DNA of 64,000 bases from positions 248,959,882-249,023,881 of the forward strand of contig CM041782.1 of assembly GCA_023374045.1 (NCBI GenBank). Reading direction: 5' to 3'. The notes under the pieces are model-generated. The model saw nothing but the letters and a program-made list of their open reading frames with translations, ran no database searches and was not told the DNA's origin. Made by a program: the position numbers and the translations under genes. The stretch comes from Limonium bicolor. Lineage: Eukaryota > Streptophyta > Magnoliopsida > Caryophyllales > Plumbaginaceae. This document shows, in pieces, positions 1 to 64,000 of the stretch. Each line of letters starts with the position of its first letter. Positions within the stretch are counted from its first letter, which is position 1.

Positions 1-521
1 TCCGTAGACTCTCTTGTCTAGGGTTCGCTATTCCATCTCCCTTGCTTCACTGCGCGATTGTGTTTCTCTTCTTGTTGGCTACTCATGGTTCTCGCGACTG
101 CGAAGCATGTCGCCCCATGGTGCCATAAATTCCATTATCCTTGTGGTTGGGATCTTCATTCCTCCGCCATTAAGTGCGGTCCTTGTCATTCAACGGGAAC
201 CGTCTTCTGGACTTCCAGTTCTTGGACTCTTCCGTATGACAGGTTCCTTTTAATAAGGTTTGTTTTGTACTGCCATAACGGGTTTTACCCGAGTGTGAGA
301 GGTCTTTCCATCTCTCTGGCGTTCTTGTCCCAACTTACAACGGGGGACGCGGAGGGCAGGTATGGTTACTGTAGGTATCCAGATCACACTGGAAATTCCT
401 ATCTAGTGTCCTCACACACTAGCACTCAACCCTTAGCCCTAAGTCTCTACTTCCTAACTCGGTATTTTCCTAAACTCGGTATTTCATCCATCAGAGCGAT
501 ACTTCGCTCTGATACCACTTT
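1..521 (-). mobile_element. Gypsy B: 5' untranslated leader (partial element)
   Basis: Read on the minus strand this follows the primer-binding site at 505-517. The first bases (hairpin over the PBS, then repeated 'ataccgag' words) match the leaders of elements A and D closely, so B belongs to the same Tekay/Del-like group. I see no gag reading frame in these 521 bases; gag would lie beyond the left edge. The open frames on the plus strand here are fortuitous. Confidence 0.6.
505..517 (-). other. Primer-binding site of Gypsy B (initiator tRNA-Met type)
   Basis: The minus strand reads TGGTATCAGAGCG, the usual plant LTR-element PBS complementary to the 3' end of initiator tRNA-Met. It begins four bases inside the LTR terminus at 522. 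Positions 490-498 and 505-513 form a perfect 9-bp inverted repeat with a 6-base loop, so the PBS can pair with the bases just downstream of it in the RNA. Confidence 0.85.
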
Positions 522-1184
522 TGTAACACCCCTACCGCTAATACCGTCATTACCGTACCATACTTACCTTCGCAGCGGATATTACTTACTCAACGGCGGG
601 TGTACAATGCCGTTAGTCACCCACGTGACTAACAAGGCGAGTTACAATACTACATACTATCGGTCTGATGAATATGAACATACCGAGTGCTCTACACAAT
701 ACATTACTTTCCCTTGCATACCAATCCATAATTCGATACAACTCCAATATAATACTATACCGAGTATACTACAATCCGTACATTACCGATACAGTTTAGA
801 CATCCAAATTCATACTACGTTTACACATATAATTCCCTTTACTCAACTACCCATGCTTATGTAGCAGTCCCCGTCCTACTCTCTCGAACGGTGAACGGCT
901 TCGGTACCTGCACACTAAAAACGGTCCCCCGAGGGGGTCAGCTTACGCTGCATATGAAATCCGCATATACCGCGTGCTAACCGCGGTACGCCGACTACTT
1001 TGGGTCGGATATACATGGAGTTCATTTTACATGCACACATACATACTCATACTACAACAATACAATCAAAGATACCTACATAAATATACAAGTTCAATGC
1101 TTACTGAGGAAGACAATTCAATAGTCAACCGTTCATATTTGTTATACATTCATTACTCTTCGTACTGAGTTCGATATTCGTTAC

Positions 1185-1450
1185 CCTACTCATACTTACT
1201 CCTTACTCTTGCATACTCATCACTCCATGTTCAATGCCTTACTCGTACCCGATCCTTACTCTGTACTCGTTACTGTACTAGTGCATACTCACTACTCAAT
1301 TCTCCATACTTACTCTTACATACTCAATACTCTATACTTACTCATACGTACTCAATACTCGGTACTCATTACATACTCATACTTGCTTCTTACTCGATAC
1401 TCATTACTTTACTCATACATACGCAATACTCATTACTCATTACTTTGGTC
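1185..1450. repeat. Degenerate tact/catac short tandem repeats in LTR B
   Basis: Words such as tactcatac and tactcattac recur many times. On the minus strand this is gtatgagta, matching the shorter gtaagtaagtaag/gagtaaaag stretch of LTR A at 11210-11300. It looks like a local expansion of the same LTR segment. The open frame across it is a by-product of the repeat. Confidence 0.7.
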
Positions 1451-2574
1451 TCTGGGCGGAGTCATACACAAGACTCCCCACCGGACCTACAATACGAGGG
1501 CTATACGCTTAGCTCCTCAAATACTCAATGTCCATTCTTACCGGACTACTCATATTCCCAACACTCTTCTCTTAGAGCACAATACAATCTCATGGATTAG
1601 CCTAGAAGTATCTCTCTCGATAACCTCTGTTAGCTTGGGGAATTACCACCGTCTAGTATCCTCAGATTTAAGGGTTTCCCCAACATATCGAATACTCTCT
1701 CGTTCGGGGCATACTTACATCAGTCGGGTCCTCTCATAATGGGTCGACTAATTACTAAGGGGTTTGGAGATCCCTCATCATTCTTTGCTACTTTCATGGT
1801 TCATGTTTTGCACCAAGGTTAATTCCTCTAATAGAGGTTACTTATATACTTCCACTACTTTTCGTTTGTGGATTACTCATTTTGTTTCTCCTACCGTTAT
1901 CGGGAGGTTATTACTCCCGTACACTCTCTCACATTCTGGTGAGTTCATTGATTTACGTTATCGTTTATTGGTTCGTTGGTTTAGTGCGATGCTACGGTTC
2001 CATTGTTTCACACATGACTCTTACCACGAGTCTATACACAATAAGACTCATCTATGAGTCGGTCTACGCACTAAGTGAGGTCACACAATCAATCAAGAAA
2101 GGTTAGCTCAATCAACATACAACAAGACATGCAACGAAAGGCAATGATCCGTTTTCATGCTTTAGTCTTGATTAGCCGGCATACAGCACACAAATCAACG
2201 TAACTCGGTTAGCATACGGGGCATGAGGAAATCATACCTTTCACTGAAGTTAGCTCTACCATGTGTTCCCTTGTTCCTTGGTTCACACTTGTTCCACTGA
2301 TAATGTTTCAACATTATTATTAATACTATACTCTTACGATACACAAATAATTACTACTCCCGTACTTACCCCGTTATCCCGGTGTATTTAATGTTCTCAT
2401 ATTCTCAACTTACTTGGTTACTTTCTACACTTGTTTTCCTACTCATATACTTACTTTCTTACCCTTACTACTTCATTTATAGTGTACTACTACATATATA
2501 TGCATATATGTGTATAGGCATATATATATACATATGATTGTTATAATCATATAATAAAAATTTTTTTTTTTGAC

Positions 2575-2920
2575 TCGACCAGACTTGCGACCGACCTTGC
2601 AAGTCCGGTCCATTCCAGTAGCTACCAGTACGGGAAATTTTTCTGGCTCGACCGAACTTGCAAGTCCAGTCGCAAGTTCGGTCCATCCCAGTAGCTTGCA
2701 TTACGGGAATTTTTCCTGGCCGACCAAACTTGCAAGTCCGGTCGCAAGTTCGGTCCATTCCAGTAGGTTTATAACGGGAGAATTTTTCTGGTCCGACCGA
2801 ACTTGCATGTGCGGTCGCAAGTCTGGTCGATTCCAGAAGGCTTCCCGTCTTGTAAATCTGGGCTCGACCGAACTTGCAAGTCCGGTCCGGCCCAGTACTT
2901 CAGTTTTAAAGTCTGTTTTC
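2575..2920. repeat. Hairpin array in LTR B (about 73-bp units)
   Basis: About four to five tandem units, each containing GACCGAACTTGC and its reverse complement GCAAGTTCGGTC separated by about 10 bases (clear at about 2650, 2722 and 2795), followed by a 'ccagtag..acgggaattttt' spacer. Each unit can fold into a strong stem. Units differ by point changes. LTRs A, D and E have arrays of the same design but different sequence. Confidence 0.85.
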
Positions 2921-5014
2921 AGTCCTCTCTTTTACCCATTACTTCCCCAATCTTCCTACATGTAATCCCACATGTTTAAACACTATCTAGGCCCTCCAAA
3001 TTGCCTTAGTTCATCCAATGATTCCTTACTCTTCTCTAAATCCACATACACAATTTCTCCTTACTTCCTTTCAATTCTTACAATTGTTTTTCTTTACCCT
3101 CATGCTACAGATTTTCCTTCTAACCTTTACCATTCAATACTCCCTCTACCAATGCTACTCCTAGTATCCCAAATATATTTCCAAGCAATTACAATATCTA
3201 TACCCAAGTCTAGCATTCATTTTACTAATTCTTGCACATTAAATTCTCCTAACTTCTCCAATGTATTCTCATACACTTTGCTACAGATTTTACACTTCTT
3301 ATTCCTCATACTACAATTACCATTCCAATGGTCATTAAACATCTCTACTACCCCCAATACATACCTTGGTTCTCCCATTCACCAAGTCATTCTTTAATGC
3401 ACAATTCCTACCAAAATTTTGCCATAGCTCACCTATAATTCTTACTTATCCACACATACCCATCATCACCAAGATCGTTCCTATTCTAGCCATACCCATA
3501 CAAGGGTTCTACCAGCACTCATACTAAGCAATCTTAATACATCATTAATTCCTCAAAACACAATACCAATACACATACACAATTCCTTGGCTCTAAAGCC
3601 TTCAATCCACATACTTGTTCACAAATACCCAAACTTTCACAATTACGATTCTACTACATTATTTTGGTTTCTTTAAATTGGTTTACCCATTCCCATTATC
3701 CTAATGCATTAAAATTTCGCATTAAGGAAGAGCTCTTACCATGAGCTTAAATTTCCTTCATTTCCTTTCCACTTCTTCTCCTTCTCTTTTTCTTGCAAAA
3801 TCGACCATTTGGGGGATGGAGTTTCCAAACTCCATCCCAACACCCAAATTACATAAGGAGAATATAATTAGAATTCTAATCCCTTAAAACTTCACTAATT
3901 AAATGAAGAGTTTAGATTACCATTAGTTAGGGTTTTTACCTTGGGGCTTTTAAGAGAGGTTTTCAAGCCTTGAATGCAAAGGAGGGTTCCTCCACCATTG
4001 GAGAGTTGAACCAAGCTCAAACAAAGAAGAAACAAGGCATTACAAGAAGGGGCAAAAATCGGCCACCATAGAGAATGAAGGAAAAATGGATTTTTCTTGA
4101 AACTTTTTATCTTAGGAGGAAGAGGAGACTCCAAGCTTCACAATGGTGTGCTTTTCTCTTCAAATGGGGAAAACCCATGGAGATGAAGTTGCTCATTTTC
4201 GGATTTTGAAAAGATAGAAATGTAGAGCTTGAAGAGAGGAGTTCAAATATGTATTTTGTTTTTGATTTGGAGCTCACATGTGGATGGAGCATGAGGATGA
4301 AGGTGGAGTTGCCATGGAAGCCATGGGAGAGCTCCCAAAATCACCCCAAATCAGAGAAGGGAGGAAGGAGACGGTGAGAGAAAAAGAAAGGGGAGAGAGA
4401 AGAGGGAAAAGTGAGAATGAGAGGTGAGAGAGGGCTACTTCACTTTTATACTTTTTCTACTTTTTGATTTACTTATTTGTTACTTGTGTGTGTGAGAGTG
4501 AGCTGTTTATACCAGTAAAAACCGGCCCCCCTCTGTAATACTAGCTGGAGCATTTTTCGTCTTTTACAGAAAACGCTCGTTATTTTGCCCGGTTTTGATA
4601 CTATTCACTAACCGGGCCCGTTTTCCGGAATTTCCTCGTTTCTTTATTTTTATTGATTATTAAGCTTCCATAAATGCTTAATAATTATTATTTAATGATT
4701 TATAATTTTTACGGGTTTGTTTGACCACTTAAAATCACGTTTTCGGGTTTCCTCGAAAAATGTGCGCTAAAGCTCTATTAGCGTTTTAATACATTTCTGG
4801 GATCCATTTTCTTCGGGAATTATTCCCGTATACTAATTAGGCATGAATAAGCCTTAGGAATCCTTACGATACTATAACCGAGGTCTCGTACCTCCTATGG
4901 TTATTTAACGCTCATTTTAGCGTTTTCCGCTTTCTAGGCGTTTTTCTCATTTCTTTTTGGATTTATTTTCCTTACCAAAATTACTTAGGCGCTATTAGGC
5001 CTTTAAATACCATA

Positions 5015-5251
5015 CTCCCTCCGTCCCATTCACTTTGTCCCCTTTACTATTTGAGCTTGTCGTTTGACTTCAATATTTAACATGTAAGATAATATATTTT
5101 TATAAATTTTTTTTTATAATAGAATCTTTATGTGAAAAACTATATATTGTAAAAATTATTTTTTAAAAATTATTTTATCTTATATATTTAATATTGAAGT
5201 GGAAAAGCGTGCCAAAAAGCAAATGAGACACTTATGACGGGACGGAGGTAG
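5015..5251. mobile_element. Stowaway-type MITE inside LTR B
   Basis: Terminal inverted repeats CTCCCTCCGTCCCA and (right end, reverse complement) CTACCTCCGTCCCG, flanked by TA at 5013-5014 and 5252-5253. It is 237 bp, AT-rich and without coding capacity. These ends and the TA duplication are typical of Tc1/mariner-derived Stowaway MITEs. Confidence 0.9.
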
Positions 5252-5295
5252 TATTAAAATATTCTAATCACCATATTTAAGTTCGGGGTATTTCA

Positions 5296-7528
5296 CTAGA
5301 AGTTAGGGACGTTACACGCCACGTATTACTACCTAATAACGCAAGGCTCTAAACTGATGTACGCAAATAAGTCCCAAAATACTATTTGTATATATAGTAT
5401 AATCAAAGTGTAGCAAAAGTATCCTCAATTCACAATACCATGTAAATGTCAAAATAGAATTCAAAAGTGTGAAGGTCAAACGCTACTAAGGCCCGTAGGC
5501 TACAAATGTTGAACATGAATGTATCAAATAATTTGTATGGGCTATAAGCTAAGCTCCAAAGAGTCGAAGAAAGTGATCCTCGCTGATCAATCTGTAATGT
5601 TAGTGAAAGTAGGGGAGTGAGCACACAACTATGCTCAGTAGATGACTAACTTCATCAACCAGCATGCTCAAAACATTTGCAGATATCATTATAAATCCAA
5701 AAGATAAACATATAGGAATATATGCTTTCCAAACAAATGCCAGAAGCAGAAGTCCAGCTTAATAGAACTAAAAAAGAATTCAGAGCAGACAGGTTTTCAA
5801 ACAGAGTGGGACACTGGATACCAAAGCATATAGACAGAACAGATAGAATCCGTGAATAGAATGAGGAAACCTCACTCGTAAACAGAACAGGTGAAACCTG
5901 TGAACAGAACGGGGTAGACACCCATGGCAAATAACAGAATGATGTCCTACGCAGCGCGCTACGAGATAGCTAAACCAGCCATTCACGGTTCAGACAAAGA
6001 GATACCAGGTCCCAAAACAGAAGCTTAAATAATAATAAGCATATATGCACCACTTGCACCACAACACATTTAGAAAGCTTAATTATCAATAGGGAATACC
6101 ACCCACAAACAGAAGTCAAAATGGAGCTCAAGCGAGCATGTTTAGGCAAAAACAGAGGCATGTCCGAACTTGTGTCCGAACGTCAAAGTTCGGACACAAG
6201 TCGAGACTTAGAAGGTGAGAAATTAGAATGTCCGAACATGTGTCCAAACGTCAATGTTCGGTCACAGGTCGAGACTTAAAATCAGAGATGTCCGGACATG
6301 CGTCCGAACTTCAAAGCTTGGACAAGTTCCGAAAAATAATTACGTGGTGAAGTCTGAACTTGTGTCCGGACATCAATGCTCGGACACAAGTCGAACTGAA
6401 AATAGAAGAAAGCAGAAGGGGCGTCCGAACTTCTGTCCGGACTTACAAGTTTAGACACAAGTCGAAACTCGTAAGCCGGATCCGTCCACGCACCCCGTCC
6501 GAACTTACATGTTCGGACGGAAGTTCGGAGACATGTAAAAACGCGGAAATCAGAGGGCTTAGCAGGGTCTATCCGAACATGTCAAAATACAGAATTTCAG
6601 AAAACGCAAACACGCAAGTAGTTCACCAAAATGCACCAAAACATAGTGTAATTGCAGAATTGTTTTTCAACACAACTTTGGGGGTTTTTGGTAGTCAAAA
6701 CAGTGCACAATCAGAGGGTAAAAAGCATTTAATAAACGCAAGACATGTCACAATCAGAATCCGATTTAAACTCCCCATAGCCGAACATACGGATTGAATC
6801 CATCAGCCACCTGCCTCGATAATTTGCAAAAACATTTCCCAATCTGGAGCAGGATAATCAACCCAACGCAACCAAGGCAACGCAGACCGACACAAATCCC
6901 ACTAGTCACTGAAATTACCATTAAACGTAGAGACAAAACCCCGATCAGAAACCGATAGAATTCTCAAATCCATAAACCATGGACAACGCAATGTCAGCCC
7001 TCACCTGAATCTGATAATGAGGAAACCACCGAGGGGAAAACCGAACGCAGCCGCGCAGAAGACTACTGATTCTGTCAATCAGGTTGCAGAGAGCCGCAAT
7101 CAAAACGGCGAAGTTTCCAAATCAATTGAGGGGAAAAATAATACGACAAATCATACCTTAATCCGATTTTGGGAATTGTTGGAAGGAGGAACCCACAACC
7201 GAACTTCAATTACAAAATCAGTACCAGCAAGGTCCTGACAGATCAAGAAGCATGATGTGTGTTGAGAGAGATAGGAGAGATGAGAGAGAGGAACGTCTTA
7301 ACAGTTTGTAAAGTGGAATGGGAATGAGATCGTGATTGAGAAAGTAAAGAAATGACTGATTAATATAATCAAAATTAATCAGCATTTACCATTAATTAGA
7401 AGGACGGGAAAAGACCAACTCATCCTCCTCTTTAATTCAAAGGACATCCATGTCCTGAATTCACAAAAAGCTAACTTAAGTTAAAGATGTAACGAAATAA
7501 AATCTACATTGAACTTTGGGTTATAACA
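5296..7528 (-). mobile_element. LTR E: long Gypsy-like LTR interrupted by Gypsy B
   Basis: On the minus strand this has the plan of LTRs A, B and D: a pyrimidine-rich stretch near 7250-7320, a hairpin array at 6165-6535, and a terminal part containing 'ggcgtgtaac' that resembles the end of LTR D. The last part before B reads tgtaacgtccctaacttctag, so B seems to have inserted near the 3' end of this LTR. The 5' end is uncertain; a TGTTATAACCC starting at 7528 is my best guess. No coding sequence is seen. It could be a 5' LTR or a solo LTR. Confidence 0.45.
6165..6535. repeat. Hairpin array in LTR E
   Basis: About six imperfect units of 60-70 bp, each with CTTGTGTCCGAAC and its reverse complement GTTCGGACACAAG around a short spacer (perfect 13-bp arms near 6170-6200), then 'tcgagactt'. 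Later units are more diverged. Same design as the arrays in LTRs A, B and D but different sequence. Confidence 0.85.
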
Positions 7529-7749
7529 CTTACACCAACTATTACATCTCCTTGTCATCAAATGATTAGTCCCTCTAAAGGATGAAAATAGGTCTTTAAT
7601 ACCTTGGATTTGTCTTTGATGTACTGTTTACTCTACCGTAAAAGACTCAATGTGTCCTTTTTGCTGATAAATCATCTTGCACACTTGTTCACATTGTCAA
7701 ACACTCTCTGGGGTATCTTTACTGGCTTCCTCAAATATTTTTCATCCAT

Positions 7750-8151
7750 CTGGAAGTCCCCCGTGATGAAGCTACTTCTGAACCTCCTAGGGATATGGAT
7801 ATTATCAATCAAAATTTTGTTAACCGTTTATCCTCCATGGACAAGAGTGCTCTATTGCCTCGCCAGTTCCCACTAGTGCCACTATCCAGCCTTCGACTAA
7901 GCCTGTTGCGTCTAAGGACAACCGTACGGCTAACTCAACGAAAATGTGGATCGCCTCATCACTACTCTAGATATGCTAGTGGCCTTTGTGCATCAGCTCC
8001 CTGACAATGTCATTGATCCTATGGCGGAAGGATTCAAGATGGTCTTGGATCGAGTACAGGAGATCGAAGGTGCTTGTTCCAACTTGGCTGTAGAGACCAA
8101 ATCCTCCACTACCCAGCTTCAGCCACCCCTTCATGCAACATCCTCTGCATA
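7750..8151 (+). pseudogene. Unidentified coding fragment, probably degraded
   Basis: Two overlapping frames look protein-like: one starting near 7795 (MDIINQNFVNRL...) and another at 7946-8152 ending in a stop (MDRLITTLDMLVAF... with an amphipathic helical look). They would join with a frame change near 7850-7950. I do not recognise the family. It ends about 110 bp before Gypsy A, and the other side of A (28717 on) looks like the 3' end of a Copia-type element, so this may be a remnant of that element's last open frame. A host exon is not excluded. Confidence 0.3.
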
Positions 8152-8654
8152 GCTGTGTTATGTGTGTGTCATTAGTCTGTTGGTAGTTAGTGGGTGCGTG
8201 TTTTAAAGACTATTTTTTTCTCTTGAATTCGTAGACTGACTCTGGCTGTGTGTTTGTGCTTGAAATACCCCGAAATTAAAAATAGTGATTAATTAGTTTA
8301 ATGAGTAATTTAGAAGCTTAATTATGTCTAAATAATCATGAGGGAACAAATCCCGAAGAAAACGGATCCTTAAAACGGATTAAAAGCACTAATGAACCTT
8401 AAAGCGTGTTTTTCAAGGAAACCGGGAAAACGTGACTTTAAGCGGGTCAAATAGACTCGTAATAATTTTGGTCAACTAAATAGCCATTAATAAACATTAG
8501 TGAAGGTCTAGGACCAATAAAATCAATAAAAGGAGAAAATAGTAAAAACTGTCAAAAACGGGAAGTTATGGGGTAAAAACATAAATAACCCAAACTTGTG
8601 TGTCCACTATTGAAAATAAAAATGTAAAATCAGTTTGTGTGTGTGGGTGCAGCC

Positions 8655-8830
8655 GATTTCACTTCCCTCTCTCACACTCTCTTATTCTCTTCTTATATGT
8701 AAAAGACAAAACAAATAAAAGCAAAAAGCAACTTACTTTATGACTCTCTCTCCTATCCCTCACAAACCCCACGTACTGCACCTCTTCTTTCTCTACTTTC
8801 TTCTTCCTTCTTCACTACTGCTATGGCAAT
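8655..8830 (+). promoter_or_regulatory. Likely core promoter/TSS region of LTR A (pyrimidine patch)
   Basis: A run of ctctctcacactctcttatt-type sequence, then a TATA-like cttatatgtaaaag at about 8692-8706, then more CT-rich sequence. LTR D has a similar CT-rich block at 55965-56035. Such Y-patches are common at plant transcription starts. Spliceable AAG|GTAAG sites follow in both. The start site itself is inferred. Confidence 0.4.
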
Positions 8831-10128
8831 TTGAAGAACCCACTCACAGCAGCTCACTTGTATCCAATCTTTGAAACCCCAAATCACCTCCAAATGCTAC
8901 AAAAATTATACCGTTGAATTCGTCTTGCTTTGGAGATCGTTCTACACCCTTCAAAAATCAAAAACCTTCAACTTCAATTTTGAGGGTATAATAGTTTTGG
9001 AGTCTAAGGAGCACCATTTGAAGCTTCATCTTCTTCTTCATGTTCTAAGGTAAGAAAAAGACCAAAGCTCTCTTCCGTTCCATTTTTCCTTGCAAAAACC
9101 AAAACTCACGTGATCACCATTGTTCCCCATCCAGCCGTTTTTGGTGTTCCACCTTAAGAGCTGAAGCATTGTCGTTTTCTACTCAAAACTCCATTAGAAG
9201 CTCAAGGTAAGACTTCCTAAGAGTTTTAAATGAATTCTCATAAGTTAGAGTTTAAAACCTACGTTTGAAATTTACTAGTTTTGTGTGTGTTTGGGTATGC
9301 CTTGTTACATGGTGTAGCTTGGCTAAATAAAATCAAGAAAACAAAGAAGTAAAGAGGAGCTGTAAAGGAGAAGGAAAGAAAGGAAAAGAAACAAGAACTC
9401 ATGGTAATGAAATGTCTCTGTACAGTTTTGATGTTTGTGTATGTATAAGTGCATTGCTTTAGCAATGGTTTAAAACCACCGTAGCAATAGGAAAGGAATG
9501 GGTATATTAATGTGAATGGTATTTGTAGTTTGAAGCTTTTGAAAACAAGAAAATAATATGCTAAGTGTAAATGTTAAGTGTGCAGTAGGTGTTAGAATTT
9601 TGTGTGGGAATGGTGTGTATATTGAGCAGGTTGTGAGCTATGTTGAGTGTGCAAAATTATGTGGTGAGAACACTTAGAAATGTAGGGAACCTATGTCAAA
9701 ATTTGGTTAGAAATTAGAGACTTGGTTATTGTTAGAAAAGAATGAAACAGAGAGGTTTGTAGAGAAGAAAAGAATGAGATTTTCACTTGTTTTGTAACAG
9801 GAGGAAGAGATGTAGATGAGTGGAGTTAGAAATGGTGTAATGGGAGGTGTTGAACTAAGTTATGCTAGGTTGAGAGTCATTTACCTATTGGGAAGAAGAA
9901 GGGAAAAATCTGTTACATTGGTTGAAGAAGAAAACTGCAATAGAGGGAAAAATTTAGCAGTAAAAATATGTAAGTTGACAGACAAAGTTATAGGTTAGAT
10001 TAGGGTAGTTTAAAATGCTTAATCAATGCCAAAACATGCTAGATTATATGTAGGAATATTAGGGAAGAGATTGGTAGAAGTTTGGAGTTGAAACTAGTTC
10101 AAAAACGCATTTATTTTACAAATCTATA

Positions 10129-10391
10129 GGTGGTCCGGGTCTGTAAACCGGTATAGATACCCGGACCATACAGAAAAGGTGACAGAATGTTATATCGATG
10201 GAGTGGTCCGGGTTTACAAACTAGGACACTAACCCGGACCACCCCTAAATCATACCCATGAATTATACAAAGCATGTGGTCCGGGTTTGTAAAGGAGTAC
10301 ACCAACCCGGACCATACAAAAAACATACCCGAGACTTATACAAGGTGGTGGTCCGGGTTCGTAAACCCGGACAATGACCCGGACCACCTCA
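10129..10391. repeat. Hairpin array in LTR A (four units)
   Basis: Four units of roughly 65 bp each read GGTCCGGGT, about 15-20 variable bases, then ACCCGGACC; clear pairs are near 10130-10166, 10205-10240, 10270-10313 and 10349-10386. Spacers contain 'tatacaa' words. The second copy in the 3' LTR (20660-20920) has the same four units, with changes in some arms. Confidence 0.88.
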
Positions 10392-12041
10392 ATTTTTGTA
10401 CAGAACCTATTTTAAAGCTAATCTAAGGTAGGGTAATAAAGGGTAATGATAGTATAAGATAATTAAGACATGATTAATGATGTTTAAAGGTCATTAAGGC
10501 CATAAACAAGCTTAGAAAATAATTGTAAGTAAATAACCTAAGTACTTGTATTTGAATAACAATGAAATAGTAAGTATAAACCAGGAAATATTAGGGAAAT
10601 AAATAGTGAGGTTAAGTATGAATAATTAACCACCCAATTGTATGTATATGATAGGACTTGAATTGTGAACACCGGAGGAAAGTCGGTTACAAGTACAACG
10701 GTGAATGGTATGAACTTCTCATGCCCCGTATGCTACCTTGGTTACTCTGATTTGTGTGTTGTGTGCTAATTGATCACCAAATAAGATAAATGCATGAATC
10801 GGAATTATTATGCTTACTTGTGAATACATGATGTTGTTCCTTGTTTGGATATTTTCTTAAATAATAGTTTGTATAATTCATGAAATGTATGGATGAATAT
10901 GAGTGTGTGTATGCATGATATTTTGTATTGTTACCGAATGTTATTGTGATTGGACATCTAACTGATTCCTAACAAGCTAACCAATCTAACTTAATAAATT
11001 GGTAATTAAATTGGAATGAGTAGAAGTCCGATATAGTTTTGGCCACGCGTGAGGAGGCGGAGTCACAAGAGGTTGGCTCCAATTCCTGGCTCTTAACTGG
11101 TCCACGGCCTAAACCCCTTAAATGGGTAGCATCCTGGATTGGTGAGCCGAGTAAAACCCGGTGGTGGGACTGTGTAGTCCCTGCCCGGAGGTCATACCGA
11201 CTTAACATGAGTAAAAGTAAGTAAGTAAGAATGAGTAAACAAGTATGGTAAAGTAAGTAAGTAAAGTAAGAGAAAGTATTGTGTAATGAGTAAAAGAGTA
11301 ATAAGCATCCGATTAACCCGGATGTGTAATTTGGCTAACCCTTGTGAAGGTAAGTGTTGTGTATGCTATTGTAATGCTATTTGACTTATGTATTGTATTG
11401 TATATGATTGTATGTTGTATGTAAAGCATGTATGTATGTATGAAATTAATGAACCGCATGTACAGTCGACCTTAAATAGTCGGTGTACCCTAGTTAGCAC
11501 GCGGTATACGCGAAGTTTATATGCAGCTTTTTGCTGAGCCCCTTGGGGCGATGTTTTTATATGTACAAGCCCTCGAGACGGGTGAAGACTATGAAGAGCT
11601 TAAGTTGATTTCTTTTTCTCTGTAATTAATGAATTGTGAAAGGTGTACTATGTTGTACACGGCTATAGCTTTTTGTTAGCCGGTGTACCATGGGGTACAC
11701 CCTTTTTGGATAATGAAAGTACTAGGAGATGGTATAGATGAGTAGTTGGTAGAAACTCATTACTTTTGGGAAGATTGAAAAGGAATGTAATTAACGATAC
11801 TTGATACTCGGTAATCGAGCAATGTAAGTATGTGATCTTTTGTATTGGTATTTAATGTAGTAGCTCGGTATATCTAGACATCAGACTGTGACTGTAAGTA
11901 GTGTAAGCCTAGCTAGCCGTATGGGCGGTTAGCGGCGTTGTATCACCCGCCGTAGTAGTAGTATTTCTGCTGCGACGTAGTAGGATAATTAGGGCGATTA
12001 GGCGGTAAGTAAAGGATTAGCGGTAAGGGTGTTACAAAAAG

Positions 12042-12069
12042 TGGTATCAGAGCGTAGTTACGCTCCGAT
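12042..12069 (+). other. Primer-binding site and PBS hairpin of Gypsy A
   Basis: TGGTATCAGAGCG at 12042-12054 matches the initiator tRNA-Met PBS. ATCAGAGCG (12046-12054) pairs with CGCTCCGAT (12061-12069) across a 6-base loop, with one G-T-type mismatch; in B, C and D the arms are perfect. Confidence 0.88.
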
Positions 12070-12262
12070 GACCTAGAATTACCGAGCATAGGGATTACCG
12101 AGCTAGGATTTCAACCGTCTTAAGACGGATACTTAAAAACCTAACTAGGAACTACCGTTGTTAACAACAGATACCCTTGACGTTCTTACCAATGATACCT
12201 TGCTTAAATTCAAGACCCCTTGGTCACATGTACGAAGCCTAATGTAAATGTTAACTGTTCAG

Positions 12263-13732
12263 ATGTCAGGACGAGGCCGAGGCCGAACTAGAGGTGAGAC
12301 CTCAGATGGGCCAGGTGCGTAGACGATAGCAGAGATCGTGACCCTCACGGTAGCACAGATGCTACCTCAAGTAATCACGGCCATGCAAAAAACCCAACAA
12401 AACCAACAGAACCGAATGGGACCAATCCCGCCCCCTCCACCCAGAGAAGCAAACTGGGTAAAAGTTGTAGCGGAACTCCGACCTCCCTGCTTTAGAGGCA
12501 AGAGTGATCCGGCTAAGCTAGAGGCCTATATCTTCGAGATGGAGACGACATTTGAAACCCTTGAAGCTCCTACTGGAGTTCGAGTTAGAGTAGCGGCTTA
12601 CTACCTAAAGGATGCAGCCATGGATTGGTGGAAATTGATCAAGAACGAGCATGTCGATGACCCCACCTTCGACTAGGAATCCTTCACAGCCCTCCTTCGA
12701 TCCAAATACTACCCTGAACACGTCAAAACAAGAAAAAGACTTGAGCTTGATGCTTTGAGAATGACAGAGAAGATGTCTGTCGATGAGTACTACCATACCT
12801 TCACCTCTCTTCTATGTCTACTACCCGACCTTGGGTACACCGGCCAGGTGTTGGTCGATCGCTTCTATGGCGGTCTGAGCCATCGCCTTCGGTACGGCAT
12901 GGGCTACACCAGATTTACCTCCCTTCAGGTAAACTTTGGTTTAAACCCTTAGTACTATTGTAAATCCTTAAATCTTTACCTTACCTTCTTTCTAAATAAG
13001 AATCCCGGCTAACACCTGAAACTTTAGGAGTGTTATCACGTGGCATCTCACGTTGAGATCACTTGCCAACTAAGGGATGAAGAAACCGCGCTTAAACGCA
13101 AGGCCAACAACAAGAATACTAGTGGCGAGGAGAAGAACCAAGGTAAGAGCTGGAAAAAGAAGAAGGGGAAGTTCTTTCAACAAACCCAAAAGAACTTCCC
13201 AAGTGAGAGCAGTGCCCAGGAGAAGGGCAAACCAGTTGAGCTTCTTCAACTTGGTTCTTTTGCACTGGTGGCTGCGAAGCCACTGAGATCACACCCACCT
13301 AAGGGTAAACTTCAATTCCTACTTCGTATTTGTATAAGTATCATAATTAGTATTCCCGCACCATTGTGCTAACCCTCTAAGCCTTAGGTTCTGGCTCCGG
13401 TTTCACCAAGAACTACTCAGACGGCCGCACATATGTGTGCAGAAAGTGCAACCAAGACCCTCCCGGCCTAGATTGCTATGGGAGAGAAATCCGGTGCTAC
13501 AACTGTTAGAAGCCCGGACACCGAGCCAACATGTGCCTAGAGATTGCCAAGCCCAAAAGGAACTTCCAAAGCTACAAGCAGAGGGAAGGCAAGGAGGTTG
13601 CATCTGGTGATGCACCAGCCCAGCAGGCCCCGCAGGGACAGGGATCCCGAGGTCCTCAGAAGGGCGCACCCCAGAGGCATCCTACCTTGCATATCATTGA
13701 CCGAGATGGGACCGGTTCTAAGTCCGGCCTAG
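12263..13732 (+). pseudogene. gag: Gypsy A gag, split by two introns, with stops
   Basis: Gag forms the particle shell around the element RNA. Exon 1 (12263-12928) opens with a Gly/Arg-rich tail (MSGRGRGRTRG) and has the retrotransposon gag core (DAAMDWW; later DEYYHTF). It carries TAG stops at 12320 and 12674. An intron with GT at 12929 and AG at 13027 leads to a Lys-rich exon 2 (13028-13314). A second intron (13315-13387) leads to exon 3 (13388-13732), which has a CRKC pair and a CCHC zinc knuckle (CYNC...GHRANMC) broken by TAG at 13507. Exon junctions are in frame (phase 0, then phase 1). The same introns occur in D and C, which is why I call them introns and not random gaps. Exon 3 ends in phase 1 and can join either 13887 or 14768. 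Confidence 0.75.
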
Positions 13733-13886
13733 GTAAATAACTAAACCTTAAATCCTTGAGAAGCATGACTAAGTATTGGAGTATCTATTTGAATGAATGC
13801 ATGAGTGAATGAATTGGAGTATGTAATGAGCATGAAATAAAGTAGTTGAAACGAGTACTCACCGTAGATAAAATTTATAACCATAG

Positions 13887-14626
13887 GAAGCTTTAGTATC
13901 TGCTATCCGATACCTTCGAAACCAAATCAAGAAGAGATCGACATCACCAATCACTACTACACCAACGAGCAGTGTCAGGTCATCCGACGAGGTATGATTT
14001 TATTAAAGGAATACCTGACACCCGAAGCACAAATTGTAATTATTCGACGATGCAACGAACTAGGAACGGGTCCAGGAGGATTTTATACACCCGAATTCCC
14101 CGGTGGAGCGAAGATGAAGCTGAAGATGATATGCTTGGGAAAGGTCTGGAATCCTTATACCAAGACATACCAAGAGACACGAATACAAGACGGAGCGACG
14201 CCAACGACAATACCCCCAGAATTTCTTACACTTGTTACACAAGCAGTAGAACTTGCACAACAATGTGAAAATGATCCGATCCCCGCAATTGAAGCGGACC
14301 TTTGTATCGTTAACTTCTATGAGAAAGAAGAACGACTTGGGTTACGCCAAGACAAGAACGAGACAACAGAATCTCTTGAACAAGGAGTGCCCGTAGTGTC
14401 TCGGTCCATTGGTGACGACGCCGTATTTATGTATAGCGAGCAGAAGAGTGTGGACCGCGCAGAGAAATTGGTATTGAGATCAGGAGATGTCCTAATCATG
14501 GGTGGAGAATCTAGGATGCTGTATTACGGGATCAACAAGATCAAGTTGAATACGGTACCACCGGCAATAATAAATGCCACACACATGAAACCAGGACGCC
14601 TGAACCTTACCTTTAGGAAGTATTAA
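13887..14626 (+). pseudogene. AlkB-like Fe(II)/2-oxoglutarate dioxygenase exon of Gypsy A
   Basis: AlkB proteins use Fe(II) and 2-oxoglutarate to remove methyl groups from nucleic acid bases. After the acceptor at 13885-13886 the frame starts GSFSICYP, then RGMILLKEYL, GGFYTP, KMKLKMICLGKVWNP, CIVNFY, a jelly-roll core and GRLNLTFRKY before TAA at 14624-14626. This order matches plant ALKBH1-like proteins. The frame is open throughout, but the iron site is altered: the HxD histidine is Arg (LRQDKNE, codon 14345) and the distal His is Tyr (MLYYGI). Both C-terminal Arg residues of the RxxxxxR motif (RLNLTFR) remain. So this copy reads through but is probably inactive. It sits between gag and protease, where Tekay/Del elements normally have no gene. 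An upstream ATG at 13994 would give a 210-residue form lacking the first segment. Confidence 0.88.
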
Positions 14627-14695
14627 ATTTATAGTATCATGTAATATATTAGTAACGTGTATTAGAGACACGGTATGTATAATGGTTGGTTTATC

Positions 14696-14701
14696 AATAA
14701 A
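14696..14701 (+). terminator. Polyadenylation signal after the AlkB exon of A
   Basis: AATAAA followed by GAG, 70 bp after the AlkB stop and 67 bp before the protease exon. D has AATAAAGAG in the same place (61700-61705), and C has AATAAGAG on its minus strand near 48680. Its conservation suggests that a short Gag-AlkB transcript could end here. Confidence 0.5.
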
Positions 14702-14767
14702 GAGCAGTGTTGATTCAAATTCCACTTGTGTCCACCATCATTACTTATCAACTTGTGACTTCAATAG

Positions 14768-15339
14768 GTTGTGGACTCGGTACCGAAGGTAACCTGAGTA
14801 TCCTCACCGAAGCACAAGCTGGTAAAAGCGGCACCATCTTAACGGGAACCTTCCTAGTGAACGGCATTGAAGCCTCAGTGTTATTCGACTTCGGCGCCTC
14901 TCACACCTTCGTATCACCATATTTCGTGAAGAGGTTGGGGCTAGATACGGATGATCTACCGAATTTCCTAGTTACTCTCCCATCGAAGGAGCGAATACGA
15001 TGTACCAAATACTACAAATCAGCCACGATCGAAATCAAAGGCGAATCGTTTCCCATCTCCTTCATCGAGTTTAATGGGTTGGGATTCGATGTAATAGGCG
15101 GAATGAACTGGTTGGAGCGGCACAAGGGACGAATCCTCTGCGCCGAGCATCGATTGCTGCTCAAGAGTCCTTCTGGGGTTACTGTATCTTACCGCCAAAG
15201 ACCGAGAGAGCCTTCGACCACGGTCATTTCCGCTATGGCTATGTACGGGGAGCTTAGGAAGGGCAAAAAGTGTATCGTGTTATGTACAAGACCTAGGAGC
15301 GATCCAGGAGTTCAACCCCGATGTACCCATTGTATCTGA
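14768..15339 (+). pseudogene. Gypsy A protease exon (start of pol)
   Basis: Begins after a tcaatag acceptor in phase 1, the same phase as the AlkB exon. It contains GTFLVNGIEASVLFDFGASHTF, an aspartic protease active-site region in which the usual D-S/T-G is D-F-G, so catalysis is doubtful. It continues into the linker before RT ([22 protein letters not shown]) and ends early at a stop near 15337 because of a frame change. Family: retropepsin of Ty3/Gypsy elements, which cuts the polyprotein. Confidence 0.8.
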
Positions 15340-16190
15340 ATTCCTTGACGTGTTCCCTAAGGAGCTGCCCGGCATGCCACCTCAGAGAGCAGTAGAGTTT
15401 GAGATTGACCTCTTGCTAGGTACTGGTCCCATTGCTAGGGCACCGTACCGCATGGCGCCTGCAGAAATGGCAGAGTTAAAAGAGTAGTTACGTGACCTAC
15501 TGGACAAAGGGTTCATACGCTAGAGTGTATCACCTGGGGAGCACCGGTCCTCTTCGTGAAGAAGAAGGACGGTAGCCTCTCACTTTGTATTGACTACCGC
15601 GAGCTGAATGCGGTTATAGTCAAGAATAAATACCCATTGCCACTCACGACCTATTCGACCAGCTGAAAGGAGCATCAGTCTTCTCCAAGATCGACCTCCG
15701 TTCTGGGTATCATCAGATTGCTATTAGAGAGCAAGACATAGAGAAAACGGCATTCTGTACCAGATATGGCCACTACGAATTCACAGTCATGTCATTCGGT
15801 TTGTCAAACGCACCAGCAAAGTTCATGGACCTTATGAATTGACTATTCAGTGAGCAGCTGGACACTTCAGTTGTAGTATTTATTGATGACATCCTTGTAT
15901 ACTCCAAATCAGTAGAAGAACATGAAATTCAATTGAGGAAAGTACTTGAGACACTGCGCGAGAACCAGCTGTATGCGAAGTTCTTCAAATGCGAGTTCTG
16001 GCTAGATCGGGTATCATTCCTTGGTCATGTCATCTCGAGCGCAGGCATTTCAGTTGACCCTTCAAAGATAGAAGCTGTACGATCATGGCCTAGATCCAAG
16101 ACTATTACCGACATTAGGAGCTTTCTTGGTCTAGCCGGTTACTACCGGAGATTTGTAAAGGACTTCTCAAAAGTCGCTAAGCCCCCATGA
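15340..16190 (+). pseudogene. Gypsy A reverse transcriptase, with stops and frameshifts
   Basis: Fragments of the RT palm and fingers are readable across several frames: [31 protein letters not shown] then TAG near 15485, a short deletion near 15520 ([14 protein letters not shown] region), [26 protein letters not shown] then TGA, and the catalytic box [12 protein letters not shown] (about 15873-15908). The last part (15933-16190) has the conserved SFLGHVIS and [17 protein letters not shown] blocks. The copy is clearly non-functional. Confidence 0.85.
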
Positions 16191-16827
16191 CTACACTGAT
16201 GAAGAAAGATGCACCGTTTGTATGGACAGACGAGTGCAAAGTATCATTTTAGAGCCTAAAAGACTCATTGACCTCGGTGCCGATTCTCACACTTCCAAAG
16301 GGCACAGAGGGATTTGAGGTATATTGCGATGCATCAGGAAAGGGAATGGGATGCGTACTCATGCAGCATGGCAAGGTTGTAGCGTATGCCTCCCGCCAGC
16401 TGAAAAGCATGAGGAAAATTACCCGACACATGACTTAGAGCTATGAGCCATTGTCTTCGCCTTGAAGATATGGCGACACTATCCCTATGGGGTAAGCATC
16501 ACCATCTACTCCGACCACAAGAGCTTACAGTATGTATATACACAGAAAGAGTTGAATTTAAGACAGAGAAGGTGGATGGAGTTCCTCTCAGACTACGACA
16601 TCAACCTGCAGTATAAGGAAGGGAAGGCAAATGTTGTAGCCGACGCCCTGAGCCGTCGAGCACACTCGCTCCATTCGCTACTCGCTTCTTCTAGCATGGT
16701 TGACGAGGTGCGAGACGCTCAGTTGAGCGACCCTTACCTGACCGAAATCAGACAGAAGATCACATATGGTACATTTGAAAGGAAGAAATATGATTTTAAG
16801 TTGCATGAAGATGGTCTATTCGGCTGA
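16191..16827 (+). pseudogene. Gypsy A RNase H domain, broken
   Basis: Readable blocks are [31 protein letters not shown], a frame change near 16400, then [41 protein letters not shown] and [15 protein letters not shown]. This is the Ty3/Gypsy RNase H that removes the RNA template after copying. It follows RT and leads to the integrase zinc region. It ends at a stop at about 16825. Confidence 0.85.
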
Positions 16828-16839
16828 ATGGCAGGCTAT

Positions 16840-18132
16840 GCGTCCCCCAAAGCAATGCTGAGCTAAGGGATCGCATCCTACGAGAGTCACACAGTTCTAC
16901 ATTGTCAGTTCACCCAGGAGCCTCCAAAATGTACAAAGACATGAAGAGGTACTTCTGGTGGTCAGGAATGAAATCAGATGTGATAGAGTATGTATTGAGA
17001 TGCTTAACATGCCAGAAAGTAAAGTTTGAACATCGTAGACCGGGCGGAATGGTACAATCGATGCCAGTTCTGGAGTGGAAATTTCACGATATCTCCATGG
17101 ATTTTATTGTAGGACTCCCACCTACTGTGGGAGGACTCGTCATGATCTGGGTTGTAGTCGATCGCCTCACCAAGGTTGCTAGATTCATACCGATGAAGGA
17201 CACCTGGAAGGTAGTGAAGCTCGCAGAGCTATTCGACAGGGAGATTATCAGACACCACGGAGTCCCGAAGACCATTGTATCTGGCCGCGACACCAGATTT
17301 CTTTCGAGATACTAGAGAGCTACACGGGAAGCGTTGGGTACAGAATTGAAGCTGAGCACCACCTTCCATCCACAGACCGACGGTCAGACAGAAAGGACCA
17401 TCTAGACACTGGAGGACATGCTTAGGGCATGTGCCTTAGATTTTCAAGGGAGTTGGTTAGATAAGCTTCATTTTATCGAGTTTTTGTACAACAATAGCTA
17501 TCACGCTTTGATTAAGATGTCGCCTTTCCAAGCCCTATATGGTAGACCTTGCCGTACACCCTTGTGTTGGGATGAGTCAAGAGAAGCGGTCATCATAGGA
17601 CCGGAGTATTTAGAACAAGTCCAAGCGGAAGTGCAACAAATCCGAGCCAATATGAAGGCAGCCCAAGATAGACATAAATCCTATGCGGATGTGAGACGAC
17701 GCGACCTTGAGTTTGTCGTGGGCGACCAAGTGTTCTTGCGCGTTTCACCTATGAAGGGCGTATTCCGTTTTGGTCAGAAGGGCAAGCTGAGCCCAAAGTT
17801 TGAAGGGTCGTACACCATCACTGAGAGAGTTGGATATGTAGCCTATAGGTTAGCTTTACCTGAGGACTTGGGGCGTGTCCATGATGTCTTTCATGTGTCA
17901 CAACTCAAGAAGTGCATTTGATCTTTCTCATGTCCTAGAGCCTGAGAGACTATCCATTGAGCCGACCATGAGATATGTCGAAACCCCGGTGAGAATCCTT
18001 GATAGGAAGACCGGAGACACTCGCCATAAGTCTATACGAATGGTGAAGGTCCTATGGTCAAACCATGATGTCGAAGAAAAGACATGGGAGTTAGAAGACA
18101 CCATGAAGGTGAAGTACCCACAGTTATCATAG
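16840..18132 (+). pseudogene. Gypsy A integrase with C-terminal chromodomain-like segment
   Basis: Contains the zinc-binding [17 protein letters not shown]...CLTC block, the catalytic core with ISMDF, SGRDTRF (in place of SDRDxRF) and TDGQTER followed by a TAG, and the GPY/F-type region (FQALYGRPCRTPLCW, GKLSPKFEGSYTI). A frame change near 17920 leads to 17925-18132, which has HVLEPE and a tail MVKVLWSNHDVEEKTWELE. Such a tail is the chromodomain-like end of Tekay/Del elements, which is thought to guide insertion to heterochromatin. Stops near 17313 and 17401 and the frame change make it non-functional. Confidence 0.85.
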
Positions 18133-18606
18133 ACTAGATAGTCTAGTATTTAGTAGATACGGGTACGGGGCGTACCCCTTTTAAGGGGGGTAGAGCCTTT
18201 TTGCTTTTGCATTGCTTCAAGTTAGCATTGCATAGAGTGTGTATTGTAGTATATTTTGATGGCACATGTAGTGCAGAGTGTATTTGGTAGTGTATTTGGT
18301 ATGTGTATGTATGTATGTGTAATGTGTAATGTATGGATGTGTATGTACAATGTATGGTGTATCGGTGTAATGTGTATTGTGAATTGCAGTTGTGTATTGT
18401 GTAATGTGGATATGATGAGTATGGAAATGTGATTGTGTATGTGAATTGTGTATGGGCTTGAATTGTGTATGCTTGTAATGTAGAGAAAGTAAACACCTCA
18501 TATGTGTAGTAAGACACATTAGGGCAATTGGTTTGCCAAATGAGTAGAATTATTGATCTATTAACCTTGAGCAACTTTGAGGGCAACGTTCCTTAGGGGG
18601 GTAGAT
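18133..18606 (+). other. Gypsy A 3' untranslated segment with two polypurine tracts
   Basis: After the pol stop there is a GGGTACG...CGTACCC stem and a polypurine-like TTAAGGGGGGTAGAGCC at 18181-18197. About 390 bp of low-complexity GT/TGTA-rich sequence follows (gtgtatgtatgtatgtg). The actual plus-strand primer site, TTAGGGGGGTAGA at 18593-18605, directly precedes the 3' LTR at 18607. Element C has the same pair of tracts. Open frames on the minus strand come from the simple repeats. Confidence 0.75.
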
Positions 18607-19798
18607 TGAAATACCCCGTAATTAAAAATAGTGATTAATTAGGCTAATGAGTAATTTAGAAGCTTAATTATGTCTAAATAATCATGAGGGAACAAATCCC
18701 GAAGAAAACAGATCCTTAAAACGGATTAAAAGCACTAACGAACCTTAAAGCGCGTTTTTCGAGGAAACCGAGAAAACGTGACTTTAAGCGGGTCAAATAG
18801 ACTCGTAATAATTTTGGTCAACTAAATAGCCATTAATAAACATTAGTGAAGGTCTAGGACCAATAAAATCAACAAAATGAGAAAATAGTAAAAACTGTCA
18901 AAAACGGGAAGTTGTGGGGTAAAAACATAAATAACCCAAACTTGTGTGTCCACTATTGAAAATAAAAATGTAAAATCAGTTTGTGTGTGTGGGTGCAGCC
19001 GATTTCACTTCCCTCTCCCACACTCTCTTATTCTCTTCTTATATGTAAAAGACAAAACAAATAAAAGCAAAAAGCAACTTACTTTATGACTCTCTCTCCT
19101 ATCCCTCACAAACCCCACGTACTGCACCTCTTCTTTCTCTACTTTCTTCTTCCTTCTTCACTAAAGCTATGGTGATTTGAAGAACCCACTCATAGCAGCT
19201 CACTTGCATCCAATCTTTGAAACCCTAAATCACCTCAAATGCTACAAAAATATATACCGTTGAATTCATCTTGCTTTGGAGATCGTTCTACACCCTTCAA
19301 AAATCAAAAACCTTCAACTTCAATTTTGAGGGTATAATCGTTTTGGAGTCTAAGGAGCACCATTTGAAGCTCCATCTTCTTCTTCATGTTCTAAGGTAAG
19401 AAAAAGACCAAAGCTCTCTTCTTTTCCATTTTTCCTTGCAAAAACCAAAACTCACGTGAACACCATTGTTCCCCATCCAGCCGTTTTTGGTGTTCCACCT
19501 TGAGAGCTGAAGCATTGTCATTTTCTACTCAAAAACTCCATTAGAAGCTCAAGGTAAGACTTCCTAAGAGTTTTAAATGAATTCTCATAAGTTAGGGTTT
19601 AAAACCTGTGTTAGAAATTTACTAGTTTTGTGTGTGTGTGGGTATGCCTTGTTACATGGTGTAGCTTGGCTAAATAAAATCAAGAAAACAAAGAAGGAAA
19701 GAGGAGTTGTAAAGGAGAAGGAGAGAAAGGAAAAGAAACAAGAACTCAAGGTAATGAAATGTCTCTGTACAGTTTTGATGTTTGTGTATGTATAAGTG

Positions 19799-19972
19799 CA
19801 GGGGCGGAGCCAGAAATATAAGTTGAGGGGGTCAAAGACAGAATTATAAAAAATTAGGGGGTGTTTTTACTAAATTTTTCTAAAAAAAAATTTTTTTACA
19901 CTACAAATTATGTAATTTAACAAAGTTAGGGGGTGTTTTGCTCCCTCCAGGCAAAGCCTGCCTCCGCCACTG
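19799..19972. mobile_element. hAT-type MITE in the 3' LTR of A
   Basis: 174 bp with imperfect inverted ends CAGGGGCGGAGCCAG and (right, reverse complement) CAGTGGCGGAGGCAG. It is flanked by the 8-bp duplication tataagtg (19791-19798 and 19973-19980). The empty site is visible in the 5' LTR at about 9440-9454. The 8-bp duplication and CAG ends fit non-autonomous hAT elements. Confidence 0.92.
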
Positions 19973-20654
19973 TATAAGTGCATTGCTTTAGCAATGGTTT
20001 AAAACCACCATAGCAGTAGGAAAGGAATGGGTATATTAATGTGAATGGTATTTGTAGTTTGAAGCTTTTGAAAACAAGAAAATAATATGCTAAGTGTAAA
20101 TGTTAAGTGTGCAGTAGGTGTTAGAATTTTGTGTGGGAATAGTGTGTATATTGAGCAGGTTGTGAGCTATGTTGAGTGTGCAAAATTATGTGGTGAGAAC
20201 ACTTAGAAATGTAAGGAACCTATGCAAAAATTTGGTTAGAAATTAGAGACTTGGTTGTTGTTAGAAGAGAAAGAAACAGAGAGGTTTGCAGAGAAGAAAA
20301 GAATGAGATTTTCACATGTTTTGTAACAGGAGGAAGAGATGTAGATGAGTAGAGTTAGAAATGGTGTAATGGGAGGTTTTGAACTAAGTTATGCTAGGTT
20401 GAGAGTCATTTAGCTATTGAGAAGAAGAAGGGAAAAATATGTTACATTGGTTGAAGAAGAAAACTGCAACAAAGGGAAAAATTTAGTAGTAAAAATATGT
20501 AAGTTGACAGACAAAGTTATAGGTTAGATTAGGGTAGTTTAAAATGCTTAATCAATGCCAAAACATGCTATATTATATGTAGGAATATTAGGGAAGAGAT
20601 TGGTAGAAGTTTGGAGTTGAAACTAGTTCAAAAACACATTTATTTTACAAATCT

Positions 20655-20925
20655 GTAGGTGGTCCGAGTCTGTAAACCGGTACAGATACCCGGACCATAC
20701 AGAAAAGGCGACAGATTGTTATATCAATGGAGTGGTCTGGGTTTACAAACTAGGACACTAACCCGGACCACCCCTAAATCATACCCGTGAGTTATACAAA
20801 GCATGTGGTTCGGGTTGTAAAGGAGTAAACAAACCCGGACCATACAAAAAACATACCCGAGACTTATACAAGGTGGTGGTTCGGGTTTGTAAACCCGGAC
20901 AGTAACCCGAACCACCTTAATTTTT
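20655..20925. repeat. Hairpin array, second copy in the 3' LTR of A
   Basis: The four GGTCCGGGT/ACCCGGACC units of the 5' LTR are repeated here with changes in some arms (ggtccgagt, ggtctgggt, ggttcgggt). One late unit keeps pairing after changes on both sides (ggttcgggtt / aacccgaacc). Confidence 0.85.
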
Positions 20926-22085
20926 GTACAAAACCTATTTTAAAGCTAATCTAAGGTAGGGTAATGAAGGGTAATGATAGTATAAGATAATTAAGACATG
21001 ATTAATGATGTTTAAAGGTCATTAAGGCCATAAAAAAGCTTAGAAAATAATTGTAAGTAAATAACCTAAGTACATGTATTTGAATAACAATTAAATAGTA
21101 AGTATAAACCAGGAAATATTAGGGAAATAAATAGTGAGGTTAAGTATGAATAATTAACCACCCAATTGTATGTATATGATAGGACTTGAATTGTGAACAC
21201 CGGAGGAAAGTCGGTTACAAGTACAACGGTGAACGGTATGAACTTCTCATGCCCCGTATGCTACCTTGGTTACTCTGATTTGTGTGTTGTGTGCTAATTG
21301 ATCACCAAATAAGATAAATGAATGAATCGGAATTATTATGCTTACTTGTGAATACATGATGTTGTTCCTTGTTTGGATATTTTCTTAAATAATAGTTTGT
21401 ATAATTCATGAAATGTATGGATGAATATGAGTGTGTGTATGCATGATATTTTGTTTTGTGACCAAATGTTATTGTGATTGGACTTCTAGCTGATTCCTAA
21501 CAAGCTAACCAATCTAACTTAATAAATTGGTAATTAAATTGGAATGAGTAGAAGTCCGATATAGTTTTGGCCACGCGTGAGGAGGCGGAGTCACAAGAGG
21601 TTGGCTCCAATTCCTGGCTCTTAACTGGTCCACGGCCCAAACCCCTTAAATGGGTAGCATCCTGGATTGGTGAGCCGAGTAAAAACCGGTGGTGGGACTG
21701 TGTAGTCCCTGCCCGGAGGTCATACCGACTTAACATGAGTAAAAGTAAGTAAGTAAGAATGAGTAAACAAGTATGGTAAAGTAAGTAAAGCAAGAGAAAG
21801 TATTGTGTAATGAGTAAAAGAGTAATAAGCATCCGATTAACCCGGATGTGTAATTTGGCTAACCCTTGTGAAGGTAAGTGTTGTGTATGCTATTGTAATG
21901 CTATTTGACTTATGTATTGTATTGTATATGATTGTATGTTGTATGTAAAGCATGTATGTATGAAAATTGAACCGCATGTACAGTCGACCTTAAATAGTCG
22001 GCGTACCCTAGTTAGCACGCGGTATATGCGAAGTTTATATGCAGCTTTTTGCTGAGCCCCTTGGGGTGATGTTTTTATATGTACA

Positions 22086-22585
22086 NNNNNNNNNNNNNNN
22101 NNNNNNNNNNNNNNNNNNNNNNNNNNNNNNNNNNNNNNNNNNNNNNNNNNNNNNNNNNNNNNNNNNNNNNNNNNNNNNNNNNNNNNNNNNNNNNNNNNNN
22201 NNNNNNNNNNNNNNNNNNNNNNNNNNNNNNNNNNNNNNNNNNNNNNNNNNNNNNNNNNNNNNNNNNNNNNNNNNNNNNNNNNNNNNNNNNNNNNNNNNNN
22301 NNNNNNNNNNNNNNNNNNNNNNNNNNNNNNNNNNNNNNNNNNNNNNNNNNNNNNNNNNNNNNNNNNNNNNNNNNNNNNNNNNNNNNNNNNNNNNNNNNNN
22401 NNNNNNNNNNNNNNNNNNNNNNNNNNNNNNNNNNNNNNNNNNNNNNNNNNNNNNNNNNNNNNNNNNNNNNNNNNNNNNNNNNNNNNNNNNNNNNNNNNNN
22501 NNNNNNNNNNNNNNNNNNNNNNNNNNNNNNNNNNNNNNNNNNNNNNNNNNNNNNNNNNNNNNNNNNNNNNNNNNNNNNNNNNNNN
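22086..22585. other. Assembly gap of exactly 500 N
   Basis: The gap lies in the 3' LTR of A between 'gtaca' and 'ggtcctcgag'. The 5' LTR reads 'gtacaagccctcgag' at the equivalent place, so no bases are missing by alignment. The gap is probably a fixed-size placeholder or hides an unassembled insertion. Frames reported across it are meaningless. Confidence 0.98.
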
Positions 22586-22674
22586 GGTCCTCGAGGCGGG
22601 TGAAGACTATGAAGAGCTTAAGTTGATTTCTTTTTGTCTGTAATTAATGAATTGTGAAAGGTGTACTATGTTGT

Positions 22675-22964
22675 TGTTAGTATATGATAGATATTTTCAG
22701 TTAGCCCAGTTTAACTTATTTTGAGAATTTTGTAAGTAGTCCTCTTGTAGTCTTGTTACCGTTAGCCCAGTATGAGTGTCTTGGTCTTTAAATAGGAGTG
22801 GGCTTGTCCACACTTATTAATCTCTTACGAGACAGTTGTACAGTTACAGTAATACATTCTACATTTCTTCTTCCTTCGACTGTCTCGACGCCCTATCGAT
22901 TTGGCTAGGGTTGTCTTTCTTGTTTTTCTGGCTGGATTAGAACAGAACTGTGAGGAATTTATCA
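22675..22964 (+). repeat. Copia 5' LTR
   Basis: 290 bp, TGTTAG...TTATCA. By eye it differs from the 3' LTR at three positions (about 1%). It contains a TATA-like ctttaaatagg near 22790. The PBS starts at the next base. Confidence 0.95.
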
Positions 22965-23090
22965 TGGTACCAGAGCAAAGATTCTGAGCTTTGTCTTACT
23001 TTTCGGTTCTCCGCCTTTAGTCACTCTCCTTTCTTTATTTTGTTTTCCAAATTCTTTCGCTCTCTTCCGTGCCGATAGCCATTGGCTCTC

Positions 23091-23987
23091 ATGTCGAACG
23101 ACTAAACAGGCGGCGATGGTAAGGATGCTCTCAAGATCGAGAGCGAGAAATCAGAGAATACGGGTGTTGACACCAACGACCCAATGTACCTCGAGGGTTC
23201 AGAGCAACCAGGCACAATTCTGGTGAACAAATTCGACGGTCGTGGTTTCGCATTATGGAAAATGCAGATGTCAATTGCTCTTGGGGCAAAGAATAAGATG
23301 GCGTTCATAGACGGAACCATTACAAGACCCAGTGATTTGAGCCAGACGTTTCGACAATGGAAGCGGTGTGATTCTATGGTGCGGGCCTGGCTTCTGATGG
23401 CACTGGAGAAGAAGATTGCAGATAGTGTTTTGTTTGCTCCCACTGCGGCTAAAATCTGGAGTGAGTTATACGGCAGATACGAGCAAGCTGATGGAACCAA
23501 GATTTATGATCTGGAGCAGCGTCTTGCGCTGGCTAACCAAGGAAGAGACAACATAGTCGACTACTTCACATGGGTCAAACATCTATGGGATGAAATAGAC
23601 GCGTACAACGTCATTCCCACCTGCACCTGTCAAGCCTGTACGTGTGACGCTTCCGGAAAATTCAACACCTTTGTAAAGGAAAAGAGGTTGATTCAGTTCC
23701 TCATGGGATTGAATGAAAAGTACAGCGTGGTGCGAGGGAATATCTTGATGAAGTCGCCACTCCCCACCGTCGACCAAGTGTTTTCACATCTGATACAAGA
23801 AGAAAGACAGAAAGGGCTGAAAAACGCAAGTTCAGCAGATGCAGGCTCTCTCTCATTTGCGTCAGAACAAAACAAGAAAGGGAGTTTTAGAAACCCTAAT
23901 TCCAGTACAAGGAAGACCACCCTTCAGTGTAGCCACTGCAACAAACTAGGGCACACCGAGGACCGGTGCTACCAAAAGATTGGCTAG
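23091..23987 (+). pseudogene. gag: Copia gag
   Basis: The likely start ATG at 23091 is followed by TAA at codon 5 (23103), after which the same frame is open to TAG at 23985. The protein has the Copia gag core (KFDGRGFALWKMQM; KIWSELYGRYEQ; LIQFLMGLNEKY) and one CCHC zinc knuckle (CSHCNKLGHTEDRC, near 23928-23970). It packages element RNA. An internal ATG at 23184 would give a 267-residue product without the N-terminal 30 residues. Confidence 0.9.
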
Positions 23988-26510
23988 CCGCAAGGTTGGC
24001 GAAACCCAAAATCAAGAAGAAGCACCGCTAATGCATCCGAGGTTATGGAACCCAAGGCAGATGAAGAACCAAGAAGCGAAACCAGAGATCCTTTCGGGGG
24101 GATACTTTCTCCTGATCAGATAACAAAGCTATACGACTATATCCGCGTTGCGCGACCGGAGGCCAAGAGGAATCAAAGTTCAGAAGCGGCCTGCTCATCC
24201 TGTTTTGTCGGTAGTTTTTCTGAACCTTATTCACATATTTGCTCAAACTCTGGAAACAATTTGCCCACAGATAAATGTTTGGAAACCGGTGCATCTTCTC
24301 CTTTTGATTATGTTGGAATGAGTAACATTAATGCATCTTGTCTGAACTACAAGACTAATTGTGCTAATTATGCTGATGTGAATAGTATTAAGGCACCTTA
24401 TTTAAATTGCAAAACTGGTAGAACTGCTCCATCCGTTGTTAAGAAAGGTTCTGGGTTGTGTGAAACTAATTCGTCTTCATGTGATTCTGATCTTTACTAT
24501 TGTCTGAAACATATTGATCACTTAAGCATGAATGCCACTGAGAAACACAATTTTTGTGACACTGATTGGATCCTAGATTCGGGAGCATCAGACCACATGT
24601 GTGGGAATTTAAACCTTTTTACTAATTATATTACATTGGATGAGCCCCACACTGTTGGGATGCCCGATGGGCACCCACAACTTGTAAAAATTATAGGAGA
24701 AATCAGGATTAATCCTTCTATCTTGTTAAAGAATGTTTTGTTTGTGCCAGCATTCAGGTTTAATCTAATCTCAATTAACAGACTTTGTGTTGATATGAAA
24801 GCAAGTTTTATTTTTGACTCTCGAATGTGCTCTTATCAGGACTATAAAGGTAGCAATGCTGTACAAATTGGGAAACTCAGCAGAGGTCTTTACATTTTGA
24901 ATTGTAGTTTTGATACAAGGAACTCTAGGATTTGTGATCCATTAGCATGTACCAATGAGGTTATTAGTGTGGGGTTTGACTGCAATGACAGGACTAGCCT
25001 TTGGCACCATAGGATGGGTCACATGCCAAAGGATAAACTTGTAAAACTTCATCTGATAGATCAATTGGAGAAAAATAAGCAATTTCTTTGTGAATCTTGT
25101 GCTAGATCCAAAAGCCATAGGCTACCATTTGGATCCGATTCTGTAAAAACTTATGATCTTTTTGAACTAATTCATGCTGATTTGTAGGGACCTTATAAAA
25201 TTAAAACCTATGACGGACATTCCTACTTCCTCACTTTGGTTGATGATAGGAGTAGAGCAACATGGACACATTTATGTTCTAGCAAATCTGAATCTTTTGA
25301 AATTATTATTCTCTTCTTTAAGATGATTGAGAATCAATTTAACAAAAGGGTCAAAATCCTAAGAACTGATAACGCATATGAACTTGGTAGCTCTAGGTAT
25401 GCTTCTGATTTCTTGAAAAACAATGGAATTCTCCATCAAACTACTTGTGTCCACACTCCGCAACAAAATGGAGTTGTGGAACGAAAGCATAGACATATCT
25501 TGGAAACTGGTAGGTCTCTGATGTTTCACTCAAAATTGCCCTTAAAATTCTGGGGTGACAGCATTCTCACTGCTACCTATCTCATTAATAGGATGCCTCT
25601 CAGTAGCATAAATGGTAAGAGTCCATATGAAATTGTGTATGGCACCAAACCTGATTACAACATTTTAAGGTGTTTTGGTTGCCTTTGTTATGGCAACATC
25701 AATAGACAGCAACATGACAAGTTTGCTTCTAAATGTTTTAAGGGTATTTTTCTAGGCTACCCCCAGGGAAATAAGGGGTACAAATTGTTGAACTTGGATA
25801 GTAATAAGGTGGAATTTAATAGAGACGTAATCTTTCATGAGAACATTTACCCATTTAGAGACGTTTCACATAAGGCTCAAGAAAGCAACTCTGAATCTGA
25901 ATCCTATTCTAACCTGTTTTCTTATGAGCATTTTGAGTTTGAAGATACTGCAGAAATCCCATCAGGACCCCGAGTGCAGTATGTCCCTGAGTTAGGCAAC
26001 CAGGAAAGAATCGAGGAGCAAAGGAACTCAGAGACAACCATGCCACTGGAAGGAAATGAAGGCCCTGAAGAAACTGTCCCTGATTCTGAACTGCCTGTCC
26101 ATGTCCCTGAATCCCAAAACATAGAACAAGAGAGAACAGTCAGACGCTCTTCAAGAGAAAGGAGCACACCAAAGTACCTTGAAGACTATGTGGTTGGACA
26201 CTCTACTACTCATCAATCAGATAAGTCAGCCTCTGATTATTTTTCTTTAATTTTGAACGATACAATGTCCAGATTGCCCTCTGTACATGCTGAAACTAGT
26301 GATGTGTGTGCTACTGTTTCTGATTTCATACAGCTTACTGATGATGACACCATAGTTTCTTCTAAACTGCCTAGGAATATTTTTTATGCTCTTTCTGCTG
26401 AAACCCTTGATCTGAATTGCTCTAATTCTGGGTCATATAAAGTGTCTGAACCTGTTTTATATACTGATGCTGTTAAAGACCAAAACTGGAGAAATGCCAT
26501 GCTTGAATAA
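23988..26510 (+). pseudogene. Copia protease and integrase, three in-frame stops
   Basis: Same frame as gag after the TAG at 23985. Readable parts: protease active-site WILDSGASDHM (near 24570-24600), the GAG-pre-integrase zinc region LWHHRMGHMP...CESCARSK (near 25000-25115), and the integrase core with ILRTDNAYE and NGVVERKHR. TAG at 25185 stands where a Trp codon is expected (HADL*GPY), and TAA at 26508 interrupts before RT. A variable acidic region (about 25870-26200) lies between integrase and RT. These enzymes process the polyprotein and insert the cDNA. Confidence 0.9.
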
Positions 26511-27978
26511 TTTAGAGCTTTAGAGAATAACAAAACATGGGATATAGTTGATTTACCGCTAGGAAAGAAGGCCATTAAGTGTAAATGGGTTTATAAGGTT
26601 AAGCTGCATGCAGATGGGTCATTGGAAAGGTATAAGGCTAGACTAGTGGCTAAAGGTTACACGCAAAAATATGGGATAGATTATTTGGAGACTTTTTCTC
26701 CAGTGGTGAAGTTCACTACTATCAAGGCTTTAGTTTCCATAGCTATCAAGAGGGGATGGGACATAGGGCAATTAGACATAAACAAAGCTTTTCTTCATGG
26801 GGAGTTGTATGAAGATGTGTTTATGGAAATACCCGAGGGGCATGAGTTAGAAGGGTCTGGTAAGGTTTGTAAGTTAAAGAAATCCCTTTATGGGCTGAAG
26901 CAGGCTTCCAGGCAGTGGCATGAGAAACTGAGTAGTTTTTTGAGAAATTTAGGTTTTAAACAATCCGCTAATGATTATTCTTTATTCATAAAGGACTCTG
27001 ATAATGGAATTTGTTTTCTGGTTGTGTATGTAGATGACATACTTGTGACAGGAAGTGATACTAATTTAATTAGAATGATTAAGATGGATCTAGACCGGAA
27101 GTTCAAAATCAAGGATCTGGGAAGACTAGGTCATTTTCTGGGTATGCAGTTTTTGCATAATGCAGAAGGTATTTTCATGTTACAGAAGGCTTATTGTGAT
27201 AATCTGGTAGCAGAATTTAAATGTTCTCATCTTAAAGCTGTTGTTAATCCATTGGATAATAACGTTAAGCTAAGGAAAAAATGTAGGTAAGGTTTTAGAC
27301 GATCCTAGTGTTTACAGGCGTCTAGTAGGCAAACTTAGTTTCCTTTCACACAGTAGACCAGATTTATGCTTTGCTATACAGGTTTTAAGTCAGTTTCTGG
27401 ATTCTCCTTCTGATTTACATTTTCAGGCAGCTTTGCATACATTAAGATATGTAAAAGGTACATCTGGTTATGGTCTTCTGTTTAATAATAAGAAAGATTT
27501 TCGTCTAGTTGCCTATTGTGATGCTGATTGGGCTAGTTGCCCGAACACCAGGCGTTCTGTGAGTGGTTATTTTATTTGTTTTGGTGGTAGTCCTCTGTCA
27601 TGGAAATCTAAGAAACAAACTTCAGTGGCTTTGTCTTCTGTAGAGTCAGAATATAGAGCCATGAGGCAAGTGACTGCTGAGCTCAGCTGGTTGACCAGAT
27701 TGTTAAGTGAGCTTGGAGTTGAGAGTGTAGAGCCGGTTCCCGTCAAGTCTGATAGTCAATCAGCCATACACATCGCCAGGAATCCAGTTCTGCACGAGCG
27801 TACGAAGCACATTGAGTTGGTCGTCCACTTTGTACAAGAAAAGCTGCAGGATGGGCTGATCTCGGTTGAGTTCGTTTCTTCGAAGGATCAGCTTGCTGAT
27901 CTACTGACAAAGGCCTTACCAGGCAGGCAGTATCCTATACTGATCAGGAAGATGGGTATGGGAACTGTGGGAAGCTGA
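26511..27978 (+). pseudogene. Copia reverse transcriptase and RNase H, frameshifted
   Basis: RT from about 26535 (KWVYKVKLHADGS, ARLVAKGYTQ, GQLDINKAFLHGEL, YGLKQASRQWH, and the catalytic VVYVDDILVTGSD near 27018-27060), open until TAA at 27288. A +1 frame change then leads to 27433-27978, the Copia RNase H (RLVAYCDADWASCPNTRRSVSGY, SVESEYRAM, SDSQSAIHIARNP, KDQLADLLTKALP). Domain order and motifs are typical; the element cannot make its own RT-RNase H fusion. Confidence 0.92.
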
Positions 27979-28035
27979 TTGTTTGGGTCATTGTTGACTT
28001 CAAATTATGCAACCCTTGCATAATTTGAGGGGGGC

Positions 28036-28325
28036 TGTTAGTATATGATAGATATTTTCAGTTAGCCTAGTTTAACTTATTTTGAGAATTTTGTAAGTAG
28101 TCCTCTTGTAGTCTTGTTACCGTTAGCCCAGTATGAGTGTCTTGGTCTTTAAATAGGAGTGGGCCTGTCCACACTTATTAATCTCTTACGAGACAGTTGT
28201 ACAGTTACAGTAATACATTCTACATTTCTTCTTCCTTCGACTGTCTCGACGCCCTATCGATTTGGCTAGGGTTGTCTTTCTTGTTTTTCAGGCTGGATTA
28301 GAACAGAACTGTGAGGAATTTATCA
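28036..28325 (+). repeat. Copia 3' LTR
   Basis: 290 bp, same ends as the 5' LTR. It is preceded by the polypurine tract gaggggggc at 28027-28035 and followed by gttgt. Confidence 0.95.
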
Positions 28326-28716
28326 GTTGTACACGACTGTAGCTTTTTGTTAGCCGGTGTACCATGGGGTACACCCTTTTTGGATAATGAAAGAACTAGG
28401 AGATGGTATAGATGAGTAGTTGGTAGAAACTCATTACTTTTAGGAAGATTGAAAAGCAATGTAATTAACTATACTTGATACTCGGTAATCCAGCAATGTA
28501 AGTATGTGATCTTTTGTATTGGTATTTAATGTAGTAGCTCGGTATATCTAGACATTAGACTGTGACTGTAAGTAGTGTAAGCCTAGCTAGCCGTATGGGC
28601 GGTTAGCGGCGTTGTATCACCCGCCGTAGTAGTAGTAGTAGTATTTCCGCTGTGACGAAGTAGGATAATTAGGGCGATTAGGCGGTAAGTAAAGGGTTAG
28701 CGGTAGGGGTGTTACA

Positions 28717-29126
28717 GTGTTTCCCCTGTTAATGATTGCAAAAAGGGAGAAGCAGTGTATCCCTGTCTTACTAAGAACAGATCGTTTTCGGTTTTTGGAT
28801 GGTTTGTTTTCTTTTGTTGCGCTTAGAGTAGGTGGTACTGTGAATTATTGTTGGTTTAGTTTGTGTTGAACTATGACAGATCCGCTATTGATCTCTCATG
28901 TTTAGTTTATCTTTTTCTTCACATAGTTTGAAAGGGTCTATTGTGTTCCGGAACTGAGGGGGAACCTTCGATAGGCAAACTCAAATCGTTTTATGTGCAT
29001 GAACTATGGGGGAACTTGGACAGAGATCGTTCCCCAAAATTTATCTATCTTTACGTTTGTTTTTGCAGAATTGACTCTGTCAGGATACACTCAAGGTTTT
29101 GCCATCAACAGCAACAAGAGGGAAAA
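28717..29126 (+). other. Non-coding 3' part of an old Copia-like element (tentative)
   Basis: This continues the locus split by Gypsy A (left half ends at 8260). It contains gcaaaaagggagaagcag and, at its end, atcaacagcaacaagagggaaaa, which resembles the purine tract before a Copia 3' LTR. No convincing reading frame is seen. Confidence 0.3.
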
Positions 29127-29870
29127 TGTTGGAACCCTATGTGTTGCTGGAGATGGAGTCTGTCCATATGTGTAGAGTCCTTCAAGAACGATAGTCAACC
29201 TTGCTGCAACAAACATAATGTGTACTGATCGACTCTGTCTCAAGGAAGGAGTTTGTCCTCAAAGAAGTGGCTAATGGCTCTAATAGTGGTAACTTACTAC
29301 GAAATTCAAGGATCGAAAACGTGTTTGGCTACTCAAAACGTTCTATTATTAACGATCAGCTCATTGAGTCGCAATAATCGAAGTCATAACCTTAATACCC
29401 CAGAAGTGAGTCAGGTCCAAAATTTATGGAAGAAAACGGCCAGGACCCTAAAATTATGGAAACAAACTCCGTTAACGGCTCTAGAGGTATAGCTATATAA
29501 AGAGCTAGAATTATCAGTTGTTCTTTATGCTTTCTTGTCCAAGTTAACTATCATCTTGTGAGAACTTTGAGAGCTTTGTATTCGAGATTGAGAGAAGCTT
29601 CTGTCACGGTTGTTAACTTTGTTTCTTAAAACATTTCATTTTAGATTTGTATTAGGCAGTTCCTAGGTTACTTTCACCATCTCTTGAGTTCATCAAAGAA
29701 TTGTTAGGATTCGTAAGAGTACTTACTAAGTAGGTCTTGTCTACTTAGTAAGTTGTCTATACTATTTTTGTTAATCTGTAAAAGGAGTGTATTGTGTGCT
29801 TGAATTTATCGATTGACTATTTCCATTACATTTTGATTTAGGTAGTTTGTCTAAGTCTCACAACCTAGAT
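29127..29870 (+). mobile_element. Possible old Copia-type LTR
   Basis: Starts TGTTGGAACCC just after a purine-rich tract and appears to end near gtctcaca (about 29860-29868). It has a TATA box (tatataa, 29494-29500) followed by a leader-like stretch ('gagaactttgagagctttgtattcgag') and a perfect 13-bp hairpin at 29721. This resembles LTRs of large Copia elements of the SIRE/Maximus kind. No second LTR is in view, so this rests on layout only. Confidence 0.4.
29721..29753. repeat. Perfect 13-bp inverted repeat
   Basis: ACTTACTAAGTAG and CTACTTAGTAAGT around a 7-base loop (gtcttgt). It lies in the presumed R/U5 part of the old Copia-like LTR. Confidence 0.9.
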
Positions 29871-30225
29871 AGAGTACGTCAACCCTATCAATCCTATATA
29901 ACACAATTTTAACCTATGAATTCATAGAAGAAGAAAAAAACTCACAATAGATAGCAACATGATTTTTTAATCAACACGCACAAAACAAATACTTATACAA
30001 CATTTAAAGCACACAAATAAGCATCACTCATTCACATAGCTTGACAAACCTTCCGGTGATATAATAAAGTAACCCGGACAATACGTCGATCAGCCGCACA
30101 TCGGATGCACCACTTCTCAACTAGAGAGATGAGAATGGACTACTGTACCACTCTTGTTGGACAAACTTTTCGGCCGTTTGCAATTCCTGTGGTTCAAAGC
30201 CCTATCCCTTTGTTCCTTTACCTTA

Positions 30226-30414
30226 GGGGTCGTTCTGTGCAGACATCAAAAAGCTACTCATACTAGCTTTTTGTTTAATCTCATCATGGTTAACAAATAA
30301 GGTAGTGCCAACTATGCTTGTGTGGGTCCAATTAATTTAAATGATCCAACAGACAAGTGACAAGTGTCACATTAATGTAAAAAAAAAAGTACAATGCGGT
30401 GAAAGAACGACCCC
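30226..30414. mobile_element. Tourist/PIF-type MITE
   Basis: 189 bp with perfect 11-bp inverted ends GGGGTCGTTCT / AGAACGACCCC and the 3-bp duplication TTA (30223-30225, 30415-30417). It lies about 410 bp downstream of the methyltransferase stop codon. Between 29871 and 30225 I see no gene. Confidence 0.85.
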
Positions 30415-30822
30415 TTAACCGAACTTGAGACCATTGTTTTGCCAGAAAGAAACATTCTTTCCTGTTAGAAATCTCCTCAGTGTTCTTCTTGCCTCCTTTT
30501 TCTTAATCATTTTAACAGAAGAAACATTTCACTATATGAAATATCCGTTTGTTTTATTTCTTTCACTTTGCCACCTTCTTCCATAATACTTGGTATTGAT
30601 TGAACTGTTTCCTTGATGCTAAAATTATAGTGTACACACTCCTAGCCCGAGTTCCCCTGCAGTCTACAACATTTTAGTCCTTTTCTAATCGCGACTAACA
30701 CTCTCGCCAAAATCTTTGCAACCTGACGAAACGAACAAATACCACCACCCTGCTCGAGCTCCATTGCAGCAGCAGCAACACACGCAGTTCGGATACCAAT
30801 AAGAAAACCGGATTTTAATTTC

Positions 30823-33800
30823 TCAAAGCGGTTCCGGAAAACGTAATTCCGCAGGGCCAGGACCCAGAATCCCTTTCTGGTCATTAATCTTTGGGATTGA
30901 ATGATGTGACACCTGTATGGTTGGAGGTGGTGGCGGTGGTGGTGCCTGAGGGGGTGGATCCACAGGCGCAATTATTTCTTCCTCTCTCCAATGTGCCGGC
31001 CCTGGTGGCTGCCATTCTCTCTATGGAAATAAATAGAAAGGAAAACAAGGACGGAAGACGTCTTTATCATTTAAGGAGACACTATGGTTGATCAAGGAAG
31101 TAACTAGAAACGGAAGCGCTGTGACATCAAATACACCCAACGCTACCAATTCTGGTGTTCTTATACTTGCCTCTTCTAACAATTGATTTTGGTCTGGGAT
31201 AACTGGGGTTGTAATTGGGGGGGCTCTGTCCGGATCAGGTTTTTGAAAGACAAAGAGGGTATACAGACCTGTAAACAGTCCAGAGTAAGAGCAATATTGA
31301 ACCCTGAAAGTGTCATGTTCATGTGTGCACCTCATCATGAAACAGGAAAGCAACAACATGCTAACTTAATACCTAACACATCATATGACCGCGGGAGAAG
31401 TCTCGCACGAGGGTCTACAAGATTTGGGCCGAATTTCATGATCAAGTTAGCAAACTGTGCCCTGCTTGACACAAGGGTAGGTAAAGATATCTTATTAATA
31501 GCAATAGGGAAATATCATTCAAGTGAAAGCTATTGTCCAGCCTTTTTCTATTCAAAGATCTTGTGCATGAATAAATTACTTTCTTGAATCACTGAATTAC
31601 TTATGAATCAGTTTTATCTTAGTCAGTAATCACCATGCAAAAGTGCCCCAAAAAAGTTGTGCACTTATAATAGGACAAAAAAAGATAAGTATCCATTCTA
31701 GTTCATGGTACATCACCTGTTATCGTCATAAAACTCTGTCAAACTCTGTATCTCCAAGTATTCGAGGCCAGCTTCTCTAGCCAATCTGCATCAAGTAAAC
31801 CCAACATTTCAGTTGAAGCGCACATCAAATTTCAACAAAATAGGTGCCCGTGCCATGTTTCACTATCCTGGCATCCCTTCTCTTCTTAGCCGTGGTCATA
31901 CTTTAATAGAACTAAAACCTGATGAAGGTTGGGAAATGAACCAAGCACTGGGTTTCAGCAGAGACGTCACTAGCAAACTTCAGCTGGTACTTCTTTCCAA
32001 ATAGAGGAAACCTGAAGGACAAAATTGCAGATAGGTGAAGAACTATACTCAGCAACGTGCATTGAATAAAAAACAGTAACCAGAAAGCAATAGAAAGGCG
32101 ACAATCTTCACATACTTCTCTTCTTCAACTTCAAATGTTATCATATAGCTCTCGGATCGAATGCAGTTAGGAAGAAGTCCATGCTTCGCACCTGTGTTTT
32201 TATTGTGGTACGCCTCTACATTCTTCTGATACTTTGCCCTACAGTCATATATATGGGAAGTGTGAATGTAAGTGGCCAAGGTTAGTAGAAACCCAAAAAT
32301 GAGGATCTCGGGTGCAACGTTGGCATGGTGTTTATCCATTTGGCCTCGCATGGTGAACACAGCTTACTGATATAGCAGGCTGTTCTATAGTGCGGAAAAC
32401 ATGGCTAATAACAAAAGTACCCATCAATAGATTCAAATCTGGTCTATTACACAACTAGTTGTACTTGTTGTCGTCCGGCCTACTATTTATCAAGCATGGC
32501 GTGGACTGTGGAGTAGCATTAAAACAGACCCACAGATGACACGTAGAACAATTAAAAGAGCTTACAAAACAAGAAGAGAGAAAAAAAGAGGATAAGCCAA
32601 AGTTATGCAAACATAAATTGAGATGCAATGGATTTCAACAAGCACAGGATCTCATACCATATTGTAGAAGAGTCCGGAGTAATGCCAAAAAAGTAGCCTC
32701 CGGGTTTCAACAAAGTTGAGACATTTCGGAGAAGCATTCTGGCTCTCTCCTCAGAATTGAAACACACCTGTAAGTATTCATTTAAAACAGATTCCGTGCT
32801 AGTATAATAAAGAAAGCAGTAAAGCATATATTGATTCGGTCAACAAATGTAGCCACCTGCAGATGCTGCATGCAACAAACCACATCAACGGTCTCTGTTT
32901 GGCACTTTTCCTGCACCAGAGGCTCCAAGCGTTCCTGTTCATGATGCAGCAGAAGCACAGAAAAAGGAAAGGAAACATCACAGCAGTAAGTCAAACACTG
33001 AAACTGTTATGAGTACCATAAAACTTCAACCTTAAGCATGCCGTAAATCAGACAAATCACTATAAAGGATGCTGGTAAATTTATACTCCCTCCTATTTTA
33101 AACGTAAGTCGTTTTGAAGATGAATCTGGACCGAAAAATAATCCAGATTCATCCAGATTCATCTTAGGAGGTAGTACTAGATTCTAGAAAGTCACACATT
33201 AGAAAGAATAATTCATTCTTAGGACCAGAACAGCAACAATTCATTGGATTTATGATGAAAATTGTAGGAGACGCGTGACGGAACAAAGAGGTTTGGGGCA
33301 CCAAATCAAAGGCTGATTTCAAGGTCCAACGCTTACACTTGGGTTGGGAACTCCCATAGCACCTTGTTTGTGAGGAATTATTACAGGTGATTGTTGAATG
33401 TTGAGTGTGATTATTAGGATTTGTTGTGGATGACTGTTGACGGTCCTTGTGTGGCAAACGGTCACTGCGATTGTTACTTGTGATTGTTATCTAGTTAGTG
33501 TGACAGTTGATTCTAATTAATTGTTGAGAGCTGCTGTGACCAGTTGTTTGGTAGTGATTGTTATCTAGTCAAACATGTTCCTAACTTTTGATAAAATAAG
33601 TCACTTGCAAAAATCTCCCCAAAAATCAGAAGCAAACAGCCTCAATTGGAGAAAACCGTGGCCAAGGTTTTGCTTGCTTTCTTTGTTGAATTACCATTTC
33701 CAACGCATCTTTAAACACAAATACCTTACGATATCAGCCTGCATTGTGGTGGAAGGAGAAACATCAACCACATCCAAGCTCTCACTGCTCTCATCCGCTT

Positions 33801-34511
33801 GCCACAGAATTCCTTTTTAGAATCAAAATTTAAGAGCTCCCTACTTGTTCGATAGCTCGAATTGTCATTGGACTGGTTTGGTTGGGTGAAGAATATGCTA
33901 TCAACCCAGATTTTTAATTGAATCAATCAGCAGGACAGAGGGGGTCAGAGAAACTGAGAGGGCATACTAACCACGGAAGGATCGAGCTGATAGAAGTCGT
34001 AACTGTAACCTTTCCTCTGGCTCTCCCACGCTTCTCGAACTTCACTGATCCCAGAAGCTTCCGCATCTTCATTGAACGGGGAAACAAAATAAGCAATCAA
34101 ACTGACGATTATGAGACAATTTCACTCACGCCGGCGTAGGAGGAGGGGGGGGGGGGGGGGGGGGGGGAGGGGAGGAAGTGGGTGATGGTTTTGTACCGAC
34201 TCCGATGAAATGACCAATTTGAGCTTCTTCCCATTTATCTACGTCTAGCAGTTGGCCGCAGAATAGCTCACATACCTACCAATAATAGCGAAAACAAGGT
34301 AGTTTTGCCCTCAGTGATTATAGAGATAAAGACGCAGAACGGCAAAGAGAAAGAAGTAGCAAAGAGAAGAGCCTAGAATTACAGAGGCATAAGGAAAGAC
34401 GAAGATTTTGATAAGAGCAGTTTTAGCGAATTCGAAAAGGCGATGGTGAGTTGACTCGGTCCTCTGACCCGCCACAGTATACCCCGTTGTCTCCGTTCTC
34501 TGATGCTGCAT
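30823..34511 (-). CDS. mRNA cap guanine-N7 methyltransferase 2-like protein, 11 exons
   Basis: Members of this family transfer a methyl group from S-adenosylmethionine to N7 of the mRNA cap guanine in the nucleus. Exons on the minus strand, by frame-consistent GT/AG sites: 34511-34383, 34275-34197, 34066-33972, 32934-32857, 32767-32658, 32238-32116, 32011-31919, 31785-31717, 31461-31373, 31268-31147, 31020-30823. They total 1185 bases (394 residues). Key motifs: TESTHHRLFEFAKTALIKIF (cap/substrate side), VCELFCG then IGVD across the exon 2/3 junction (SAM site), VCCMQHLQ, LKPGGYFFGITPDSSTIW, IRSESYMITFE, FPLFGKKYQLKF, LVHFP, GLEYLEIQSLTEFYD, and a Pro-rich tail ending ILGPGPAELRFPEPL. No stop or frameshift was found. 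The exon 10 donor (31146) is the least certain. I recognise the family from the Arabidopsis two-member group; the start ATG at 34511 is the first in frame. Confidence 0.85.
33086..33174. mobile_element. Short Stowaway-like MITE in methyltransferase intron 3
   Basis: 89 bp, CTCCCTCCTA... with right end reading CTACCTCCTA in reverse complement, flanked by TA (33084-33085, 33175-33176). The centre repeats 'agattcatc'. Confidence 0.75.
34145..34167. repeat. G23 homopolymer in methyltransferase intron 2
   Basis: A run of 23 G on the plus strand (C on the gene strand). It lies between the exon 2 donor (34196) and exon 3 acceptor (34067), so it is not coding if the frame-consistent donor is used. 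Its length in the assembly is unreliable. Confidence 0.9.
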
Positions 34512-34838
34512 GCTTTCTCTATTTCGTCAGAAGAGGAATAAATTAACCCATACAGTGAGTTCCGTCTCAGTTAACTCGCTTAGCTCGGGGAAGAGGAGCT
34601 GGAAGACGGAAAAAGATTGGAGAAGAGAAGCTTGTATCAAGTATGAATATAAATAAATGGAAAACATTGAATTTATTTAATAAAATAAAATCGTACTATG
34701 TTTTATTGCGCTCTTGCAGCTAGTTTGGTTACCTCAAAAAAAAAAAGAGGTTATTGAAAGTCAACCAACGCCAAGACTTCCTTTTGCTGGAGGGGAAAGC
34801 AGCCGACTTGTGTGCGTGTGCGTCTCAACGGAGGGATA
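34512..34838. promoter_or_regulatory. Shared divergent promoter region (327 bp)
   Basis: The methyltransferase (minus) and DUF455 gene (plus) start codons are 327 bp apart and head to head. A TATA-like tataaataaa at about 34649-34658 is oriented for the plus gene. CT/GA-rich patches lie near both starts. Divergent regulation is inferred from spacing only. Confidence 0.55.
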
Positions 34839-37800
34839 ATGGAAAACACCCAAAGCTTGCCAGCTTCAGCATCATCGACGTCTGAGTCACTTGTTGAGGC
34901 CGCGCTTAGGGTTCTGAATACGGCGGACCCGTTTGAGAAGGCCAAGCTAGGTGATCAAGTTGCAGAGCAATGGCTTCAAGGAACAATAACTCGACCTTAT
35001 GATCCTTCGGTGGACCTAAGTGTACCTGATCGTCCCGCCCGGCCCGCTAATGTCTGTAGCTGTTGGTCAAGTTTGTGCTTACTCATCTATTTGGGCACTG
35101 CAAGATAGCTGTTCGATGAAATGCCTGTTCGAGTAAGAAATTTTGATTGGTTAATTTGATTGGTTCTTTATTTATCATTTATGTGATTCTGTAGGTTAAG
35201 TTGTTGCCGCCCAACCTGATGCCCAAGCTAGGAAAAGCTGGGAGCTTGCAGAGCAGAATAGCGCTTGTTCACAGCCTCGCGCATATAGAGAGTTGGGCCA
35301 TTGACTTGTCTTGGGTATGTATAATACTCTTGTCCTTTCACTTATTTATGTTGGGGATCAAGAATAAAATACTTTGTTTTTTGGTGTAAACGTAGTTTTT
35401 TTTTTTTTGATTAACGCTTGAGATCATACTATGTATGTAAACCAGAGAACAATACAAAACTATAGCCCAGATGAGAAGTAATAGCACCCTCTCATCCTGC
35501 TTAATCAAGGTTTAACTTACATGTCGTACTAATATTTAGGGGAACCTGCTCCCCCATCCAGTAGATTGTACAATCTACCTGTGGGTTATCCAAATTAAAA
35601 ACTAGCTTAACCGGATAATTGTCATACATGGTTACATTTCCTCTTACAATACTAGCAAACTGAGGAAGCAAACCTTGAACTCTACTAATATCCTCCCAAC
35701 TAGCATTTTTCCTTCTAGTTCCTCCCACATTTAGGACATCGTGAAAATATTTTTCTATTGAATCCAAGCAAATGTTATGGCTACCCACTGAAATAGCAAG
35801 CTCCATAGCAATTCTTTTTGCTTTGATATCAGCATAAACCACCTTGAAGGTGCTAGAGATTCTTCGATTGAAAGCCGCTACGGGAATACCAAGATCATTA
35901 CAAATCAGACCTCCTAACACCCGATCCCCATACCTACTGATATGCGTACCTGTGCAGATATTGCTGTATCTGCTGGGGGGAGAGACCAATGACTCTAAGC
36001 AATAAGAGGGGAAGAGATCTTCATCACCTGGACATAAGCTTCAATAAAAGAGCCATTACCCTCGACTTCCTTCCACCAAGATAACTCAGGATTATGTTTG
36101 ACTTTGTTTCTCGCAGCATAAATAACCCAGACGTTGTTGGCGATGTGGGAGAGTTTTTTCGCACTCCAAACATTAGGCATTTGAAAGAACCAATCAAGAA
36201 GGGCCACCTCATTCGTCAGTGCACAACTACTCTCTATCAGATCCTTCCATGTCTCCCTCACTGCGCAACAGTGGAAAAAGCAATGAGCTAGGTTATCCTT
36301 AGCTCCATAGAAAAAACATTTAGAGGTACCTCTAATCCGCTTAGTCAGATTATCCTGGCATGGGATGATGTTGCCCAGGAATTTCCACAGATTCAGCTTA
36401 TCCCTAGGGCTACAAATAGAGGGGATGATCTTCTTACAAACTCTGGTAATATAATGAGACTGATTGGAGGAGCTGTCGACAACTGACTCATTTACCAGGT
36501 AGTTATAAGCGGATTTAACTGAGAACATTTTGTCTTTCGTGAGATTCCAGATCCAGCTGTTATTGCCAACACTATTTTGAGTCATACCAAGGCTGATCTC
36601 TGGAGCCGCCTGCTGCCGTGTACCGTCTCTGAGAAGATTAAGCACGGAGGAGATAGATTTCCATATGGGGCTACCTTTGTTATCAGGATGGCAATCTCTA
36701 ATACTATTATTTGGATAACAGAGATGTTTCATAACTTGGGCCACCAACGAGGTTGGATCCGTCAGTAATCTCTACAGCTGTTTAACAAGAAGAGCTTTGT
36801 TGAAGTTCTCAACTTCTGTGAAACCTAGACCACCCTAATCCACACTATCACACATCTTTGACCACTTGATCCAATGAAGTGATTTTTTGTCAACTTTTCC
36901 ACTCCACCAGAAAGAGGAAAAAGCTGAATTAAGCTTTGTAATGATACCTTTGGGGAGGGAAAACAAAGACATGGTATAATCGGGAATGGACTGAAGGACA
37001 CTAGGTACCATGATAGATCTTGCTGTCTGGGCCATCGCTTTAGTCCAACTAGCAATCCTTTTGTGAACTGAATCCAGAAGATAGGTAAAGAGATCGTGTT
37101 TCCTCCTACCTATCTTAAGAGGGAGACCTAGATATTTGGTGAAACAGGGAACCTCTTGGACATTGAGCATGCGGGCTAGGCTCTCTTTGATGGAAGGGGA
37201 TAATTTTTTGTTAAACACCAGTTCTGATTTGTGATGGTTAATTTTATGACCTGAGTCTTGGAGGAATTTGGAGAGGATATGATTTAGCTGAGAGATATTT
37301 GTGGAGCTAGCTTTCCCAAAGAGGAGGATATCATCCGCAAAGGCTAAATGAGAAATGGATGGGCATAGGGGAGATAACTTGATCCTATGGTAGTCTCCCT
37401 TAATCTCAGACTTATTCAGAAAGCTTGAAAGGGCTTCCTGAGCCAAAATAAAAAGGAAGGGAGAAAGAGGATCACCTTGCCTAATACCCCTAGTCTGAGA
37501 GAAAGAGGTACCTGGTTTGCCGTTGATGAGGATGGAGCATCTCACTGATCGGACACAGTTCATGACAGGGATGATCCAATCATTCGGGAAGCCCATCGAC
37601 GATAGCACATCTTGAAGAAAAGACCACTCTAATCTGTCATAAACCTTGCTAAGATCCAATTTGAGCGCAAAGAAACCATTCTTGACAGCTTGATTCTTAT
37701 CTAAGAATTGCTGAAGTTCACCCGCTAAAAGAGAGATCCCTATCAGCTTGGGGATGAGAGGAGGCAAACAAGGATTGAAAATACTCCCTAGCTATGATTT

Positions 37801-40800
37801 CAATCTTATGCCAAGAATACTTTATAGGTAGCCCAGGACCCATAAGACCAAATGTCTCTTCGGATCTATTAATGGAGGAAGCCCTGGCATGAAAGAAGCC
37901 CGTGTTCTTATCTCCTTTAATCCACTTATCTCTCGATCTTTGTTTCCACCATATTTCTCCCCGGTAAGCTAACAACTCAATTTCCATGAACAATCTTTTT
38001 CTATTGTTGATAGCTCCCACCGAGCTATCACTTATAGAAATATTGCGGAGCTCCTTCTTGTTAATGATCTTCCATTTGATTTTAGAAATAGACCAGCCCT
38101 TCCATTCACTCAACTTCCTAGCACACTGGCTCAGGCTAGTAGTGATGTCGAGGTTATGAGAGCTCCACACATTAGTGACTGTCTCCGCGCACTTAGCATC
38201 CAAACACCACCCATTTTCAAATCTGAAGACTTTAGCAGGGATTTTGTGTTTACCGGACAACCGAATAAACAGAAGACAATGATCAGAAGCTTCACAAGGC
38301 AAATGTTCCACAGATATATTTGGAAACATATTCAGTCCCGTGGAAGAGCAAAACACTCTATCCAATCTGCTATGAGAGTTAAACTCACCTTCCCTACAAT
38401 TAGTATAAGTAGAGCTTTCTCCAAAGAAACCAATATCATGAAAATCACACTTTACAATAACATCTCTAAAAGGGGACATATGAGCCTCTTGCCTTATTCT
38501 GCCCCCAATCTTCTCTGAGGCATACATGATCTGGTTGAAATTGTCGGCTACCACCCAGGGCATGTGAACTTGCTTGCTAAGTAGAAGAAGAAGTTTCCAA
38601 GACAAATGCTTAAGGGACCAATTGGACCACCCATAGAAGCCCGTGAAGACAAACTGGAGATCACCCGGGAGGGAAATAACTGCTGACATGTGGTGCCTAG
38701 ATTGGGATAAAATAGTACATCCTATTGAACTCTTCCTCATGAGGCAGAGTCCACCACTCCTACCTCTACTAGCTACCGTTAAACCCTGATAGCTAGGAAA
38801 TTTGCTGAAGAACCCTTCCATGTCTGCCAAAGATTTATGAGTTTCACTGAGGAAAATAATGTCCAGGTTTAGCTTTAACATCAAACTCTTCACCCAATGA
38901 CATCCTTGGGTTTACCCAATCCCCTACAATTAAGCGAAAGGCAACTCATCCGGTAACGCTCCCCGGGGAGGAACAGCGAAAACCACAAGTCAGTCCACCT
39001 ATCTAGATCTCCACAAACCTCCCACAGAACGAACAGATTGCAGGGACCAGCTAATCACCCAAACTAATCAGAAAGAGGCAAATTCAACAACTGCTCCCAC
39101 AAGATACTGATCAGAACTACCTCTCTGGGAGAGCCAAACAGAAGTCCAATTGCCCAACAAAAACTAACTGAAAACTCGAATTCAGCCACGAAAACTAGTT
39201 TATGGGGCAAGAAATTACCGCTGAAAACTGCTCCTACCCCGGAAGCCAATCCACACTCGGAAACTTCTGAAATCCAGACGACGGAAGCAAATGTCCAACA
39301 CTGGAGGAAATCCCAACCACCTCCCTGAATACTGACGGAAACGAAGCCCGCAATCACCTCCGATAGGACCTAGACTGCAGCCACGGAGGAAAGAAAAACT
39401 TGGGAAGTGAGTCCCGAATACTAGTCGCCGAAGAGAAGACTAAGAAGAAGCGGCCTAGCCCTTCTTCCAAACCACTGGAAGCCGTCGAAATACCCGACCC
39501 CAAATCCTGCCCTAACTGATCGACGAGAAGAACGCAATCTGAAGGACACTGCTCACAGGAAAGAGCCAAGAGAGCGAGGAGGACACAACTGGACTGGAAG
39601 GATAGTAGTGGCGGAAGCCAATCTCACTGAGATCACAGTTGAGAAAAAAGAGAACGACACACAGGTCGTCTCTGAAATTGCCTCAGAAGGGAAGAGAGCG
39701 ATAGGGGCGTGTTCTCGAGAATACAAGAAAATGAAGCATATTATTAATATTTTTGGTGTAAACGTAGTTGATGTGAAGTGCACGAGTTGAATTACACTAT
39801 CCAGCAAGAGCTTTATTGCTTTGATTTTTTTCTGATGGAAGGGTTGATTTTTACTTGGAAAGTTTAGCTTTCCGCTAAATCATTTATCCATCCAAACTAT
39901 TAGGTTAATTCAGGGGTAGACGATAAACATTCATAGGGCAGTCTTCAAACAAAAATGACTTCCTAAAAGAACTTGAACCCTTAAGCTGCAACATATTCCA
40001 GGGGTGTATATCCATCCAACCACAGTATATTTGAGTTAATCTAATGCAGATTTTGGTAATATTCCCAAGTTCATGGGCTCACTTGACACCCTAAACATTT
40101 CTAGGTCTGCCCCTGGGTTGATTAGATTTTTCCAAAACTAGGGTTAATCAGAGCAATTGGTTCCCTCCTTAAACTGATTCTCTATGTACTAATTCCAGGT
40201 AAAATTTTAACTTCGGAGTAACTCATCTGAATTTTCACAGGTGTAGATGAGATTGACATGTATACCTTGCTGGGTCTTGCCTAGTTCAAAGCCTAAGATA
40301 ATGCTTGTGTTGGTGACCTTGGTGTCATATCAAACTTTCATTTCACTAGAACAGAAAATCATTGCTCCTAGTTGTTTTGATCTTCTTGATTAACTTCCAT
40401 CCCGACTCCGGCTAATTTTGTCATTTTTCTATTTTTCTAAAACACCTCTCCGGAGTACTTTATAATCTAGGCATCTCCCTACGTTTTGCTTCATATCTTT
40501 GTTATTAAGGTTTCTAGGAATTTAACGTTCTGCTGATCTATATATTCATTCTAGATACTTTTCATGAGATTTTTAAATTCTTCCAGGATATAATTGCTAG
40601 ATTTGGGAAGCAGGAAGCCATGCCGAGGGAATTTTTCACAGATTTTGTGAAGGTGGCACAGGATGAAGGTCGTCATTTCACACTTCTTTCTAACCGCTTG
40701 GAGGAATTAGGCTCATTCTATGGAGCATTACCTGCTCATGATGGTTTGTGGGACTCGGCAACTGCTACTTCAAAGGATCTCTTGTCACGTTTGGCAGTTG

Positions 40801-41953
40801 AGCACTGTGTCCATGAGGTACATTCTTTTTATATGTCGGGCCATGTTCCTATGTCTTCTTTTCCCCAAATGGTCAATGCATTGCATACACATACATGACA
40901 TATATACACGCCCATGATGCTAGTATGAGGACAGTGTAGTAAATTTCTTAAGATATGGCTGAAAAATAGCACAATTGCGAATTTAATGAAATTGTTTTCA
41001 CAATTTTCCTTGCGATACATGGCGTAGGAAATTGTTTAAGAGAACCTACGGATTCTCATACTGATAACAGAAAAACTTATCATACAATAGTATGCAGATA
41101 GATATTGATAAACTGTTAATGTTATGATATTGATAAGATGTTATGAAAAACAAGTTCTACGGGAGATTTCAACCCAAATGATTACCCTATTACTTGCAGA
41201 ACCTCTGTAATTAATAGAGAGAAGACTCTTATTAATATGTTTAAACCTTCTTTTTGAAAGAATCAAAGCCTTCTTTATTTATTTTCATTTTTTCTGGTGC
41301 TTTCTTTTTTTGTTTGGTTTGCGTGCAGACTCAGCTCCTTTTTCAAAAAACCATTAGCTATTTCTCGAATTTGTAAAACTTGTCGAGAATACCGTACAAT
41401 AAGTTTGAGAAAGTGTCACTCTTTGCACATGATCTTTTCTGAACCTTGGGATTGTCTTATTAAGTTCAAAGGAATGGACCATATGCTTTACTTCCAGCCT
41501 CCATGGTTTATGCAATTGATGATACAGGCTAGAGGCCTTGACGTGGTGCCCACAACTATTTCCCGTTTTCGCAATGGAGGTGATGATAACACTGCCAATT
41601 TACTGGAGACCATAATTTATCCTGAAGAGATCACCCATTGTGCTGCTGGTATTCGATGGTTCAAGTATCTCTGCAAACGTTCAAAGAATCTAAACTCAGA
41701 TCAATATAGTTCTTTTAGTCTGAAAGCAGGGAAGGGAGAAAAAGGGAGGAATCATACTGCTGGTAGAAACGAAGGCGGGGGCAATGAAGAAGTTGATGAA
41801 ATTATCAAAAAGTTCCATGAAACAGTTAGGACTTACTTTAGGGGGCCACTAAAACCTCCTTTCAACGCAGAAGCTCGAAAAGCGGCTGGATTTGGCCCTG
41901 AATGGTATGAGCCTCTAGCTGTGAAAGAGGCAATTGGAGAACAAGCAGGTTAA
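34839..41953 (+). CDS. DUF455 (ferritin-like fold) family protein, 4 exons
   Basis: Exons 34839-35051, 35195-35314, 40587-40817 and 41528-41953 are all in phase 0 with GT/AG introns and give 329 residues. Recognisable family blocks: LVEAALRVLNTADPFEKAKLGD, PDRPARP, NLMPKLGKAGSLQSRIALVHSLAHIESWAIDLSW, DIIARFGKQE, PREFFTDFVKVAQDEGRHF, LPAHDGLWDSA, LAVEHCVHEARGLDVVPTTISRF, YPEEITHCAAGIRWF and GPLKPPFNAEARKAAGFGPEWYEPLA. The repeated E...H pairs (HIES; EGRHF; EHCVHE; EEITH) are the sort of ligands found in ferritin-like di-iron proteins. The biochemical role is unknown to me. No signal peptide is obvious. Start ATG 34839 is chosen because family similarity begins soon after; 34812 is an in-frame alternative. 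The second intron is 5.27 kb because of a LINE insertion; the gene otherwise looks intact. Confidence 0.88.
35501..35989 (-). pseudogene. LINE C-terminal RNase-H-like domain
   Basis: A frame change separates this from RT. It has the RVT_3/RNase-H-like pattern of plant LINEs: GDRVLGGLICNDLGIPVAAF, KVVYADIKAKRIAMELAISVG and LDSIEKYFHDVL, ending about 90 bp before the poly(A) tail. Confidence 0.7.
35995..37767 (-). pseudogene. LINE reverse transcriptase and zinc-binding domain, deleted and interrupted
   Basis: The RT frame starts near LAGELQQFLDK, then ALKLDLSKVYDRLEW, GIRQGDPLSPFLFILAQEALS, the catalytic LAFADDILLFGKAS, and GHKINHHKSELVF. The fingers region normally lying between endonuclease and this point (on the order of 150 residues) is missing. 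Stops occur near 36835 and 36778. The same frame resumes at 36747 with the zf-RVT-type block (LWKFLGNIIPCQDNLTKR, CFFYGAKDNLAHCFFHC). The element cannot be autonomous. Confidence 0.88.
37718..38893 (-). pseudogene. LINE endonuclease (APE-like) domain
   Basis: 391-residue open frame with APE-type features: DIIFLSETHKS (metal-binding Glu), SRGRSGGLCLM, FTGFYGWSN, WVVADNFNQIM (GDFN-type motif with Asn in place of the usual spacing), SRLDRVFCS and LPCEASDHCLLF (catalytic His). It nicks target DNA to prime copying. It begins without the usual N-terminal start (WNVRGLG block not seen in this frame). The frame breaks at the RT boundary. Confidence 0.88.
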
Positions 41954-42275
41954 GAAAGACGTTATAGTTTGAGCAATAGCATTTTTTTTTGTCAGATTTG
42001 GTAAATTAGGTCTGAAGCTGTGTGTTTGGCACTTCTTTTGCTATTGACTAGTCTACGCAAATTTGTTTCAAGGGTAACTGCTGGTGATGGACAAATCCCA
42101 AACCTTAGCTGGCTGAATGTATTTTTACACTGAAGAACATGGACCATAAGCTTGACCAAATTAACAGTATTTTGATTGTGTATGTGTCTCTGATTATTAG
42201 TAACATATAGGAGCCGCTCTTAAAGAATTTCAACTGTGCAACAGCCTACGGGCTCTGCACCTTTCTAAAGTTCTA

Positions 42276-43820
42276 GGCTGCGTTCGGACATGGCTTTTGT
42301 GTGGTATAAATGTGGCATTTTTGAGTTTGGCATTTTTGATAAAAAAATGTTAAACCGTCACCTCCGAATAACAATTTTCAAGACAGCCACAAATATACCT
42401 GCACAAAACAACCAACAATTTATGCTGCAAATATAATGAATACCGTAAACAGAGGTGGAGCCAGAAAACTGTAATTAAGGGGGACGAGAATATTTTAATA
42501 ATATTAATTAATATTTAAAAATTATTTTTTAATTTATAATTATATTTTAAAAATGATATTAAATATTAAATTTGACACAAAATTAAATTAAAATTGAAAG
42601 ATATAGATTAATATATTATAAATTAGTTTAATTTTCCTTTTTTATTTTTAGTTTTTTTTATAAAGATTGGTATACTAAATTATAAATTAATGAAAATAAT
42701 ATAGAACAATAGTTTTAAACTAGTAGCGTTTTTCTAAATTGTTTATTCAGATACGGATAAATAGTCTCTTAAAACTATTACTATCTATCAATTCTAATAA
42801 AATATTCTACAAGGAAAAGAGCAAACTAATAAAAATTACGATGTAAACTTTCAATTATATCAAAATTATTAGAGTACAAAATATTTGTAGTATATTTCAG
42901 AAATATCAATTATAAGTATTCAACTTGCTAAGTAATGATTAATTACAAAACCGTTTGTACAAACTATTATGGTTTGTCAGTATATCAAAGTTATTATATG
43001 TTTTATACCGTGCCTAATAATTAAAGAATAATTTTATATGCTAATATACATTATTTTTCATTTCTTGGCATATCCAGTATTAAATTAAAATTTATGTTTT
43101 TGAATTTCATTAAGTAATATTTAATTGAATAGAATATATTGTTTTAACTACAAATATATGTTTAAAATAAATATTTTATCAACAATTAAACAATATATAA
43201 CAATAAAATAATAAGTGATATATATATGTTCGCTTACAGTCAATTATTTTATTATTAGAAAGAATTGCTTTTTCATTTCAATGATATTATTTATTCCATT
43301 AAAAATTAAAATAATCTTAAGTATTAATACATTTGAAATGTTATATTAAATACTAATATATAATCCATAAAACTATATTTTTATATATAACATCTAATAT
43401 ATTTGCTCTAAATACAATGGTTTATTTCTTTATTTTTTCAAATATATGTAATTTTTTTTATATAAATTAATATGTATACATATCATAAATTAATTGTCAC
43501 TAAAATATTAATATATAATATTAATTATTAAAGGCTATAATTGAATATCTACATATATTTTAACTTTATTAACAAAAAATTGTTTTAAAATGTAATATAA
43601 AATTTTTAATTGTAACAACAAAAACGGTAAACGCACTGCACAAAACTATCTAATTCAAAACAGCCAGACGAAACCGCCACCTGCCGAACACTAGTTTTCA
43701 AAACAGCCACAAAACAACCAGCACAAAACAACCAGCAAAACTACCACAAAACAGCCAGCCAAAACAACCAGATCAAAACAACCATAAAACTATCACAAAA
43801 AAGCCATGCCAAACGCAGCC
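42276..43820. mobile_element. PIF/Harbinger-like MITE carrying a nested element
   Basis: Inverted ends GGCTGCGTTCGGACATGGC (left) and, reverse-complemented right end, GGCTGCGTTTGGCATGGC, flanked by CTA (42273-42275, 43821-43823). Both arms hold acaaccagcacaaaa-type short repeats. Without the inner insertion (42450-43623) it would be about 370 bp. It begins about 320 bp after the DUF455 stop; 41954-42272 holds only that gene's 3' flank. Confidence 0.8.
42450..43623. mobile_element. AT-rich hAT-like insertion inside the MITE
   Basis: The left end CAGAGGTGGAGCCAGAAA matches the family of the MITE at 19799. The flanks accgtaaa (42442-42449) and acggtaaa (43624-43631) look like an 8-bp duplication with one change. 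The interior is about 1.17 kb of very AT-rich non-coding DNA. A matching right inverted end is not visible, so it is damaged or the boundary is wrong. Confidence 0.5.
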
Positions 43821-44084
43821 CTAGTATCGAGTTTGATGTTTCATGAGTTTTTTTCCAAAGGGGTGTTTCATGAGGTTAGTTTTGGTTCATTTGGAGATGT
43901 GTTTATGGTGTAGTAGACAGAATGACGCACAAGGCTGGTTATAGTCGGGTGTGGGGGATTTTAATCATGGTTGTTATTTGTAGTACAAAACTACTAATCA
44001 CTGTAATATAAAATTATTTTAAATCACATTAATATTTGAAATGAGTTATAATTTTTTTCGCACAATAACCTATTTGTTATCATA

Positions 44085-44400
44085 AACAGCTAAATTAATA
44101 AAATTGGGTGTGAAAGACGCTAAATGTGTTGACACGTTGCTTAGACGCATAACTTTATTTTGTTATATTAAAATTATTGGCGTTTTCATACTTTTTCTAT
44201 AAAACCGACATGTAACTGGTTAAAACGAGGGAAAACATGGCTCAGTGTAAATAAAAAACTAAAAAACAGCTAGATTATTAGAATTGGTTCCAAAAGACAC
44301 TAAACGAGTTTAGACGTTCAAACATATAACTTTATTTTATACACGTTTTCCAACATATACTAAAAAAATGACATCTAATTGACAACCAAAGTCAAGTTTT
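44085..44400. repeat. Two diverged tandem copies of a 180-bp repeat
   Basis: AACAGCTAAATT... at 44085 and AACAGCTAGATT... at 44265 start copies that stay alignable for about 130 bases (ataactttatttt, cgttttc). The second copy runs into the remnant of the 3' LTR of C. 43824-44084 is AT-rich, with no gene seen. Confidence 0.6.
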
Positions 44401-44724
44401 GAACACTTTGACAAAAATGTGTCTTAAGGAGTTTTAGTGCTCCATTTTGTGTTTAAACTCATTCTAGAGTTTGGTTTGCTTTGGTAATTATTTTATTATG
44501 TTCATACCCTAATTATAAGGTTTAGGAATCCATTTTGGATCCTAGTTGAGGTCATACAATCCCTTAAGGTGCTTAATGCACATTTTTGGCTTTAAGTGAT
44601 TTTATGGCATGTTTTTGCCTTATAAAATTTTAGATTGTTCCTCAATGGTTCTAAGATGATTTTTAATCTTAATAAACCATTATTATACCATTCAATCATG
44701 TTTTAGTAGTTATGGGGTATTTCA
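44400..44724 (-). mobile_element. Gypsy C: 3' LTR, truncated
   Basis: On the minus strand the LTR starts TGAAATACCCC at 44724 directly after the polypurine tract (44725-44740, TTTAAGGGGGGTAGAT). About 325 bp resemble the start of LTR D (words such as 'aatggtat', 'gaacaat', 'aaaatgtgc'). The expected TGTAACACC terminus is absent down to 43824, so most of this LTR is lost. The left limit is approximate. Confidence 0.65.
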
Positions 44725-45127
44725 ATCTACCCCCCTTAAAGAGACTTCGCCCCGAAGTCGTTACTCACATTCGATTTTCCTAAGGAATCAAGTTCCACTA
44801 GGTAAATAACAGTCTCACTACTAGGGATCTTACCCCACTAGGTTCAGACCTAGTTTGCAACTAATCCCATTCCACCTAGCCATCACTCATGGCACAATTC
44901 ATTCATACACAGCACTAAACAAGGTGTGAAACCAACCCGGAGTACTCAAAGGTACTATATATATATATATATAACCAAACACAGGTGCACTAAGGCACTA
45001 CATACAATGTATCAAACATACAACCAAATCATGAAACAAACATGTATGACTCAGCATACCATCAAAACACACCACCAAGACATACAAAATACAAGACCTA
45101 GTGCATAAACATATGCACAAGCCAAGT

Positions 45128-45150
45128 GGCTCTACCCCCCATAAAAAGGG
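45128..45150 (-). other. Second polypurine-like tract of Gypsy C
   Basis: On the minus strand TATGGGGGGTAGAGCC follows the integrase stop, about 400 bp before the true polypurine tract. It matches the extra tract of element A (18181-18197). The interval 44741-45127 has no gene. Confidence 0.6.
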
Positions 45151-45183
45151 TTTGACCACGAACCCGTACAAGTATCTCAGCCA

Positions 45184-46392
45184 CTACTCGAAGAGTGCTG
45201 GAGACTTCGCACTCATGGAGTCTTCTAACTCCCATGTAGCCTCCTCCACGTCATGGTTCGACCAGAGAACCTTGACCATGCTAACGGTCTTGTTCCTAGT
45301 CTGCCTCATCTTCGTATCGAGGATGCGGAGTGGTACTTCTTCATATCGTAGAGCGGGGTCCAACTCTAAAGTCTCTGGCTCTAAAATGTGCGATGGGTGG
45401 GCCACATACCTCTTCAACTGTGAAACGTGAAAGACGTCATGCACCCTCCCGAGCTCTGCTGACAAATCCAGTCTATAGGCTAATGGGCCCACTCGCTCCT
45501 TAATCGCATATGGCCTAACATACTTCGGGCTCAATTTGCCCTTCTGCCCAAACCGGAAGATCCCCTTCATGGGTGACACTCGAAGGAATACTCTATCGTT
45601 AGTAGTAAACTCGATGTCCCTCCTCCTCGTGTCGGTGTATGAATTCTGCCGATCTTGGGCTACCTTCATGTTCTTACGAATCTGTAGGACATCCTCCTTG
45701 ATCTGCTCTAGGTACTCAGGTCCTAGAAGCGTAGTCTCACTGGCCTCGTCCCAGCATAAAGGAGTCCTACATGGTCTACCGTAAAGCGCCTGGAACGGTG
45801 GCATCTGAATAGATGAGTGGTAGTTGTTGATGTAGGCGAACTCTATCAGATATAATAGCTCTAACCAGCTCCCCTGAAAGTCTAAGGCACATGCTCTCAG
45901 CATGTCCTCCAGTGTCTGGATGGTCCTCTCACTCTGACCGTCGGTCTGAGGATGAAATGTCGTACGCAGCTTCAGCTTCGTACCCAAGGCTTCCTGAATC
46001 TGACCCCAGAATCTAGATAGGAAACGAGGATCTCTGTCAGACTCAATGGTCTTCGGTACACCATGGTGTCGGATCACCTCCTTTTGGAATAGGTCCGCCA
46101 ACTTCGGGACATTCCAGGTATCCTTCATAGCAATAAACTTTGCCACCTTCGTAAGACAATCTACAATGACCCAGATCGTGTTCAGTCCTCCCTTAGTCGG
46201 TGGGAGACCGACAACGAAATCCATCGAGATGTCCTCGAACTTCCAGCAAGGAATAGGCATGGACTGCACTAATCCACCGGGTCTCATGTGCTCAAACTTA
46301 ACCTTCTGACAGGTCAAGCATCTAGTCACAAAGTCGGCTACGTCCTTCTTCATCCCGCTCCACCAGAAATGGACCTTCAAGTCCTTGTACAT
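45184..46392 (-). pseudogene. Gypsy C integrase with chromodomain-like tail
   Basis: A 402-residue open frame, the best preserved pol part in the window. It has MYKDLKVHFWWSGMKKDV...CLTCQ (zinc region; the two His lie just upstream beyond a TAG near 46437), the DDE core (ISMDF, SDRDPRF, GQSERTIQ), FQALYGRPCRTPLCW, FGQKGKLSPKY and GRVHDVFHVSQLK. It ends with VKVLWSNHDVEEATWELE, the Tekay/Del-type chromodomain-like end. All three catalytic acidic residues are present. Confidence 0.9.
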
Positions 46393-46437
46393 CTTTGAAG
46401 AACCAGGGTGGACGGATAAGGACGAGCAATGAGCCTC

Positions 46438-47232
46438 CTAGAGTATCTTCTCCTTCATATCAGGAGAAGACTCTGGAATACATAACCGGCCATTCAATCG
46501 AATCATGCCGTCATCGCTCAGTTCAAAGTCGTACTTCTGACTCTCAAAAAAACCCTCTGCCATTTTCTGCCTGATACTCTGTATATACTGATCGCTCGCG
46601 TGTGCAGCTCGTATCTCATCAATCAGACTGCTGCTCGCTAAAATAGTAAACAATGAATGTGCTCGGCAGCTCAGGGTGTCGGCTACAACGTTTGCCTTGC
46701 CCTCCTTGTACTTCAGGTCTATGTCGTAGTCCTTCAATAACTCGACCCATCTTCTCTGTCGCATGTTCAGCTCCTTCTGAGTGAAGAGATGTTGTAAACT
46801 CTTGTGATCATAGTAGATGGTGACTATCACCCCATAAAGATAGTGGGGCCAGATCTTCAAAGCGAAGACTATTGCGCCCAACTCAAGGTCATGTGTGGGG
46901 TAGTTCACCTCGTGCTTCTTCAGCTGTCGGGATGCGTAGGCAACAACCTTCCCATGCTACATAAGCACACAGCCTAGACCGGTTCCAGAGGCATCACAAT
47001 ATACCTCGAACCCATCGGTGCCCTCAAGGATAGTAAGAACGGGTGCCGATGTCAAAAGATCCTTCAGTGTCTGAAAGGACTGCTCGCACTCGGCAGACCA
47101 TAAGAACTGGGACTCCTTCTTCATGAGATTCGTCATCGGTTTGGCCACTTTGGAGAAGTCCTTCTCGAACCTTCGATAGTAACCGGCCAAACCTAGAAAG
47201 CTGCGGATGACTGTTACCGTCTTCTTGGCCAA
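46438..47232 (-). pseudogene. Gypsy C RNase H region, interrupted
   Basis: 46957-47232 encodes the RT end and RNase H start ([37 protein letters not shown] then a stop). 46438-46908 continues in another open stretch ([52 protein letters not shown]). Several residues differ from the consensus (DTLSCR in place of DALSRR). Non-functional as it stands. Confidence 0.85.
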
Positions 47233-47790
47233 CTCTTTACTGCCTCAATCTTGGCAGGGTCTACAGATATCCCGCTCGCTGAAATAATGTGTCCAAAGAA
47301 TGACACACTGTCCAACCAAAACTCACACTTCAAGAGCTTGGCATACAGTTGGTTCTCTCTCATGATACTCAAAACCTGCCTCAAATGTAACTCATGCTCC
47401 TCCTAGGTCTTAGAATAGACTAGGATATCATCGATGAAGACCACGTCTGAACTATCAAGCTGCTCTCTGAAGAGACGGTTCATCAAGTCCATGAAGATGG
47501 CTGGCGCATTCGACAACCCGAATGGCATAACTGTGAACTCATAGTGCCCATACCGAGTTCTGAAAGCCGTCTTCTCCACATCACCCTCTGCAATCCTGAT
47601 CTGATGGTAGCCAGATCTGAGATCTATCTTCAAGAATACACTGGCTCCTCTCAGCTGGTCAAACTCGATCCGTGGCAACCTGACTTGTTCTTGACCATGA
47701 CCGCATTCAGCTCTCGGTAGTCGATGCAGAGTCACATACTGTTGTCCTTCTTCGTGACGAACAACACTGGAGCACCCCAAGGAGAAACAC
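47233..47790 (-). pseudogene. Gypsy C reverse transcriptase
   Basis: 47403-47780 contains [52 protein letters not shown] and the catalytic [13 protein letters not shown], then a stop. The preceding [10 protein letters not shown] block is out of frame (47660-47760). 47233-47402 holds the LRQVL...[15 protein letters not shown] block in other frames. Confidence 0.85.
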
Positions 47791-47794
47791 TAGG

Positions 47795-48622
47795 TCATAT
47801 GAATCCCTTGTTGAGGAGGTCCTCCAGCTTCAGCTTCAGCTCCCTCATCTCAGCCGGTGCCATACGGTAGGGCGCCTTGGCAATAGGGCCCGTACCTGGC
47901 AACAAGTCGATGGCGAACTCAACCTCGCGCACAGGCGGCATGCCTGGCAGCTCATCAGGAAACAAGTCGGGGAAGTCTACCACGACTGGAATGTCTGAGT
48001 CCATCACATCGCTCTGTCTCCTGTCTTGAACATAACATAGGAAGGCCTGTCTGCCCTTCCTCACATCCTTCATCAGGGATAGTGCTGACACGATCTTGAC
48101 AGTCGGCTCTCTTCTCACACTACAGTATGACACTGTCTTGCCGCTCGGCCCCTTCAGCAGTAGTCGATGCTCTGCACAGTGTAGGCGGCCCTTATACTTC
48201 TGCAGCCAGTCCATACCCACAATAACGTCGAAGCCCAAATTCTTGAACTCGATCAGGTCGATGGGGAAGGTCTCAGTCATAATGCTGATCTCTAGTCCCG
48301 TGTATCGTCTAGTGCATCCAACTCTCTCCTTAGAAGGAAGAGTGACCGAAAAGCCAGAGAGCTGTTCGGGGGCTGCCCTTAGCTTCTTTGCGAATGCCGA
48401 GGAGATAAATGAATGCGAAGCCCTGGAGTCGAACAATATGGATGCACTAACACCATCGACATGAAAAGTACCTGAGATTATTTCTCGTATTAGCATCGAG
48501 TCAGATTAAATCACTTATTTATTGTCGGTTGTTAATTGTCATCCCTGTGATGACATTACCGGACTCCTTAGCTTTCGCCATATCTAGGATGCTTATGGTA
48601 CCCTCCTTTTCACTTTCGTGGC
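47795..48622 (-). pseudogene. Gypsy C protease exon and linker
   Basis: The exon appears to start at 48622 after an ctccag acceptor in phase 1 (GHESEKEGTISIL), aligned with A and D. About 120 bp of non-coding sequence lies between 'KESG' and the frame at 47795-48496, which carries GTFHVDGVSASILFDSRASHSF. The active site is D-S-R where D-S-G is expected. This extra segment may be a further intron (donor near 48566, acceptor near 48480) or an insertion. The frame continues through [26 protein letters not shown] to KLKLEDLLNKGFI before RT. Confidence 0.75.
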
Positions 48623-48743
48623 CTGGAGTTATAAGTTAATGGTATTAATAGATGGAAAACATATGCTTGAAGGCACATAAACTCTTATTTCATTTATCCA
48701 ATTGGTATTACAACATGGTTACACACTTAGCTAACAATATACA

Positions 48744-49482
48744 TCAGTACTGTCTGAAAGTTAAATTTAAATGGCCGGGTCGGATGTGGGTGTCATTCAC
48801 CAGAGCTGGTGGGGCGGTATTGAGCTTAATGCTCTTAATCCCATGATATAATAGTCTCGAATCTCCACCAAACACCAACACATCCCTAGATCTGAGGACG
48901 ATCTTGCTTGCTAGATCCACCCTCTTCTGGTCTCCATAGTTAAACTCAACGTCATTGCCAATGGAGAATGACACAAGGTACTCCTCTGGTGATGGACTCG
49001 GTCGTCTCATCACGGTCTTGGTGCATCCCAAGCTTTCCTCCCTTCTCGTAGTAGTTGATGATGCATACATTAGGTGTCATGTCACGTAATGGGTATGTCT
49101 TATAGTCTTGAGCAATATCCATCGCTTTCCTCACCAAGGTTTGGAAACTCTCAGGTATCCTAGGTATTGATACGCCATCTACCATCCTCACCTCTCTGTA
49201 AACTCTAGCTTCCGGATCCCAATCCTTCCCTAAGCACATCATGTGCAACTTCATCTTTGAACCACTACTAAACACGGGGGGTATAAAATCCTCCCAAACC
49301 CTTACCCAAAGCTCTACACTCCTCTACTATGGCGATTTGTTCGTCTAAGGCTAGGAACTCTCAGAGAAGTATCATGCCCGGTCTGACTACATGACACAAC
49401 TCACCATGGTACTCTCGTCCTTCTTCCACGGGTCTAGGTGATCTCGGTCTTGAGAGTGTGGGATAGCAGATATCGAAGTCTC
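48744..49482 (-). pseudogene. AlkB-like dioxygenase exon of Gypsy C
   Basis: After an acceptor at 49484-49483 the frame begins GDFDICYP, then RPGMILL, TGA, EFLALDEQIAIVEECRALGKG and GGFYTP. A frame change follows, then KMKLHMMCLGKDWDPEA, CIINYYEKGGKLGMHQDRDE, a second frame change near 48960, SFSIGNDVEFNYGDQ, VLRSRDVLVFGGDSRLLYHGI and GHLNLTFRQY with a stop at 48744. The iron ligands are all present (HQD with His at 49021-49023; distal His in LLYHGI). The first Arg of RxxxxxR is His. Of the three copies this is closest in wording to plant ALKBH1-like host proteins. One stop and two frame changes disable it. Confidence 0.88.
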
Positions 49483-49611
49483 CTATGAGGTAAAAGGTTT
49501 CCTAAGTAAGTCGTTTGTCTAAGCGGTAATTAAAACACGCATGCATGCTAAGGTAAAGCGTTTAACACTTAGTCATGCTCTCATACAATGGTTAAGGTTT
49601 CAAAGGCTAAC

Positions 49612-51121
49612 CTTCACCGCGCTGAGTACTCGTACCAGCGCCCGAAACTCCCGCTGCATTCAGAGTGCGGTTGCTTGGCAGACTTGTCTTCTAGGTTTGC
49701 TGCTGCCCCTTCTGGGCCATGGGCGCCTGCCCCTTCTGGCCACCTCGAGCTCTAGCTCCACCAGACGCTGTGCTCTGAGTCCCCTTAGCTGGGCGGTACG
49801 CTCGACTCTCCGGATCACGAAGCACTCGAACGACCGATGGCCCTTCTTTCCACAATTGTGGCAGTCCACCGCTTGCCTGGAGAAGTCAACACCCGGGTGG
49901 TCTTTACCACAGCGCTTGCAATGGAAGTGGCGCTGGGGTGCAGAACCTATTATCACACAACGATTGGATTAATAAAAGAACGGTAATAGATAGTATAATT
50001 CACAACTCATTCATAAGGTTAGATCGCTTACCCTTGGGGGTGCAGATCTGAGAGGTTAGACATCGTAAGTAGGTCCGGTCAGCTGCGGAACCTTCTCCTT
50101 GCCCTTCTAACTGGCCTGCTCCTTCTTCTTCTCCTTCCAGGAGAACTTTTTCTTCCTGATATCGTCAAAGAGTTAGGAATTACAGATATAAAGGCAGACA
50201 ATAAGCAAAATAATTTAATAACTTAAAAGCGGTTCTTACTTCCCGCCCTTGCTGCCACTGCCTCCAGTCAACACCTCAGCCTCCTTCTCGGGGGCCTTAT
50301 GCTTCTGCCCCTGGTTATCATCCCGGCTGTTCACCAACATCTCGGTCCGAGAAGCAGCATCATAGCACTCCTATAATGCATCAATGAGTTTCCCGACACT
50401 TGAAATAAATCATACTGAGTTACAATGCACAAACTGTTAATTAATTTACCTGAACCATAGGGTATAGAGCAGCACCCATGGCTGCCTTGATAGCATAACG
50501 CAGACCACCTCTAAACTTCTTTACTTTCACCGTGTCCGAATACACAACACCTGGGACGAAGTCCAACAGCCCGATGAACGAGGAATAGTACTGATCCATT
50601 GTCAGACTACCCTGTCTCAGCGCTTCGAACTCCTCCCTCTTCCTCTGCTTCAGGTGAGCAGGATAATACTTCTCCATAAGCAACTCCACATAGCCCGTCC
50701 AACCGAAACCCTCTATAGTAGTGTAGTGAGCCTTCACGGACCTCCACCAAGTACTGGCGGCGTCCCTCAGGTGAAAGGCCGCTATCCCGACCTGGTGCTC
50801 AGCAGGAACATGAATGGCGTCGAAAGCCATCTCGTGCTCAATAATATATCTCTCCAGGACGGTAGGGTCAGCCACTCCGTCGTATGTTGGAACTCGCGTG
50901 TCAGCAACGCTCTTCAACCAGTTTGGCTCTCTCGGTGCAGGTGTGGGTGGGACTATAGGTGGCGCTCCAATCTGGATGCCTCCCATCTGGGCCAGCTGTG
51001 CAAAGACGGCAGCTACCGTCTCAGCAACGCCTGCGGACTGGGTCTCTGGAGGACCTCCTCCAGACCCACTGCCTCTGCCTCTGCCTCCGCCTCTGCCGGC
51101 TCGGTGATCTCGACTAGACAT
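49612..51121 (-). pseudogene. gag: Gypsy C gag, four exons
   Basis: Exon 1 (51121-50450) is open from ATG: a Gly/Arg-rich tail (GRGGGRGRGSGSGG), then the gag core (DAASTWWRSVKAHY, LMEKYYPAHLKQRKREEFEALRQG, MDQYYSSFIGLL). The donor is in phase 0. Exon 2 (50370-50240) starts ECYDAASR, matching ECYH in A and D. Exon 3 (50155-50032) is Lys-rich with two stops; the intron between exons 2 and 3 is not seen in A or D. Exon 4 (49946-49612) has CKRCGKD and the zinc knuckle CHNCGKKGHRSFEC, then a frame change before a donor at 49611. Gag builds the particle; this copy is broken only in its 3' half. Confidence 0.8.
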
Positions 51122-51315
51122 CTGAAAGATTCATAATTAAGTTAACACTCGGTAAAATACCGTACTTCCACCACTCATAAGTTCATATAGCCCTAAAATA
51201 CATTAAACACACTTGCTCCCAGCAATCTCATATTCTTTCTTAATCTCCACTTTCTCAACGGTTTCCCGTAATTAAGGATCCTAGGCTCACGGTACTTAAA
51301 CTACTATCTCTTGTA

Positions 51316-51343
51316 ATCAGAGCGGTACTCCGCTCTGATACCA
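51316..51343 (-). other. Primer-binding site and PBS hairpin of Gypsy C
   Basis: The minus strand reads TGGTATCAGAGCG (51343-51331). ATCAGAGCG at 51316-51324 (plus) and CGCTCTGAT at 51331-51339 form a perfect 9-bp stem with loop gtactc. The LTR end is at 51348. Confidence 0.88.
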
Positions 51344-51347
51344 CTTT

Positions 51348-54300
51348 TGTAACACCCCTACTAACTCGGCTCCTAATTGTCGTATAAACGTCGTACTTAA
51401 TAATTAAATCACAACGGTAAATAACAGGCTGTCGTACTAACGGTGTTACCATTACCACTCGCCCATACGAGTGATAATGCGTTACATGATAATCAACATA
51501 CGAAATGTATTCCCGTAGTGACCACAAGAGATAGATAGTAGTGTTAGATATAACCAAAATAAATACAACATAATTCTGTCTCATACATAAGTCCGTACAC
51601 GTGAGCATCTAAACGAATGTACACCTCGGTTCACAAAACCCCAGTCCAAAAATAATAACTGTATCAGTTCGTATCAAGTATATACCAAAAGCGTCATGCC
51701 CCGCGTCGACCAACAGCTAGTCTCCTGAAAATAAACATGGTTGTGGTATGGAATCAGCCCCTGCTGAGTATGTTATCACATGCCCCCTCAGACCCCTCAA
51801 TTAAATGGTCGAGAGCATGAGATTCATTTACATGCAATACCGTTTTAACAATTAAACTGTAATACAAATAACAGTAACAACCATATAATAACACAACCAT
51901 TCACATATACATAGCATAACTAGTGAAACAAGGCGAAACAACAAGGATTATAAACGAGTATAGATTCCCGTCTTTGGCATACAAACCCACATAATGTTCG
52001 TCAAATATACGAGCTAACATAGCTATTCGTAATTGTTCAGTTATACCTAATGACAACATCTCGTTAAAACGACGTGTCTCTAAGTTACCCATATATTATG
52101 GCGGGCCACCCACGGTAGTAGCCACTCCAGCGGTAGAGTCTTCGACCAACGAACCGTTCTAGTTCACGGGAAATTTCTTTAATACTTACGGACCCGTAGG
52201 CGGACATCCTAGTATCGTTTTTGTGATCACAACGCGCACCAAGAGCCACATCCCCCTGGGTTTATTCATCTATACCATCGCATCGCATTACCAGTTTTCT
52301 AACACACCAGACTAAGGTCGTTAGTCTAATCCGAAGTATGTAAACTCGGGATCCAGTGTTAGATACGAGAGCGGCGCTAGAAAAGGCCAATGCTCCGTAT
52401 TTAATTCTCGGATAATATATATCTTATTATCCTAATGCTACAACGTTTTTCTGACGTTTCTTATATTACACATATAAGATAGCATCATAGCCACTAGTTC
52501 GTTTTATATATAGGTTCATATATACGAACCAATACTGTTATCGCAAAAACGGTAAATAATAAGCAGCTTAAATATACAGTTCATGCATATTTATTCACAC
52601 ATTCAGACATTCAATCTTATCACAGAATTCATAGAAGTCTGAACTGAGGAAGCCCTCAGAGACAATCAAGGACACGTAACAACATACCATGCACCGAGAT
52701 TATAAGACCGTGGAGTATGAATCAGCTAGATCCGATGCTCCTCAAGTCGCCTTTAACAATCTAGTAATATGTATCACACTATGCATCAGCATCTCATACT
52801 AACAATACACTACGGCACCCCGTACCGTTGCTAATCCATCCCGGTTCATTCCCCGTTTTTAACTAATAACATTGCTCGGGTTTTCGGTTTGACTTGGGAT
52901 TATTGTTACGTAAACATTATATTGCATGCATGGTTTCGTTCGCATGCAGGGTTACGTCGTACTATATTAATATACTTAACTTAAACGTTCGTTATCGCAT
53001 GTATTTTAATATACATTGTATATTATATAGTTTGTCACTATATTGCATGTATAATCTTGATCATATATTATACATCCCATCTTACTATTTATTTTTCCAA
53101 GGTTTGTTTATCCAATTGTAAATATTGTATAATTCATATTTAAAATACTTTGAATTATATAACTCATTATTTCATGTACACACATGACATTAGAATATCC
53201 TTAACTAATGTTTATAATTCTTTTCTCCATATCGTATATCATCACATTTATTATATTATATGGTTATTGAACCATATCATATTTCCTCACTACATAACAT
53301 ATATTTATTTATATATATGTATTATGGGACCATTTATTATATGGTAAGTTTTTACAATATATTCATTCTTCCTTAATGAATATTTCTTATATTATAAATG
53401 TTACAACCCTTATAACATCATAAACCATATTATAAATTCTCATTCCAACATACTCATTATTACCGAACAGCCACTTAGATTCTCTTTTATTAACAAAAAC
53501 CACCACATTATTCATATAATGTTATATTATAGTTATATAACATATATTATGGCATTTATATCATTATACCATTTATAACCTATAGTTATAATATGTTATA
53601 AAAATACCAAACAGACCCTTAGCTGTCGGTTTTTATTTAATTCCACCAAACTTCCAGAATTTACAAAACAACCCCAAATATTATTTCTTTGTTACACTTA
53701 TAACATATGTCATATATTATATCATTTAAACCTTAATATAATTATAACCTATAGTTATAATGTTCCAAAATAGCCGAACAGACCCTAGGATCTGTTCTGA
53801 ATTAATTTCCACCTTCACTTTCTATATTTACCAAATGACCCCATTTTATAGCATATAGTTTCCAATGTCATTAAAACTACATATTATACACATATCTCAT
53901 TAAAACCTCTTATGTTATTCCAAAAATCACCAAACTATACCAAAAGGTTATAAATACCATTCCTAACCCCTATACTTTCAGAAATCAGAATTTCGCCCCG
54001 ATATGTTATTCAAATGTAACAATAACATTAATACCATATATTATACTTATATAATTCATTCTAACTCCAAATTTAACCAAATAAATTCCTAATAACCCAA
54101 GGTCTATTCTATACTCTATTTTGTACCCAGAACTTTCAGAAATTACTAATCCACCCCAATATTTATATATCTCTTATAATTTAATACCTAGCTTATTATA
54201 AGCTAGTATTTAATTCAATAAATTCCCAAACTTGGTCAAAGTCTCCTATATAGTCAACATTGACTTCTAAATTCCATTTTGAGCCCAACTCTCGGTAGTT

Positions 54301-55318
54301 ACCATATATACCCTAAACTTTCTTATATTTACAATTTTGACACAAAACTTTATCAAATGTTATAATTTTTATTTAAATTCATTTAAAACCCCTAAATTCA
54401 TCTATAATTGCCCACAACTCCATATTTTTCTAGTAATTACCGTTTGACCCCAAACTTTATGCTAAGTGCATAAATTAAATTAAATAAGCTTTTAATCTTA
54501 AATAAAATGGCCTAATAACATGGCCTTATTACAACCTTGGACTTATAAAATAAATTACACTTTAAATGTCTCAAAAATACTATTAACTCTCGGCCCTTAC
54601 ACCAAATTCTTTATTATTTACCAAACTTTCACATAATGTCTTAAATTTGACAATTATGTTATAAACTCACCTACTTAATTATTCCAAAGTTTCTATGACA
54701 TTCCGTAGTCATTTTTTAAGTCAAAATTGACCACTCATTTCAGCCCACTCATGGAACATATTTATACAATCTCCCAAGGTATTAAAAACATAGGAATAAG
54801 ATGTTATACCTTGATTTTATAAGCTCTTAAGGGGCTGTTTGGCCATGGCAGGTTGGGAGGTATTTTAGACAGATTCTAAACATGTTTATACAGCAAGGAA
54901 TGTTATAATTAGGTTCTGAAAACTGAACCAACCATAAGAACAAATTAAACTATTAATAAGCTAGATTTTTACCTTGAAACTCCAAGGGTTATGCAAGGTG
55001 TTTTCGGCCTGATTTTACAGAGATGAAAGAGCATCATAATCACCACAAAACCATGGTAATTATTCAGATTACAACAAGGTATAAGGTGGTAGAAATTACC
55101 TAGACAAAAATGTCTTAAGGAGTTGAAAAGGCTCTTGAATTCGGCCACCCTTGTGCCAATGGTGTAGCTACTGCTTCTACATGATTGTGAAGACAAAATG
55201 AACATAAGAACTCAAGGAAAGCATCTAATTATTTTTGGAAATCAATGGGATGAGCTTAAGGTATATTTTTACCTTAAAATGAAGATTTAACTTGCCTTGG
55301 TCCTTATGCCTCCTTCAA
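51348..55318 (-). mobile_element. Gypsy C: 5' LTR, cut by Gypsy D
   Basis: Begins (plus strand) TGTAACACCCCTACT and runs to 55318, where LTR D starts. The missing first part of this LTR should lie to the right of D, outside the window. On the minus strand it has AAG|GTAAAAA donor-like sites near 55272 and 54974 as in A and D, and blocks such as 'gctgttggtcgacgcggggcatg'. 52900-54700 is very AT-rich. No hairpin array like those in A, B, D and E was found. No genes. Confidence 0.7.
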
Positions 55319-58300
55319 TGAAATACCCCAAACCTTTATATGTTGTTTAAATATTAAATAATGGTATATTAAGGCTAAAAAGTGCCTTAGAAACATTGGT
55401 GAACAATTTAAACCAAAGAAAACACAATTAAGTACTATAAAAACAATATAGGCGAAAATGTGCTCTAAGCTTGGAATAACCTTGGTTAAGACTTAATAAG
55501 CTTACCAAGACTTTATTTACATGTTAATGAAAATGTTAAATCAATTACCAAAGAAAACCAAGCTTGAAAACAAGTTAAAACACAAAATGTGCTTTAAGAA
55601 GTCTTAAAGCACATTTTTGAAAAATTGTCTTGTAAATGAGTTTTGGAGTGGCTAAATGACCATAATTACTCTTTAATCAACATGTGTACTACTTAGTATC
55701 ACATTAGGAAGTCTAAATCAATGGGAAATCAAAAAGTTCACAATTATGTGCATTGATTTGTGAATAGTGACCAAATAGTGCTAGTTTAAGACATTAGTCA
55801 ACATAAGTCAATTGATTGGTCAACAAAGACCATTAAACACCCCATTTGAATAAGGGGGCCGGTTTTCAAGTATGACTCACCATACTTAGCTAGTTAAATA
55901 AGCAAGGAAAGTTGATAAAGTAAAAGTACTATTTGCTTTTACATAAATATCTTTTGAAACTTACCTCTTTCTTCACCTTCTTCATTTCCCACTCATTCCC
56001 ACCGTCTCTAACCTCTCTTCTTCCTTCCTCCATCGGTTTTGCTACAGCACACACCTCACCACCATCTTCTATTGCCATTATCTTCTAGCTCCATATACCA
56101 AATTAAATTCCAAGACCACCATTCTTTTAATCTCATCAAGCTCTTCAACCTTGTCTTCTTAAAATTCCAAAAGCTTCATTTCGGTGCCAAAAGGAATCTC
56201 CATGGAAGAAGCTTGAGCTCATCTTTTCATTACTTGTTGATCACCTTTGCTGCAAGGTAAGGAAAAACCAAGAAAAACAACATTTCCTCTTATTTTTGTG
56301 TTGACCGAAAATACACCTTGTGATGGTGTTTTCTTTTGCCTTGGTTTAGCTTCATTATAATCTTCAAAGGGCTTGGTGGAGTCCTATCTTGCTAGTTAAT
56401 CCAACTCTCTTCCATTTACAAGGTAAAACAAACATTTAAGTGTTTTAAGACATTATTTAACTTAGGGTTTATAAGTGAGTTTAAGCTTGAAGCTTGAATG
56501 CTCATTACCCTTACTTATGTATTGGATAGAAGGTTGACAAGTGATCAAGCTTCCTTGCTAACTTTCGGTCCAAGAATACGAGGAAAGAAACCTTGGAGAA
56601 AGAAGGTAAACAAACTAACCTAATGTAGTTTTAATGCCTTAAGGAAAAAGAGCTTAGTTTGCTTATTAAAATTACCTAAAAAGCCAATGGTAAATGAGTT
56701 AGTAAAATGCCCATAAGGATATTATTAAGGACATATGTTATGTTGAGTGTATTTGTAGGTCAAAGGCAATTATAATGTGGAAATTCAGTGTTTAAGGTTT
56801 ATGCAATTTGAGGGCCTAAGAGCCATGTTATTTAAGGGCCTAAGTGCCAAGCAATTTAAATTATGCACTATATTGTGATGTAGTGTAATTGGGTGAAGTT
56901 TTGTGTGTGAGAATGTTCTTGTTGGATTTAGGTGTTCTTGAATGTTTAAAGGTGAAAACTATGTATTTTGGTGTAACAATGTGCTAGTAGAACCCATGTC
57001 AAAATATGGTTAATGTACAAGGAGTTTTAAGTGTTTAAATGAAACTTGGTGAACTAGGAAGTGCTAGGAATGACTAAGTGTTCTATTAGTGGAAGAAAAT
57101 AGTTTAAGGAGTTCTTGAGTGTTAAAAAAATGACTTAGGCATTATCTTGGAGGCTTTAGGAACTAAATGAGTGTTTTGGGATGCACTAAAGACATGGAGG
57201 AATTGTGTAGGAGTTATGCAAATTTTGGTAAACAAGGAGAAGAATAAAGTCTTGTAAGGAGGAGGTATAAACTTGTGGGAAACTTCAAGTAGTTGTATAG
57301 AGGAATCTTGGATGGTGAAAGATGCTTGGGAGATGATGTTGTTGGTGATGAGGAAACATCTTGGGATAGCTGCTATCATAGGTATGAAACACCACTTAGA
57401 AGTTTAAGGAAAAACATTACAAGTTTTAGAAATTTTGTGAGAAAATGAGTAAGTGTTTAAGGAGTTAGAAAATGAGTTTGGTGGGTGTTATATGAAGGTT
57501 TAAGTGTGCCAAATGATGTTAGAACACATTAGGAGGTTTGAGGACAAGTTTGGAGAAAATTTGACAATGTTTGGAGAGGTTCTGCAGTCGACCAACCCAG
57601 GGGACCGACCCTGGCTGGGTCGGTCGGACTGTAATAAGGCAGACGGAATGTTTCTATAATCGACCGACCCAGGGGGTTGGGTTAGTCGGTGGGTCGGTCG
57701 ACCCAAAACATAAAAAAAAAACAGAAAAGAATGTGACTTATGTATCAAACCCTAGTGGGTATAATGAGGACAACAAGGTGTAAGTTTAGTTGTAAAACAT
57801 GTTAAGTAAGTATGTAGACACTTAGTAAAATTGGATGTTAAATACGGTAAATTAACCGACGTTATCAATTATGTATAGGAACTACATACGGAGGAACACA
57901 AAAGCAGGAAGGACCAAGGTATGGTTTTCTTGTAGTCTGTTGCCTACCGGTTTACACCGGCTTATGTGTTGTTTGTTTTTCTATGTGTTTATGACCTTGT
58001 AAGATTTAAATCATGAAATGAGTTTACAGTCATTGTTGTTGTTGTATTGTTAGTGTACCGGTACCGTTAACCTCGAATACGTACTAACCCATTAGTTAAC
58101 TAAACTAGGTCACGTAAGAGAGCGGTACTCGGTTAAATGTTTCAATCCAAGGAATGTTCTAACTACAACTATGTTTGAACTAGTTGTGGTTTGTATCAGA
58201 TTCAGCTCTCTCCTTATGTTAAGGTTGTTCTCCTTTTTGGATTTTGACCACCCACTAGCTTAGCCAAAGCTTACCTACCTGACTTCCAATCGGGCTAGGG

Positions 58301-59027
58301 TAAATTATGTGTTCGGATCACTATATCCGTCACACCTATGTGTTAAGTTGCTCGTTCGACTAACAGAGCGGTAACGAGTTCATGTAACAAGCTTAATATG
58401 AGGGTGAAACCATTCTCTAGGCTTAAAATGTTGACTAACCAACTTGGTTCGTTTCCTAAAGTGAAATGTTCTCACTATGTATGTGTTGTTGATGCTATGC
58501 AATATTTCTTGCTATGCTATGTATGTTGTATGTTACAATCAATGCCATGTTATCATGACAATTAGTTGCGCGTATCCCAGAAGTCGATGGGCTGCGCGCT
58601 AACCATACCAGCCAAGGGTTGCTGACCCCCTTTGGGGGCTCCATATTTATTTGCAGGATGAGGATCGAGGAGGAGGAGTGGCTCTAATTCTTAGGAGTTG
58701 TAAAATACTTTTGGTATATTTTGGATGTTGGGCCCGGGTTGCGCCTGTGCTCACGTGGCGTTATATTTTGGATATCGTTTACATTACAGTGACGGTTTAC
58801 AGTGATGGTTTGTAAATATTTATACTCGGTATATGTTAATGTATTTATGGTTATTAGTCTTATGCTCGGGAGTCTGATCATCAGACCGATACAATTGTAT
58901 GTATTCTGCCTGGTTAGCCACGTGGGTGGCTATCGGCGTGTAACACCAAATCGTTTAGTTATCATTTAGGTTGTTTATTTCCATTGCGATTTCGATTATT
59001 TGTTAGGTTCGTAGTAGGGGTGTTACA
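55319..59027 (+). mobile_element. Gypsy D: 5' LTR
   Basis: 3709 bp from TGAAATACCCCAAACC to GGGGTGTTACA, followed after six bases by the PBS. It has a CT-rich promoter-like block at 55965-56035, AAG|GTAAG-type donors (about 56256, 56421, 56606), a hairpin array (57585-57706), and a GACCCCCTTTGGGGG stem near 58624-58640 that matches stems in A and B. The five bases before it are ttcaa; the other end is outside the window. Confidence 0.88.
57585..57706. repeat. Hairpin array in LTR D (two units)
   Basis: Two units with TCGACCGACCC / GGGTCGGTCGA-type arms: 57588-57628 (less regular) and 57660-57702 (11-bp arms). The design is that of the arrays in A, B and E, but the sequence differs. Confidence 0.8.
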
Positions 59028-59033
59028 AAAAAG

Positions 59034-59061
59034 TGGTATCAGAGCGAAGTATCGCTCTGAT
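59034..59061 (+). other. Primer-binding site and PBS hairpin of Gypsy D
   Basis: TGGTATCAGAGCG at 59034-59046. ATCAGAGCG (59038-59046) and CGCTCTGAT (59053-59061) form a perfect 9-bp stem with loop aagtat. Confidence 0.9.
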
Positions 59062-59247
59062 GACTGGAATACCGAGCTTAGGAACATACCGAGTTAGGAA
59101 ACCTAACCATAGTTACCTAAGTGAGTAGATGTGGAAAGGTTAACCACTAACTAAGTGTGGGAATACCTTATTGTCGGGAACACGTTACAACCGTTGGAAC
59201 CGATAAGTGTGCAAGCATAATGCTAATGAATGTCCATGTGAATACAG

Positions 59248-60716
59248 AGGTCTGGTCGACCAAGAGGAAGAGGCCGCGGGCGCGGTGTTGGTGATACGGG
59301 AGACCAAGGCGAGAACACTACGACACAGGTTATGGCTGAGGCTGTAGCTGCCGCCGTAGCCCAAATGGTTCCCCAGTTAGTGGCTGCAATGCATCAGCAG
59401 CAGCAGCAACAAGGTGGTGCAGACCAACAAGGGCCACAACCGCAACCACACCCGCGCGAGACCAACTAGGTCAAGGTGTTGGCGGATTTGAGACCCCCGT
59501 TTTTCATCGGGAGACCGACCCTAGTAAGCTGGAGGCGTATATCTCCGAGTTGGAGACCACCTACGAGACCTTGGATGTGCCTGCTAGAGCCAAGGTCTGT
59601 CTTGCCGCTTACTATCTGAAGGGTTCGACAAGAAGTTGGTGGAAGCTTGTGAGAGAGGACAGGATGGCTGATCCTGAGTTTGGTTGGAGGGAGTATACGG
59701 CTCTGTTGTGAGCCAAGTACTACCCTGTACATGTGCAAGAGGCCAAGTGCCTAGAGCTGGATAGCCTGAGGCAGGGGGATAAGATGTCGGTTGACGATTA
59801 CTACACCGCTTTCACCGGCCTTATCCACCAGTTCCCGGACCTGGGATACTCGAACCAGGTGTTGGTAAACCGTTTCTACAACGGTCTTAGCCACCGTCTT
59901 CGCTATGGGATGGGGCCAGTTGAAAATACCACCTTGCAGGTAATTAAAAACCGTGATGTGAATAAGTGTATACCGTAAGTGAATGTTAATGTGAGTTTGT
60001 TTTACGGGGCATGACTGACATCCTAAATTCAGGAGTGCTATCATGCCGCTGCTAAGGTATAGATCACCATCCGTCTGAGGGACGAGGAGAATGCGCATAA
60101 GCGCAAGGCCTCGAGCGAGGGCCAAAGCACGCAAGGGTACGGGGGAGGAAAGAAGAAGAAACCTTATCCCCAGGCCCAGAAAGGCCAGCAACAGGGTGGC
60201 AAAGGCCAAGCCCAGACCACCATCGCTGAGGAGCCGATGAAGCTCACTTATGCCTATGCGGCTAAGCCCTTACGCTCTCACCCGCCTAAGGGTAACTAAT
60301 TAATTCCGAATACCGAATTCAAGTGTGTATTGTTATATTGTGAAGTGTGTACTGAATGTGTAATGTGTTAGCAGCCAGCACGGGCTCTGGACCGGAGCGC
60401 CACTACTACTGCAAGTGGTGCAACGGAGACCTCCCCGGCAAGGATTGCAAGGGAGAAGATGTGCAGTGTCGCTACTGCAAGAAGATAGGGCACCGTGACT
60501 TCGAGTGCTACTAGAACCCCAACGGCAGAAACCACAAGCCTAAGGGGCAATGGAAGGGTAAGGCTGCCGCGACCACTGAGGGCCCGAAGGCGACTCACCA
60601 GTCATCCTCAGCTCAGGGGAACACTGATTCCCAGAAGGGGAAAGGGTCGGGATTCGGCAAGGCCGCCCTGAATATGGTGGACCGGTCTGAGGCACCAGGA
60701 CCCTCTTCTAGACCAG
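59248..60716 (+). pseudogene. gag: Gypsy D gag, three exons, start codon lost
   Basis: Where A has ATG, D has AGG (59248-59250), followed by the same Gly/Arg-rich start (SGRPRGRGRGRG) and a Gln-rich run. Exon 1 (to 59939) has a TAG for Trp near 59467, a frame change near 59510 and TGA near 59709. Its core includes WWKLVRED and DDYYTAFTGLIHQF. Introns at 59940-60032 and 60293-60374 match those of A in place and phase. Exon 2 starts ECYHAAAK and has a TAG near 60058. Exon 3 has CKWCNGD and the zinc knuckle CRYCKKIGHRDFEC, then TAG, and ends in phase 1 at 60716. Confidence 0.78.
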
Positions 60717-60862
60717 GTACCACTTAAACCGTTTAGTGAAATAAGTGATTGCATACCGCATTTCATGCATGTATGTTAGTGAGTCTAAATGTACAACCAT
60801 ATAAGTGATGAGTTAAAGTATAATGTGAAAATTTACCTAAGTTAGGTACTTCTAAACCTTAG

Positions 60863-61589
60863 GAACCTTCAATATTTGTTATCCAATCCCACCCACACCG
60901 AACCCCGAAGAGACAACCATCAGCATCACCGAATACCTGATGGAGCAATGTCAGGTCATCCAGCCAGGTATGATACTCTTAAATGGATACCTGACACCCG
61001 AAGCACAAATCCACATCATCAGGCAATGCAATGAACTAGGAGTAACACCTGGAGGTTTCTACACACCAAAGTACCCGAGCAGATCAAGAATGAAGTTGAA
61101 GATGATGTGCATGGGTAAGGACTGGAACCCTTACACCAAGACATATCAAGACGTACGAGCGGAAGACGGAGCAACGGTACCGAGGATACCTGAGGAGTTC
61201 CTTGAGGTAGTTAACCACGCCGTGGGAATTGCTCAGCAAGTTGAATCGGACCTGATCCCAAGTGTTAAAGCAGATTTGTGTATTAGAAAGGTGGACGGTT
61301 GGGTTTACACCAAGATAAGGACGAAACACCCGAGTGTTTGAGTAAGGGAGTACCCGTGGTGTCTTAATCCATTGATGATACCGCAGTGTTTGTGTACGGC
61401 GAGCAGAAGCGTGCTGATCTCGCGAGGAAGTTAGTGTTGAAGTCAGGAGATGTGTTAATCATGGGTGGACAGTCAAGGATGCTATATCACGGTATCAAGA
61501 AGATCAAGCTGAATACCGCACCTTCGGCGGTAATCAATGCCACACACATGAAACCCGGACATTTAAATTTGACATTTTGGCAATTCTAA
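60863..61589 (+). pseudogene. AlkB-like dioxygenase exon of Gypsy D
   Basis: After the acceptor at 60861-60862 the frame starts GTFNICYP and reads MEQCQVIQPGMILLNGYLTP, GGFYTP, KMKLKMMCMGKDWNP and DLCI. About 13 bases are then missing compared with A, which removes the strand before the active site and shifts the frame. In the shifted frame the iron motif is LGLHQDKDE (His codon 61308-61310). A TAA near 61365 follows, then VYGEQKRADLARKLVLKSGDVLIMGG, SRMLYHGI (distal His present) and GHLNLTFWQF with the stop at 61587-61589. Both C-terminal Arg positions are changed (His and Trp). Broken, but in different places from A and C. Confidence 0.87.
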
Positions 61590-61699
61590 AGCCTTGTGTA
61601 ACCATGTAATGTGTTAATCCAGTTGTATGTTAAGGATGTTATATATGTTAGCTATGTCGGCAATGTAAACCAACTTATGATGTAAAGAGTATGTTAATG

Positions 61700-61705
61700 A
61701 ATAAA
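61700..61705 (+). terminator. Polyadenylation signal after the AlkB exon of D
   Basis: AATAAA followed by GAG, 111 bp after the AlkB stop and 69 bp before the protease exon at 61774. It is in the same relative place as in A. Confidence 0.5.
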
Positions 61706-61773
61706 GAGACGTTGTTTTGGAGTATGTCAACCGTGTTGTTACTGTGTACTTATGAGTTTGTGAACTGAATTAG

Positions 61774-62241
61774 GATGTGCACTCGGAATGGGAGGTATAC
61801 TGGGAGTTTGTAATGAGGCAGAAGCCGACAGAAGCGGCACTATCCTCACCGGTACCTTTCAAGTTAATGGTGTGGATGCATCGTTCTTGTTCGACTCCGG
61901 AGCATCACACACATTTGTCTCGCTTTCATTTGTGAGGAGGCTGGGGTTAGACGGTGAAGAGATGCCTGAATTTCTAGTCACTCTCCCTTCGAAAGAGCGG
62001 ATCAAGTGTACCCGCTATCACCGAGATGCTATTGTGCGAATCAAAGATGAAGAGTTCCCGATTGACATGATAGAGTTCGAGGGACTTGAATTCGATGTGA
62101 TTGTCGGGATGAACTGGTTGAAGCGGTACAAGGGCAGAATCCTGTGTGCCGAGCATCGTCTGCTTCTTCGGAGTCCGTCTGGGGGTTACTATATCATACC
62201 GCCAGAGGCCTAGGGAGCCTTCGACTTAGATCATCACCGCC
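61774..62241 (+). pseudogene. Gypsy D protease exon
   Basis: Starts in phase 1 after gaattag (GCALGMGGIL). It has GTFQVNGVDASFLFDSGASHTF with an intact D-S-G, the expected flap and linker ([26 protein letters not shown]), then a frame change near 62170 and stops near 62211. Retropepsin of Ty3/Gypsy type. Confidence 0.82.
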
Positions 62242-63040
62242 ATGGCCATGTACCATGAGTTACGACGGAAGAATGATGTGTACCTCTACTATGTTCAGGA
62301 CATAGAGAGAGATCCAGAGTTTAGCCCAGATGTGCCGGTAGTGTTGGAGTTTCCTGATATCTTTCCTAAGGAACTGTCGGGCATGCCGCCAGCACGGGAA
62401 GTGGAGTTTGAGATTGAATTGGTGCCGGGAACCGGACCAATAGCGAAGACGCCCTATCGTATGGCTCCAGCCGAGATGACAGAGCTCAAAGAGCAGCTGA
62501 GAGACCTACTCGACAAGGGATTTATCCGCCCGAGCGTTTCACCATGGGGAGCGCCGGTCCTCTTCATGAAGAATAAGGACGGTAGTCTTCGCCTCTGCAT
62601 CGACTACAGAGAGCTGAATGTAGTTACGGTGAAGAACCATTATCCTTTACCATGCATCGACGATTTATTTGATCAGTTGAAAGGAGCATCAGTATTCTCC
62701 AAGATCGACCTACGATCCGGTTACCATCAGATCGCTATTCGAGAGGGTGACATTGAGAAGACCGCATTCAGAACCAGATACGGTCATTATGAGTTTACGG
62801 TTATGCCGTTTGGTTTATCAAATTTATGGATTTAATGAACCGCTTGTTCCGAGACCAGTTGGACAAGTCAGTGGTAGTCTTCATCGACGATATACTTGTG
62901 TATTCAAAATCGAAGGGTGAGCACGAAAGCCACCTGAGAAAAGTGTTGCAGACGTTGAGAGAGAATCAGTTGTATGCTAAATTTTCTATGTGTGTTCTGG
63001 TTGAACCAAGTTTCCTTTCTTGGTCATGTGATTTCTGAGG
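62242..63040 (+). pseudogene. Gypsy D reverse transcriptase
   Basis: 62242-62835 is open and holds [102 protein letters not shown] and MPFGLSN. A short deletion (about 10 bases) after GLSN removes APAIF and shifts the frame. It resumes at 62826 with [12 protein letters not shown] and the catalytic [14 protein letters not shown] second frame change lies near 62985. Confidence 0.88.
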
Positions 63041-63690
63041 CAGGGATTGCTGTGGATCCGGCAAAGATAGATGCGGTGCGCACCTGGCCTAGGCCGAAGA
63101 CAGTTACCGACATCCGGAGCTTCCTCGGTCTGGCAGGATATTACAGGAGATTTGTGAAGGACTTCTCCAGCGTCTCAAAGCCGATGACTTCCTTAATGAA
63201 GAAGGATGCACCATTCGAGTGGACAGACGACTGCGAGAGTTCTTTCCAGAGTCTCAAGGATGCTCTTACCTCTACACCAGTCCTGACTATACCAAACGGT
63301 CCAGATGGGTTCGAGGTCTATTGGGACGCATCAGGAAGAGGTATGGGATGTGTATTGATGCAACACGGGAAGGTCGTAGCATACGCCTCCTGACAGCAGA
63401 AGAAGCATGAAGAGAACTACCCTACCCATGACTTAGATCTGGGTTCCATTGTCTTCGCTTTGAAGATATGGCGACATCACTTGTATGGGGTAAGTGTGAC
63501 AATATATTCGGATCATAAAAGTTTGAGGTACTTGTTCACTCAGAAAGAGTTGAACATGAGGCAAAGAAGGTGGGTCGAGTTTCTGAATGACTACGACATT
63601 AACCTACAGTACAAAGAGGGTAAGATGAATGTGGTAGCGGACGCACTGAGTCACCGAGCACACTCTCTCCATTCGCTAGTCTCTCATTCT
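63041..63690 (+). pseudogene. Gypsy D RNase H region
   Basis: [43 protein letters not shown] and [27 protein letters not shown] (Trp where Cys is usual), a TGA at about 63392, then [35 protein letters not shown] and [16 protein letters not shown] in the same frame. Non-functional because of the stop. Confidence 0.86.
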
Positions 63691-64000
63691 AGCTTGGTTG
63701 AAGAGGTGCGGAGTGCTCAGATGTCGGATCAGTACATGTTGGAGATCAGGCAGAAGCTTATTGATGGCACATTCGAGGGTCAGAAGTATGATTTCCGACT
63801 CCACGATGATGACTTGATTAGGTTGAATGGCCGACTGTGTATTCCGAGGAGTAGCGCTGAGCTGAAAGAGCGCATACTGAGTGAATCTCATTGTTCTACT
63901 ACTTCGATTCACCCCGGAGCTTCAAAGATGTATAAGGACATGAAACAATATTTCTGGTGGACGGGAATGAAAAAGGATGTGAATGATTATGTGTTGATGT
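63691..64000 (+). pseudogene. Gypsy D integrase N-terminus (cut by window edge)
   Basis: Continues in frame from RNase [75 protein letters not shown]. This is the zinc-binding start of Ty3/Gypsy integrase; the two Cys and the catalytic core lie beyond position 64000. Confidence 0.85.

What the first reader, a model, noticed from the sequence alone, without database searches (positions are those of the whole stretch)
13887..14626. AlkB-type dioxygenase captured by a Ty3/Gypsy retrotransposon family (copies in A, C and D)
Seen: three separate Tekay/Del-like elements (A 13887-14626, C 48744-49482, D 60863-61589) each have, between gag and protease, an AlkB-like domain with the order xFxICYP, PGMILL, GGFYTP, KMKL.MMCLGKDW.P, HQD, YHGI, LNLTFR. 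Known: this pattern fits plant ALKBH1-like nucleic-acid demethylases, and AlkB domains also occur in some plant RNA virus replicases. Inferred: the family took up a host AlkB gene long ago and has kept it, perhaps to remove methyl marks from its RNA or cDNA. I know of no described LTR retrotransposon with this cargo, but could not search.
Basis: partly seen in the sequence, partly recalled or inferred. Interest (0 to 1): 0.96.

Follow-up and report, generated by a model that had tools for sequence, protein, structure and literature searches.

The report
Retrotransposon with spliced-in AlkB demethylase exon
A family of plant jumping genes carries, between its capsid gene and its protease gene, a conserved enzyme domain related to the plant nucleic-acid demethylase ALKBH1; it is predicted to make the enzyme by alternative splicing as a tail on its capsid protein, likely to remove methyl marks from its own RNA or DNA.

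Summary
Confirmed, with one correction. Window elements A, C and D are chromodomain-bearing Ty3/Gypsy elements with an AlkB domain between gag and protease. A's exon hits PF13532 (E 6.6e-38); its closest solved relative is rice OsALKBH1. It is a family trait: the best 150 scored genome hits all pass the cut-off, and the one random element that kept gag and PR has it at the same place. A has lost both iron histidines, but 28 of 29 full-length copies keep the catalytic residues. dN/dS is 0.11-0.18, like protease and gag, and retroelement-type AlkBs form one clade outside 36 plant host proteins: one old capture. New here: AlkB looks like an alternative terminal exon. From one donor at the end of gag, intron retention would give Gag, the AlkB acceptor Gag-AlkB, and the protease acceptor Gag-Pol, with matching phases and AT-rich introns. 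There are no RNA data. This one is a separate variant: different AlkB subfamily, element lineage, position and layout. Activity and substrate are untested.

The parts
8261..12036 (+). Element A, 5' LTR (TGAAATACC...GTGTTACA); target-site copies GTGCT (8256-8260) and GTGTT (28717-28721), 4 of 5 bases equal
   Evidence: 96.7% identical to the 3' LTR in the two long pieces; edges read directly
12042..12053 (+). Primer binding site TGGTATCAGAGC (initiator-Met tRNA type, recalled)
12323..12928 (+). Element A gag exon 1 (capsid), broken by a stop; predicted donor after 12928
   Evidence: Ty3_capsid 1.9e-4, below the curated cut-off; Retrotrans_gag 1.2e-10
13028..13304 (+). Element A gag exon 2 (predicted)
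   Evidence: AG|GAGTG acceptor and AAGG|GTAA donor read directly
13388..13732 (+). Element A gag exon 3 with zinc-knuckle region (one stop inside); shared donor G|GTAAAT at 13733; in-frame stop two codons into the intron
13887..14626 (+). Element A AlkB exon (acceptor ATAG|GAAGC, ends with TAA): predicted alternative terminal exon; both iron histidines changed (RQD, YYG)
14696..14701 (+). AATAAA downstream of the AlkB stop (possible poly(A) signal)
14768..15177 (+). Element A protease exon, first part (acceptor ATAG|GTTGTGG), RVP_2
15311..15992 (+). Element A reverse transcriptase (in pieces)
16884..18126 (+). Element A integrase and chromodomain (in pieces)
18607..28716 (+). Element A 3' LTR in two parts (18607-22085 and 28326-28716) split by a run of N and a nested Copia element
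48744..49482 (-). Element C AlkB exon (frameshifted), acceptor ATAG|GAGAC
45187..51343 (-). Element C from primer binding site (51343) through gag (51130-49663), AlkB, PR (48478-48140), RT, to integrase-chromodomain (46437-45187)
60863..61589 (+). Element D AlkB exon (frameshift near 61284, in-frame stops), acceptor TTAG|GAACC
59034..64000 (+). Element D from primer binding site (59034) through gag (59496-60724), AlkB, PR (61845-62183), RT (62320-62993), into integrase, which continues to the right of the window

Best explanation
A lineage of chromodomain-bearing Ty3/Gypsy retrotransposons holds a plant ALKBH1-type AlkB domain between gag and protease, predicted to be an alternative last exon that is spliced onto Gag and would act as a Gag-tethered demethylase on the element's own RNA or cDNA. 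Shown by sequence: the domain, its fixed place, its conserved catalytic residues in the family, low dN/dS, and one clade of retroelement-type AlkBs outside the sampled plant host genes. Inferred from sequence: one phase-1 donor at the end of gag exon 3 has three outcomes. If the intron is kept, translation stops a few codons later, giving Gag. If the donor joins the AlkB acceptor, the product is capsid-nucleocapsid-AlkB with its own stop. If it joins the protease acceptor further on, AlkB is skipped and Gag-Pol is made; full-length unspliced RNA stays as the genome. Inferred from relatives: AlkB in the particle, next to packaged RNA and newly made single-stranded cDNA, would oxidise N-methyl groups (m6A or m1A in RNA, 6mA in single-stranded DNA). 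That would relieve host marking of the transcript or damage that blocks copying.
For: Domain: Pfam; rice OsALKBH1 5.2e-64; AlphaFold model of the L003 copy with mean pLDDT 90, best fold matches 5xoi/5xeg at TM 0.92-0.93 by target length. Family trait: the best 150 scored genome hits are all over the cut-off, 149 of 150 without a stop inside the matched part, on all 8 large sequences. The one random element that kept gag and PR carries AlkB. Constraint: AlkB dN/dS 0.114-0.180 against PR 0.094-0.286, gag 0.148-0.329, RT 0.049-0.272. HQD, YHG and RxxxxxR all kept in 28 of 29 full-length copies. One capture: 12 retroelement-type rows one clade at 100/99, 36 host-type proteins another at 97/95, one liverwort outgroup; the PR+RT tree of 14 rows gives the same four subfamilies. 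Splicing: a pattern count on 31 copies finds the donor in 30, the AlkB acceptor in 30, the PR acceptor in 27, with an AG by eye in two more (D, L005). Both joins are free of stops over the stretch read in 18 of 31. Predicted introns are 32-34% GC (37% for the 70 bases before exon 2) against 46-62% for exons. In-frame stop 1-6 codons past the donor in 27 of 29 copies. Exons 2+3+AlkB open in 8 of 23 and exons 2+3+PR in 5 of 22. The random copy repeats the layout. In 27 of 29 copies no in-frame Met lies between the preceding stop and the FxIC start, so that start needs upstream translation. Substrate: ALKBH1 acts on 6mA in single-stranded or unpaired DNA (PMC10469495 abstract and passages); AtALKBH9B demethylates ONSEN RNA and lets it mobilise (as told in a passage of PMC12786077).
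Against: No transcript was seen: none of the 120 rows listed of 653 protein hits carries a gag or zinc-knuckle Pfam label next to AlkB. The 28 fetched copies come from the best AlkB scorers, so openness and dN/dS are biased towards intact AlkB; even so, 7 of these 28 have a stop in the AlkB exon, mostly before the core domain, and 15 of 23 are not open across gag exons 2-3 and AlkB. All three window copies are damaged and A lacks both iron histidines. The pattern count of splice sites has no chance control and was drawn up after reading copies. AATAAA after the AlkB stop is in 24 of 31 copies but missing in 5 of 6 of one subfamily and in C, so a separate poly(A) site is not general. L023 has lost the AG of the PR acceptor. 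Activity, packaging and substrate are untested.
Confidence: 0.62

Rival explanations
1. AlkB is made as a separate protein (own start inside the exon, or from an unspliced or internally started RNA), as in the orchid elements where it is a separate ORF; the gag-AlkB splice frame match is incidental.
For: The orchid AlkB is a separate ORF2 (PMC9289625). The AlkB exons hold inner Met codons.
Against: The inner Met codons cut into the domain or drop the FxIC start, which hosts share (PFDIC), and no in-frame Met precedes that start in 27 of 29 copies. Donor, AlkB acceptor and AT-rich intron recur in the four subfamilies read.
Confidence: 0.2
2. AlkB is not aimed at the element's own nucleic acid but at the host: like rice ALKBH1 it acts on chromatin or R-loops (6mA, H3K27me3 balance), or on host RNAs, to weaken silencing of the element.
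For: Rice ALKBH1 loss raises 6mA in R-loops, and the protein opposes PRC2 binding (PMC10469495, abstract and passages). The element has a chromodomain, and its AlkB is ALKBH1-type rather than ALKBH5-type.
Against: Fusion to capsid and nucleocapsid (inferred) would place it in particles. No nuclear signal was looked for.
Confidence: 0.25
3. The AlkB pieces are independent recent captures of a host gene, or passive cargo without function.
For: Copies A, C and D are damaged, and A lacks both iron histidines.
Against: One clade, same insertion site and splice frame, low dN/dS, and high-scoring copies on every large sequence.
Confidence: 0.03
4. The exon works mainly as a splicing or frame device that sets the Gag to Gag-Pol ratio, and the enzyme activity is secondary.
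For: Three predicted outcomes from one donor. In Ogre elements an intron is spliced out of only part of the transcripts to allow the whole polyprotein (PMC6317226 passage).
Against: A ratio device does not need low dN/dS over 246 codons or the catalytic residues.
Confidence: 0.1

Closest known systems
Phalaenopsis Gypsy elements with a 2-ODD/AlkB ORF (Gypsy_Pa_2799; PMC9289625, parts 1-5 of 7 read)
   Same: Plant Ty3/Gypsy LTR retrotransposon with a captured AlkB-family dioxygenase and conserved Fe and 2-oxoglutarate residues.
   Different: Orchid: ALKBH5-like, Tat/Ogre clade, 25 kb, PBS antisense to tRNA-Arg, AlkB at the C-terminus of a separate 565-aa ORF2 beside a single ORF1 with all Gypsy domains, called recent. 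Here: ALKBH1-like, chromodomain element with an iMet-type PBS, AlkB between gag and protease as a predicted alternative last exon, spread over several subfamilies. The 2022 screen of 121 angiosperm genomes found the domain in two Phalaenopsis species only.
Plant ALKBH1C/1D-like host proteins and rice OsALKBH1 (5xeg, 5xoi)
   Same: About 50% identity over the domain, same fold, same FxIC start, HxD...H and RxxxxxR pattern.
   Different: The retroelement domain is one short exon without the long host N-terminus, is predicted to join Gag, and forms its own clade.
[quoted passage not shown]
   Same: Partial splicing that decides which polyprotein is made.
   Different: As described there, one intron and no AlkB exon. 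Here gag itself has two further predicted introns, and the third donor has two alternative acceptors.
AlkB domains of Alpha-, Betaflexiviridae and Closteroviridae (named in PMC9289625)
   Same: An AlkB carried by a replicating genetic element.
   Different: RNA viruses; not compared here by sequence.

Membership tests
Ty3/Gypsy chromovirus | gag-PR-RT-IN order | tested here: met
Ty3/Gypsy chromovirus | chromodomain at the integrase C-terminus | tested here: met
   PF00385 in A (1.4e-4) and C (4.2e-4), both below Pfam's curated cut-off (22.2 and 20.6 against 25.1 bits); D by a match to C's integrase-chromodomain frame
Ty3/Gypsy chromovirus | LTRs, target-site copies and primer binding site | tested here: met
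   complete for A only; 5-bp target site with one mismatch
Tekay/Del clade | placement in an RT tree with reference elements | not tested
AlkB family (PF13532) | profile match, HxD...H and RxxxxxR, AlkB fold | tested here: met
   copy A itself has lost both histidines
ALKBH1-type (plant ALKBH1C/1D) | closer to ALKBH1 than to other AlkB subfamilies | tested here: met
   no tree with all subfamilies was built; ALKBH5 is absent from the 21 PDB sequence hits at E 0.001 and from the 50 fold matches listed
AlkB demethylase | demethylase activity | not testable with these tools
   needs an enzyme assay
Orchid AlkB-Gypsy (Gypsy_Pa_2799 kind) | ALKBH5-like domain | tested here: not met
Orchid AlkB-Gypsy (Gypsy_Pa_2799 kind) | AlkB in a separate ORF beside one ORF1; tRNA-Arg primer site | tested here: not met
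   AlkB lies between gag and PR, PBS TGGTATCAGAGC
Intron-containing LTR retrotransposon (Ogre-like splicing) | spliced transcripts observed | not testable with these tools
   only sequence signs:

The most novel reading that the evidence does not exclude
An old, very abundant chromovirus lineage runs a three-way splicing switch from one donor (Gag, Gag-AlkB, Gag-Pol) and carries its own Gag-tethered ALKBH1-type demethylase into the particle, captured before or outside the sampled angiosperm radiation and kept since; it would be a second, independent AlkB capture by LTR retrotransposons, aimed at DNA or RNA methyl-adenine in the replication complex.
Probability: 0.5. Interest if true: 0.88.

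Novelty: new variant of a known kind. Interest (0 to 1): 0.74.

Why it matters
Two unrelated Gypsy lineages with two different AlkB subfamilies would mean that erasing methyl-adenine is repeatedly useful to plant retrotransposons, which makes epitranscriptomic or 6mA control of transposons directly testable. If the Gag fusion is real, it would also be a natural case of an enzyme delivered into virus-like particles by alternative splicing.

Tried and rejected
Independent recent captures: rejected. ALKBH5-type like the orchid case: rejected. Gag-AlkB fusion already in the protein database: no row of the 120 listed of 653 has a gag or zinc-knuckle Pfam label; of the new rows I read three sequences, and the high scorers P0122 and P0123 are plant proteins with tandem AlkB domains. 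LTR dating of two other copies: the L003 pair gave only an inverted or unrelated match and its number is void; for L009 only a 1-kb piece matched (9 mismatches, not used). A first set of exon joins held one base too many or found no join and is void; one search replaces it. Host identity: the DUF455 stretch in the window is 55-66% identical to the 120 listed of 556 hits, mostly eudicots where named, so no species is claimed. The copy count is not known: 38325 is the number of first-look candidates, of which 150 were scored.

Full report
What is there. The exon at 13887-14626 is open from its acceptor to a TAA and matches PF13532 over the whole profile (E 6.6e-38). Copies C (minus strand) and D are the same domain with frameshifts and stops. 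Each sits in a Ty3/Gypsy element: gag and zinc knuckle before it; protease, RT, integrase and chromodomain after it. Element A is complete: LTRs 96.7% identical, a primer binding site TGGTATCAGAGC right after the LTR, and its 3' LTR split by a nested Copia element. In two of its three LTR pieces, 94 mismatches in 3308 sites give about 1.1 million years at a recalled rate of 1.3e-8. A's own AlkB has lost both iron histidines and is probably dead.

It is a family trait. The window lies in a 2.92-Gb genome (G000) with eight large sequences. A PF13532 search had 38325 first-look candidates, of which the best 150 were scored; all 150 exceed the cut-off and 149 have no stop inside the matched part. 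I read 28 of these 150 (8 loci, 20) plus the 3 window copies. This gave three more chromovirus bodies. One (L042/L041) keeps gag and protease and carries AlkB between them. Two (right of the window, and L040) show no gag, protease or AlkB upstream of RT and say nothing. So the unselected count is 1 of 1 testable element.

What kind of AlkB. The best solved relative is rice OsALKBH1 (5.2e-64). A model of the L003 copy with mean pLDDT 90 matches OsALKBH1 structures at TM 0.92-0.93 by target length, then E. coli AlkB. HQD, YHG and RxxxxxR are all kept in 28 of 29 full-length copies, A being the exception. In a tree with 36 host-type proteins (35 from named angiosperms, one unnamed, taken from the listed best hits) and one liverwort protein as outgroup, the 12 retroelement-type rows form one clade (100/99) and the hosts another (97/95). 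Five rows of the first tree (three retroelement, two unnamed host-type) were left out of this second one. Eight of the 12 rows are from this genome; four (P0002-P0005) are unnamed database proteins that I take to be relatives. The capture therefore seems older than, or from outside, the sampled angiosperms. No gymnosperm host was sampled, the outgroup branch is long (0.79), and fast evolution could mislead. A protease+RT tree of 14 rows gives the same four subfamilies, with weak order among them.

Selection. Nei-Gojobori dN/dS (ratio of sums, between and within subfamilies) is 0.114-0.180 for AlkB, against 0.094-0.286 for protease, 0.148-0.329 for the capsid part of gag and 0.049-0.272 for RT. 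Pairs with dS under 0.02 or saturated were dropped, codons with stops were skipped, and the AlkB rows (29) leave out C and D. Synonymous distances between subfamilies are mostly above 1 and partly saturated. Because copies were chosen for good AlkB scores, the AlkB value may be too low. Of the 28 fetched copies 7 have a stop in the AlkB exon, mostly in the short part before the core domain.

How it would be expressed. Gag is split by predicted introns. At the end of gag exon 3 lies a donor (G|GTA) in phase 1 in 29 of the 30 copies where a gag frame was found; C gave phase 0 at another GT. The AlkB exon starts after AG|GA and the protease exon after AG|GT or AG|GC. A pattern count on 31 copies, drawn up after reading them and without a chance control, found the donor in 30, the AlkB acceptor in 30 and the protease acceptor in 27 (misses L014 for the donor, L027 for the AlkB acceptor, and L005, L023, C and D for the protease acceptor). 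By eye D and L005 have the AG with another following base, and L023 has lost it. Both joins, over part of exon 3 with 90 bases of AlkB or 150 of protease, are free of stops in 18 of 31 copies (best of the GT sites tried). With gag exons 2 and 3 whole, the join to AlkB is open in 8 of 23 copies and to 100 residues of protease in 5 of 22; 8 further copies could not be scored. Reading on into the intron, with phase 1 assumed, meets a stop after 1-6 codons in 27 of 29 copies, 15 and 20 in the other two. The predicted introns are 32-34% GC (37% for the 70 bases before exon 2) against 46-62% in exons, as in plant introns (recalled). The random copy shows the same donor, acceptors and an early stop. 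In 27 of 29 copies no in-frame Met lies between the preceding stop and the FxIC start; the two exceptions are shifted there. AATAAA follows the AlkB stop in 24 of 31 copies, chance 0.18 per copy by shuffling, but related copies are not independent and one subfamily mostly lacks it. So three products from one donor are predicted: Gag, Gag-AlkB and Gag-Pol. No RNA was seen; a database search with the joined query listed no protein with a gag or zinc-knuckle label in its top 120 of 653.

What it would do. [quoted passage not shown] For RNA, a review states that AtALKBH9B demethylates ONSEN RNA and releases it for mobilisation, and that orchid elements carry an AlkB (PMC12786077, passages). Tethered to capsid and nucleocapsid, the AlkB here would meet the element's RNA and first-strand cDNA. 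This step is inference.

What is known. PMC9289625 (parts 1-5 of 7 read) screened 121 angiosperm genomes and found the domain only in two Phalaenopsis species, in Tat/Ogre elements of 25 kb with an ALKBH5-like separate ORF that has m6A demethylase activity in vitro. The present family differs in AlkB subfamily, element lineage, position and layout, so it is an independent variant. My searches for other reports were 30 of 35 listed; 15 of 31; 20 of 63; none; 2 of 2; 10 of 149; none. By title and start of abstract no other listed paper reports an AlkB domain in an LTR retrotransposon; preprints and most subscription papers are not held. Other papers: PMC6317226 and PMC7264820 by passages, PMC11963269 by passages.

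Limits. The host species is not identified. The Tekay label, copy number, host donor gene, transcripts, enzyme activity and packaging are untested.

Noticed in passing
window 22675-28325: A Copia element with 290-bp LTRs (99% alike) is nested in the 3' LTR of element A; Copia gag, integrase and RVT_2 domains are present in several ORFs.
   Followed up: partly
window 41258-41950: An open stretch whose C-terminal part matches DUF455 (PF04305, 4.7e-29), 55-66% identical to plant proteins; possibly a host gene exon.
   Followed up: partly
window 35995-37788 (minus): An RVT_1 reverse transcriptase and a zf-RVT domain, LINE-like.
   Followed up: no
window 22086-22585: A run of 500 N; the cluster of ORFs in several frames on both strands at 21890-22643 spans it and is an artefact.
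   Followed up: partly
window 517 (minus): A fourth primer binding site TGGTATCAGAGC after an LTR-like end; no gag, AlkB, PR or RT hit lies to its left within 20 kb.
   Followed up: partly
G000:C1:497439466-497470353: Four AlkB hits about 10.1 kb apart, all with open 253-aa frames and equal scores: probably a tandem array of the element.
   Followed up: no
P0122 (Artemisia annua) and P0123 (Aegilops tauschii): Annotated plant proteins with two AlkB domains in tandem; the second domain of P0123 looks partly degraded.
   Followed up: no
8.7-11.7 kb right of the window (L034/L036), window-based 72702-75720, minus: A more distant chromovirus with an open 776-aa RT-IN-chromodomain frame but no gag, protease or AlkB found upstream.
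   Followed up: partly
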